DNA of 40,859 bases from a virus: positions 1 through 40,859 of IMG/VR virus record IMGVR_UViG_3300046673_000248. The stretch is one strand, 5' to 3'. The notes beneath the pieces were generated by a model, which saw nothing but the letters and a program-made list of their open reading frames with translations, was not told the origin of the DNA and made no database searches. Of this stretch, positions 1 to 40,859 are shown piece by piece. The translations under genes and the position numbers were made by a program. The stretch's first letter is position 1; each line of letters opens with the position of its first letter.

Positions 1-21
1 CATCCCACTTTGTGAACCGCC
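1..21. other. Flanking sequence outside left phage end
   Basis: These bases precede the inferred left terminus (TGTG at 22). They share no 5-bp duplication with the bases after the right terminus: CCGCC here, GTGCC there. Mu-type phages carry random host DNA at their packaged ends, so these bases are probably host DNA or a consensus of host ends. This is inference from the terminal repeats. Confidence 0.5.
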
Positions 22-90
22 TGTGGCTTTTCAAATTGTGTGAGAGTGATTTTTCAAATTGCATGATAGTATACTCTCACGCAATTTGAA
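22..90 (+). repeat. Left phage end with three transposase-binding-type sites
   Basis: The element begins TGTGGC at 22. A site of the form TTTTCAAATT, three bases, TGAGAGTG lies at 28-48. A diverged copy follows at 51-71, and an inverted copy (read on the minus strand) lies at 73-90. The same motif occurs inverted at the right end. Mu and its relatives have several MuA-binding sites at each end and terminal 5'-TG/CA-3' bases, so this is the expected left attachment end. The head-to-head pair at 51-90 makes a large imperfect palindrome. Confidence 0.85.
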
Positions 91-106
91 CATTCTATTT
101 TTCATA

Positions 107-176
107 GGCTCCCAAAAACCGTTCAAAATAGACCCTGAAACGGCTCCCAAAAACCGTTCAAAATAGACCCTGAAAC
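107..176. repeat. Two perfect 35-bp tandem repeats
   Basis: Bases 107-141 are repeated exactly at 142-176. Each unit contains GTTCAAAATAGAC, which loosely resembles the CAAATT core of the terminal sites. The pair lies between the terminal transposase sites and the stop codon of the tail fibre gene, the last gene of the leftward late operon. It may be an auxiliary protein-binding site or a by-product of end rearrangement. No terminator is recognisable in 91-194. Confidence 0.85.
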
Positions 177-194
177 AACCTCAAAACCACCCTG

Positions 195-2993
195 TCATCG
201 AACCACCCAGGATGTGCCGTCGCAGTAGAGAGGACCATGGTAGCTCCCGCCTCCCGCTGTGACCGAATCTCCCCATGCCGAAGCCACGCCATCCCTCACA
301 TTTACCCAGGTGCCTTCCGGGTTGGTCAAGGATGGGCAGGCTGCTAAGTCGGAAAAATATTGAGGTACGACAAACGGCAATCCTGAGCCATGCACGCCAG
401 AAATCGTTACGCCAGAGGAAAGCTTGTTTTGATGGAGATCTCCCGTTTGCGCTGGAAGAACCAACTTAAAACCATAAATGATAGCAAAATCCCCATCGCC
501 AGAATCACCAGACCAAGTAGCTCCAGTAGGTAAGGATGTTGTAGAAATATCTGCGAAAGCTACCGCCCCGGAGTTGCCGGTGAGGCCGGTCCCTGTCCAA
601 TTTGAACCGATCCGCTCGGTCCAAGGCGAACTGATAGTGACCGGGTTGCTCAAAGCACCGTACGCCATAACGACTGAAATCAACAAATCAGAGCCAGATG
701 GAGTAAAAGTTGGAACGCTTTGAGAATGATCCATTCCGAAACAACTGCTTCCATTCCAACTGTCGAAATAAGTTGGGCTTCCATCAAGAGTTGGAGTCCC
801 GCCCAGACCACTATATTCAAAAGCAGCCTTATTCACGCCATATCCGGAGCCGCCGCTAGAAAAACCTGAAATCGTATCGCTTCCGCCGTTAGTGACCTGA
901 GCGGCGAAAAGATAGATATTCCAACCGAGGCATCCGGGGGTGTAGTCGAGAGTTGAAATCAGCGAATAGGTATTTCCAAGGGAATCAGTCGGCGCGGAAG
1001 GGGCTGAAGAACCATCAGCCAAAACAAATATCGTGTTTCCAATGGTAACAGGGGAAGGAAAAACTCCCGCAACTGTAGCAGAACGCGACTCGCCGACCAT
1101 CTGAACAAAGGAGGCTGAAATCGTAGCTGGCGCCCCAATATCCTCAGAAGCAACTCCGATAGTGGATGGTGCTTGAAAAATCTGAGTACCACCGGCAAAA
1201 GTGTTATCTGCGTTTGTGGCCGCCGCATTGGTTACCTGAGATGCGGTGTAATCGCCAGACTGGGGGACAATATCTCCCGTTCGTCCGTTAAAGGAATCAG
1301 CCACTTGATAGTGCGGTCGCTTGCCTGCCGCCTTGAGATAAGCCCATGCCCAGAAGAGATGGCCGCAGGTTCCAGGATGAGGATTACTAACCGTCGAGGC
1401 CGCGCAAACGCGCCCATTTAGATAGGTTCCACCAGTAAAAATTGTTGTGCTGTCGGGCCATGCATCGCGCAGATCCACGAACTTCACCTTCCAACCATCC
1501 ACATTCAACTGACTCGTGATTGATTGAATATAGGCATCAAACTGGCCAGTATAGGGTTCACCCCCATCCGACTGTTCGTAAGGAACTCCGCCAACAAAGA
1601 CATGAGGCCAAACCATTCCCAGCCAATTCTGCTTTGGCTCTGGACTCGCAAAAAAGGCAACCGAAAAGGGATTACCAGAGCCAGCGGCTGTTACCGTCAC
1701 CAGCAACGTATGTGTCGCCGGCGTGCTGCTTACTGGATAACGAGCGCCCCACCAGAGCGAAGTGCTACCGGGCCGCGTCGATATGGTTCCACCGGCGCCG
1801 GAATTCCATGTATCAACCGTCGTTCCGTCAATTGCAAAAGTGGCCGTGGCCGTTCCCCCACTAAAGACGTGCCAGGCGGCGATCAGCGCATTCGAGATTG
1901 GATAAGGTGTAACACAACTGATTGTTGCTCCGGGGCTGATGGTTTCCAGCGCGACTCCTGAATGAAAACTGTTATCGGCAGACCATGTTCCCGTCGTGGT
2001 GCAAGCCACTGAATTAGTCGCATAGATGCGCGCAAAATGTGGCGTCCCGGTCCATGCGATTGCGGCGGTCAAAGCCGCATTGTGCGTGGCTGGACCATTA
2101 GTGATTGTGGCCACCGTGCCGATGCAAAAACCGCAACCGGATAAAAGAGCCGCGTCCGTCGTTGATCCTTGGATAAAAGTATCCGGAGCGCCGCTATCTC
2201 CAGGGTCAGTGTAGGGCAGGATCTGCATATCGAGCACGTCGAGTATCGTGCTGTCGCCGTAAGTTCCATCCGTGTAGCCGGGAATGGCGCGCGGATAAGC
2301 CGCGCCCATGCCGCCATAAGCCGCGACAACCAACCTGCCAACTTCATTGCAGTCCGTGTCGGGGCTGGTGCAACCCACCGCATCCGCGCCCGCATAAGAT
2401 GTGCTATTGCCGAAAAAATTTGCGCCGCCGCCTTGACTCACAGTGCTCTCAGGCAACGCGCTTCCACCGCCTCCGCCGCCAGATGCTCCAATGGTAATAG
2501 TTGATCCTGTCGTGTTCACAGTGGCTCCGCTTCCAGCCGCGATGGTCACAGCCGTGGAAATTCCATTTACCGAGGGCACCGCGCCGCCGCCAGATCCGGG
2601 CGGAACAAACATGGTACGATCATCCGCAATCGAGGTAATCGAGGAGCTGCCCGTCACGACGGCCGCCAGCGGAATTACCGTGGAAGCGAAGCCGGTTGTA
2701 TTAAAGGCCGGCGCGCAGCTCGCAGCGGGATTCAGATACACATAATTCGTAGTAGACGCGGTCATAGTGAGAGTTCCACCTGCATATTGAATCGCCACGC
2801 CGCCACAGAAAGCCGTGCCCGCGCTCAGATTCAGCGTCAGGCCGCTTCCCGCCGTCGCGCGATAGCCCGGCGCTACGCCGTTGGTGTACTTGGCATTGAT
2901 CGCGCTGAGCGGTGCAGTCTGCGTCTGTGGCTGCTGAGCGACAACGAAGGAGGCAAAGCAAATCATCAAGAACAAAATCACACGAAAACGCAT
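195..2993 (-). CDS. Tail fibre/receptor-binding protein with SGNH-hydrolase-like domain
   Basis: 932 residues. The N-terminus looks like a signal peptide (MRFR, a hydrophobic stretch, then AQQ at about 19-21), which is odd for a tail protein. A Gly-rich linker (about 170-190) precedes an SGNH/GDSL-esterase-like region at about 190-555. This has G195-N196-S197 in the block I position and HPGTCGH at 539-545 in the block V position. The usual Asp three residues before the His is Ser. It continues with a typical fibre motif (SFNGRTGDIV, about 567-576), a beta-rich domain and a C-terminal tip ending in CDGTSWVVR. The start is supported by AAGGAG eight bases upstream. It is the last gene of the leftward operon. 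Role inferred: host binding with surface glycan deacetylation or de-esterification. Confidence 0.75.
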   Translation of the reverse strand: MRFRVILFLMICFASFVVAQQPQTQTAPLSAINAKYTNGVAPGYRATAGSGLTLNLSAGTAFCGGVAIQYAGGTLTMTASTTNYVYLNPAASCAPAFNTTGFASTVIPLAAVVTGSSSITSIADDRTMFVPPGSGGGAVPSVNGISTAVTIAAGSGATVNTTGSTITIGASGGGGGGSALPESTVSQGGGANFFGNSTSYAGADAVGCTSPDTDCNEVGRLVVAAYGGMGAAYPRAIPGYTDGTYGDSTILDVLDMQILPYTDPGDSGAPDTFIQGSTTDAALLSGCGFCIGTVATITNGPATHNAALTAAIAWTGTPHFARIYATNSVACTTTGTWSADNSFHSGVALETISPGATISCVTPYPISNALIAAWHVFSGGTATATFAIDGTTVDTWNSGAGGTISTRPGSTSLWWGARYPVSSTPATHTLLVTVTAAGSGNPFSVAFFASPEPKQNWLGMVWPHVFVGGVPYEQSDGGEPYTGQFDAYIQSITSQLNVDGWKVKFVDLRDAWPDSTTIFTGGTYLNGRVCAASTVSNPHPGTCGHLFWAWAYLKAAGKRPHYQVADSFNGRTGDIVPQSGDYTASQVTNAAATNADNTFAGGTQIFQAPSTIGVASEDIGAPATISASFVQMVGESRSATVAGVFPSPVTIGNTIFVLADGSSAPSAPTDSLGNTYSLISTLDYTPGCLGWNIYLFAAQVTNGGSDTISGFSSGGSGYGVNKAAFEYSGLGGTPTLDGSPTYFDSWNGSSCFGMDHSQSVPTFTPSGSDLLISVVMAYGALSNPVTISSPWTERIGSNWTGTGLTGNSGAVAFADISTTSLPTGATWSGDSGDGDFAIIYGFKLVLPAQTGDLHQNKLSSGVTISGVHGSGLPFVVPQYFSDLAACPSLTNPEGTWVNVRDGVASAWGDSVTAGGGSYHGPLYCDGTSWVVR

Positions 2994-3003
2994 TGAAATC
3001 TCC

Positions 3004-3357
3004 TTATTGAAAAAGCGTAGCTATGCCAGTGACGCTAAAGTCGCTAGCTTCGAGATAAAGATTGGTTGCATCTAGAGGCGCGGTCATCCAGATCTGAGCG
3101 TTAGAAGTCATGACAATGGCAACCTTTGGAACGAAGCTCAAACCATGAGCGACGGTCCAAGCTGTGCTAGAGCCAGAAGCGGGCGATGTCAGTGCCAGAG
3201 TTACCGGCGATTGGCCGGGGGTCACATCAACCCAGGCGGAGCCGTTGTCATACCAGATTTTCTTCGTGTCCGTCGCATAATAGGTGCGGCCGGCCATCCC
3301 ATAAGCTGGCAGACTGGCATAGATGCCTTCCATGATCTGCGACGCCAATGTACTCAT
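3004..3357 (-). CDS. Small tail-tip-associated protein
   Basis: 117 residues, overlapping the preceding tip gene by ATGA, so translation is coupled. The N-terminal half (about 20-45) has the pattern YYATDTKKIWYDNGSAWVD, common in small phage tail proteins that carry a short beta-structured tag. The C-terminal half (GLSFVPKVAIVMTSN) looks like a beta-sandwich. Its place between the J-like tip protein and the fibre suggests an adaptor or accessory fibre protein. There is no catalytic signature. Confidence 0.6.
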   Translation of the reverse strand: MSTLASQIMEGIYASLPAYGMAGRTYYATDTKKIWYDNGSAWVDVTPGQSPVTLALTSPASGSSTAWTVAHGLSFVPKVAIVMTSNAQIWMTAPLDATNLYLEASDFSVTGIATLFQ

Positions 3358-6300
3358 GATTCCTCCACGTAAATTACATTGCCGCCCGCGTCATAAATGG
3401 TGTTGCCCGCGGCATCGGTCAGAATTGATTCGCCGGGGGGCAACAGCACATCTCCCCAGATAGTGACAGCAGCAGAGGCTGAGGACGTGGGCGCGGCCAC
3501 ACTCGCGGCCGTAACTTCGTGGCTGCCAGCTCCATTAGGCGCGCAGTAGTTTCCCGTGGCGTCAACGGTGCCAACCGTCAGGTTGCCGCCCGCGATTCCG
3601 TCCACGCTCCAGGTCACATTCTGATTGGCGTTATTCAGCACGGTTGCGGCGAATTGAAAGGTAAGGCCAGCCTGCAGGCTTACACTCGCCGGAGTCACCG
3701 CGACCACAACGGCGATGGCGCCCAATGGGCTGCAATAAAGCGCGAAAACATCAGCCGTGCCCGGCCAGGTGTTTCCCTGGCTATCGCCAAACTGGATGTG
3801 AACTACATTGGCCGCGTCGAGATAACATTCAGCGATTCCGTGCGCATGATGATCACAGCCAGGCAAAGTTGAGGGATCTGTCGCGGCCAGACTTTCAAAA
3901 GACGGCCCGACGATCGCTTCCAGATTCGAGCCATCACCGGCGGCGCCCGGAATCAAAAGCGTTGCCCCATCGGCCTGATTCAACGCGCAACCAACACCAA
4001 AGACCAGGCCTCCGGTGAGTGTGCATTGCGCCCAGTTGGAGCCGGTGAGCGCCTCGGTGGTCCAGGTGCTCATGTTGTTTTTGTAAGCGAAGACGAGGAC
4101 CGCGGCGTTGCCGTGCCAGAGGTGATTTTCACCGTCTTTGTAATTCAGATGAACGGTCAGCTCGCCGTCAACGAACGCGCCCATCCAATGCGCATCGTTG
4201 GTCCCGTCGAGCGTGCCGTCGTGCGGAAAGGCTACAGCAAACATCTGAGAAGAAACATAGCCGGCGGGAAGCGTGAAGGAAGCTCCATCCGCCAAAATGC
4301 CTTGACCGAAGACGATCTTCTCGCCGCCGGCGAGAGTGAGTTCAATCCAACTCAAGCCACCGGAAGTTGTGGGAGTATCAGCGCTCAGCCAGGCCAGGCA
4401 GGCATAATTCAAGCCGCCGATCCAGGTGCTTTCATCCGTGTCCTCATATTTGAGCGTGAGAGAAAAGCCTGATCCAACCGCACAGAGTTGAATCGTCCCC
4501 ATAGCTCCGGACCAAATAAACGCGGAAGAAGTAGTACCACCGACCACTCCACCGATTGGAGATGTGATTGAAATTGTTCCCGCCTGGTAGCTCGCCGGTC
4601 CAGCCCAAGAAAAAGTATTTGCGGCCGGAAATCCGGTGGATGGAAGCTGGAAGAATTCACCGCTCAGCGCCGCGCCGGTGAAGAAAGAGAAGATGCCATC
4701 AGCCAACGGAATCGAAGTAAAGTTGACCGAATTACCGGGATCACTGCCGGGAACGGAAGGCCAGCCGGCCTGCGTCGGATCGCTCGAATCGTACATCACT
4801 GCTTCGTTATAAGGGCCGAGCACGAACTCGATCTCGCCGCTGTTTTCGGAGGGGCGTAGCGCGATCGCGCCGCCAAATCCGGAAGCCTTCGCGGTTGGCG
4901 GGATGACGGTCAGCGGCTCCAGAACCTCATATTCGCCGGCATATTGAAAGTTGGTTGTTGAGTCGAGGGTGACATGATCCCCAGGTCTGACCGCGCAAGC
5001 CAGATTGCCGAAGGCATCGCGCGCAAAGAGAGACGTGCGCAGCTTGACGAGCGGCGGAGTTACATAGGGAGTCTGGTCTATACCGAGCAGTCGATCGCGC
5101 TCATAACAGGTCAACCGGCTGGCCTGGTCCCAGGTGGATGTGGCGAAATCCAGCGCCTGTTTTACCTTATTGCGCAGGCGCGGAATCCCCACGCCCACCG
5201 CGCCGCGGGCCAGCATATTCGCTTTGTGCCAAAACTCCGGCGCGCGCTCTTTGAAGCGTGAGTAGAGCAAGCCTATTCCGCCGCCCGCGCCCACACTGGG
5301 CGGATAGCTCGTACCCTTTGATTGCAGAGTCAAGGTGGTAGGATCAACCTCGTTTGACGCGCCGGGATTGATGATGGCCGGAACGGTTGCAACGGCCCAA
5401 TTGCCGTCATAGACCGTGTCAGTGCCTCCGATTGCGATTTGATCGGCGGCTTGAAAAGGGTGAGGCTCAAGAGTTGTGACTTCCGGATTCGCGCCGTAGG
5501 CGCAGGTGATAGAGACAATGCTGCTGCATTCGGGCACCAGCAGATCGCGGTGATTTGCAATATAGCGGTTGGCGCTTTTATGCAGTTGTTGATCGTCGGC
5601 GTTCCAGGAGCCGGGCAGAATGTGAGCACGACTGAAGGTGAAGACGCTACTGCGCGGCATATCGCAATTCAGCGCGATCTTGCCCGCATATTCAGTGCTG
5701 TAAGAACGGCAGCAGAGCAGGATCTGCTCCAGCACAGCCTGGAGAGAAGTTTGCTGCGCAAACGAATAGTTGCCCTCAAAACGGCGCCGTCCGTTGGCCA
5801 GAAATTCATCATAATATTGAGCCGCGGCAAAGATCGATCCCCAGTCAAAGCGATTGCGGACAGCAGTGGTCAGTTCATCCGGCCCGGCGCTCACATCGAG
5901 GCCGTAGTCGGGCATCAACTTGCGGCGCAGAATCACGTCAACGAAGTGCCAGGCTGGGTTCGTGGTGAAGGCGTAGCCGGACATATTGCCTTCATCGTCA
6001 AAGAGGCGGCAACGCAGAGCGCGCCAGAGGCCGATCGGCGCGATGTCCGTCCACTGGCTGGCGTTGTTGCCGTCATTGCTGGTTTGCGTCAAAGTTGGCT
6101 GCTTGCGCATCAGGCCATAGTAAGCAATGCGCGAAAAATCCAGCGGCTGAATCGCCGGCGGGAAAAGCGGCCAGAGTACATCCAAACCCTGATCAGGTCC
6201 GACTGAGGAAGGCGTGGTCAAGCCTGATCCAATCACCGAATCACAGCCTGAATGAAAGTTGAAGACGATGCCTTCCGGATAATCGAGCGCGCCCAGCCAA

Positions 6301-6578
6301 TTGAAGCCCCAGCTACGAATCAGCTTTTTTGGCGGAGCGGTTCCTCCGTTCCAGGTCAGCTTATCGTTGATCCAAAGTTCATTGCAGCCGTCCCACTCAC
6401 CATGGCCGAGCAGCCAGATGCCCAGGCGTGTATTCTCATTGACTGAATCGCCGGTATTTTGCAGGGTGTAATAGGCGTGGCGCTTGCCTGTGGCCCAGGC
6501 ATAGCCGTAAGTTAACGGGATCGGCGTGCCGGTAGTGTTGCTGGCGGAGCTGCTCTGCGTGGAGGCGAAGTTTGGCAT
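3354..6578 (-). CDS. Tail tip attachment (J-like) host-specificity protein
   Basis: 1074 residues. Size and position match the central tail tip protein of siphophages: last of the tape measure, distal tail, Cys-motif minor tail, tip series. The N-terminal half resembles the tip/hub fold (WATGKRHAYY near 29-38; later a segment with DVILRRKLMPDYGLD). The C-terminal third holds two tandem copies of a domain of about 90 residues (W..LTLAGGEKIVFGQG and W..CTLTGGLVFGVG). An Ig-like module with VTWSVDGIAGGN follows, a type very common in acidobacterial surface proteins. The end is a short AGNTIYDAGGNVIY tail. The start ATG overlaps the upstream TGA. Confidence 0.75.
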   Translation of the reverse strand: MPNFASTQSSSASNTTGTPIPLTYGYAWATGKRHAYYTLQNTGDSVNENTRLGIWLLGHGEWDGCNELWINDKLTWNGGTAPPKKLIRSWGFNWLGALDYPEGIVFNFHSGCDSVIGSGLTTPSSVGPDQGLDVLWPLFPPAIQPLDFSRIAYYGLMRKQPTLTQTSNDGNNASQWTDIAPIGLWRALRCRLFDDEGNMSGYAFTTNPAWHFVDVILRRKLMPDYGLDVSAGPDELTTAVRNRFDWGSIFAAAQYYDEFLANGRRRFEGNYSFAQQTSLQAVLEQILLCCRSYSTEYAGKIALNCDMPRSSVFTFSRAHILPGSWNADDQQLHKSANRYIANHRDLLVPECSSIVSITCAYGANPEVTTLEPHPFQAADQIAIGGTDTVYDGNWAVATVPAIINPGASNEVDPTTLTLQSKGTSYPPSVGAGGGIGLLYSRFKERAPEFWHKANMLARGAVGVGIPRLRNKVKQALDFATSTWDQASRLTCYERDRLLGIDQTPYVTPPLVKLRTSLFARDAFGNLACAVRPGDHVTLDSTTNFQYAGEYEVLEPLTVIPPTAKASGFGGAIALRPSENSGEIEFVLGPYNEAVMYDSSDPTQAGWPSVPGSDPGNSVNFTSIPLADGIFSFFTGAALSGEFFQLPSTGFPAANTFSWAGPASYQAGTISITSPIGGVVGGTTSSAFIWSGAMGTIQLCAVGSGFSLTLKYEDTDESTWIGGLNYACLAWLSADTPTTSGGLSWIELTLAGGEKIVFGQGILADGASFTLPAGYVSSQMFAVAFPHDGTLDGTNDAHWMGAFVDGELTVHLNYKDGENHLWHGNAAVLVFAYKNNMSTWTTEALTGSNWAQCTLTGGLVFGVGCALNQADGATLLIPGAAGDGSNLEAIVGPSFESLAATDPSTLPGCDHHAHGIAECYLDAANVVHIQFGDSQGNTWPGTADVFALYCSPLGAIAVVVAVTPASVSLQAGLTFQFAATVLNNANQNVTWSVDGIAGGNLTVGTVDATGNYCAPNGAGSHEVTAASVAAPTSSASAAVTIWGDVLLPPGESILTDAAGNTIYDAGGNVIYVEES

Positions 6579-7759
6579 CAGATCAGCCTCCGCCGGTTGG
6601 TTTGGTTCGCAGCCGTGTTCGCAACCGTTTCACCGTAGTTCTTCTCGTAGTGATTCGGCGCCACCATGATGCGCTCGATCACCTGGCAGCTCTGGAAGCT
6701 GTAGTTGCATTCTGTCGAGCCGGTAGCACCACAGCGCTTGCCGCCCCATTGAAGCTGGCAGGTCTCGCCATAGACTTCTAGCGGCGTATCATCCTGGCCT
6801 GGATTCAGCAGTTGCGCGCCTTTCAGCGTCACCGTGTCTACACCCACATCGCTCACAGAAAGAGTGCCATGCACCTCAAGCCACGCGGCCTGGGCGTCCG
6901 CTTGCCAGAGCCGGTAAACGAAGAGCGCGCCCTCCAACGTGCTCCGCCTCATCAGCTTTTCAAAGTCGCGGCTGAGCGTATCGCCGCTCAGATTCTGAAG
7001 CACGAAAGCGCCCACATCGGTCTGGAGCGAGCGATAGAATTTGAACTCAGGAACCTCCACCAGCCAGGGCACGTAAGGCGCGGTCAAAACGCCGTTGGAA
7101 CCGGGCGAATAAATGTAGGCCGCGCTCTCCGGGAAGGTGCAGTAGATAGCTAGCGCCACTTCTAAAATATAGGCATCAGCATGATCTAACGCCTCAAAAC
7201 CAATCCCTCCAGAAGGAAGGGTATTAAGCTGTAACGTGTAGGTTATCGCTGCTGATTCAATCTCCTCAACGGTTGCGCCCTCGCCAACATAAACCTGGCC
7301 GCTTCCTGAATTACATGGCCCAATCAGCTCCATGTCGCCATGAAAAATACTTGGCAACGCAACAATATATGCCGCATGAATCACCGTGCCAGAAGGCAAA
7401 TCGGGAACCTTGAAGCCGCTCCAGGTCAAAGATGGGCCAACGGTGAATGGCCCGCGCGCCTCACAAATCAAATGTCCGGAGCTCGTATCTCCTTTTGCGC
7501 TTCCACCTGTGTTGCCGGCTGAACTAACCACACTAGTGGCGTAACTCCAGATCACGCCGTCGCCCGTGGGGATTTCGACCGGTGGCGTCAACCTGGCGGG
7601 GAGGTCGCCGCTGGCATTGATCACCGTCGGCGCGACGATGGGCCGGTCGCTCCAGTAATAAAGGTTGCCATTGGCGTCCTGCACGTCGAGCAGATTCACC
7701 GGCGCGATGCCCGTGTGCGCGCCGCCGATGGCCTTCAGGCTTGGAGGATAAGCGATCAA
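6578..7759 (-). CDS. Minor tail protein with four-Cys motif (lambda gpL-like region)
   Basis: 393 residues when started at TTG 7759. That start is chosen because a strong Shine-Dalgarno (GGAGGTG) precedes it with good spacing and the TTG overlaps the stop of the previous gene. Near the C-terminus it carries CQLQWGGKRC, GATGSTEC and NYSFQSC in succession. This four-cysteine spacing resembles the iron-sulfur-binding region of lambda gpL and DUF2163-type minor tail proteins. It lies just upstream of the J-like protein, as gpL does. The N-terminal part (YYWSDRPIVAP) is typical of tail-tip proteins. Metal binding is inferred. Confidence 0.65.
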   Translation of the reverse strand: MIAYPPSLKAIGGAHTGIAPVNLLDVQDANGNLYYWSDRPIVAPTVINASGDLPARLTPPVEIPTGDGVIWSYATSVVSSAGNTGGSAKGDTSSGHLICEARGPFTVGPSLTWSGFKVPDLPSGTVIHAAYIVALPSIFHGDMELIGPCNSGSGQVYVGEGATVEEIESAAITYTLQLNTLPSGGIGFEALDHADAYILEVALAIYCTFPESAAYIYSPGSNGVLTAPYVPWLVEVPEFKFYRSLQTDVGAFVLQNLSGDTLSRDFEKLMRRSTLEGALFVYRLWQADAQAAWLEVHGTLSVSDVGVDTVTLKGAQLLNPGQDDTPLEVYGETCQLQWGGKRCGATGSTECNYSFQSCQVIERIMVAPNHYEKNYGETVANTAANQTNRRRLI

Positions 7760-8613
7760 CGCATCACCTCCAGGGCGTACCAACTCACATTCGTTCCGGT
7801 GGCGGAGGCGTTCTTCGCTCCATTGCAAGTGATCTGCACGCGATGTATGTCGAGCGGCAAGCTCTGATAGGTGGCGACGATCTGGGGCCCCATCTCAGTA
7901 GCGTTATAAAGATCGATGGTCGCAGCCACAACGCCGTCGATCGACAGATCAACTTGGCCGAATCCCGGGCCTTTCAATAGATAAAGCCGGAAGCCGTAGC
8001 CGCGGTATTCGTAGCAGGCACACTCGCCGGCCGTGCCGACGTCGTCCATGGTGATATAGGCCGTGCCCGGCGTGGCCAGGCTGACATGCTCCGTGCCCTG
8101 GCTGCCCGTGACGGAGGTGCGCGCCGTCTGTGTCCAGGTGCCATTCACGGCCAGCTTCTGATCGCCGAAGTCATTGGTGATGAAGAACGCGATCGCGTCG
8201 TGTTCCCAGTCGCTCGGATATTCCAGCATAGCCTGCTGCGGGATCTCCTCGAAGGTCACGCCCTGCACGTCCCACATTCCATTGCCGGTCTCGACGGGCA
8301 CAATCTCCGTGGTGAACCGGCCCACGTAATGGCGGCCGCCGCCGTCCCAGTCGATAATGGTAAAAAAGCCGTCCTCGTATTGTTCGGAGTACCGCTTCAA
8401 CTCCCTCACGCACGCCCAGGAGCGGCCCGTCCAGGTGAAGTTGAAGACGTGGCCCGTATTCTGCGTCTCGCGCGTCCAGGGCGTGCCTCCCACGGCCTTC
8501 TTTAGCAGCTTGGTGCTCACACGCTTCCGCGTGAAGCCGTAGTTGGGCGTCATCGAATCTTCAATCGATTCGTCCCAGGTCGTCGTCGGGTTGAGAATGT
8601 CGGTGGCTGGCAT
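7756..8613 (-). CDS. Distal tail-like minor tail protein
   Basis: 285 residues, directly after the tape measure gene and overlapping its stop (TGATG). The N-terminal 130 residues (FTWTGRSWACVRELKRY, then a segment with FFTIIDWDGGGRHYVGRF) look like the first domain of distal tail proteins. The C-terminal half (SLATPGTAYITMDD, then LYLLKGPGFGQVDLSIDG) resembles a carbohydrate-binding beta-sandwich. The position fits a ring protein joining tail tube and tip. Function rests on context and general pattern, not on a specific motif. Confidence 0.6.
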   Translation of the reverse strand: MPATDILNPTTTWDESIEDSMTPNYGFTRKRVSTKLLKKAVGGTPWTRETQNTGHVFNFTWTGRSWACVRELKRYSEQYEDGFFTIIDWDGGGRHYVGRFTTEIVPVETGNGMWDVQGVTFEEIPQQAMLEYPSDWEHDAIAFFITNDFGDQKLAVNGTWTQTARTSVTGSQGTEHVSLATPGTAYITMDDVGTAGECACYEYRGYGFRLYLLKGPGFGQVDLSIDGVVAATIDLYNATEMGPQIVATYQSLPLDIHRVQITCNGAKNASATGTNVSWYALEVMR

Positions 8614-11600
8614 CAGTTCAACCCTCCGCCGCTGTTTTCCGCATAGCTATCATTGAGCGCCGCGCGAATGTGGTGCTTATACTGCCCCATAAACTGCGCC
8701 ACACCTTTGGCGTCGATGGCATGAACGTGAAGATGCACATCGCCCATCGACTGGCTTTGCACGGGCATCTTGCCACCGCCCTCGAGGGCAGTCGTGAGAC
8801 GCTCATTCTGATCGCTGGGGATGATGCGCTCGCCCGCGTGAATCATGGCAAAGCCATCGTGAGGCACTGAGTCAGTGCCAATGTCATATTGAGCAGCCGA
8901 GGATGAGTAGTTGCTGCGGCCAGCTTTTTCTTGAGCAGAGAGCGACGCCATGAACTGCTTGATTTCCGGCTGAATCGTATTGTTGAAATACTTCGTCCCG
9001 TTGTGGCCCATCGAATGGAGGGTCTTCTGCGATTCCATCATCAGGCTTTCGGCGTCGGAGTACGCGGTCATGTAGTCCATGCCGCCCTGGTCATAGGACA
9101 TTTTGTCAGCCGCGATCCGCGGCTTCACGGTCTCTTTGTCGTACTTTTTTTCCGGGCCACTGGTGCCAATTGCGCCGATGATTGCACCGGCCACACCGCC
9201 GATGATCGCGCCGATAGGGCCGCCGAACTCCATGCCCACCTGCGCGCCAGATGCGCTGCCTTGGAGCGCGCCGGATGCGCCGCCACCGCTCTCATGTGCA
9301 GCCCAGACGCCAGAGGCCGGTCCAGCGACAGCATCTATATTCTTTTCCTTGGACGATGAACCTGACGATCCATTTTGACCCCAATTCGCGCCAGATCCAG
9401 CTCCCGCATTTCCTGATGTGCGATCCGAAGAAGACCAACTGCCACTCCAATTACTGCCTGCATCACCGCTCGTATCGCTACTGGAAGTGGCCAAGTTGCC
9501 ATTCTTGTCAACCTTCAACTGCTGTTGAGGAACTTCGTTGAATTGCCCATTTGCCTGATAGCTGCTTGGCTGCAACTGCGCAGCGTCCGCATTGCTTTTA
9601 GCAATGGCGTCATGGCCCGCTGCTTTGTTCGCGTAGTAGGATTTTGTCTGCTTGTAAAGGTCGTAGCCTGTCTTGCCTGTTCCAGCAATGCCCGCTAAAA
9701 CTCCTCCCGCTTTTCCTTTGCTCGCACCTGCGGCCGTCGAGCCTGCTGAGATCACACTCTGCGCTGTCGTCGCGCCTGCGTCGCCCGCGCCGCCGCTGCC
9801 GCCCGCATAAGAACCAGGAGCACCCGTGCTGCCAGCGCTCACACCGCCTGACGCACCAGCGCTTCCCGGAGCCATCAGCGCCGTGCTTCCGCCTGGACCA
9901 ATTCCTGCGCCCGGTCCGGAGATCGATCCAGCTCCGCCCGCGCTGACACCGGGGCCGCTGATTGATCCGGTGCCAGACCCTATTCCAGACCCCGCGCCGC
10001 CGCCCACGCCGGCAAAGCTCGCATTGCCAATGTGGATGGTGGCCGAGGTGACAGAGAAGACGCCCTGGGCTGCGGTGTGGCCGCCGCTGTGCTCAGCCTT
10101 GGCATCCGCGCCCAGGCCGGGAACCTTGGCTTTCTTGCCGAAGCCAAGCTGGCTTTTCAGATCGCCAAAGAAGCCGCCCGCGCCGCCAGCGTTACCCTCT
10201 TGATCCTCCGCGCCTTTTCCCTTCGACGCGAAATGCTGCCACAGCGCCGCCGCTGACTTGCCGGCCGCCTTGTCGCCCATCTCCGCAAAATAACGCGATG
10301 GATTTTTCATTCCCCTGAAGAAGCCAGTGAATTCACCGGCCATCTTGTCCTGCGCGGCTTTGGAGGCCTCCGCTATTTCCGCATCGCGTTCTTGAGCGGC
10401 GGCAATCTTGCGCCGGTCAAAATCGTCCTGGCTGATCTGTTGTGCCGTCAGTTCCTCGTTGTACTTTTGCAGCCGCTCGTCATATTCAGCCTGGATAGCG
10501 GCCGTCTTCTTTTTTTCCGCGCTCAGCGAGCGAACCCGCGCCTGTTCTTCAATGCGCGTGGTCTCCTGCGCGGCGCGCTGCTGAGCTGCCAATGTGTCCG
10601 CTTCGGTTTTTTTCTGTTCATCAGCTTCTTTTTTTGCTTCGGCGGCTGCCGCAAAGTCGGTCTGCTTGCCGATCTCATACGTGGCCGCAAGCCGCGCGCC
10701 TGGGTCTTTTTCCGTCAGGTTCGTGACGCGAATATCGCCTTCCTTCCGAATACGCGCGACGCCAGTCAACCCCTCAAGCTCAGTCTGCTCCCGCAAATTG
10801 CGCAATGAAAGTTCAGATTGTGCTTGTTCCTGCCGAAGCCTTTGCTCCTCTTCGTTATGGAACTTCTCGTGGATCGCCGAGCGCAAGTTCATGGCGGTTG
10901 CGTCTGTGCCTTGTACTTCCCTGATTGCAGCCTCTTCCTTGGCCTGCCATAGCGCCGTGCCGGTAAGCGTGGCCTCCAGCGCTTGCTCGCGCACACGAGC
11001 CAGCTCCTGCGCCGGGGCTTTTTCTTCTCTCGCGGCGCTGCTTTCGCTGGAATGGTTTTTATCTTTTCCTGCCTTATCAATGTCAGCCTGGAGAGCCTTC
11101 TCTTCAATGTCAAAGGCCCCCTTTTGATTCAGCAAGTCATCGGTAATCGATTGACCAATTTTGATCGACTCTTGCAGCTTCTTCATTCGCAGCAGTTGAG
11201 GCTCACTATAAGGACCAGCGAGCACTCCTGGATTCTTTGCGGCTCGTTCAAGCGCCAGAGTGTTTTTGAGAGTTTGCTCATACGTTTGCAACCGCGCAAT
11301 CGTTTTATCGAGATCTTTGGGTTTAACTGATTCGCCAGTGATCTTTTCAAAATCACCTTTTACCTCATCCGGGAGGCCCGTATACTCCTTTGAACCGTAC
11401 CGTTCTGCAAGGTTGATAGGTTTATTTTGGAGCTGGGAGAGCTTGAATTGCTTGGCCGCCGCCTCTCCTTGCGTAACGCTGATGAGGTGCTCCATTGCAA
11501 CGGCCTGACGATCCATCGCCTCGGCAGCGTGCTGGCCGAAATCCTTGACAACAGTGTCCGATTCCGCGATTAAACTCTTGAGAGAAATCCATTTGTCGTA

Positions 11601-11963
11601 GTATTTATCGATTGCACGAAAGGCTTCTTCACCTACCATAACGCCGATCTGAATCGCGGCCACGCCCATCATCACGCCACTCAGTGCTCTTATCCCGGAC
11701 ATCAACGTCTTGTTTTCTGCAATCAGCGTGCGGAAGGAGCGGGGCATGTGGATGCCAAATTCTTCAGTAAACAAATGCACCTGTTCCTTGCTCTTCATTC
11801 CCGCGACGCCGATTTCCTCCATGCCCTTTTTCACTTTCTGCCCGGAGGTTGTACCCGCCGCGCCCAGCTTTTGCAGGTTCGCCTCGACTTCTCCAATCAC
11901 AGCGCCGGAGTTGGCGTCCGTGACAGTGATGCGAATTACAACAGGGCTGGATTCGACGGCCAT
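8613..11963 (-). CDS. Tail tape measure protein
   Basis: 1116 residues, the longest gene of the window, between the tail assembly genes and the distal tail gene. The N-terminus is a short beta region (IRITVTDANSGAVIG). Long charged helices with many Gln, Glu and Ala follow (about 150-560), then a very Gly/Ser-rich segment (about 630-900). A hydrophobic glycine-zipper segment comes next (IGAIIGGVAGAIIGAIG). The C-terminus HDGFAMIHAGERIIP is common at tape measure ends. By the usual ruler relation, the tail would be roughly 150-170 nm. AAAGGAGATAGGTA before ATG 11963 supports the start. Confidence 0.88.
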   Translation of the reverse strand: MAVESSPVVIRITVTDANSGAVIGEVEANLQKLGAAGTTSGQKVKKGMEEIGVAGMKSKEQVHLFTEEFGIHMPRSFRTLIAENKTLMSGIRALSGVMMGVAAIQIGVMVGEEAFRAIDKYYDKWISLKSLIAESDTVVKDFGQHAAEAMDRQAVAMEHLISVTQGEAAAKQFKLSQLQNKPINLAERYGSKEYTGLPDEVKGDFEKITGESVKPKDLDKTIARLQTYEQTLKNTLALERAAKNPGVLAGPYSEPQLLRMKKLQESIKIGQSITDDLLNQKGAFDIEEKALQADIDKAGKDKNHSSESSAAREEKAPAQELARVREQALEATLTGTALWQAKEEAAIREVQGTDATAMNLRSAIHEKFHNEEEQRLRQEQAQSELSLRNLREQTELEGLTGVARIRKEGDIRVTNLTEKDPGARLAATYEIGKQTDFAAAAEAKKEADEQKKTEADTLAAQQRAAQETTRIEEQARVRSLSAEKKKTAAIQAEYDERLQKYNEELTAQQISQDDFDRRKIAAAQERDAEIAEASKAAQDKMAGEFTGFFRGMKNPSRYFAEMGDKAAGKSAAALWQHFASKGKGAEDQEGNAGGAGGFFGDLKSQLGFGKKAKVPGLGADAKAEHSGGHTAAQGVFSVTSATIHIGNASFAGVGGGAGSGIGSGTGSISGPGVSAGGAGSISGPGAGIGPGGSTALMAPGSAGASGGVSAGSTGAPGSYAGGSGGAGDAGATTAQSVISAGSTAAGASKGKAGGVLAGIAGTGKTGYDLYKQTKSYYANKAAGHDAIAKSNADAAQLQPSSYQANGQFNEVPQQQLKVDKNGNLATSSSDTSGDAGSNWSGSWSSSDRTSGNAGAGSGANWGQNGSSGSSSKEKNIDAVAGPASGVWAAHESGGGASGALQGSASGAQVGMEFGGPIGAIIGGVAGAIIGAIGTSGPEKKYDKETVKPRIAADKMSYDQGGMDYMTAYSDAESLMMESQKTLHSMGHNGTKYFNNTIQPEIKQFMASLSAQEKAGRSNYSSSAAQYDIGTDSVPHDGFAMIHAGERIIPSDQNERLTTALEGGGKMPVQSQSMGDVHLHVHAIDAKGVAQFMGQYKHHIRAALNDSYAENSGGGLN

Positions 11964-11966
11964 TAC

Positions 11967-12368
11967 CTATCTCCTTTTCTTTTGGAACTTGGCTCCGCAG
12001 TTGGAGCACTCCATGCCAAAGCGATTCTGCTGGCGCGTACCGCAGGCCCCGCAAGCCGGATGATTGCCTTCAAACGCTGCGCGAGCGCGGCTGAGGGCGA
12101 GCAGCCCCTCAGCCTCACAGTGCGCCAGATCCCGGAAGGAGAGTTCGATGCCAGCTTTGCGCAGAGCGTCAAGATGGAGCAAGTACTCGCCGAAGCGGTA
12201 GTAGCCCCAGGCGAGCTTGCGCGGCGGAATGGCGCGTTCCATCCGCGCAAGGGTCTCTTCATCCGCGCCCGATCCCTCGCGGTGGACGACAGAGCGCACG
12301 AAGTCGCTCTCGAAGATTTCTTCGAGGGCCATGCGGACGCCTTCCGTGTCTCTCCAAACATCGATCAC
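11967..12368 (-). CDS. Tail assembly-associated zinc-ribbon protein
   Basis: 133 residues. GTG 12368 overlaps the stop of the upstream gene (GTGA). The body is helical and charged (about 1-95). The C-terminus is a zinc ribbon: CGACG and, about 15 residues later, CSNCG, followed by a basic tail ending KKRR. Its position directly before the tape measure gene is that of the second tail assembly chaperone (the T part of lambda G/GT). However, the frame is closed by a stop close upstream, so a G-T type fusion by frameshifting is not supported. Function otherwise unknown. Confidence 0.6.
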   Translation of the reverse strand: MIDVWRDTEGVRMALEEIFESDFVRSVVHREGSGADEETLARMERAIPPRKLAWGYYRFGEYLLHLDALRKAGIELSFRDLAHCEAEGLLALSRARAAFEGNHPACGACGTRQQNRFGMECSNCGAKFQKKRR

Positions 12369-13102
12369 TCCGCATCCTCAACGTTGGCCGCGGCCGGTGC
12401 AAAGAGCGCGTCCACCGCGGCCACTTTGTGGTAAGTGTCCATGTACTCGACGATGGTTGCGCGGTCAAGCTGCTCGGCGCCATCTACCGCGTAGCCTTCC
12501 ACGCTGACGACCAGCTCGTCGTACAGCTCGGCAAGCGTGGCCTGCGCGCCCAGCCATTGCGTCTTCCCGTTGCGGCTGCCGCCGATGACGCGGGAGCGGG
12601 TATTGTCGCGCGCAAACCGCCGCTGCTGATCGGCGGTGGGCGTTTTGAAGTTGTGGTGCAGGCCGCGGAACTCGCGCATCACGCCATCCGCGTCTGCGCC
12701 CCACACGGCATTCAGGAAGACCGACTCCTGGCCGAGGGCGATCTGCGTGTCTTCCGTTGTCTCGCTGACGCGCACGGTGATGATGGCGTTGGCCACGCCC
12801 AAGCGATGGGAAAGTGGAAGCATCGACTTCCAGTCCTCGACCTGGTCGATGCTGATTTTTCCGTCGGGCAGCGCGTAGCCTTTGGCGGAGATCAGGCATT
12901 GCTCCACCAGCTCCAGCCGCGCGGCGCTCGAATCAAAATGGTCCAGGCGCTTGCCGCCCTGATTTTCGCTGGTGGAAAGGATACCTTCAAAGTAGCGCAG
13001 CCAGTGCTTTTTGAGGATGCGCGCGAGGGTGAGGGTGTACTTCTTGCCGCGATCTTCGATCACGATGGTGCGCGGTGCGTTGAGTTCGATGGAAACTGAC
13101 AT
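12365..13102 (-). CDS. Putative tail assembly chaperone
   Basis: 245 residues, soluble and mixed alpha/beta, with no recognised catalytic motif. It lies between the tail tube terminator and the zinc-ribbon/tape-measure pair, where siphophages encode the tail assembly chaperone that coats the tape measure before tube polymerisation. The N-terminus (ELNAPRTIVIEDRGKKYTLT) is a beta hairpin, as in many phage tail chaperones. GAGGAATCCT before ATG 13102 is a good ribosome site. The assignment is by synteny. Confidence 0.55.
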   Translation of the reverse strand: MSVSIELNAPRTIVIEDRGKKYTLTLARILKKHWLRYFEGILSTSENQGGKRLDHFDSSAARLELVEQCLISAKGYALPDGKISIDQVEDWKSMLPLSHRLGVANAIITVRVSETTEDTQIALGQESVFLNAVWGADADGVMREFRGLHHNFKTPTADQQRRFARDNTRSRVIGGSRNGKTQWLGAQATLAELYDELVVSVEGYAVDGAEQLDRATIVEYMDTYHKVAAVDALFAPAAANVEDAE

Positions 13103-13264
13103 AGGATTCCTCTTTTCTCTTGTGTGGGGTTTTCGGACTGATCACTGACAACTGATAAGGGTGAGGAACCCTTTTGAAGATTGAGGTTTCAGGCAGCCGT
13201 GTGAAACCTCTTCCGAGCCGGAGGCGTGGCGCGGATCGTGCGGAAAGTGCGTTGCAGTCCGGTT
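13103..13264 (-). promoter_or_regulatory. Intergenic leader upstream of tail assembly genes
   Basis: About 160 bp between the tube-gene terminator and ATG 13102. It contains a short period-7-like stretch (CTGATCACTGACAACTGATAA split over 13138-13158) and a small GGGT/ACCC-type dyad at about 13158-13174. No convincing promoter is visible. A leader or weak late promoter is plausible because a terminator lies just upstream in the transcription direction. Confidence 0.3.
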
Positions 13265-13298
13265 AAAAAGTGGGCGCGCCGATAGGAGAGACGCGCCC
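13265..13298 (-). terminator. Rho-independent terminator after tail tube gene
   Basis: Read on the minus strand, GGGCGCG (13292-13298 complement) pairs with CGCGCCC (13272-13278 complement) across a 13-base loop, followed by ACTTTTTAA. It lies 14 bases beyond the tube stop codon. It should end or attenuate leftward transcription after the highly needed tube protein, lowering expression of the tail assembly and tape measure genes. Confidence 0.75.
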
Positions 13299-13311
13299 TG
13301 GAGAAAACCTA

Positions 13312-14376
13312 TCAGGCGGCTGGAACGGCCAGGTACTGCGCAACCGCGTTGGTGACGCTGAAAGAGATGGGCGGCGTCGGCAGGACAACAGGATTACTCA
13401 AAGGATTCCCAGGCGTCCAGAAAGCCGTGCTTTCATCGACATCAAGCTGCCAGATCACCATCTCGCCATCGAAGCCGAGCTTGGCCGTTTTGAAGTGAGC
13501 GTTGGGAACCGAGACGGTCAACTGCGCCGCCGCGCCCGAGTTGACGGTCAGTGCATAATCGCTGGCCGTATCGTTCTTGTAGAGCGTGAAGGTATCATCC
13601 GTGTCCTTGGCCGCGACGGTGGTCGAGATAGAGAACTTGGGGTTGCCCTTGCGCACGAAGATGCCATAGAGTCCGCCGCCCGGCGCGCGATGGATCATGC
13701 ACTCATTCGAGAGTTTGATCACCGTCTTCATGTGGCGGCCGAGGAAGCTGGCCGTCGCGCCCACCGGGCCAAAGTCGAGCGTGGCATCTGATCCCAGCAG
13801 ATAGCTCTCGGTACCCAGCGCGGGAACCGTGGCCATCGCGCCGATCACCTGCCATCCGCAGCCGAGCATATTCCATTCGATGGTGATGGAGCCGACGGCA
13901 TCGATGGTGATGGTGAGATCGTTGACCACTATATCCGGGCACTTGTACTTCACGTCTTCGGTGTCTTCGACGTAGATCGTCGTCGGCACGGCCGTGCGCG
14001 TGGATTCATCGAAGGTGAAGGTGTGAACGTAGGGCGAAGCCTCGCCCGTGACGGTGTCGAGGCCGGCGAGGAAGGCCAGCGCCCACCCAAGCAGCCAGGG
14101 CGAGCATTCCGCCTTGGCGTTGGAGAGCTTGGTCTCCCAGCCGGTCACCTGGCCGTTGGTGGCGAAGGCCGTACCTTTGCCGGAGTAAGCCAGATCGGAG
14201 CGGCGCGTGGAATCGATTTCCAGCACGGCGGAGCCATCGAAGCGTTGGCGGTAGGTGAGAGCCGCGTCGGCCAGCGGCGCGCTCACCGTGGGGCTGCTCC
14301 AAGTGGGCTGCGAATTGGCGCTGAGCACCAGGTTGCGCGCGGATTTCCATTGCGAAAGAAAGTTGTTTCCGGACAT
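13312..14376 (-). CDS. Major tail tube protein
   Basis: 354 residues, beta-rich, encoded between the head-tail joining genes and the tail assembly genes. The N-terminus (SQWKSARNLVLSANSQPTW) and the central run VHTFTFDESTRTAVP, then DIVVNDLTITIDAVGSITIEW, match the general design of siphophage tube proteins. The rest of the protein looks like an added surface Ig-like domain. The start ATG overlaps the upstream stop as TAATG. A strong terminator follows, as is usual for abundant virion proteins. No sheath gene precedes it, so the tail is non-contractile. Confidence 0.75.
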   Translation of the reverse strand: MSGNNFLSQWKSARNLVLSANSQPTWSSPTVSAPLADAALTYRQRFDGSAVLEIDSTRRSDLAYSGKGTAFATNGQVTGWETKLSNAKAECSPWLLGWALAFLAGLDTVTGEASPYVHTFTFDESTRTAVPTTIYVEDTEDVKYKCPDIVVNDLTITIDAVGSITIEWNMLGCGWQVIGAMATVPALGTESYLLGSDATLDFGPVGATASFLGRHMKTVIKLSNECMIHRAPGGGLYGIFVRKGNPKFSISTTVAAKDTDDTFTLYKNDTASDYALTVNSGAAAQLTVSVPNAHFKTAKLGFDGEMVIWQLDVDESTAFWTPGNPLSNPVVLPTPPISFSVTNAVAQYLAVPAA

Positions 14377-14717
14377 TACTTCACCTCACTGGAAGCTGTG
14401 GAAGTTTCAGGTTGCGCCGGCGCGTCAGTGTGGCTGGCGGCTGGCGAGATAACGCGAGCTGTGGCTGTCTTCGGCGTTGCTGCCGCCGAAGGCGTTGCTA
14501 CTGTCGGTACAACAGCCAATATTGGCGCGCCTTCGAATGTTTTGAGGGAGAGCACGCGCCGCCACTCGCTGCTGAGCACGCGTACCGGCTTGCCACCGGT
14601 GAAGACGTAAGAGAAGTGGCCGTTGGCGATGCGCACGGTTGAGCCAGGCGCGGCCAGCGCAATGCCAGCGGTCGTCAATTGCACATCGAGAAAGTCAGGC
14701 TGAGCTACTGTTGTCAT
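14376..14717 (-). CDS. Small head-tail region protein, unknown
   Basis: 113 residues. The first 65 form a compact beta-rich unit (GSTVRIANGHFSYVFTGG, EWRRVLSLKTFEG). The last 45 are a flexible Ala/Pro/Thr-rich tail. It overlaps the previous gene by ATGA and the next by TAATG. The short EWRR..L pattern recalls the DUF2635-type protein (Mu gp38) at the same position in the Mu late operon, but the resemblance is weak. Confidence 0.5.
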   Translation of the reverse strand: MTTVAQPDFLDVQLTTAGIALAAPGSTVRIANGHFSYVFTGGKPVRVLSSEWRRVLSLKTFEGAPILAVVPTVATPSAAATPKTATARVISPAASHTDAPAQPETSTASSEVK

Positions 14718-15286
14718 GATCCAAACCTCGCATTCGGGCCGTTGTATTGCGCGATGCCCTTGATCAGAATCGTGATGGCAAAGAGCTGATCGACCGGGCC
14801 ATCATCATTGGGAATCACCAGCGAAACGCGCTTCAGAGTAATAGGCATCGAACTGGTGCCGTCAGAGAGCGCAAGGCGCGCGCCAGCGAGTTGATTGAGC
14901 GCCACATCCACCAGCCCGATAATTTGCAGCCGCTCGTCCGCTTTGGACCGCAGGCTGCTTTCAAAACAAAGCACGTCAAAGAGCAGGCCGCTCTCGTAGG
15001 TAAGCCGCTGATTGTCGCGCAGATCGCTAAATTCCGCCTCGGCGAATTGCACGCGCAATGAAGGCGGCTTGATGGCGAGCTGGCCTTGAGCGTTGAAGTC
15101 CTTGCTGTTGACAGTGGCCACGTCGATTTTCACGGAAGGTGGCGGAGAGATCACGGTATTATCCGGCCCTGGAACACCGTCAGGATTGAGCGCCAGAGCG
15201 TAAGCAGCCGGCATAACGGTATTCAGGAGTGCAATCAGCGCGCCTTCCACGGCGTCGATCTTAAATTGAGAGGGAGAGCCGCTCAT
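14714..15286 (-). CDS. Tail terminator / Mu gp37-like protein
   Basis: 190 residues. It follows the virion morphogenesis gene and precedes the tube region, as Mu gp37 and siphophage tail terminators do. The N-terminus is a helix with IDAVEGALIALLNTVMPAAY, the start typical of this group (a helical 'I..al...L' segment). The rest is beta-rich with QFAEAEFSDLRDNQRLTYE. It overlaps both neighbours by ATGA, indicating coupled translation. Inferred role: hexameric ring capping the growing tube and joining it to the head connector. Confidence 0.6.
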   Translation of the reverse strand: MSGSPSQFKIDAVEGALIALLNTVMPAAYALALNPDGVPGPDNTVISPPPSVKIDVATVNSKDFNAQGQLAIKPPSLRVQFAEAEFSDLRDNQRLTYESGLLFDVLCFESSLRSKADERLQIIGLVDVALNQLAGARLALSDGTSSMPITLKRVSLVIPNDDGPVDQLFAITILIKGIAQYNGPNARFGS

Positions 15287-15930
15287 TCGCCCTCCAGTCC
15301 GGCTTGCGCGCGAGCGCGGCGAATAAAGCCGTTGACCATCGACTGAATGCGCTGCGGATCTTCCGGCCGGAAGACGCAGTAGGGTCGCGCCGGAATGTTC
15401 TGGTGGCGAGTGTGCGCGCCCACCGTACCGACGCGAATCTGATTGCGCGGGCCTTTGATATTGAGTGTGCGGTTGCCGAGGCGTCCTTTGCCAAGAGCAG
15501 CGGAGAGCCGCATGAGGGTGTGCTGCTTGACTTTGACGGTGGAAGCCTCCATCGCCGCCGTGCGCGGACCGAAGACGGAGCCACGGTCCTTGGAACCAAA
15601 CTGATGCACGGCGGCGTAAGGCACGCCCTGCGGACCGATGGATACCGTGTCTTCACCTGGCTCAACAACGAGAGCATTACGCAAACGGCCACTCATCACC
15701 AGCAGCTTGTGTCCGGCGGCGCGGCTGCCATAGCTTTTGATGGTGGAGGGAGCCAGCGGCGTCCAGGAGCCGGAGGGAGAACCTTCCTGGCGGAAGGTTC
15801 GCGTAATCGAGCCGATCATATACGCGCCAATCTGGCGCATCAACTCGCCTCTCTGCGCCAGCGACGCGCGGAAGCGCCCCAATGCAACCCGCACTGTGGC
15901 GTCGTCGACTTGGATTACTTCCGCGCTCAT
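15283..15930 (-). CDS. Virion morphogenesis protein (Mu G / P2 S tail-completion family)
   Basis: 215 residues. It starts with a helical domain (RFRASLAQRGELMRQIGAYM), then SITRTFRQEGSPSGSWTPLA, TIKSYG, LLVMSGRLRNAL and YAAVHQFGSK. This run of motifs is characteristic of the phage virion morphogenesis / tail completion family. The C-terminal IPARPYCVF matches the family ending 'pARPflg'. It lies downstream of the gp36-like connector. ATG overlaps the stop of the 34-residue gene before it. Confidence 0.85.
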   Translation of the reverse strand: MSAEVIQVDDATVRVALGRFRASLAQRGELMRQIGAYMIGSITRTFRQEGSPSGSWTPLAPSTIKSYGSRAAGHKLLVMSGRLRNALVVEPGEDTVSIGPQGVPYAAVHQFGSKDRGSVFGPRTAAMEASTVKVKQHTLMRLSAALGKGRLGNRTLNIKGPRNQIRVGTVGAHTRHQNIPARPYCVFRPEDPQRIQSMVNGFIRRARAQAGLEGE

Positions 15931-16031
15931 ATCTTTCCCTTTTCAGATGCTGGTTTTTTGCAGATTGGCATCGGAAGCGGGTTCTTGAGCTTACGTATTT
16001 CCTCAAAGACATCCTTTTTTGGATTTTTCAT
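15927..16031 (-). CDS. 34-residue coupled small protein
   Basis: ATG at 16031-16029 overlaps the TGA of the gp36-like gene, and the TGA at 15929-15927 overlaps the ATG of the morphogenesis gene. It encodes MKNPKKDVFEEIRKLKNPLP and a further 14 residues, basic and Pro/Lys-rich. The double ATGA overlap strongly suggests that it is translated, at least as a coupling bridge. Such a short gene would be missed by ordinary length cut-offs. Function unknown. Confidence 0.6.
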   Translation of the reverse strand: MKNPKKDVFEEIRKLKNPLPMPICKKPASEKGKI

Positions 16032-16471
16032 ATATAACCTTCCAGGTTCTTATGGCTGAAAGCCAGATTTCCGTCTTTCTGGCTGATGGTTGGGCCACCG
16101 TGAGAAGTTTGTGGCTGAAGCGCGGTGGAGGGCTGGTCGAGCGAAGCCCTGGCCGCCGCAATATCCTTTAGGAAACTGATGGCCTGGTCAAAGCGATGCT
16201 GAACCGTCTCGCTGGCAGATGTTTCGCGCCGCCGGCAGAAGAGCAGATAGACGGCAATATCCAGCGTCATAGCCTTCACGTCGTCCGATTGCTGAAGTGG
16301 TATGACGTAGCGCATCCGGCAATAGCTTTCCACGCGGCCCGATGCCTCCTCCAGCGCCGCCATGACCGTCGCGGTGTTGATGGCGCCGGTGTTGTCGTCG
16401 TCGGTCAGCTCCATCAGATCCTTCGCCGTCATGCGGAGGGGGACGAGATCGGCTTGGGTTGCGTAGGCCAT
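16028..16471 (-). CDS. Head-tail connector (Mu gp36, DUF1320 family)
   Basis: 147 residues: MAYATQADLVPLRMTAKDLM, LTDDDNTGAINTATVMAALE, ASGRVESYCRMRYVIPLQ. The pattern 'D..v..A...A...v..y...RY..Pl' and the later A.YLLFCRRR..A...V..RFDQAISFLKDIA match the gp36/DUF1320 family well. The product is a ring protein added to the portal to receive the tail. It lies downstream of the capsid genes, as in Mu. A short period-7 repeat lies just upstream of its start. Confidence 0.85.
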   Translation of the reverse strand: MAYATQADLVPLRMTAKDLMELTDDDNTGAINTATVMAALEEASGRVESYCRMRYVIPLQQSDDVKAMTLDIAVYLLFCRRRETSASETVQHRFDQAISFLKDIAAARASLDQPSTALQPQTSHGGPTISQKDGNLAFSHKNLEGYI

Positions 16472-16472
16472 A

Positions 16473-16502
16473 AACCAGCTTTCAGCTATCAGATCTCAGC
16501 TT
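16473..16502. repeat. Period-7 repeat (CAGCTTT type)
   Basis: Four seven-base units (CAGCTTT, CAGCTAT, CAGATCT, CAGCTTT) lie between the 81-residue gene and the connector gene. They belong to the repeat family found in most gene gaps of the late block. Confidence 0.8.
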
Positions 16503-16748
16503 TTACTTGACTTCCTGGGTTACCGTGATGACGCCGCGCGCCTGTAGTAGCTCCGCGTCTACCTGGGAAAAATGCTGAACTGATCCCATTTGGAAAACCT
16601 GATGGTTAAAAAGAAAGCCGGTCAGCACGCGATAGAAAAGCTCCAACTCGGGTTCGGCTTGCTTTTCCACCTGCCCCGGTTGAGCTTGGGCGGCTGGATC
16701 CACTTTCAATTTTGAAACTACCTTTTTGGCTGCCTTCTTGGTTGCCAT
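16503..16748 (-). CDS. Hypothetical head-region protein
   Basis: 81 residues. A Lys/Ala-rich N-terminal 20 (MATKKAAKKVVSKLKV) is followed by a small folded part with LFYRVLTGFLFNHQVF and HFSQVDAELLQARGVIT. AAGAGG seven bases before ATG 16748 supports translation. It sits between the major capsid hairpin and the connector gene, where other phages encode small head-completion proteins. No family recognised. Confidence 0.6.
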   Translation of the reverse strand: MATKKAAKKVVSKLKVDPAAQAQPGQVEKQAEPELELFYRVLTGFLFNHQVFQMGSVQHFSQVDAELLQARGVITVTQEVK

Positions 16749-16781
16749 CTCGAAACCTCTTGTCAGAATGAATCTGAATTA

Positions 16782-16814
16782 GCGTAGGGCGCTCCTGTTT
16801 GAAGCGCCCTACGC
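16782..16814 (-). promoter_or_regulatory. Strong intergenic hairpin after the major capsid gene
   Basis: GCGTAGGGCGCT (16782-16793) pairs perfectly with AGCGCCCTACGC (16803-16814), a 12-bp stem with a 9-base loop. No T run follows in the leftward direction, so it is more likely an mRNA-stabilising or processing hairpin than a terminator. Confidence 0.65.
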
Positions 16815-16827
16815 CGCCTTATTCACT

Positions 16828-16848
16828 CCCGGAAAGCCGGGCCTTTTT
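16828..16848 (+). terminator. Terminator-like hairpin facing rightward
   Basis: CCCGG/CCGGG (16828-16832 with 16837-16841) is followed by CCTTTTT on the plus strand. It ends at the capsid stop codon. Read rightward it has intrinsic-terminator form and could block antisense transcripts entering the capsid genes. The stem is short, so confidence is modest. Confidence 0.4.
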
Positions 16849-17923
16849 ATCCCTCGGTGGGACCAGTGATAGCGCCCATGGTGGGCGCGGTGGCCAGCGC
16901 ATTCAGGATCGGCACACCGGTTTCCGGCGCGGTCACCTTGGTGTCGTAGTACCAATCAACCGACTGGTGATAGGTCTTCGTGTCGAGCTGGGGATCGATC
17001 CATTCCAGAACGCCGAAGCCGTCGATGGTGCCGGGAGCGGCCGGGAGCGAGGCATTGCCGCCGCCGCCTTCCGGACCTTTGCCGCCGGCCCAGGTGAAGC
17101 TCTTGGTGCAACTGATGTCATTGCGGTCAGCCGAGGGCTTGGCGTAGCCAAGGAAAGCGTGGCTGCCCCAGATGTACGACGGGGTCATATTCTGCGAGGC
17201 CGAGAGAGCACCGGCGCGCACGCACTTGACGCCAAAGACCGAGGAGAGCTTGTCCAAGTCAATGACGCCGGTGATGTTGGTGTACTTGAAGCGGTCGATG
17301 ATGTCCGGATGGTTGATGAGCGCATTCACCAGCGGGCTGCTCAGAATCAGCGTCATCTGGTTATCCGCCACGCCCGCCTGGTGCAGCAGCTCCTTGTAGG
17401 AGTTGATCTGGACAATGGGGTGCGAGCCGTCCGTGCCCTCTCCCGGCACAGCGGGATACTTGTCCCATTGCTGATTGGTTCCCGCGGTCAGATCGACACC
17501 GTTGGGGAAGTTGGTCAGCGAGAGCAGCAGAGCGGCAACTTCCGCCTCATGCGCGCGGCGAATGCGGCCGATCAGATCGCCCGTCATGTGCTGGCGGGTG
17601 CTGAAGCCCAGGCCGAGGCCGTAGGACTCATCCTCGAACGGCACGCTGCCCTTGAGGGCGTGCGACCGGCACATGTAGGTATCGGTCGAGTAGGAGCGCC
17701 GGATGCTTGCGGCGCTGTCGCCCGGAGCGCGCAGCGTGCTGCCCGGCAGAATCAGGTTGCTGCGATCCCACTTGAGATACGGAAAGGATTGCCGCTCCAC
17801 CGGAACATTTGGACACACCAGAGGGAAGACCAGCGGAATTTCATCATCCGGGAATTCCTTCGCGAAGTTAGAAAGCGCCACATTCGGAAAGCCCGCCGGC
17901 GCAAGTCCCACATAACCGCCCAT
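16847..17923 (-). CDS. Major capsid protein (HK97-fold expected)
   Basis: 358 residues from ATG 17923, chosen because AAAGGAG lies eight bases upstream; longer in-frame starts lack a site and run into the upstream hairpin. It follows the protease-scaffold and decoration genes, the usual order. Features include the N-terminal arm (NVALSNFAKEFPDDE), a central segment with IDRFKYTNITGVIDLDKLSSVFGVKCVRAG, and a C-terminal beta region (TIDGFGVLEWIDPQ). The region 'SSPLVNALINHPDI..' resembles the body of HK97-type coat proteins. The exact family is not certain. Flanking strong hairpins suggest special mRNA handling. Confidence 0.78.
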   Translation of the reverse strand: MGGYVGLAPAGFPNVALSNFAKEFPDDEIPLVFPLVCPNVPVERQSFPYLKWDRSNLILPGSTLRAPGDSAASIRRSYSTDTYMCRSHALKGSVPFEDESYGLGLGFSTRQHMTGDLIGRIRRAHEAEVAALLLSLTNFPNGVDLTAGTNQQWDKYPAVPGEGTDGSHPIVQINSYKELLHQAGVADNQMTLILSSPLVNALINHPDIIDRFKYTNITGVIDLDKLSSVFGVKCVRAGALSASQNMTPSYIWGSHAFLGYAKPSADRNDISCTKSFTWAGGKGPEGGGGNASLPAAPGTIDGFGVLEWIDPQLDTKTYHQSVDWYYDTKVTAPETGVPILNALATAPTMGAITGPTEG

Positions 17924-17972
17924 TTTGATTGCTCCTTTTCCGCTCGCGCGGGTGAATTCGTGTTGCGTTAAG

Positions 17973-18009
17973 CCGCCTGGCGCTGAGCGGTCAGCCGAGC
18001 GCCAGGCGG
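17973..18009 (-). promoter_or_regulatory. Strong intergenic hairpin between decoration and capsid genes
   Basis: CCGCCTGGCGCT (17973-17984) pairs perfectly with AGCGCCAGGCGG (17998-18009) across 13 bases. No T run follows in either direction. It separates the decoration protein stop from the capsid ribosome site. Likely an RNA processing or stability element. Confidence 0.65.
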
Positions 18010-18015
18010 TGAAGA

Positions 18016-19065
18016 TTAACTCAGAATGACCGGCGTCGGTCCGCTGAGAACCGCCATCCACTTCTGATTCACAGCCACCAGCCGAATGCCGTCACCGATC
18101 GCGGCGAAGGTAGCGTAGCCCGTGGTTGCGCCGGGAATGATGCCCGCACCCACCTGAACCGTGTGCGCGTGAGCTGTCTCAGCCACGACGTAGATCTCCG
18201 TGCCATCCTGCGCCGCCGTCGGCGTAGCTAGGGTCATTGAGAGCGCTGCGCCACTGTCCAGGCCATATGTGCCCGAGACCACCGGAATCGCGCCGCTGGC
18301 GGTCTCGTGCGTGACAGTGCCCAGCTTCTGATAATTGTCGAGCTTGGCCGAGCCAGTCATAGCCAGCACATTCCAGATGCCGGCCATCGCCACGAGCAAC
18401 ACGCTGTCGCCTTCGTTTTGGAAGGTCACAACATGGCCGGTGCCGTTGATCTTGTTGCCGGCCGTGGTGATGGTGTGCGCGTGCGCGGTCTCGGCGGTGA
18501 TGAAGAGCAGCGTGCCGTCCTGCGGGCTGCTCGGCGTGGCCAGCGTCATTGCCAGAGCGGCGCCGCTGCCCAGGCCGTAGGTGCCGGAGGCCACCGGAAT
18601 CGCGCCGTCAGAGGTGATGTGGGAGTACGCCGGTACTGGCACCTGGGTGTTGACGGCCAGGAAGCCGAAGAGGCCCAGGACCATGACGTTGGCATAGCTG
18701 CCGGGCGAGATATAGGTCTGCGGCTCCAGTGCCACGGCCAGGACAGCCTGCCCGGTCGTCGCCGGTACCAGCCGCCCCGATGCGTCGTTAGTGAGGGCTT
18801 GCAGCGCGGAGACATTCGCGCCAATGCAAGCAACGGCCTGCCCAAGCTCAATCACCGCGCAGGGATTGCTGGTGCTGATGGCATCCTCTTCGAGAACGCC
18901 GACGCAGGTCTGGCCGGGGGTTGTGGCCAGAAGGGCATAAAGCCCCGCGGCGTCATCGTAGGATACGGCGCGGCCGCGCGTATAGCCGGAAACCGCCATC
19001 GGGAGCAGGGATTCCTTCCCTTGCACTCCCTTGGGGCCTTTTGCTGGAACGTAAATGTTCGCCAT
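18016..19065 (-). CDS. Capsid decoration/cement protein with duplicated domain
   Basis: 349 residues between protease and major capsid. The first 140 residues (MANIYVPAKG; GRAVSYDDAAGLYALLA; CVGVLEEDA; GQAVACIGANVSALQALTND; ASGRLV) match the cement-protein type (DUF2190-like) that binds capsid surfaces. Two copies of a domain of about 53 residues follow (about 153-205 and 258-310). They share GAIPV.SGTYGL.SGAAL, MTLATP, QDGT and AETAHAHT. GGAGGGCAAC before ATG 19065 is a good ribosome site. The duplicated domain may present two surface knobs per subunit. Confidence 0.7.
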   Translation of the reverse strand: MANIYVPAKGPKGVQGKESLLPMAVSGYTRGRAVSYDDAAGLYALLATTPGQTCVGVLEEDAISTSNPCAVIELGQAVACIGANVSALQALTNDASGRLVPATTGQAVLAVALEPQTYISPGSYANVMVLGLFGFLAVNTQVPVPAYSHITSDGAIPVASGTYGLGSGAALAMTLATPSSPQDGTLLFITAETAHAHTITTAGNKINGTGHVVTFQNEGDSVLLVAMAGIWNVLAMTGSAKLDNYQKLGTVTHETASGAIPVVSGTYGLDSGAALSMTLATPTAAQDGTEIYVVAETAHAHTVQVGAGIIPGATTGYATFAAIGDGIRLVAVNQKWMAVLSGPTPVILS

Positions 19066-19095
19066 GTTGCCCTCCTGGGCTGTGATTCAAAATGC

Positions 19096-19119
19096 GCCAG
19101 GTGAATCAGGGCACCTGGC
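19096..19119 (-). promoter_or_regulatory. Intergenic hairpin between protease and decoration genes
   Basis: GCCAGGTG (19096-19103) pairs with CACCTGGC (19112-19119) with an 8-base loop. No T run. It is the first of three hairpins that bracket the decoration and capsid genes. Confidence 0.5.
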
Positions 19120-19173
19120 TGTTATCTACGCTCCCTGCGCGTTGCCGGTCTAAGTCTGGCTCGCGATAACTTG

Positions 19174-20499
19174 TTACACCGCGCCGCCGGTAGCGTTGCC
19201 GGCCACGGTCAATTCAGGCTGCTCTTGGGCAACCTGCGCAAGCGCTTCGCCGAAGGTGATGTTCTTTTCCTTCTGGCGTGCGCGAGCCGCGTCGGTCAGT
19301 GGATCGCCAGTGGAAGCCTTGGTTCTGCCGGGCGCGGCGCCTTCCACCAGGCGGCCGCCGGACACAATCTTCGGCAGACCTTCCAGGAAAAGCACCAGCG
19401 TCTCCAGCGGAGTGACGGTCTTCTTGGCGTCGCCTTCGCCGAACTCGACGGTTGCGGTGGACTTGGCCAGCTCGTCAAAGACTGGGCCGAGACCCATCTT
19501 CTCGAAAGCCGGAATCCACTTGCCGGCCGTCTTGAGCCGGGCAATCGCCGCCTGGGCGCGCTGCTTGATCTCGCCGCCGGCGATCGCCGTTTCGCGCTCG
19601 GCGAACTTGGTGGCCTGCGTGGCGAGCTGGGTCTCCAGCGTGGTCACCTTGGCCACGAGAGGCGCGGCGGCCGCGGTGGCAGCCTCGGTAGCGATGCGCT
19701 GCGCATCGGCCTCGCTGAAAGTTTTGGGTTGCGCGGAGCCGCTGAAAAGTTCCGCGAAAAAGGCTTGGATTTCCTGCTTGATGGTTTTGTCTGCCACTTG
19801 TTCATCCTCCCCGAAGTCCACCTCGATGAACTTCGATCCGTGATCGTTGAATGCGAGGTCTGTGAGACCTTTGACTTCGGGCGGCTGCGCGCCTAGATAT
19901 GCCACATGGCGCAGTCCCGTGATATTGCCGTCAGCGTCGCAATAAAACGCCGCCGAACGCTTTTTGAAGCGCCCCGCCTTGCGCGCCTCGTCAAACTTGG
20001 GATCCACCTGCTTTTCGCGGGCCAGCAGCTTGTCGCCGTCCACAGCCAGCGCCTCGATCCAGCCGTAGGCGGGCTTGTCATCCGCCGGATGGCCGATGGT
20101 GGCCGGCGCTTCGTGGTAGGTGGGGTCATAATTGCGTACCACGCGGTCCAGGTCAGAGCGCGTAATCAAGCCTTTGTTCGCGCCGCGATAGTCACCGGCT
20201 CGGAAGATTTCAATCCAACCGCGCGGCGATTCGCCATGTTCCTGAGTGCGCGCATACTTAGCTTCAAAATCTGCGGTGTCGATTCCGGCCTTCTTGGCCT
20301 TGGCTGCGATCTTGCGGGCGACGGCGGCTTTCTCAGAGTCCGGCACATTCTTTTCATGGCCAAACATCTTCACGGCGGAGTCAATATGATCCGCGTCGAT
20401 GGGCAGATGCCATGTGGAAATATCCTGTGCATCGCCCACATAAGCGAATTGATCCGCTTCCAGAGGTTTGCCGTCCACTATCTTGGTCAACGAAGCCAT
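19174..20499 (-). CDS. Prohead protease-scaffold protein (Mu I-like)
   Basis: 441 residues. The N-terminus (FAYVGDAQDISTWHLPIDA) and the following helical stretch are seen in phage prohead proteases. The next region (PRGWIEIFRAGDYRG, ATIGHPADDKPAYGWIEAL, FKKRSAAFYCDADGNITGL) matches the Mu I / phage I-like protease family. The C-terminal half (about 240-440) is a long, Ala/Glu/Lys-rich coiled coil like a scaffold, as in Mu, where scaffold Z is made from the 3' part of I. An internal scaffold start is possible but was not identified. Final residues are Gln/Glu-rich. Confidence 0.82.
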   Translation of the reverse strand: MASLTKIVDGKPLEADQFAYVGDAQDISTWHLPIDADHIDSAVKMFGHEKNVPDSEKAAVARKIAAKAKKAGIDTADFEAKYARTQEHGESPRGWIEIFRAGDYRGANKGLITRSDLDRVVRNYDPTYHEAPATIGHPADDKPAYGWIEALAVDGDKLLAREKQVDPKFDEARKAGRFKKRSAAFYCDADGNITGLRHVAYLGAQPPEVKGLTDLAFNDHGSKFIEVDFGEDEQVADKTIKQEIQAFFAELFSGSAQPKTFSEADAQRIATEAATAAAAPLVAKVTTLETQLATQATKFAERETAIAGGEIKQRAQAAIARLKTAGKWIPAFEKMGLGPVFDELAKSTATVEFGEGDAKKTVTPLETLVLFLEGLPKIVSGGRLVEGAAPGRTKASTGDPLTDAARARQKEKNITFGEALAQVAQEQPELTVAGNATGGAV

Positions 20500-20567
20500 G
20501 CAATCACCCTACCTCTCTGAAAAGACTCTCCGTGCCGTACCTGAAGCACTTGCAGAAGCTGGGAAAG

Positions 20568-21371
20568 TTACACTCCCGCCAGGCCATGCCAGCCAGGCGG
20601 ACGCGCGAATTCAGCCAATATCGGAAGCCTTTCAATGCCGCCTTCATCACTTCCAGGCGGCGCATCTTCCGGCAGCACGGGAATCACCGAGCATCGGCAA
20701 TTAAATCCGTTGGGCGGATAGATGCGCAGCCACACCGGATCAATGGCGCGGGCGCAGAAACCATCCAGAGCGGCGTGTGCCGGCCTCACGCGCAGATCTC
20801 CGGCCGTCCAGTACTGCCAGTAAGGCAAGGCCTCCATCAGCGACGGCTCTTGCATCTGCTCCAGCCGGCCGGCGCTGTAGGCTTTGCCGCAGTTGGTTTG
20901 GAAGATCGTGTCCAGCTCGAAGGCGGCGAGATCCTCCACGCCGGCTTCCGTGGTCATTGCATTCACAGCCTTGCGGAAATCAGCCGGCGAGCCGCTTTTG
21001 GCCAGCGTGTCAGCCAAAGCGTCGCGGATCTTCGCTATCAGCTTTTGGTCACTGACGCCGGCTACAGTGAAAGCATCGTTGCGATATTGGCTGGTGAGAC
21101 CGTCGAAGAGATCGCGGGTCACCGGCGTCAGATCGCGCAGATAGTCAACCGCGCCGGTGGGCGGCAGATTGAAGCTGAAGCCGACATTGAAGGTGTCGCC
21201 CTGGGCGTCGGCCTCGCCGAAGTTGCGTAGTTGCGAGCTGGTGGCCAGACGAACCGGCCGCTTGGTTTTGACCAGGCCCACGCGGGCGACGTGCAGCCGC
21301 CCCAGCAGGTTCGTCGCCGCCAGGTGGCGCGCCAGCAGATCGCCGAGTTGTACCTGCGCGTGATCCATCAT
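20568..21371 (-). CDS. Phage head morphogenesis protein (Mu F / SPP1 gp7 family)
   Basis: 267 residues from ATG 21371. The ATGATG overlaps the portal stop codon, so translation is coupled; a longer frame reads into the portal gene and is rejected. The C-terminal block has HAALDGFCARAIDPVW, RIYPPNGFNCRCSV, the signature of the Mu F domain (PF04233: 'H..ldG......PPngw.CRC'). The central helical segment YSAGRLEQMQEP also fits. The product is a minor head protein taken into the procapsid near the portal. Confidence 0.85.
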   Translation of the reverse strand: MMDHAQVQLGDLLARHLAATNLLGRLHVARVGLVKTKRPVRLATSSQLRNFGEADAQGDTFNVGFSFNLPPTGAVDYLRDLTPVTRDLFDGLTSQYRNDAFTVAGVSDQKLIAKIRDALADTLAKSGSPADFRKAVNAMTTEAGVEDLAAFELDTIFQTNCGKAYSAGRLEQMQEPSLMEALPYWQYWTAGDLRVRPAHAALDGFCARAIDPVWLRIYPPNGFNCRCSVIPVLPEDAPPGSDEGGIERLPILAEFARPPGWHGLAGV

Positions 21372-22828
21372 TCCGTACCCTGATTCACAATCTCTTTCAC
21401 CCGCCGAGCAAAGATTCCCTTGGCTTCGCCCTGGAGCTGCGCGAAGAGCTTGTCGTACTGCTCCATCTCTTCGCGCATTTGAGCCTCGGCCTTGCGCTCG
21501 GCAAAGGTGGCCGTCGAGCGATCCGTGAGCGCCACCTGCGGCGCGTTGGTGTTTGGCACGAGGATCTGATCTGGAGTCGATCCCGGAGGCAGCGGCCGGT
21601 CGTAGCGATCCGAGGCGTAGCCAGCGGTGAAGCTGTAACCCATGCGTTGCAACGCGCTGTCCACCGTGATGCAGAGCGAGAGATCTTCCGCCTCTTCCAG
21701 ATCGAACTGCCAGACGGGCATCGGTGCCTTCGGCCCAAAGTTCCACAGCACCAGCGGCTTGATGAGCTGCAGATTGATGATGCTCTGGAGACTGCGGCAT
21801 AGCTCCACTGATCGCGAGTCGAGCGTGTCGGCATGAGTCTGGCCCTGGGCGCGGGAGCCGCCGCCGCCCTCGTTGCCGAAGCTGGTTAGCGTCTCACCCA
21901 GAATCACGCGCGCAATGTCATACTGCTTGGCTTTGCAAAAGTTCTCGTAAACCTCCGGATTCTGGCTGCGCGCGATCTTGAGCAGCTCCGGCTCAAACTC
22001 GAAGCCCTTCGGAACCGCGACGGCCACGCTGTCCGTGAGCGCCTGAGCGATATTCACCGCCTGCTTGCGCTCGGATTCATTGTCGGCATCGTTGTAATGC
22101 ACCACAGCCGTGCCAGGGCCTTTTTCGGCATACTGCATCCAGAGCCGTTCCATATTCCGCTTGAACCAGCTTGGCCAGAAAACTTCTTTGAGCAGTGGAC
22201 GCCCCATGCGGTTGCGGCTGCGGCCACGATAGCTGAAGATCAGAAACTTCTGCTCAGGCATCGGCCTGCCTTCGCTAGCCCAGGGATTATCCAGAAGTTG
22301 AAGCTGCCCCACCTGCGGATAAAAGCGGTTGCCGAAAAGGAAAAGCTCTTGCGGGCAATCGCTGATACTCACCAGCTCCGCCTGGCCCTCCGAAGTGTCA
22401 AAGATCATCTCCTGTACGCTGAAGCCGTAACCCGGCGCATCCAGGATGCAATCGAGCACGGCGTGAAAGTCAATCTTGCCGAGCTGCTCTTCGATGAATT
22501 CCTTGACTTCCTGCGCCTGCGCCGATTCATCGCGCGGCGCGGGCAGCACGCTGCGGTCACGCTCCAGCACGGTGAGTTTGAGGGTATGCAGGCAGTTGCT
22601 GACATCGGGGTCTTTGTCTTCCAGCTCGCGAAAGTAGGCCATGGTTTGCGGCAGATTGTAAGCCATGCTGCTGTAGATGTCCGAGGGATTGCGCGTGCCT
22701 CCAAAGGCCAGCGTGTTCCGGTAAAGCGAGAGCTGCTGCATGTAGAGGCTGCTGCTAGAGAGCAGCTCACCCCTGGGCGGCATCGGCGGAACGGCGGAGA
22801 GCTTTTCATCAGAACTGGTTTGGGGCAT
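21368..22828 (-). CDS. Portal protein (Mu gp29, DUF935 family)
   Basis: 486 residues. Motifs typical of the DUF935 portal group include DPDVSNCLHTLKLTVLERD, AVLDCILDAPGYGFSVQEM, FLIFSYRGRSRNRMGRPLLK and VFWPSWFKRNMERLWMQYAE. Then GVGCALN-free C-terminal helices follow with LSLCITVDSALQRMGYSFT. It starts at ATG 22828 overlapping the terminase stop, and ends in overlap with the Mu F-like gene. The product forms the dodecameric ring at the packaging vertex. Confidence 0.9.
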   Translation of the reverse strand: MPQTSSDEKLSAVPPMPPRGELLSSSSLYMQQLSLYRNTLAFGGTRNPSDIYSSMAYNLPQTMAYFRELEDKDPDVSNCLHTLKLTVLERDRSVLPAPRDESAQAQEVKEFIEEQLGKIDFHAVLDCILDAPGYGFSVQEMIFDTSEGQAELVSISDCPQELFLFGNRFYPQVGQLQLLDNPWASEGRPMPEQKFLIFSYRGRSRNRMGRPLLKEVFWPSWFKRNMERLWMQYAEKGPGTAVVHYNDADNESERKQAVNIAQALTDSVAVAVPKGFEFEPELLKIARSQNPEVYENFCKAKQYDIARVILGETLTSFGNEGGGGSRAQGQTHADTLDSRSVELCRSLQSIINLQLIKPLVLWNFGPKAPMPVWQFDLEEAEDLSLCITVDSALQRMGYSFTAGYASDRYDRPLPPGSTPDQILVPNTNAPQVALTDRSTATFAERKAEAQMREEMEQYDKLFAQLQGEAKGIFARRVKEIVNQGTE

Positions 22829-24189
22829 CAGAGGTAACCTTTCAACTGCGAAAAAGAGGTTGGCTTTTCGGAGGCTTGCACGCCTTTGAGGGTACAGACG
22901 CCGCCATTATCGCCCGCGAGAAGCGCCAGAGCTTGCGCCCAAAATTCATCCGCGTGGCCGGCCTCAGTGCGATCAGCATCAAAGCGGAAGTTATTCGCCG
23001 CGGTTGGAATGCGGCGCACGGCATGAACGGCGCCGCGCAGATCCCGGTCATCAGGGTTGCGAATTGTGCCCTCTTCGTAAGCGCGGCGCGTCCGGACCGC
23101 CAGATCTTCTTTGACCGCCAGGGTGAAGGTGACCGGCTCCACGCGCCAGGTTCCCCACTTGGTTTGAGTCTCTTCGGCAAGTTGCATACCGATGCCGGTT
23201 GCATCGATGCAAGCGCGGCGAATGGGCAGATGCTCGAAAAACCAGTCGATGCGTTTGCGCTGAAGTGCAAAGGGCGTGGCGCGAAGCCGGATGATCGCGC
23301 GCGTCCAATTAACTCCGAGGACTTTTTCGAGCAGGTAGATCACCGTCAAATCCTTGATGCGGCCAATATCCACACCCAGGCTCAGCTCTCCGATAGCCTT
23401 GAAAGTGTCCGGCAGCTCAGCTGTAGCGAAGATTGACTCAGCCGCCTGGATCTGCGCCCAGGTAATCCAACTTGAAGCGTCGGAGATGAACTTGCAGCAG
23501 TACTCCTGCTCCCAAATATCCTCATCCGGACAGCCTTCGCGCAATTTCTTCACATCGGCGTTGAGACCTTGGGCCACGGCGTCATAGATCGTGGTGCAGT
23601 GTTTGCTGAAGCCATTTTCTTTTTCGCTCAGCTCGTAAAACATTCCTGACTCGCCAAAGCAGGTTGAGCCGATCTCGATTGAATAACCGCGCGTCACCGA
23701 CGGGTAAATCGCCGCGTAGATTCGCTTGGCATCTTTGTGAAAGGCAAATTCATCCGCCAGGACGTTGCCAGTATAGCCGCGAGCCGTGTCGGGGTTAGCT
23801 GGCAGAAAGATCATGCGCGACTTATTAGACGGGAAGTGAATCACCGACTGGGTCAGTTCGACGCCTACCACAATCCCATCCGGGCGCATATGTTCTTCAA
23901 ATATCCCGGTCATTTCCTCATCATGGAATTCGAAGCCCCGCGCGGCCTGCTCAATTTGCGCAATCGCCTCGACGTGCTCCCGCGCCTTGTGGGCCAGTTC
24001 GTTCGATTGGCGCTGCCCGGCGCTGAGCGCGATCCATAGCGTCTTGTGACGCACCATATCGGTAATCGAGCGAAAGGTTGCACAAAAGCTGAAACCGATC
24101 TGCCGGGCCTTTTTCCAGATTTTGAGCGGGGATTTATCGTTGATCCAGTCTTGCTGGTATTTGAGGAAAACCTGGCTAGACGGCTCCAT
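22828..24189 (-). CDS. terL: Terminase large subunit (Mu gp28-like)
   Basis: 453 residues. The ATPase domain has a Walker A-like KKARQIGFS at 26-34 (the atypical R-Q-x-G-x-S form of large terminases) and Walker B VLADE at 143-147. The nuclease domain shows LSLGVDIGRIKDLTVIYL with D274, and ACIDATGIG with D329; a third acidic cluster near 415-431 (FDADRTEAGHADE) completes an RNase H-type site. It overlaps the small subunit gene by 14 bases. GGGAG before ATG 24189 supports the start. In Mu-type phages this enzyme packages by headful and includes flanking host DNA. Confidence 0.9.
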   Translation of the reverse strand: MEPSSQVFLKYQQDWINDKSPLKIWKKARQIGFSFCATFRSITDMVRHKTLWIALSAGQRQSNELAHKAREHVEAIAQIEQAARGFEFHDEEMTGIFEEHMRPDGIVVGVELTQSVIHFPSNKSRMIFLPANPDTARGYTGNVLADEFAFHKDAKRIYAAIYPSVTRGYSIEIGSTCFGESGMFYELSEKENGFSKHCTTIYDAVAQGLNADVKKLREGCPDEDIWEQEYCCKFISDASSWITWAQIQAAESIFATAELPDTFKAIGELSLGVDIGRIKDLTVIYLLEKVLGVNWTRAIIRLRATPFALQRKRIDWFFEHLPIRRACIDATGIGMQLAEETQTKWGTWRVEPVTFTLAVKEDLAVRTRRAYEEGTIRNPDDRDLRGAVHAVRRIPTAANNFRFDADRTEAGHADEFWAQALALLAGDNGGVCTLKGVQASEKPTSFSQLKGYL

Positions 24190-24856
24190 AAATCTCCCTC
24201 ACTTTTTCCAGCAGGTCTTCGCGGGTGAGAGTCACGGCGGGCTTGCCGTCGCCGCCGTCAATTTCCTCCAGGAGCTTGCGCGCCTTAACCTCGCGGTCCT
24301 CAAGCATCTTCAACCGGCGAGAATCAATGTCCACACGCTTGGCTTGTAGATCCACGCGCTGGAGGCGGGAAAGGCCCAGGGTGAGCTGGGTCAGCCGCTC
24401 AAGAAACTTTTCCTGGTCTCCCGGAGCCACGGTGTGCAGCAAGCTGAAGGCTTGATCCCGCATGGCGTTCATCACCGCCGCGTTCGTCCCCGCCACATCC
24501 TTGCCGGCGAGAGCTTCGATCCACACGCGCGTCTTGGCGCTCTCTGCCATCACCTGGCTGCGCACCTGGCTCACCCGCAGATCAAACCAGCGCTGGAGGG
24601 TTGATTTGGGCAGCTTCAGCCCCGGAAAGAGATCGAGCGCCTCCGGATCGACATTTGGCCAGTCGATGAAGCCGCCGCCGTCTTTCTCCCACTCCGCGCT
24701 GTACGGCCGCGCCGATTGCTCCTCGATCTCCACCCAGGTCCGGCCCCGGCCATAGAGCGTTTGAATCGCCTCCTGCGCGGCCTGCGGCAGGCGGTCGATC
24801 TTGAGCGGTTGCTTCGTTCGCCGCTGCTCTCCGGTTTTTGGCCTGGGCTTGGTCAT
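24176..24856 (-). CDS. terS: Terminase small subunit (Mu gp27, DUF3486 family)
   Basis: 226 residues. KIDRLPQAAQEAIQTLYGRG and WVEIEEQSARPY, then LPKSTLQRWFDLRV, give the family pattern 'kid.LP......l...g.t..eI......kS.L.R'. The C-terminal half is a long helical region (LTLGLSRLQRVDLQAKRVD). It lies directly before the large subunit, as gp27 does. DNA recognition at the left phage end would be its job. A Lys/Arg-rich N-terminal tail precedes the domain. Confidence 0.88.
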   Translation of the reverse strand: MTKPRPKTGEQRRTKQPLKIDRLPQAAQEAIQTLYGRGRTWVEIEEQSARPYSAEWEKDGGGFIDWPNVDPEALDLFPGLKLPKSTLQRWFDLRVSQVRSQVMAESAKTRVWIEALAGKDVAGTNAAVMNAMRDQAFSLLHTVAPGDQEKFLERLTQLTLGLSRLQRVDLQAKRVDIDSRRLKMLEDREVKARKLLEEIDGGDGKPAVTLTREDLLEKVREIYGAV

Positions 24857-24980
24857 TGGTTAGCTCTCAGCTTTCAGCTATCAGCTTTCAGCAAACGCGC
24901 TTGGGCACTTTCGGCGCTTTGCTTCTAGTTTCAGAATGCCGCGGGGTGCCACTCCGCATCATTTTTGAACATGCCCAAGG
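24857..24980. repeat. Gap with period-7 repeat
   Basis: Bases 24862-24894 hold about five units of the CAGCTTT/CAGCTAT type. The remainder shows no gene with good support. A 24-codon minus-strand frame exists but lacks a ribosome site. Confidence 0.6.
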
Positions 24981-25307
24981 TCAATCGAACAGCACATCCT
25001 CATTGCTTTTGTGGCGGGTCCAGAAGCGCAGACCCTCAGCGGTCAGCACGATCTCTGTGATCAGCAGCGTGCCGGTATCCTCGTCGTGCTGTGATCTGAA
25101 ATCGATGTAGCCGAGCGCTTGGAGATCCTGCAACATCGTGTTGACTTGGAACTTGCCCACGGTCTGGCGGATCTTCAGCATCATCCCCCAGATCTCGCTG
25201 CCCGTATATCTGGAGTTTTGAGACTCATGGTTCTCACGAATCAGCGTGAGAATGATGCGGCGCTGCCTGCGGATCAATTGCTCACTGCGCTCAGATTGAA
25301 GACTCAT
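24981..25307 (-). CDS. Winged-helix-like protein (Mu gp26 position)
   Basis: 108 residues from ATG 25307, which overlaps the upstream stop (TGATGA). The sequence has RQRRIILTLIRENHESQ, then TVGKFQVNTMLQDLQALGYI and TEIVLTAEGLRFW. That is the pattern of a small winged helix (helices, LxxLxxxGYI, then a beta hairpin ending LT..G). Mu gp26 and relatives are HTH proteins encoded at this point, before gp27 and gp28. Role inferred: accessory to packaging or regulation. Confidence 0.6.
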   Translation of the reverse strand: MSLQSERSEQLIRRQRRIILTLIRENHESQNSRYTGSEIWGMMLKIRQTVGKFQVNTMLQDLQALGYIDFRSQHDEDTGTLLITEIVLTAEGLRFWTRHKSNEDVLFD

Positions 25308-25867
25308 CAAACCGTACCCCCTATCTCTTTTTCCTTGGCGTCCAAAGCGGCTTTTTCCTTACTCAACATTGAATGCACGCCCTTCATGCTGTGCATGATT
25401 TCCGACAACACCTCATCCTGCCGATCGAGCCGATCTGTAATCTCCTGGCCCTGCTGAGCGGCGAACATCGCCAATCGTTGCGTCTCCCGATTTGTCTCGC
25501 CGCTGACCTCAGCCATGCGATTCATTGCCGCCGCCGTCTGAGCGGAGGCCTCCACGGCTCCCCGTATGCTTGCGGCCAGCTCGCCAAAACTCTCGCGGGT
25601 AGCCTGTATCTGGCTCTCAGTGATGCGCCCGTAGACATAAATGCCCACCAGCGCAACCAGGAAGGCTGGACCCCAAACCTGCAAAAGCTGAAAACTCTTA
25701 TCCGGCTGGTTACGGAAGACTTCATAGGCACCCGCCGCCAATGCCATCCCGCCCGCTCCATAGATGGCCACTTCCAACTTTTTTAGCCATCCGCTCCGGA
25801 AGCCGAGCGAAAACTCCGCCCGCCGCCCCGCCCCGCCACCCAAGTTGAGAGTCTCCATGGTCGTCAT
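25307..25867 (-). CDS. Membrane coiled-coil protein (Mu gp25 / DUF2730 position)
   Basis: 186 residues. Two hydrophobic stretches (VAIYGAGGMALAAGAYEVF, about 33-51, and WGPAFLVALVGIYVYG, about 65-80) are followed by a long amphipathic helix (about 83-180) rich in Gln, Glu and Ala. The order membrane segment then coiled coil, next to the gp26- and gp27-like genes, matches the place of Mu gp25 (DUF2730). Some phages use such proteins in lysis. Function is not established by sequence. Confidence 0.55.
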   Translation of the reverse strand: MTTMETLNLGGGAGRRAEFSLGFRSGWLKKLEVAIYGAGGMALAAGAYEVFRNQPDKSFQLLQVWGPAFLVALVGIYVYGRITESQIQATRESFGELAASIRGAVEASAQTAAAMNRMAEVSGETNRETQRLAMFAAQQGQEITDRLDRQDEVLSEIMHSMKGVHSMLSKEKAALDAKEKEIGGTV

Positions 25868-26092
25868 TTTCCCTTCCCAAGCCTAAAAGTCGCTCTTGAG
25901 GTCAGACCAAGCCAAAATTTGCCCCAGCGCTGCCCCAAAATCGGCGCGTCGGGCCGTTCATCTCAAAACCGCGTCCGGTAACACCCCGGATTCGCCAAAA
26001 CCTAAATCTGTGCCTTCCAGCCCGGTTTCGCCTTTTCTGCGCTTTCCGGGTTTTTACTGATGGCTGAAAGCTGAGAGCTGAAAGCTGAAAGC
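25868..26092. other. 225-bp gap, no gene seen
   Basis: No supported reading frame. Bases 26058-26092 form a period-7 repeat (GCTGAAA, GCTGAGA units). Several CCGGGTT/AACCCGG-like short matches occur but no clear terminator. Confidence 0.5.
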
Positions 26093-26752
26093 TCAAGATC
26101 CCCCAACCGCCCCCGCCACCGTCAAATTGTCCGGCCGGCCCCACATCGCCTGAAACTTGGTCTCGAAGACGGTGTCTTCATGCGTTCCCAGGGTGAAGAC
26201 GGCGGAGTTATCCTGCCTCATCTCGCCCTGCTCACTGAAATTCGCCGATCCGTCTCGCACCAGGTAGCGATGAAAGCCTTTGGCATCGCTGGTATCCACC
26301 GCATAACTCTTCAGATGCATCAGCACTTTTGAGTTTTTGACTTTGATTTGTACTCCCGGCAGCCCGATCAGGCTATGCAGCGGAGACCGCGCGCACAGCG
26401 CGTCGCCCCGGCACTGCGCCTGCAGCTCGCCTCGGTCCAGATAAATGCGCACCTGCACGCCATGCGCGGCCCTGTCGGCCAGCGCGGCGATGATCGCCTT
26501 GTCACTCAAACAGAATGCCGCCAGATCGATGCCGGCTCCCGCTGAGCCGAGCGCGCCCACGTCCAGCTTTTCCAGATTCGTCTCCGGCGAATAAAAGGTT
26601 CCATACGGCAACGCCGCCGGCGCGCCCTGCGCAAAGGCGTACTGACCGCCCCCGCCGCCTCCGCAGCTCGCCATAAAGCCGCTCAAAGCCAGCGCCGCCA
26701 GCCACAGCAGCCTGATCCCTGACCAACGTACTCCGATCCCCACTTTTTTCAC
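26093..26752 (-). CDS. Phospholipase D-like lipoprotein
   Basis: 219 residues when started at GTG 26752; a longer frame runs through the octamer repeat and is rejected. The N-terminus is a lipoprotein signal: charged start, hydrophobic core LLWLAALALSGF and lipobox MASC with C30, followed by six glycines. The catalytic domain has one HxKxxxxD motif (H146, K148, D153) and GSANFS at 168-173, as in single-motif PLD-family enzymes that work as dimers. It would be exported and anchored to a membrane. It is a likely moron gene: no morphogenetic role is expected. Possible roles are phospholipid or nucleic acid cleavage at the envelope, or superinfection exclusion. Confidence 0.72.
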   Translation of the reverse strand: MKKVGIGVRWSGIRLLWLAALALSGFMASCGGGGGGQYAFAQGAPAALPYGTFYSPETNLEKLDVGALGSAGAGIDLAAFCLSDKAIIAALADRAAHGVQVRIYLDRGELQAQCRGDALCARSPLHSLIGLPGVQIKVKNSKVLMHLKSYAVDTSDAKGFHRYLVRDGSANFSEQGEMRQDNSAVFTLGTHEDTVFETKFQAMWGRPDNLTVAGAVGGS

Positions 26753-26758
26753 ATCCCC

Positions 26759-26812
26759 AAAGGTGCCAAACCTGGTCCCTTGGTCCCTTAGTCCCTTGGT
26801 CCCTCTCATTAC
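26759..26812. repeat. Period-8 GTCCC repeat
   Basis: Units of the form TGGTCCCT / TAGTCCCT repeat about five times between the lipoprotein and the 84-residue gene. Same family as 27747-27796, 28290-28405 and 29160-29195 (reverse orientation). Confidence 0.8.
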
Positions 26813-27063
26813 AACGCCTCCATCAATCCGCGTATCCGGCTTCCTACCACCAGCTCCGTCACCCACCAGGGCCGCTTGAAACAAATAAAAACCAATCGCC
26901 GATCTTCTTCCTGATAGGTCCACTGAATCGTGACGCCGTGGTCTGTCGCCTCGCCCCAGTCGTTTTCACAAGCAAACCCAGCCGCCTGCGCCCGAATCCG
27001 CGCCCGTACCGCAAGGTACCGGAGCCGGTCGATTCCGTCGAACTGGATGCGCAAAGAAGCCAT
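26809..27063 (-). CDS. Hypothetical protein with WW-type C-terminal motif
   Basis: 84 residues: MASLRIQFDGIDRLRYLAVR, a helix with ARIRAQAAGF, then a beta region WGEATDHGVTIQWTYQEEDR ending in ICFKRPWWVTELVVGSRI. It looks like a compact alpha/beta fold. It stands between the cold-shock gene and the lipoprotein. A strong hairpin lies upstream. Family not recognised. Confidence 0.55.
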   Translation of the reverse strand: MASLRIQFDGIDRLRYLAVRARIRAQAAGFACENDWGEATDHGVTIQWTYQEEDRRLVFICFKRPWWVTELVVGSRIRGLMEAL

Positions 27064-27088
27064 CGACTTTTAGCTCTCAGCTTTTAGC

Positions 27089-27125
27089 TTCCGCCGCCTG
27101 CCCAGGTTCGATCCAGGCGGCGGAA
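27089..27125 (-). promoter_or_regulatory. Perfect 12-bp hairpin after the cold-shock gene
   Basis: TTCCGCCGCCTG (27089-27100) pairs with CAGGCGGCGGAA (27114-27125), loop 13 bases. No T run follows leftward. It lies between the cold-shock gene and the 84-residue gene and resembles the capsid-region hairpins in size. The rest of the 27064-27280 gap holds only period-7 repeats (27066-27088 and 27221-27282). Confidence 0.6.
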
Positions 27126-27280
27126 GGTTGGTTGGTTGAGTTCCCCAGGTAGAAGCCGGCATCAAACCTTTTGGCAATCTGGGGTCACTACGCTCTGCTA
27201 TGGGGTATTCCGTTAAGCCCCCAGCCCTCAGCCCTCTGCCCTCAGTTTTTAGCTGAAAGCTGATAGCTGAAAGCTGAAAG

Positions 27281-27499
27281 CTAGATCTTCACAACCTTAT
27301 CCGCCTGCGGCTTGTCCTTCTCGCCGATGACGATGCCGAACTCCACCTGCTCACCCTCGACCAGCTTCTTGTGACCCTTGGGCACAATCGCCGAATAATG
27401 CACAAAAATGTCCTGGCCGTGTTCCCGGCCGATAAAGCCGTAGCCCTTCGCGTCGTTGAACCACCTCACCGTGCCTTTGTACCGCGTCTCTTGTGCCAC
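27281..27499 (-). CDS. csp: Cold-shock domain protein
   Basis: 72 residues, GTG start at 27499 with AAAGGA upstream. It is one complete cold-shock domain: GTVRWFNDAKGYGFIGREHG holds RNP1 (KGYGFI), and DIFVHYSAI holds RNP2 (DIFVHY). It binds single-stranded nucleic acid, melting RNA structure. Bacterial hosts have several. A phage copy within the late block may help translation or antitermination of structured late mRNAs, which here carry many strong hairpins (inference). A period-7 repeat flanks each side. Confidence 0.93.
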   Translation of the reverse strand: MAQETRYKGTVRWFNDAKGYGFIGREHGQDIFVHYSAIVPKGHKKLVEGEQVEFGIVIGEKDKPQADKVVKI

Positions 27500-27552
27500 G
27501 TTCCTTGTCCTTTCGTTCTCAAAATCAGCTATCAGCTATCAGCTATCAGCCG

Positions 27553-27729
27553 TCAGCGCCTGGCCTGGACTTTGGCTTCAACTCTGGCTTCCAGGCGTTT
27601 CACGCGAGCCTCGAAGTCCGCTTCCAGCTTGGCCACCCGCGCCTTGATCTTCACTGCGAAAATCACACCCACGGCCAGCACAACAATCAAAGCCGCTACA
27701 AACCAGAAAAGATTCGTTAGAAAATGCAT
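27553..27729 (-). CDS. 58-residue membrane-anchored coiled-coil protein
   Basis: ATG 27729 is preceded by AAAGGGGAG. The product has an N-terminal membrane segment (FWFVAALIVVLAVGVIFAV, about 8-26) and a charged helix with regular heptads (ARVAKLEADFEARVKRLEA). It lies next to the holin gene. Its design, one membrane anchor plus periplasmic or cytoplasmic coiled coil, resembles inner-membrane spanins (Rz-like) or XhlA-type lysis accessory proteins. It was found by translating the gap and is below common length cut-offs. The lysis role is inferred from context. Confidence 0.65.
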   Translation of the reverse strand: MHFLTNLFWFVAALIVVLAVGVIFAVKIKARVAKLEADFEARVKRLEARVEAKVQARR

Positions 27730-27742
27730 TGCCGCTCCCCTT

Positions 27743-27800
27743 TCACTTGGTCCCCTGGTCCCTCGGTCCCCTGGTCCCTCAGTCCCTTAGTCCCTGTCGT
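27743..27800. repeat. Period-8 GTCCC repeat
   Basis: About six units of TGGTCCCC / CGGTCCCT / CAGTCCCT lie between the holin stop and the ribosome site of the 58-residue gene. Confidence 0.8.
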
Positions 27801-27808
27801 CGCCCGGC

Positions 27809-28285
27809 TTAAGACTTGTTTGAAATTTTCGTCAGCCCCAAGATGCTCACCTGGGAGTCTCCCGGCATCGCCGCGACCTTCTCGGCGGTGCGGTTGAAGA
27901 CGTATCCTGTGACACAAACTCCGAAGAGCGTCAATAGATCGGCGGGCAACACCATCGGCGCCAGCGCTTTGCCTGTGCAAGCCTGCACCAAAGGAATCAC
28001 GATGTAATTGAAAGCCAGGATCAGCTCAACCACGTACATGAAATTCGGGCGCGCGCGCTGGGTATATTTGTCCCCAGTTGCCGCATCCGAGCGGATGTTT
28101 TGCCCGGCGATGTCGTTCATCTTCACGTCGTAATCGACCGCGGATTGCTGTGCCTGGGCTTGAGCGGCCGCCAGGGCTTGCGCGGCCTGCTGCTTTTCCT
28201 CCGGCGATATGTGAAATTCGCCGATGATCTTCGTCAATCCGTCAAACGCCTGATTGATGATCGGTACAATAACTCCCGTTGCCAT
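27809..28285 (-). CDS. Holin (3TM holin family)
   Basis: 158 residues. An N-terminal helical part (ISPEEKQQAAQALAAAQAQA) precedes TQRARPNFMYVVELILAFNY. The ARP motif before the first strong membrane helix is typical of the 3TM holin family (PF11351). Membrane segments lie at about 84-103 and 112-132, with a weaker one near the N-terminus. The tail has GDSQVSILGL. AGGAGGAAAG before ATG 28285 is an excellent site. It would form the inner-membrane hole that releases the lysozyme encoded upstream. Confidence 0.8.
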   Translation of the reverse strand: MATGVIVPIINQAFDGLTKIIGEFHISPEEKQQAAQALAAAQAQAQQSAVDYDVKMNDIAGQNIRSDAATGDKYTQRARPNFMYVVELILAFNYIVIPLVQACTGKALAPMVLPADLLTLFGVCVTGYVFNRTAEKVAAMPGDSQVSILGLTKISNKS

Positions 28286-28289
28286 CTTT

Positions 28290-28405
28290 CCTCCTTGGTC
28301 CCCTTGGTCCCTCAGCCCCTCAGTCCCTCAGACACTCAATCCCCCGGACCCCAGGTCCCATGGTCCCTCGGTCCCCTGGTTCCCTGTTCCCTGTTCCCTG
28401 TTCCC
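28290..28405. repeat. Long period-8 GTCCC repeat
   Basis: About fourteen degenerate units (TGGTCCCC, CAGTCCCT, then TGTTCCCTGTTCCC) fill the gap between lysozyme and holin. It abuts directly on the 79-bp duplicated lysozyme segment. Confidence 0.8.
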
Positions 28406-28484
28406 TCGCGCCCAGGTTGAATGTGAAGTCCACCAGCGCGTCGAATTGGCCTTGGGTGAGCGCAACTTTCACCAGCCGAGCCAC
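28406..28484. repeat. 79-bp exact duplicate of an internal lysozyme segment
   Basis: Bases 28406-28484 are identical to 28627-28705, which lie inside the lysozyme gene. The duplicate forms the last codons and downstream region of the same gene (minus strand), so the last four residues (WLGW) and the stop come from the duplicate read in another frame. Confidence 0.9.
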
Positions 28485-28903
28485 AGCACGCCCTCCGCCA
28501 GCCGCCGCTTCTTGAGCGACTCCAGCTCCACCGCGCCGGCATGATCCCAGCGCACGAGCTGCTCGCACGCGCCGTCGTAATCGCCTTTGTTCAGCTTTTT
28601 CAGGAGTGTGGATCCGGAGAGCTTGATCGCGCCCAGGTTGAATGTGAAGTCCACCAGCGCGTCGAATTGGCCTTGGGTGAGCGCAACTTTCACCAGCCGA
28701 GCCACGGTTGCGCAGGCGTTATTCACATCGGAAACCAGAATGTCAGCCGCGCCAGCTTCATCAATCCCGTCCGGGAAGCTGGCCGGGTGCAAAAGCCTGT
28801 GTCCGTAGCCAATTGTCGGAAAGCCGCAGGCGTCCAGGTACACCTTCGCCCGGAAGCCCTCGGACCGCTTCAAAAGTTCCAATCCCGCCGCGCTGAATTT
28901 CAT
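28469..28903 (-). CDS. Endolysin, T4-type lysozyme (GH24)
   Basis: 144 residues. KRSEGFRAKVYLDACGFPTI then GYGH contains the catalytic set E15, D24 and T30, with the same spacing as E11-D20-T26 of T4 lysozyme. Further family motifs: QFDALVDFTFNLGAIKLSGS (about 80-99), TLLKKLNKGDY and WDHAG. The C-terminus is unusual: after RRLAEGVL the frame enters the 79-bp duplicated segment and ends WLGW-stop. There is no signal peptide, so release depends on the holin next door. It cleaves peptidoglycan glycan strands. Confidence 0.92.
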   Translation of the reverse strand: MKFSAAGLELLKRSEGFRAKVYLDACGFPTIGYGHRLLHPASFPDGIDEAGAADILVSDVNNACATVARLVKVALTQGQFDALVDFTFNLGAIKLSGSTLLKKLNKGDYDGACEQLVRWDHAGAVELESLKKRRLAEGVLWLGW

Positions 28904-29224
28904 TCTTGCTCCTTGCCGGTAAAGCTGTCAGCTATCAGCTATCAGCCCTCAGCCGCCAGTTTTTAGCTGAAAGCTGATAGCTGAAAGCTGAAGGCCGTCT
29001 TCCGCTCTGGCAACCCGCCGCTCTCCTTTGGGTGAGATTGGCGTTCAATGAAACGAGCATAAGGCAGCGTTTCGCCGCGCCGGGAAGCGGTTGAAGGGGT
29101 TGCGGAAGTTGGGGAAGTTTACGGCGCGGGAGGGCGCGGGGAGGCTGGAAAGGCAGGGAATAGGGACTAAGGGACTAAGGGACCAGAGGACTGAAAACTG
29201 AAAGCTGATAGCTGAAAGCTGCTT
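28904..29224. other. 320-bp gap with mixed repeats
   Basis: Period-7 repeats occupy 28927-28995 and 29190-29222 (AGCTGAA/AGCTGAT type), and GGGACTAA octamers lie at 29160-29195. The centre (29000-29155) is G-rich (GGCGCGGGAGGGCGCGGGGA) and has no reading frame with a ribosome site. No promoter recognised. Confidence 0.55.
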
Positions 29225-29476
29225 TTAGATCACCACTCGTAAAAGAGCATACACCACGCCGGCGGTCAGCGCGAAAGCCCATAGCGCGCCGAAGACCACC
29301 CAAAAGATCGAGAAGGCGGTCAGGGAGTGAGGGTGAATGTGAGTCTCTTGGGGCGCAGCTCCGCGCATCGCGCGGATCTCCGCAATCGATTTTCCGGCTT
29401 TTGAGGCTTCTACACACTCATCATGCCCGGCAGATGCAACCCCGGCCCATTCGCCGCAAATTGTACACATTGCCAT
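29225..29476 (-). CDS. Small zinc-site membrane protein
   Basis: 83 residues. The N-terminus has C4, C7, H18 and C21 (MCTICGEWAGVASAGHDEC), a likely zinc site. A His-containing linker (THIHPHS) and one long hydrophobic segment (AFSIFWVVFGALWAFALTAG, about 54-80) follow. It lies upstream of the lysozyme gene, so it may be a lysis regulator or second holin-like protein. Two in-frame ATGs (29476, 29470) are possible starts; a weak GAGAA precedes the first. Confidence 0.55.
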   Translation of the reverse strand: MAMCTICGEWAGVASAGHDECVEASKAGKSIAEIRAMRGAAPQETHIHPHSLTAFSIFWVVFGALWAFALTAGVVYALLRVVI

Positions 29477-29492
29477 AACGTTCTCACTTTGT

Positions 29493-29717
29493 TTAAGTTT
29501 TACCGGATGATTTGAGTTTTGCCAACCCCTCTACCATAGCGAAGGGAAAGCCTGGAAGATCGTCTTTAACTTCAAAAGCCTGACTCGTCGCTGTCAGATT
29601 TCCCTTACAAACAGCAAACCCATAATCGTATCGGGTGAACGAAACAATGTCACGATACTTGATTCTTAATGCCTTATGAGCGCCGCCGAAAAGAATTGCG
29701 CGATCAGTCAAAGCCAA
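29493..29717 (-). pseudogene. N-terminally truncated PH-like domain protein
   Basis: The frame is open from a TAA at about 29758-29756 and reads FVSIDTGILALTDRAILFGG, then LRIKYRDIVSFTRYDYGFAV and PGFPFAMVEGLAKLKSS. 'LTD.RAILFGG....RIKYRDIVSF' is the pattern of bacterial PH-like (YokE-type) domains, but the first strands are missing and no ATG is available. TTG 29717 is the only usual start (74 residues). It is the first gene of the leftward block, 16 bp before the next. It may be a remnant of a host-derived gene cut by insertion of the control region, or a minimal functional domain. Confidence 0.5.
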
Positions 29718-29780
29718 AATCCCGGTATCGATGGAGACAAAACTTTTGTTTTCTTAGTTTTAATAAGCGTCCATGGATCG

Positions 29781-29828
29781 AATCTGAGTCAATATGAAAA
29801 TTCTTCTTGACAATCTGAGTCATTTTGA
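29781..29828. promoter_or_regulatory. Two operator-like direct repeats
   Basis: AATCTGAGTCAATATGA (29781-29797) and AATCTGAGTCATTTTGA (29812-29828) match at 15 of 17 positions. They are 31 bp apart, about three helical turns, so a regulator could bind both on one face. Each holds the 7-bp palindrome TGAGTCA. The second lies within the -35/-10 spacer of the early promoter. They lie in the only divergent region of the genome, so binding could switch both blocks. Confidence 0.65.
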
Positions 29829-29842
29829 CTATTCTCCTCACC
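29807..29842 (+). promoter_or_regulatory. Rightward early promoter
   Basis: A perfect -35 TTGACA (29807-29812), 17-bp spacer and TATTCT (-10, 29830-29835) predict transcription from about 29842-29843. That is the A of the regulator ATG at 29843, so the mRNA would be leaderless; no Shine-Dalgarno is present. The second operator repeat fills the spacer. Confidence 0.6.
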
Positions 29843-30049
29843 ATGGTTATGAAAGACACCTTACCGCGCCAGTTTATCTCTTTACGGGCACAGACGCGCA
29901 AATATAACCGCAACCGGGGTTTGTACACCCGTGTGGCGCGTGAACTCGATCTCTCTCCCAGCCACGTCCGCCTCGTTGCTTTAGGGTTGCGCCGCAGTTC
30001 CAAAGTGGAAGCCGTCCTCCTCCGCGAACTCTCCGAGGAGGCCGCTTGA
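29843..30049 (+). CDS. Small HTH early regulator (Ner/repressor-like)
   Basis: 68 residues from ATG 29843 (a second ATG is at 29849). It has a basic N-terminus (FISLRAQTRKYNRNRGLY) and a helix-turn-helix TRVARELDLSPSHVRLVALG, then LRRSSKVEAVLLREL. It is the first gene after the operator-promoter region, the place of negative regulators such as Ner in Mu. It shares the pattern 'S..HV..Va.G.....kv...L..E' with the HTH part of the next gene. Probable ligand: the two 17-bp repeats just upstream. Confidence 0.65.
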   Translation: MVMKDTLPRQFISLRAQTRKYNRNRGLYTRVARELDLSPSHVRLVALGLRRSSKVEAVLLRELSEEAA

Positions 30050-30480
30050 GCCAACCCACACTCATAGAGTTGCAAGCAAACTTTGGACCGCCAGATTGCA
30101 TACTTTTGGACAATGGCCGCGACATGCAAAAGCTGGCCAAGGGAGCAACGCCTTTCTACCTGGTTGAGTCAGCTACCGCCGCGCCGGAGGGCTGGCGGCA
30201 TTCGGAGGTTGACTCGCTGGAGAATACAGGCTTCCTGGCGCGGGCCGACAAGCTGCCTGAACCAACTAAGAAAATAATCGGTAAGCCGTTTTCTCCGGAT
30301 GTTTATGCACAATTTCATCGCGGAGGACGTTATTTTGAACTTCGATCCAAGGTGGCTAAACAGCCCGGTATATCTCAAACGCATGTCTCAAACGTTGCAT
30401 CAGGCCGAGCAAGGGGCAATCATGTTTTGACTTTTCTCATTTCAGAGATGAAACTAATAGACGCTGAGGTGAGTAAATGA
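30046..30480 (+). CDS. Chimeric regulator: transposase core fragment fused to HTH domain
   Basis: 144 residues, TTG start overlapping the previous stop (TTGA). Residues 13-67 are identical to residues 282-336 of the transposase encoded downstream (including the second catalytic Asp in LLDNGRD), because 167 bp of DNA are duplicated exactly and in frame. Residues 68-144 form a HTH protein (YFELRSKVAKQPGISQTHVS, NVASGRARGNHVL) related to the preceding regulator. The fragment lacks D220 and E354, so it cannot be a transposase. It could interfere with transposase or be a neutral insertion in a regulator. An assembly artefact must also be excluded. Confidence 0.6.
   Translation: MSQPTLIELQANFGPPDCILLDNGRDMQKLAKGATPFYLVESATAAPEGWRHSEVDSLENTGFLARADKLPEPTKKIIGKPFSPDVYAQFHRGGRYFELRSKVAKQPGISQTHVSNVASGRARGNHVLTFLISEMKLIDAEVSK
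30081..30247. repeat. 167-bp exact repeat, copy 1
   Basis: Identical base for base to 31319-31485, offset 1238 bp. Identity stops sharply at both ends (A versus C before, A versus G after). Copy 2 lies in the conserved core of the transposase gene and is taken as the source. Confidence 0.92.
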
Positions 30481-32375
30481 GTACCCAAATGGCCTTGCAA
30501 CTGGCCATCCCAATACCTTTAACCGCCCCGCAACGCGTCCTGCTCACTTCGCCGGAAGATGAGGCCACCGCAGAATTCCGCTCCTCTTTTGTGCGCATGA
30601 TTATTGAATCCCAGCGAGACCCTCAACGGTTTGGCCGTCTGGTGCTTCGTAACGGGGATCGCGTTACGAGCCTGAGCCGCATGGTGGTCTACGCCGCCGA
30701 GCTGGCCCAGGTCACCGAGGCCACGATGTGGCGCTGGCTGGCGGTCTATAAGAAGCACGGCCGCGCCGCCCTGCCCAACTCGCAGCGCAAAGACAAAGGC
30801 CAATCGCGCTGGTTCGAGGCTTATCCCCAGGCCAAGCACTTTGCCGCTTACCTCAGCCTGGGCGAAGCCGGCCTGGGCGGCCTCGATCCCAGCCTGAACT
30901 TCGTGGGCCAGAGCATCAGCTACGTTCACAGCGAGCTGATCCGCCAGGCCAAGGCGCTGGGCATTCCGCAAGATGATCTGCCCAGCTACGCCACGGTTCG
31001 CCGCTGGCTGGAGATGATTCCCTCCTCCATGAAGATTTACGCGGAGAAAGGCAAGCGCGCCTACCGCGATCTGGTCAGCCCGCATCTCACCCGCGCCATT
31101 ACGGATGTCTACAGCAATCAAATCCTCGTAGGCGATCACGCCTACCACGACGTGATGCTTAGAAATGACTGCTTCAGCAATGTCGAGTGGGGAACCAAGA
31201 TTCGCATCCGCATCACCGGCTTCGATGATTATCGCAGCCGGAAGTTTGTGGGCCTGAGCTGGTGTTGGGAAGGTTCCAACCGTAGCCTATGCGCCGCCTT
31301 GATTCTTCCGCTAAGCACCTTTGGACCGCCAGATTGCATACTTTTGGACAATGGCCGCGACATGCAAAAGCTGGCCAAGGGAGCAACGCCTTTCTACCTG
31401 GTTGAGTCAGCTACCGCCGCGCCGGAGGGCTGGCGGCATTCGGAGGTTGACTCGCTGGAGAATACAGGCTTCCTGGCGCGGGCCGGAATCGCTGTTCAGT
31501 TCTGCCAGCCTTATCACGGGCAAGCAAAAAATGTAGAGAGAGGTTGGGGCACAATTCATCAGAAATGGGATAAGCTCTGGCCGACGTACACATCGGGGAG
31601 TCCCTTCACGCGGCCGGTGATGACTGAAGAGGCCATGGAGCGCCACGACAAGCTGGCGAAGCGCGGCCGCGCCGATGAATCGGAGCTGCCAACCACCAGC
31701 GCCTTCATTCAAGCTACCCGCGCCTGGATCGAGGAGTTCAATGACACCGGCCACACCGGCCGCGGCATGGAAGGCGCTTCGCCGAATGAAGTTTTCAAGG
31801 CGTGCTTCAACCCCAAGCAAAAGCCGCCCATCGACGCCGCCACACTGACTCTGCTGATGGCCGACCGCTTCACGCGCAAGGTCCGCAAATGCGTGGTGCA
31901 TCACGAGAAAAAGCGCTTTGAGCCGGTGGATCGCCTGGGCTGGGAGATCCTGCACGACTTTGAAGGTTCGGAGATCATGCTGGCCTACGAACCCGGCGCG
32001 CCTGATGTGGCCAACGCGCTCACCCTCGACGGCAACTTCCTCTGCGCGCTGCGCACTGAGGAGCTGGCCCGCTACGCGCCCGCCGATCCGCACACCAAGG
32101 AACTGATCTCGCAATCGATGGCCACGCGCCGCCACCTGGAAAAGCGTACCCGCGAAGGCATCCGCAACATATCCATTGTCGCCCGTTCGAAAGGCGCGCT
32201 CAGCCCGCTGGAATCGATTGCCACCCGCCTCCAGCAACCGGCAAATACTGGCCTGGCGGACCTCATCACCCAGCGCAAACCTCAACCCCTGCCCGAATCT
32301 GATCGCGCGCTTGACCGTCCCTCCACTCCGGCTCAGGCAGCGCGCATCGCACTCGCAAGTCTCAGAAAGGCGTAA
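30477..32375 (+). CDS. A: DDE transposase (MuA-like, phage A protein)
   Basis: 632 residues; ATG overlaps the previous stop. The N-terminal part has HTH DNA-binding regions (SRMVVYAAELAQVTEATMWR near 67-86, and YATVRRWLEMIP). The integrase-like core has D220 (ILVGDHAYHDV), D291 (CILLDNGRDM) and E354 (GQAKNVERGWGTIH), the DDE triad with GQAKxVER as in MuA/IS481-type enzymes. A beta-barrel follows at about 467-526 (VHHEKKRFEPVDRLGWEI..GSEIMLAYEPG), then a basic, Pro-rich tail for the ATPase contact. It binds the terminal sites at 28-90 and 40699-40825, cuts after CA and joins strands. This is both integration and replication of the phage. Confidence 0.95.
   Translation: MSTQMALQLAIPIPLTAPQRVLLTSPEDEATAEFRSSFVRMIIESQRDPQRFGRLVLRNGDRVTSLSRMVVYAAELAQVTEATMWRWLAVYKKHGRAALPNSQRKDKGQSRWFEAYPQAKHFAAYLSLGEAGLGGLDPSLNFVGQSISYVHSELIRQAKALGIPQDDLPSYATVRRWLEMIPSSMKIYAEKGKRAYRDLVSPHLTRAITDVYSNQILVGDHAYHDVMLRNDCFSNVEWGTKIRIRITGFDDYRSRKFVGLSWCWEGSNRSLCAALILPLSTFGPPDCILLDNGRDMQKLAKGATPFYLVESATAAPEGWRHSEVDSLENTGFLARAGIAVQFCQPYHGQAKNVERGWGTIHQKWDKLWPTYTSGSPFTRPVMTEEAMERHDKLAKRGRADESELPTTSAFIQATRAWIEEFNDTGHTGRGMEGASPNEVFKACFNPKQKPPIDAATLTLLMADRFTRKVRKCVVHHEKKRFEPVDRLGWEILHDFEGSEIMLAYEPGAPDVANALTLDGNFLCALRTEELARYAPADPHTKELISQSMATRRHLEKRTREGIRNISIVARSKGALSPLESIATRLQQPANTGLADLITQRKPQPLPESDRALDRPSTPAQAARIALASLRKA
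31319..31485. repeat. 167-bp exact repeat, copy 2 (within transposase core)
   Basis: Same sequence as 30081-30247. It codes for residues 282-336 around the second catalytic Asp. The reading frame is the same in both copies. Confidence 0.92.
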
Positions 32376-32377
32376 GT

Positions 32378-33343
32378 ATGAACGACAGCACACAATCCGC
32401 CAGAGCACAGAAACTCGCCTCCAACTTCATGGTTCGCACCGGGATGTCGCCCGTGGATTTCGCGCGAAGAATTGGCTATAACTTCAATACACTTCAGCAA
32501 TTTCTTAACGGGCATTATTCCGCCATCACCAACAGCTCGCGGATCTCCGGCGCGATTCTCAACTTCATTGAAAACGCGCCGCTGGACCTGGAAGACGCCT
32601 TCAACAAAAACATCTACGAGACCGGCGCGGTCAAGGTTATGCGCGGCGTCTTCGCGCAGCTCCTGACAGCCTCGCAGATTTTTATGGTGTACGCGCATCC
32701 CGGCAGCGGCAAAACAGATGTGGCCCGTTACCTGATTGCTCTGCACAACGCGCAGCGCGCTCCGGAAGCCGGCGCGTACATCTTCCGCGTTTATTGCCGC
32801 AAGAAGATTAGCCCGCGCGACCTGCTCAAGCGCATCTGCACCAAGTGTGGCACGCCGGCCGATACAGCCATCGACCGCGCCATTCACAACATCTGCTGGG
32901 ACTTCAAAGGCAAGCGCGTCGTTCTCTACTTCGATGAGGCGCAAAATCTGAGCATCGATTGCCTGGACACCGTCCGCGAACTCTTTGACGAGGAGCCTCA
33001 CTTCTCGTTGATCTTTTCCGGCGCGGAGGATCTGGATCAAAATTTCAGCAAGTTTACCGGCAACCTGGAGCGCTGGGAGCGGCGCATCACCGATCGCGTG
33101 ACGCTTCCCCCGGTAACCACCGAGGAAGCCACCGGCATTCTCCGCAGCGAATTGCCGGAATTCACCCTCGACCAGGCCTTCATCAAGCAGCAGCTTGAGC
33201 TGGCCACCATCAGCGTGCGCGTGGACAAGAAAACGCAGCGCTACATCTCTATCGGCCGTCTTATGGCTACGATCAGCGAGATCCGCAAAAGCATGGCTCC
33301 TCTTGAGGCCGCGGACTCGCGGGAAGTTGAGAAAGTCGCATGA
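32378..33343 (+). CDS. B: AAA+ ATPase target-capture protein (MuB-like)
   Basis: 321 residues. The N-terminal HTH (MSPVDFARRIGYNFNTLQQF, about 23-42) is like that of MuB. The ATPase core has Walker A HPGSGKT (107-113) and Walker B VVLYFDEAQ (181-189), followed by a sensor-type LIFSGAEDLD and a RRITDRVTLPP segment. The C-terminal lid is helical. MuB binds target DNA non-specifically, activates transposase and gives target immunity near phage ends. It follows the transposase gene by two bases, and the next gene overlaps it by ATGA. Confidence 0.93.
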   Translation: MNDSTQSARAQKLASNFMVRTGMSPVDFARRIGYNFNTLQQFLNGHYSAITNSSRISGAILNFIENAPLDLEDAFNKNIYETGAVKVMRGVFAQLLTASQIFMVYAHPGSGKTDVARYLIALHNAQRAPEAGAYIFRVYCRKKISPRDLLKRICTKCGTPADTAIDRAIHNICWDFKGKRVVLYFDEAQNLSIDCLDTVRELFDEEPHFSLIFSGAEDLDQNFSKFTGNLERWERRITDRVTLPPVTTEEATGILRSELPEFTLDQAFIKQQLELATISVRVDKKTQRYISIGRLMATISEIRKSMAPLEAADSREVEKVA

Positions 33344-33858
33344 CAATCACTCAAGCAACACGCCTGATGGGCGACGCCTGCGCCGTTGTGGCTGGCGATC
33401 TCCCCGCCGGCGCATCGGCGCCGCGCTCGCTGGAGCATCTGATTGACGAAGTGCTCGAAGACACATTCATGCCCTTCCGCGTGCAAATGAAGGTGCAGGA
33501 CCGCGTGATCCGCTACAAGCGCGGCTACTTTTCGCCGGTGGATGCGCGCGGCTGGCTTCAGATGGGAAAGTACAACGGCTCCGAGGTTTTTATCGCCTAC
33601 GATCCGCGCGACCTCGGCAGCATTCTTGCGCTGGATGCCCAGGGCAATTACCTCGCGTGGCTGGTCTATCATCCATGGCCGCGCTCGGCCCAGAGCTGGC
33701 TCACGCGCCTCCGCGTGTACCTGGATAACTGGCAGCCTACCCAGCGCATGACTAACATCTGCGATTTTTGGATGAAGATTTTTCTCTCCGGCGTGGTCTG
33801 CTACTTCGCCATCGAAATCCTCTGGCCGTTCTTCCGCTATGTGACGGGAGGCCGCTGA
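33340..33858 (+). CDS. Membrane-anchored protein with MuA-type beta-barrel
   Basis: 172 residues. Residues 57-108 (VIRYKRGYFSPVDARGW, then YNGSEVFIAYDPRDLG and LDAQGNYLAWL) align clearly with the transposase beta-barrel at 467-526, which has GSEIMLAYEPG and LDGNFLCAL at matching places. The N-terminal 50 residues are helical. The C-terminus has a membrane segment (FWMKIFLSGVVCYFAIEI, about 143-160) and a short basic end. No catalytic residues are present. It is coupled by ATGA overlap to the MuB-like gene and so is made with the transposition machinery. Inferred: a membrane tether or modulator of transposase. Confidence 0.75.
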   Translation: MTITQATRLMGDACAVVAGDLPAGASAPRSLEHLIDEVLEDTFMPFRVQMKVQDRVIRYKRGYFSPVDARGWLQMGKYNGSEVFIAYDPRDLGSILALDAQGNYLAWLVYHPWPRSAQSWLTRLRVYLDNWQPTQRMTNICDFWMKIFLSGVVCYFAIEILWPFFRYVTGGR

Positions 33859-34070
33859 TGGCCTTTCCTAAGACACAAGCCGAGATGGTTGAAAGCGGCT
33901 ATGGCTTTGACCGCATCGAAACCTGCCGCGGCTGCCACCAAAACATGGAGATGTGGGAGACGCCGGCCGGCAAGCGTATTCCGATGGACCCGATGCCTGA
34001 AGACGAATCACCCGCCATCAGCCACTTTGCCACCTGCCCGCAAGCCAGCCGCTTTCGCCGGAGGAAGTGA
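33858..34070 (+). CDS. Small zinc-site protein
   Basis: 70 residues; ATG overlaps the stop of the previous gene. C23, C26, H56 and C60 (ETCRGCHQ and SHFATCPQ) form a probable CCHC zinc site. The middle WETPAGKRIPMDPMPED is a loop or beta hairpin, and the C-terminus RFRRRK is basic. The pattern 'C..C...W.T..Gk..PmdP....HF.tCp' is seen in small phage and actinobacterial proteins of unknown role. Likely nucleic-acid binding. Confidence 0.7.
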   Translation: MAFPKTQAEMVESGYGFDRIETCRGCHQNMEMWETPAGKRIPMDPMPEDESPAISHFATCPQASRFRRRK

Positions 34071-34387
34071 TGAGCGCAACTGCCAACGACAATCTCATCT
34101 ACATCGATCAGCGCGGCGAGTTGGCGTGTGTCAGCCCCAAGGCCATCGCTGAGATCTCTGAGCAGTTCAACGACGTGCTTGTCGCGCTCTCCATCGATCT
34201 GCAGGTTGCGCTCGATTGCCTCCATATCTGGGGCGGCATCCCGATCCCCGTTGCAAAAGCCATCCTGCGCAACATCGAACCGGCCCACGCGGCCATCGAC
34301 ATGGCGATCCGCTCCTCGCCGGCGAAACCACTATCCATTGTCCACTATCCACTGTCCACTGTGAGCGACTCAAAAGGAGCGAACTGA
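34070..34387 (+). CDS. Hypothetical early protein with repeat-encoded C-terminus
   Basis: 105 residues from ATG 34070 (GGAGG five bases upstream). It begins MSATANDNLIYIDQRGELAC and has a helical region (AIAEISEQFNDVLVALSIDL) and AKAILRNIEPAHAAIDMAI. The last residues (PLSIVHYPLSTVSDSK) are coded by a period-7 repeat (CCACTAT/CCACTGT) at 34328-34361, so they probably extend the ancestral end. Function unknown. Confidence 0.55.
   Translation: MSATANDNLIYIDQRGELACVSPKAIAEISEQFNDVLVALSIDLQVALDCLHIWGGIPIPVAKAILRNIEPAHAAIDMAIRSSPAKPLSIVHYPLSTVSDSKGAN
34328..34361. repeat. Period-7 CCACTAT repeat inside a gene end
   Basis: Five units (CCACTAT, CCATTGT, CCACTAT, CCACTGT, CCACTGT) encode the C-terminus of the preceding hypothetical protein. 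It is the only repeat of this class found in the early block. Confidence 0.8.
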
Positions 34388-34650
34388 TGCAGGCACCCCC
34401 CTTTTTGTGCTCCATCTGCGCCGCGCCCAAACTGGCCACCAATCATTGGCAGGTGGCCATCACGCGGCCCGGCTTTGAGGGCATCATCTTTCAACCCGAG
34501 GAGACCATAGATTCTCCCAAACACCCCGATTTTGTTTACGAGGAACTCTGCGGACAGAACTGCTGCATCAAGCGCCTCAGCCGTTATCTCGACGACCTCA
34601 AAGCCGCATTCACCCCGGAAACGGAGACACCCGATGACCACGCCGAATAA
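34387..34650 (+). CDS. Small Cys-rich early protein
   Basis: 87 residues. C8 and C11 (FLCSICAAP) and C55, C59, C60 (ELCGQNCCIK) give a probable zinc ribbon around a beta region (HWQVAITRPGFEGIIF). The helical C-terminal tail overlaps the next gene. ATG 34387 overlaps the upstream TGA. Function unknown; nucleic-acid or protein binding is possible. Confidence 0.6.
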   Translation: MQAPPFLCSICAAPKLATNHWQVAITRPGFEGIIFQPEETIDSPKHPDFVYEELCGQNCCIKRLSRYLDDLKAAFTPETETPDDHAE

Positions 34651-35191
34651 ACCCGCTCTGACGCCCGCTGAGATTGACGATCTCTGTCTGGCCTACGACA
34701 CCGCCGCCGCCGCCGTTCAGGCCGCGCAAGAGAAGCTCGCTGGTATCAAAGCGCCTCTGATGCTGGCCGTGCAGGAGCAAGGCTACATCCCCGCGCACGC
34801 CGACAAAATGAAGCGGCTGGAAGGCACAATCTACGTCGCCAACGTGATTCATTCTTCCACCGTGAGCACCAACGCCACGGCCTGCACGGCGCTGGAACTG
34901 GAGCTGAGCGCGCGCAAGATGCCCAAGCTCTTTCCGCAGCTCTTTGAGCGCGAGGTTAAGTACACGCTCGTCAAGGGCGCGCCGGATCTGCTGAAGCTGG
35001 AAATCGGAGGCCTCGGTCCGGACAGGATTTCCCGCATTTACTCGCTCTTCAGCTCATGCTTCACCGTCAACGCCAAGACGCCTTCGCTCAGCGTGGATCT
35101 GGCCCAGGTTCTCCGCGAGAAGGAAGCCGAAGCCGCCGCCAAAGCCGAGCGCAAAGCGGCCAAGGCGGCAAAGAAAGCGAGCGCCAAGTGA
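34634..35191 (+). CDS. Hypothetical early protein with basic coiled tail
   Basis: 185 residues from ATG 34634. Helical N-terminus (DDLCLAYDTAAAAVQAAQEK), central folded part (ALELELSARKMPKLFPQLFE then REVKYTLVKGAP), and a basic tail (EAEAAAKAERKAAKAAKKAS). In Mu the region after B holds kil, gam and other host-modifying genes. The helix-rich start recalls DNA-end binding Gam-like proteins, but no Gam signature was seen, so this is not claimed. Confidence 0.55.
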   Translation: MTTPNKPALTPAEIDDLCLAYDTAAAAVQAAQEKLAGIKAPLMLAVQEQGYIPAHADKMKRLEGTIYVANVIHSSTVSTNATACTALELELSARKMPKLFPQLFEREVKYTLVKGAPDLLKLEIGGLGPDRISRIYSLFSSCFTVNAKTPSLSVDLAQVLREKEAEAAAKAERKAAKAAKKASAK

Positions 35192-35367
35192 GCAGCGCCA
35201 CCTTCCAGCCCCGCGCTCAGATCAACCCATTGCCGCGTGCGACATGCCCTGTCTGCGGATCTCAGTTGGAGCCGTGGGGGAGCTGCCCGAATGTCCCGCC
35301 GGCGCGCATGAGCTTTGCCTGCACCTCGCGCCGCCCGGCCTACTGCGAAAAGAAAGAAGGAGCCTGA
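35188..35367 (+). CDS. Zinc-ribbon early protein
   Basis: 59 residues. GTG start overlaps the previous TGA. C20 and C23 (RATCPVCG), C33, C45 and C53 leave one or two zinc sites. No enzyme motif. ATG of the next gene overlaps its stop. Confidence 0.6.
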   Translation: MSSATFQPRAQINPLPRATCPVCGSQLEPWGSCPNVPPARMSFACTSRRPAYCEKKEGA

Positions 35368-35597
35368 TGCTCTTCTGCCGGACCAAAGCCTGTTTTGCCC
35401 AAGACTGTGCGGCGCGCATTCCGGCGCGGATCTTGATGTGCGCTCCCCACTGGGCAATGGTTCCCCGCGCGCTCCAGATCAAAGTGAATGACACGCTGGC
35501 CGTCTGGCAAAGTGGCGGCTCTCCCAAGCCTTATCTCGAAGCCATCAAGCGCGCCCGCTACGCAGTGGCCGCGGCGCAGAAACGAGGCAGCAAGTGA
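35367..35597 (+). CDS. Small 'HW' zinc protein, first of two paralogues
   Basis: 76 residues. C4, C9, C14, C25 and H28 with LMCAPHWAMVPRALQIKV. The same core (MC..HW..LP..LQ..V) is found in the protein encoded at 38193-38459, so the two are paralogues. The C-terminal half is a helix with PYLEAIKRARYAVA. The family is common in early regions of temperate phages. Role unknown. Confidence 0.65.
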   Translation: MLFCRTKACFAQDCAARIPARILMCAPHWAMVPRALQIKVNDTLAVWQSGGSPKPYLEAIKRARYAVAAAQKRGSK

Positions 35598-35791
35598 TCG
35601 TAACTCGCCTTCAACTTTATTGTGATGGTGACCATGGCATCGATATTTACTTCCCGGAAGACGGGGCGGTGGACGGCGCCATTCTCACCCCGCATGAACT
35701 TCGCAAGGAAGCCAAGAAAGCGGGCTGGAGTCGCACGCGCGGAACTATGCCGCAAGATCTCTGCCCGTCCTGCACGGAGAATAACCAATGA
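35594..35791 (+). CDS. Small zinc-site protein (C-H / CxxC)
   Basis: 65 residues, GTG start overlapping the previous TGA. C10 and H14 (LYCDGDHGIDIYFPEDG) with C57 and C60 (DLCPSC) give a CHCC site. RKEAKKAGWSRTRG lies between. This layout recurs in small phage proteins annotated as unknown. It overlaps the HNH gene by ATGA. Confidence 0.62.
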   Translation: MIVTRLQLYCDGDHGIDIYFPEDGAVDGAILTPHELRKEAKKAGWSRTRGTMPQDLCPSCTENNQ

Positions 35792-36507
35792 GCAAGCCCC
35801 GCGATTACGAGCGCTGCGCACAGCACAGGCTGGAGGCAATCTTGACCGTGGAGGATCAGCCTCTCTGCTACGCCTGTATTGTGTGCCTGCTCTACGCGGA
35901 TACGGATACAAAGCAACTTGCCGAATGGCTTGGCCGCCCACACAAAGCTGTCATGCTCCGCGCGCACCTCTTCGGAGTTCACAAAAGCGAAGCCTATCTT
36001 GCGACTCATTCGCGGGGGTTTTTCAAGGCTGGGCATATCCCGTTCAACAAAGGCCTCAGAATGCCCGGCTATTGCGTTGGACGCATGGCTGAAACGCAAT
36101 TCAAAAAAGGCCAGCGCAGCGGCTTTGCCGGGAAGAATTGGAAGCCCCTGGGGACAATCGTTGCCGATCCCCAAGGCTTTCTCAGAATCAAGATCCGCGA
36201 ACGCATCAACGGTAAACCTGTCGGACGGGATAAAAGCATCTGGCCGCTGGTGCATTGGCGTGAATGGGAAAAGCATTATGGCCCGATTCCCCCTGGGCAC
36301 AAAGTTGTTTTCAAAGATGGGAATCGCGCTCATTGCGCGATCGACAATCTGGAACTTGTTACAGACGCCGAGATGATGCGGCGCAATTCCATCAATAAAC
36401 TGCCGGATGAACTGACTGAGGTTATCCGGCTCAACGCTTCACTGAAACGTCGATTGAGGAAGATCCATGAAGAACAAAATGTCCGATTTAAGAAACCATC
36501 TCTTTGA
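35788..36507 (+). CDS. HNH endonuclease with N-terminal zinc site
   Basis: 239 residues. C10, H13, C27 and C30 suggest a zinc ribbon. HTH-like LAEWLGRPHKAVMLRAHLFG (about 44-63) and FKKG modules (FFKAGHIPFNKG, TQFKKGQRSGFAGKNWKP) are typical of phage homing endonucleases. The HNH core is VHWREWEKHYGPIPPGHKVV, then GNRAHCAIDNLELV, with H156 and N187. It is likely a free-standing DNA nuclease, possibly homing or aiding DNA processing. It sits among conserved early genes, like a late insertion. Confidence 0.85.
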   Translation: MSKPRDYERCAQHRLEAILTVEDQPLCYACIVCLLYADTDTKQLAEWLGRPHKAVMLRAHLFGVHKSEAYLATHSRGFFKAGHIPFNKGLRMPGYCVGRMAETQFKKGQRSGFAGKNWKPLGTIVADPQGFLRIKIRERINGKPVGRDKSIWPLVHWREWEKHYGPIPPGHKVVFKDGNRAHCAIDNLELVTDAEMMRRNSINKLPDELTEVIRLNASLKRRLRKIHEEQNVRFKKPSL

Positions 36508-36709
36508 AACGCTTGAAGCGCTCAAGGATGAAGAAAAGCTGATGGATATTGATCGCGCCCTGGCCATCAGCACGGTGGCACAAAAGCTGATCGAAACAGC
36601 CAAAGTTGAAGTGGCTTTTCTCAAAGTGACCGGCGCGGATGGTTCACCTGAGTTCTTTGATGCTCCACCAAGTTTGCCGCGTCTTTCCAGCGGATCGCCC
36701 AGGAGGTAG
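36467..36709 (+). CDS. Hypothetical protein downstream of HNH
   Basis: 80 residues, overlapping the HNH gene by 41 bases with a good site (GAGGAAGATCC) before ATG 36467. DLRNHLFETLEALKDEEK and MDIDRALAISTVAQKLIETA with AKVEVAFLKV form a conserved pattern of a small helical family often found near phage HNH genes. Function unknown. Confidence 0.65.
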   Translation: MKNKMSDLRNHLFETLEALKDEEKLMDIDRALAISTVAQKLIETAKVEVAFLKVTGADGSPEFFDAPPSLPRLSSGSPRR

Positions 36710-36711
36710 CC

Positions 36712-37371
36712 ATGCCTTATGTTCAAACACAAGCGGCCCCACGCGGTAAAAACTGCACGCGCTGTATGTGCTGCCCGGCCGAGATTGATGTTGACGGCGA
36801 GCTGCTCTGCGGCCCCTGCGATGATGGCACGCACGCGCCGCTCCCTGAGATCACCAAGCAGTCACCGGCACTCGAACCTTCAGGCAGCGAGATTGTTGCT
36901 ATCCAATCTCAAACCTATGATGCTCTTCACGCCATGGCCACAGCGCTGGAAGCTACCGAAGTGCATCTCTGCCCGCAACCCCCTCAACCCGGAAAGGAGA
37001 AGTCCATGCCGAACACCAAACCTGAAATTGAAGATGCAATTCGCAACGCGGATCCTTCGGAAAGTACTCGTGATTTAGCCGAGCGCCTCAATATCTCTAC
37101 CGCTTCGGTTTACTCTTACCAAGCCAAAATCCGCCACAACAAAGCCGCCGGGAAGTCTGGCGTGGTTAAACCCAAAGCCACACCAGCCACCAAAGCCGAG
37201 CGCCCCGGCAACGCCACCACGCGCGCCGTTAACCTTGTGGACTCCTTCCCCGTCACCCTCAACCTCAGCGCTGCCGCCCTGGACGCCTGGTGGGCCGCGC
37301 GCAGCTCCGCAGAGAAGGCGCGGATCTTCGGCTCCAACTTCATCCTCACCTTGGAAGGCTTTGTCTCGTGA
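36712..37371 (+). CDS. Zinc- and HTH-domain early protein
   Basis: 219 residues, AGGAGGTAGCC before ATG 36712. A Cys-rich N-terminus (NCTRCMCCPAE, then LLCGPC) makes a probable zinc site. A HTH (STRDLAERLNISTASVYSYQ, about 117-136) follows a flexible linker. The C-terminal part (DAWWAARSSAEKARIFGSNF) is helical. The domain order zinc site, HTH, helical domain suggests a DNA-binding regulator. Confidence 0.6.
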   Translation: MPYVQTQAAPRGKNCTRCMCCPAEIDVDGELLCGPCDDGTHAPLPEITKQSPALEPSGSEIVAIQSQTYDALHAMATALEATEVHLCPQPPQPGKEKSMPNTKPEIEDAIRNADPSESTRDLAERLNISTASVYSYQAKIRHNKAAGKSGVVKPKATPATKAERPGNATTRAVNLVDSFPVTLNLSAAALDAWWAARSSAEKARIFGSNFILTLEGFVS

Positions 37372-37616
37372 ATATGGCCGCCGCCAACCCGGTTCGCTGG
37401 ACTATCTCCGAGCGGAATCTTCTCTGCTCGGAGTGCCGGGAGATCATTCCCGCCGGCGATCTTTTCGCCACCTGGGTTGACCGCTCCGTTGACGGCTATC
37501 ACACCTGTTTTTCGTTGCGCGTTGTCTACCTTCTCACCCCGCGCCACTATTGCGCCGAATGCGCTCAACTGCTGGAAGATTCGCTCACCACATCCGAATC
37601 TCTGGAGACAGTATGA
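37368..37616 (+). CDS. Zinc-ribbon early protein
   Basis: 82 residues from GTG 37368 (or 80 from ATG 37374). C20 and C23 (LLCSECREIIPAGDLF) and C62 and C65 (HYCAECAQLL) form a treble-clef-type or ribbon site. The stop overlaps the next ATG. Likely nucleic-acid or protein binding. Confidence 0.62.
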   Translation: MNMAAANPVRWTISERNLLCSECREIIPAGDLFATWVDRSVDGYHTCFSLRVVYLLTPRHYCAECAQLLEDSLTTSESLETV

Positions 37617-38092
37617 CTGACTCGCTTTTTCCCGATCTCGCGCCCTCGGCTGAGGAGATGGTGAAGGCTATCGATCTCAAGATCGAGAAGCTGCTTTACA
37701 ACGCCGCGCAAGGTAACTCCGGCTCGATTCTCACCAAAGAAGAAAGATACGTCCTTCGCCGCATTCGTTATCGCCGCGGATCGGCCAATGCCATCACCAT
37801 CGACGAAATTCAGGATCAGATCGACGTGTGCATCAAACAACTCACCGCACGCCAGGTCAAGCAGATCGTCCGCACGCTCCGCCTTGACTATCACCTGCCA
37901 ATTGGCAGCTCCAAGAGTGCCACAGGCGGCTACTTCCTGATGATTAGCCATGCTGATCGCGCCATCTATCACGCGCAGGTGTTAGACCAGGTTCGCGCGG
38001 AGCTGGAAGTATTCCGCGCTGTTGATGGCCACGATGCCGCGCTGGAGCTGCTCGGCCAACTCCGCTTGGAAGTGGCGGCGGAAGTCGCTTGA
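37613..38092 (+). CDS. Winged-helix-like early protein
   Basis: 159 residues. Helices with MVKAIDLKIEKLLYNAAQGN, then SANAITIDEIQDQIDVCIKQ, LTARQVKQIVRTLRLDYHLP and GGYFLMI. The pattern 'I.i.ei...i......R.vk.iv..LR..y.lPI....gGYf' is the winged-helix unit found in many phage early proteins. Role unknown; regulatory or replication-related. Confidence 0.6.
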   Translation: MTDSLFPDLAPSAEEMVKAIDLKIEKLLYNAAQGNSGSILTKEERYVLRRIRYRRGSANAITIDEIQDQIDVCIKQLTARQVKQIVRTLRLDYHLPIGSSKSATGGYFLMISHADRAIYHAQVLDQVRAELEVFRAVDGHDAALELLGQLRLEVAAEVA

Positions 38093-38102
38093 AAGGATCG
38101 CC

Positions 38103-38183
38103 ATGAACAGGATTGATTATTTCTTTTTCGGATGCATTTCAATTTTGATCGGTGGAATGCTTATCTTTCTTCTCACGATTTAG
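38103..38183 (+). CDS. 26-residue membrane peptide
   Basis: ATG 38103 is preceded by AAAGGATCGCC, a good ribosome site. The peptide MNRIDYFFFGCISILIGGML and six more residues form one membrane helix. The next gene's ribosome site (GGAG) overlaps its stop. It is too short for ordinary gene callers. A small regulatory membrane peptide is possible. Confidence 0.5.
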   Translation: MNRIDYFFFGCISILIGGMLIFLLTI

Positions 38184-38192
38184 GAGTTGGCT

Positions 38193-38459
38193 ATGTACAT
38201 CCGCTCTCAAAAATCCGTGCAGGCCGCGCCCGGCGCTCCACCGTCGAAAGCCGAAGCTCTCTTTGTCTGCCAAGTCGCTGGATGCTCGGCCGAGCGCCGC
38301 TCTGGACAGTTGATGTGCCTGGCTCACTGGCGCTCGTTGCCGATCAACCTTCAGGAGTCAGTAACTCGCACCTGGAATGCATGGCGTCAAGGGCATTCCG
38401 ATTATCACGCGTACAAAGCGGCCCGCCGTGAAGCCTTACAGCACTTTGAAAGGAAGTAA
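38193..38459 (+). CDS. Small 'HW' zinc protein, second paralogue
   Basis: 88 residues from ATG 38193. C26, C31, C42 and H45 with QLMCLAHWRSLPINLQESVT repeat the core of the 35367-35597 protein, followed by a helical tail (WRQGHSDYHAYKAARREALQ). The two probably arose by duplication. Confidence 0.65.
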   Translation: MYIRSQKSVQAAPGAPPSKAEALFVCQVAGCSAERRSGQLMCLAHWRSLPINLQESVTRTWNAWRQGHSDYHAYKAARREALQHFERK

Positions 38460-38462
38460 GTG

Positions 38463-38723
38463 ATGAGTGAAATCAACTCTCTCGCTCGTGAAATAGCTCT
38501 ATCGGCCTGCATCGAGCGCCTGCGCTCTGAGTCTGGTCGCGTTGAAATCAAAGGTGTCGAGTGGCGTGACATCGATGTCGAGGTCAATGGCGTTCAGCTC
38601 GGCAGTGTGCTCAAAAAGGAACTCCGCTTCCTGAAAATCTACGGCGACCAGATCTCTTTCGGCGTGCTTCTCTGGCATCCGGAAAAGCCCAACCTGGTGC
38701 GGGTTGACGAGGGGCGCATATGA
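38463..38723 (+). CDS. Hypothetical early protein
   Basis: 86 residues from ATG 38463 (GTG 38460 also possible). It is alpha then beta: INSLAREIALSACIERLRSE, then VEWRDIDVEVNGVQLGSVLK, KELRFLKIYGDQISFGVLLW. No motif recognised. ATG of the next gene overlaps its stop. Confidence 0.5.
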   Translation: MSEINSLAREIALSACIERLRSESGRVEIKGVEWRDIDVEVNGVQLGSVLKKELRFLKIYGDQISFGVLLWHPEKPNLVRVDEGRI

Positions 38724-39154
38724 GGCCGCGCAAGAAGGTCCTAATTGTCGGCGAGTGCGAAGATCGCGTCTCTATCCTGGCCTTTGCGCTCGGCTTGACC
38801 ACTTACCACGTCACCACATCCTCCAGCGCCGCCGCCGCGCTAGATCTGATGCGCGAGAGAGCTTTTGAATTGCTCCTCGTAGATCTCCCCCTCGCCGGCG
38901 CGGAGCGGCTATGTGACTTTGCCGCCGCGATCGAGGTGAAGACGCCCTCAGTTCTCGTCGGAGCGCGATCTGATTTTGATAACTCTGAAGTCGTCGCCGA
39001 CGCGCGAGTAGTCCCCCAGCGCGACCGCGCCGAACTTCTGGAGCGCATCAAGATCATCACAGCCCGCAAGCGCGGTCCCAAAAAAGGTTCAGAGCGCAAA
39101 CCCTGCGCCTCAGAGTCCACGCCGGAAGTTATCTCTGCGAGGTGCGCATCATGA
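38720..39154 (+). CDS. Degenerate receiver (REC)-like protein with basic tail
   Basis: 144 residues. The fold pattern is that of a response-regulator receiver: KKVLIVGECEDRVSILAFAL, a helix with SSAAAALDLMRERAFELLLV, and D55 in LVDLPLAG at the phospho-acceptor place. The other conserved residues look altered: the acidic pair is E12/E14, the strand-5 Lys is missing (VVPQRDRAELL), and the switch Thr is not obvious. The C-terminus is basic and AT-hook-like (RKRGPKKGSERK). Probably a phosphorylation-independent DNA-binding or decoy protein. Confidence 0.6.
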   Translation: MRPRKKVLIVGECEDRVSILAFALGLTTYHVTTSSSAAAALDLMRERAFELLLVDLPLAGAERLCDFAAAIEVKTPSVLVGARSDFDNSEVVADARVVPQRDRAELLERIKIITARKRGPKKGSERKPCASESTPEVISARCAS

Positions 39155-39417
39155 CGCCTTTTCAGACAAAGTTACAGCGCTGCAAGGTTGTGCTGCTGCT
39201 GCGCGCGGTCATCGGCGCGGGTTGCAACATCCGCGCCGCCGTGCCGGTCACCGGCTGCTCGTATAACACCATCCAGCGCACGCTCAGCCGCGCGGGCTAT
39301 AGCAGTCGGCGCATCAAACAGCTCGCACGCGTACAAGCTAAAGCCCGCGCCCTCGACGAGATAAACGCTTCTGCGGATCGCGCTATGGAAGCGTTGAATT
39401 GGGCACCAGTCAAGTAA
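39151..39417 (+). CDS. HTH protein, possible regulator
   Basis: 88 residues from ATG 39151. LLLRAVIGAGCNIRAAVPVT, GCSYNTIQRTLSRAGYSSRR has the helix-turn-helix form of a small DNA-binding protein (NIRAAVPVTGCSYNTIQRTL). The C-terminal half is helical and charged. Its place near the end of the early operon is where Mu encodes Mor, the middle activator. That comparison rests on position, not sequence. Confidence 0.55.
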   Translation: MTPFQTKLQRCKVVLLLRAVIGAGCNIRAAVPVTGCSYNTIQRTLSRAGYSSRRIKQLARVQAKARALDEINASADRAMEALNWAPVK

Positions 39418-39443
39418 CTCAGCAACCAACGGAGAGAATAGAG

Positions 39444-39632
39444 TTGCAAGAGACTATTTACCAACGCCAGTGTCAGCGGCAAGGTTGCACAAAGTTAATA
39501 AGTCCGACGCGGCCCGCGGCGCGTTTTTGCGGCGACATTTGCCGCCAAGCCGATGGCCGTGAACGGCGCAAACTCAAACCCCCAATGCTTTGCTCGGAAT
39601 GTAAGAAGGCTTTGAAGGAACGGAAATGCTAA
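39444..39632 (+). CDS. Zinc-finger early protein
   Basis: 62 residues from TTG 39444 (GGAGAG seven bases upstream). C10 and C15, C29 and C33 (RFCGDICRQADGRERRK) and C50 and C53 (LCSEC) give two zinc sites. An in-frame TTG at 39399 also exists, but it lies inside the previous gene. Confidence 0.58.
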   Translation: MQETIYQRQCQRQGCTKLISPTRPAARFCGDICRQADGRERRKLKPPMLCSECKKALKERKC

Positions 39633-40150
39633 TCACTAAGCCACAAATCGGCCGCCTCCAGGTGCTTTACGCGCAGCTCGCCGCTCATGAGATCGGCGTC
39701 GGCTCCAGCCGCGAGGAGCGCTTGGAATGGGTCTCCGCGCGCCTGCGCCGCCCCGTGAGCAGTTTCAAAGAGTTATCCGCCGAGGACGCCGGATGGTTGA
39801 TCGACCAGCTTCAATCTGAGCTGGGAGTTAAAACCCCCGCCAAGCCCCGCAAGCGCCTCAACAGAGACCAGGCGCGCCGCGCCGGCCTCGACGGCCGCAA
39901 GGATGGTCAAGAGTTTGCCAGCGCCCCGCAAATGGCCTCCGCCGCCGATCTGGAAGTTATCGAGAGTTACTATCATCGGCTGGGCTGGGAGCGCGCGCAA
40001 TTTGACGCCTGGATGCGTTCCACGCGCTCGCCGCTCAAGCATAAGTCCGCGCCCTCTATTGTGATCGTTTCCGACGCCAACCGAGTTAGATGGGCGCTCA
40101 AAGGGATGTTACAGGCTGCTGGAAAATGGCAGGATCGGAGGCCGCAATGA
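39626..40150 (+). CDS. Mu gp16-like protein (DUF1018 family)
   Basis: 174 residues. The start ITKPQIGRLQVLYAQLAAHE, REERLEWVSARLRRPVSSFK and LSAEDAGWLIDQLQSEL match the Mu gp16 pattern ('It..Qi..L..l......R..w.......S...Ls..ea..lId.L'). A basic linker and a second helical domain (LGWERAQFDAWMRSTRSPLK) follow. Mu gp16 lies late in the early/semi-essential region, as here. Confidence 0.8.
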   Translation: MLITKPQIGRLQVLYAQLAAHEIGVGSSREERLEWVSARLRRPVSSFKELSAEDAGWLIDQLQSELGVKTPAKPRKRLNRDQARRAGLDGRKDGQEFASAPQMASAADLEVIESYYHRLGWERAQFDAWMRSTRSPLKHKSAPSIVIVSDANRVRWALKGMLQAAGKWQDRRPQ

Positions 40151-40389
40151 ACTTCCGCCACCCTGACCAGTTGTTACTTCCCTGGAGTCCACGAGTTACC
40201 GTCTCCACCTCTCGCGTTGCTGAAATTCTTAATTGTTCTGATAATACCGTCGTTCGCTTGATTGAGGACGGAAGTTTGAAGGCCTACAAGCTCCGTGGAG
40301 CCAGCAGCCCTTGGCGGATCAACTATGATTCGCTCATGGCCTATATCGGGCGCATTCACGATCAAAACAGCCTCGAAACCCGCTTCTGA
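40147..40389 (+). CDS. Excisionase-type HTH protein (HTH_17)
   Basis: 80 residues, ATG overlapping the previous stop. VSTSRVAEILNCSDNTVVRL, IEDGSLKAYKLRGASSPWRI is a winged-helix excisionase/MerR-type domain (recognition helix around SDNTVVRLI; wing GASSPWRI). It is the last gene before the right end. It might control late transcription or bind near the phage end. Confidence 0.78.
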   Translation: MNFRHPDQLLLPWSPRVTVSTSRVAEILNCSDNTVVRLIEDGSLKAYKLRGASSPWRINYDSLMAYIGRIHDQNSLETRF

Positions 40390-40393
40390 AAGC

Positions 40394-40428
40394 GCCTCAA
40401 AAAGCCCTCGGCGGAGGCATCCGTTTTT
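40394..40428 (+). terminator. Candidate terminator of the rightward operon
   Basis: GCCTC (40394-40398) pairs with GAGGC (40414-40418), with an inner GCC/GGC pair, followed by ATCCGTTTTT. It starts five bases after the last stop codon. The stem is short but the T run is in place. Confidence 0.45.
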
Positions 40429-40698
40429 GGTAATTATTTATCGCGTTTCCCTAATGGATTTTTAGGTGTTTTCCAGCCGCCTATATGGTTTTTCATATTC
40501 ACTGGTTTGGATGTTTTTTCAGATCGTTTTTTTAGGGGTTTTGGCGGGTCAAAATACACCTTTTACCCGCCATTGGCGCGGCTGTTTTAAGTTTTCCACA
40601 TTTAGCTGATTTGGGATGATTCATAATATGGTACTCGGCTCATTGGCGCTACCAGGAATCAATCACTTACAGCCTCTAACGCCTTACTTTTCGCCAAT
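40429..40698. other. Right-end non-coding DNA
   Basis: No supported gene. The sequence is rich in T runs (TTTTTTAGGGGTTTTGGCGG). A hairpin of GGCGGGT (40543-40549) with ACCCGCC (40565-40571) is visible. Its role is unknown; Mu-like phages have regulatory or accessory DNA near their ends. Confidence 0.5.
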
Positions 40699-40831
40699 CA
40701 CTCTCATTTAATTTGAAAAATCGTTTCTCGCCGTTGCGCTGTGGAAATCCGCCTTTCACCCGCGCCATTCCCACATATTCCCACCATCCCCCACTCCTTC
40801 CCCCCACTCTCATATAATTTGAAAACTCACA
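40699..40831 (-). repeat. Right phage end with two transposase-binding-type sites
   Basis: R2 at 40699-40720 (CACTCTCA, three bases, then AATTTGAAAAA) and R1 at 40805-40825 (CACTCTCA, three bases, AATTTGAAAA) are inverted copies of the left-end sites. R1 is followed by CTCACA, so the element ends with CA at 40831. The distance from R1 to the end matches that from L1 to position 22. The 28 bases beyond are taken as host flank. Confidence 0.85.
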
Positions 40832-40859
40832 GTGCCCCATCCATTCCGCGTTCTCTGCG
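40832..40859. other. Flanking sequence outside right phage end
   Basis: It follows the CACA terminus. It does not repeat the five bases before position 22 exactly (GTGCC versus CCGCC). Probably host DNA or a consensus of several host junctions. Confidence 0.5.

Follow-up and report, generated by a model that had tools for sequence, protein, structure and literature searches.

The early region of a Mu-like phage

The window (the whole 40,859-nucleotide stretch of DNA that was analysed) is an IMG/VR virus record. By its gene content it is a Mu-like phage, with A and B transposition genes and Mu-type head genes (Portal_Mu, 3.9e-72; Phage_Mu_F, 8.3e-18). Its early genes lie in the order Ner-like HTH gene, chimeric ORF, A, B and a 172-aa gene, termed here the post-B gene (Table 1). 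As in the early region of Mu (c, ner, A, B), a small HTH gene, the transposase A and the AAA ATPase B are encoded on one strand, with a Mu-type portal and F protein elsewhere; in contrast to Mu, an additional ORF separates the Ner-like gene from A in the window, and part of A has been copied into it. A c repressor of the Mu type was not recognised in the window. Among aligned homologues of A, the rve domain was matched in 7 of 8 sequences and Mu-transpos_C in 5 of 8 (E ≤ 0.01).

The motif TCAAATTNNNTGA[GT]AG (TTTTCAAATTNNNTGAGAGTG-like) was found at positions 31, 54 and 89 and at 40716 and 40822, and nowhere else in the window. These are putative transposase end sites and, since they lie solely at the window ends, the genome would be near complete. 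A 35-bp perfect tandem duplication (107-176) is located near the left end. Short units of the AGCTATC/AGCTGAA and GGTCCCT types form interspersed arrays in several places between the late genes (24862-29226), and units of the AGCT type occur in the related record L003 too.

Table 1. Features of the early region, the post-B gene and the lysozyme locus, in window coordinates.
Feature	Position	Strand	Remarks
Ner-position HTH gene, 68 aa	29843..30049	+	59% identical to the same-place gene in L008/L017; divergent HTH family
Chimeric pre-A ORF, 144 aa, TTG start	30046..30480	+	Overlaps both neighbours
Native leader LSQPTLIELQAN	30046..30080	+	Like the start of the L003 same-slot gene (QRPTISELREN)
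Exact 167-bp copy of transposase segment (A residues 281-335)	30081..30247	+	First 112 bases also in IMGVR_UViG_3300046697_000185
Native C-terminal part, one HTH module	30248..30477	+	42-44% identical to module 2 of the L009 same-slot regulator; model pLDDT about 95
Mu-type transposase A, 632 aa	30477..32375	+	PHROG 310, E 2e-59; 74% identical to L003
Donor segment within A	31319..31485	+	Collinear homology through both edges in L003 and 6 other transposases
B-type AAA ATPase (DNA transposition protein)	32378..33343	+	PHROG 296, E 2e-28
Post-B gene, 172 aa	33340..33858	+	N-terminus and C-terminal membrane anchor like relatives, diverged transposase barrel between
Mu-transpos_C barrel, diverged copy of A residues 452-525	33442..33663	+	36% identity, BLASTP 6e-11
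79-bp copy, 3' end of lysozyme gene	28406..28484	-	Out of the donor's frame; also in the second contig
Phage lysozyme gene (endolysin)	28469..28903	-	PF00959, 2.8e-36
Donor of the 79-bp duplication, inside lysozyme	28627..28705	-	Single copy in L003

An exact copy of a transposase segment in the pre-A ORF

A repeat search of the window returned a 167-bp pair as its longest exact repeat: the two copies are identical at 167 of 167 bases, lie 1,238 bases apart in direct orientation and are read in the same frame, and chance was excluded as the source. Within the pre-A ORF, the copy encodes FGPPDCILLDNG...FLARA, i.e. FGPPDCILLDNGRDMQKLAKGATPFYLVESATAAPEGWRHSEVDSLENTGFLARA, the 55 residues of A listed in Table 1; of its remaining two frames, one is open and one contains stops. 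The piece includes D291 which, like D220 and E354, is invariant in 8 of 8 aligned transposases, and in this alignment the three residues fit a DDE triad. A first-pass annotation of this DNA had described identical 167-bp copies in one frame, encoding 55 transposase-core residues with the second catalytic Asp, and both statements were borne out.

Homology of A to its counterpart in L003 continues across both edges of the donor segment, as it does in the six other transposases, and A is therefore the donor, in line with the origin proposed earlier. The copy is unique among the relatives: when the 55 residues were searched against 13 related records, each gave one match, inside its own transposase in 12 cases; the L014 match, at a contig end, is the left portion of this same insert. 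No empty site (the same leader and HTH part without the piece) was found among the relatives, none of which combines this leader with this HTH part, as a direct run from the N-terminal 12 residues to DKLPEP would require. A search of IMG/VR with the HTH module found only L009, and a search with the exact 41-mer directly right of the copy gave no match. The transposase search of genome contigs gave no relative, named phages offered only distant transposases (the best spanning no more than 62% of A, with about 22-27% identity), and the A profile matched no PDB sequence. For the leader, the shuffle test against the L003 sequence gave 0.0016-0.0042 at the protein level and 0.074 at the DNA level, and this resemblance is suggestive only.

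A second exact duplication nearby

The window holds another exact repeat, of 79 bp, about 1.4 kb upstream of the 167-bp copy. Because the 79-bp copy is out of its donor's frame, it points to an undirected duplication process. It starts at GTGGCTCGG, where L003 has GTGGCACGG; at the edge of the 167-bp copy the window has CTTTGG, and L003 has CTATGG at the matching place. Judged from this distant relative (74% identical in A), these edges suggest that both duplications were joined at short shared words.

Exact repeats of at least 60 bp are rare in about 300 kb of related contigs: a 70-bp repeat was found in an L003 gene and a 185-bp repeat in contig G005. The former is the exact core of an in-frame 41-residue duplication in that record's own post-B gene (L003:8033-8755). 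The latter (L044:17586-17770 and 18762-18946) is an element with inverted ends in two copies that are 98% identical, and was rejected as a parallel to the 167-bp copy on account of those ends. Insertion of an IS or MITE was likewise rejected as the source of the copy: no inverted pair of at least 20 nt was reported at the copy ends, and no adjacent target duplication was seen on reading the flanks.

Start/stop overlaps and variability of the pre-A slot

The TTG start of the chimeric ORF overlaps the preceding stop codon (TTGA) and its stop codon overlaps the start of A (ATGA), by 4 bp each. In seven relatives, the end of the pre-A ORF lies between a 4-base overlap and a 9-base gap from the start of A (-4 to +9; the pre-A ORF of L004 was picked mechanically, without interpretation). 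A frame break in the chimeric ORF would be expected to disturb A through these overlaps, and the events left by selection on A expression would be in-frame ones. The in-frame join would be better explained in this way than by an interference function.

The contents of the slot vary. It encodes one HTH module in L010 and L012, and tandem copies of the module in L011 (two) and in L009 and L013 (three) (L009:3305-4144, L011:3515-4150, L013:3324-4094, L010:3635-3895), a protein without HTH modules in L008, L015 and L016, and in L003 a helical protein with a leader like that of the window; L004-L006 were left uninterpreted in this survey. The modules of L009, L011, L013 and L010 had only scattered weak Pfam and PHROG matches, and the whole L009 and L013 proteins had no PHROG. 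The C-terminal part of the window ORF carries the module of this pre-A-slot HTH family (GGRYxGxYxRVAxxLGxS...). It had been annotated as related to the upstream Ner-like neighbour: this stands at the family level (27% identity in the multiple alignment), but a direct BLASTP comparison gave no match.

An older transposase-derived segment downstream of B

In an all-against-all comparison of 50 ORFs, the only convincing paralogous matches were the two transposase-derived pieces, i.e. the 167-bp copy and a segment of the post-B gene; one weaker match joined two other ORFs (E 0.008). The post-B segment matches Pfam PF09299 with 27.5 bits (cut-off 21.7). The membrane anchor of the same gene has counterparts in L003, L004 and L008, within their own post-B genes, and no Mu-transpos_C barrel was detectable in the post-B genes of L003, L004, L008, L009, L011 and L015. 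No homologue of the window's post-B gene was found in IMG/VR or in named phages. The barrel is an old transposase-derived graft, for which the phage's own A is a candidate origin. It shows that in this lineage parts of a transposase can survive until they have diverged, and this makes pure neutrality of the 167-bp copy less certain.

Predicted structure of the chimeric protein

In the AlphaFold model of the chimera, the pLDDT was about 95 in the HTH part and about 42-74 in blocks of the insert, mostly 50-60. The model of A was poor in the core (mean pLDDT 56), so the order of secondary structure alone was used: a strand (287-291) with D291, a loop, a strand (339-343) and a helix with E354. According to this order, the copied piece of 55 residues comprises a single RNase H-core strand and the loop that follows it. 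It is not a domain, and it is without the other core strands and the third acidic residue. No known interaction domain was matched in the piece, and Foldseek with the chimera returned weak HTH matches only (E 0.65 or worse). By these models, the piece is predicted to lack the fold or interaction domain by which a dominant-negative fragment would be recognised.

Alternative explanations

An assembly or library artefact would mean that no single molecule holds the right junction, or even the copy as a whole, or that diverged copies were collapsed. The source is a virus contig of IMG/VR, two exact repeats lie within 3 kb, and the divergence is zero over 167 bases, near short-read length, so that the exactness could partly reflect collapse by the assembler. 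A second contig, IMGVR_UViG_3300046697_000185 (9,979 bp; it includes L014 and L018), is 100% identical to window positions 20214-30192 over its whole length. It holds the left junction and stops 112 bases into the repeat, 55 bases short of the right edge, as contigs do at unresolved repeats; the right junction (30247/30248) is present in the window assembly only. The left junction is thereby supported, from a sample that is possibly not independent of that of the window, and the same caution goes with the 79-bp repeat, both copies of which are complete in each contig. The ORF is open across both junctions and its HTH part ends in the coding overlap with A. Moreover, an assembler can make neither edge without shared words, which requires a repeat of some kind unless the reads were chimeric. 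The first-pass annotation had offered a very recent event or an assembly error: the event does look recent, with an intact fusion ORF, and the second contig weakens the idea of an error on the left side. An artefact is rated as unlikely, and the event is probably real.

The chimera had also been proposed to be a dominant interfering partner of the transposase at operator DNA, i.e. the piece would enable the HTH regulator to bind the transposase, or to poison it, as a self-limiting brake on transposition. The ORF is open and in frame and is coupled to A as well as to the Ner-like gene, and the post-B gene has retained another transposase part. Inhibitors that are truncated transposases, such as the Tn5 inhibitor protein, likewise contain part of a transposase encoded next door, but these keep folded dimerisation parts, whereas the 55 residues of the window piece come from midway through the RNase H core. 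The region shared by the Mu repressor and MuA is DNA-binding, and so differs from the part copied here. The Mu precedent is otherwise similar in that a regulator, the Mu repressor, has sequence in common with the transposase (PMC3820752). That sharing is old homology, as opposed to the exact and recent copy of a catalytic-core part in the window. Since the models show no folding unit, the proposed interference is not supported; there is no divergence to reveal selection, and the fusion is absent from all relatives. A functional fusion is on balance improbable. Still further down the scale, the 167-bp direct repeats might act as a recombination switch, permitting loss of the intervening 1,238 bp. 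As both copies have one orientation and share a reading frame, the predicted deletion product is an open frame, with the leader joined to A residues 281-632. Such a deletion would remove the HTH part and the DNA-binding half of A irreversibly, and no such variant was found; we consider a switch very improbable.

Origin and meaning of the chimeric gene

The favoured explanation, which we hold to be probable, is that template switching or illegitimate recombination recently made a short-patch duplication in the slot that separates the Ner-like gene from A. While DNA was being replicated or repaired, 167 bases of A would have been copied into the gene in that slot, beside native sequence that was probably similar to the start of the donor beforehand. 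Given the overlaps with the preceding stop and the start of A, the events that kept the frame would be those that survived. The product would probably be the HTH regulator of the slot with an unstructured 55-residue insert, for which no function is necessary. The copy is thus most likely a recent copying accident, possibly neutral, that was tolerated because the reading frame survived.

The duplications made by illegitimate recombination or template switching in phage mosaicism are similar: they are short and exact, with probable microhomology at one edge and no terminal repeats found, at a gene edge. Unlike in these usual cases, the donor here is a segment of a transposase catalytic core, and its copy forms an internal insert that keeps the frame; the mechanism would be ordinary and the donor is striking. 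A literature search found no matching precedent.

A bolder extension of this duplication scenario, with a low probability, is that the transposase gene of this lineage repeatedly passes coding segments to the two genes on either side of A-B, that some of these grafts are kept and become accessory proteins (the membrane-anchored post-B barrel), and that the pre-A copy is a graft caught at birth. Recurrent donation is a more interesting hypothesis than interference, and a role of the chimera in the regulation of transposition is unproven. The locus would offer a snapshot of a chimeric gene just after its birth, with donor and copy identical, side by side and near an apparently older transposase graft. 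It raises the questions of how frequently phages assemble new early proteins out of parts of their own transposase and how far the overlap of start and stop codons filters the insertions that survive.
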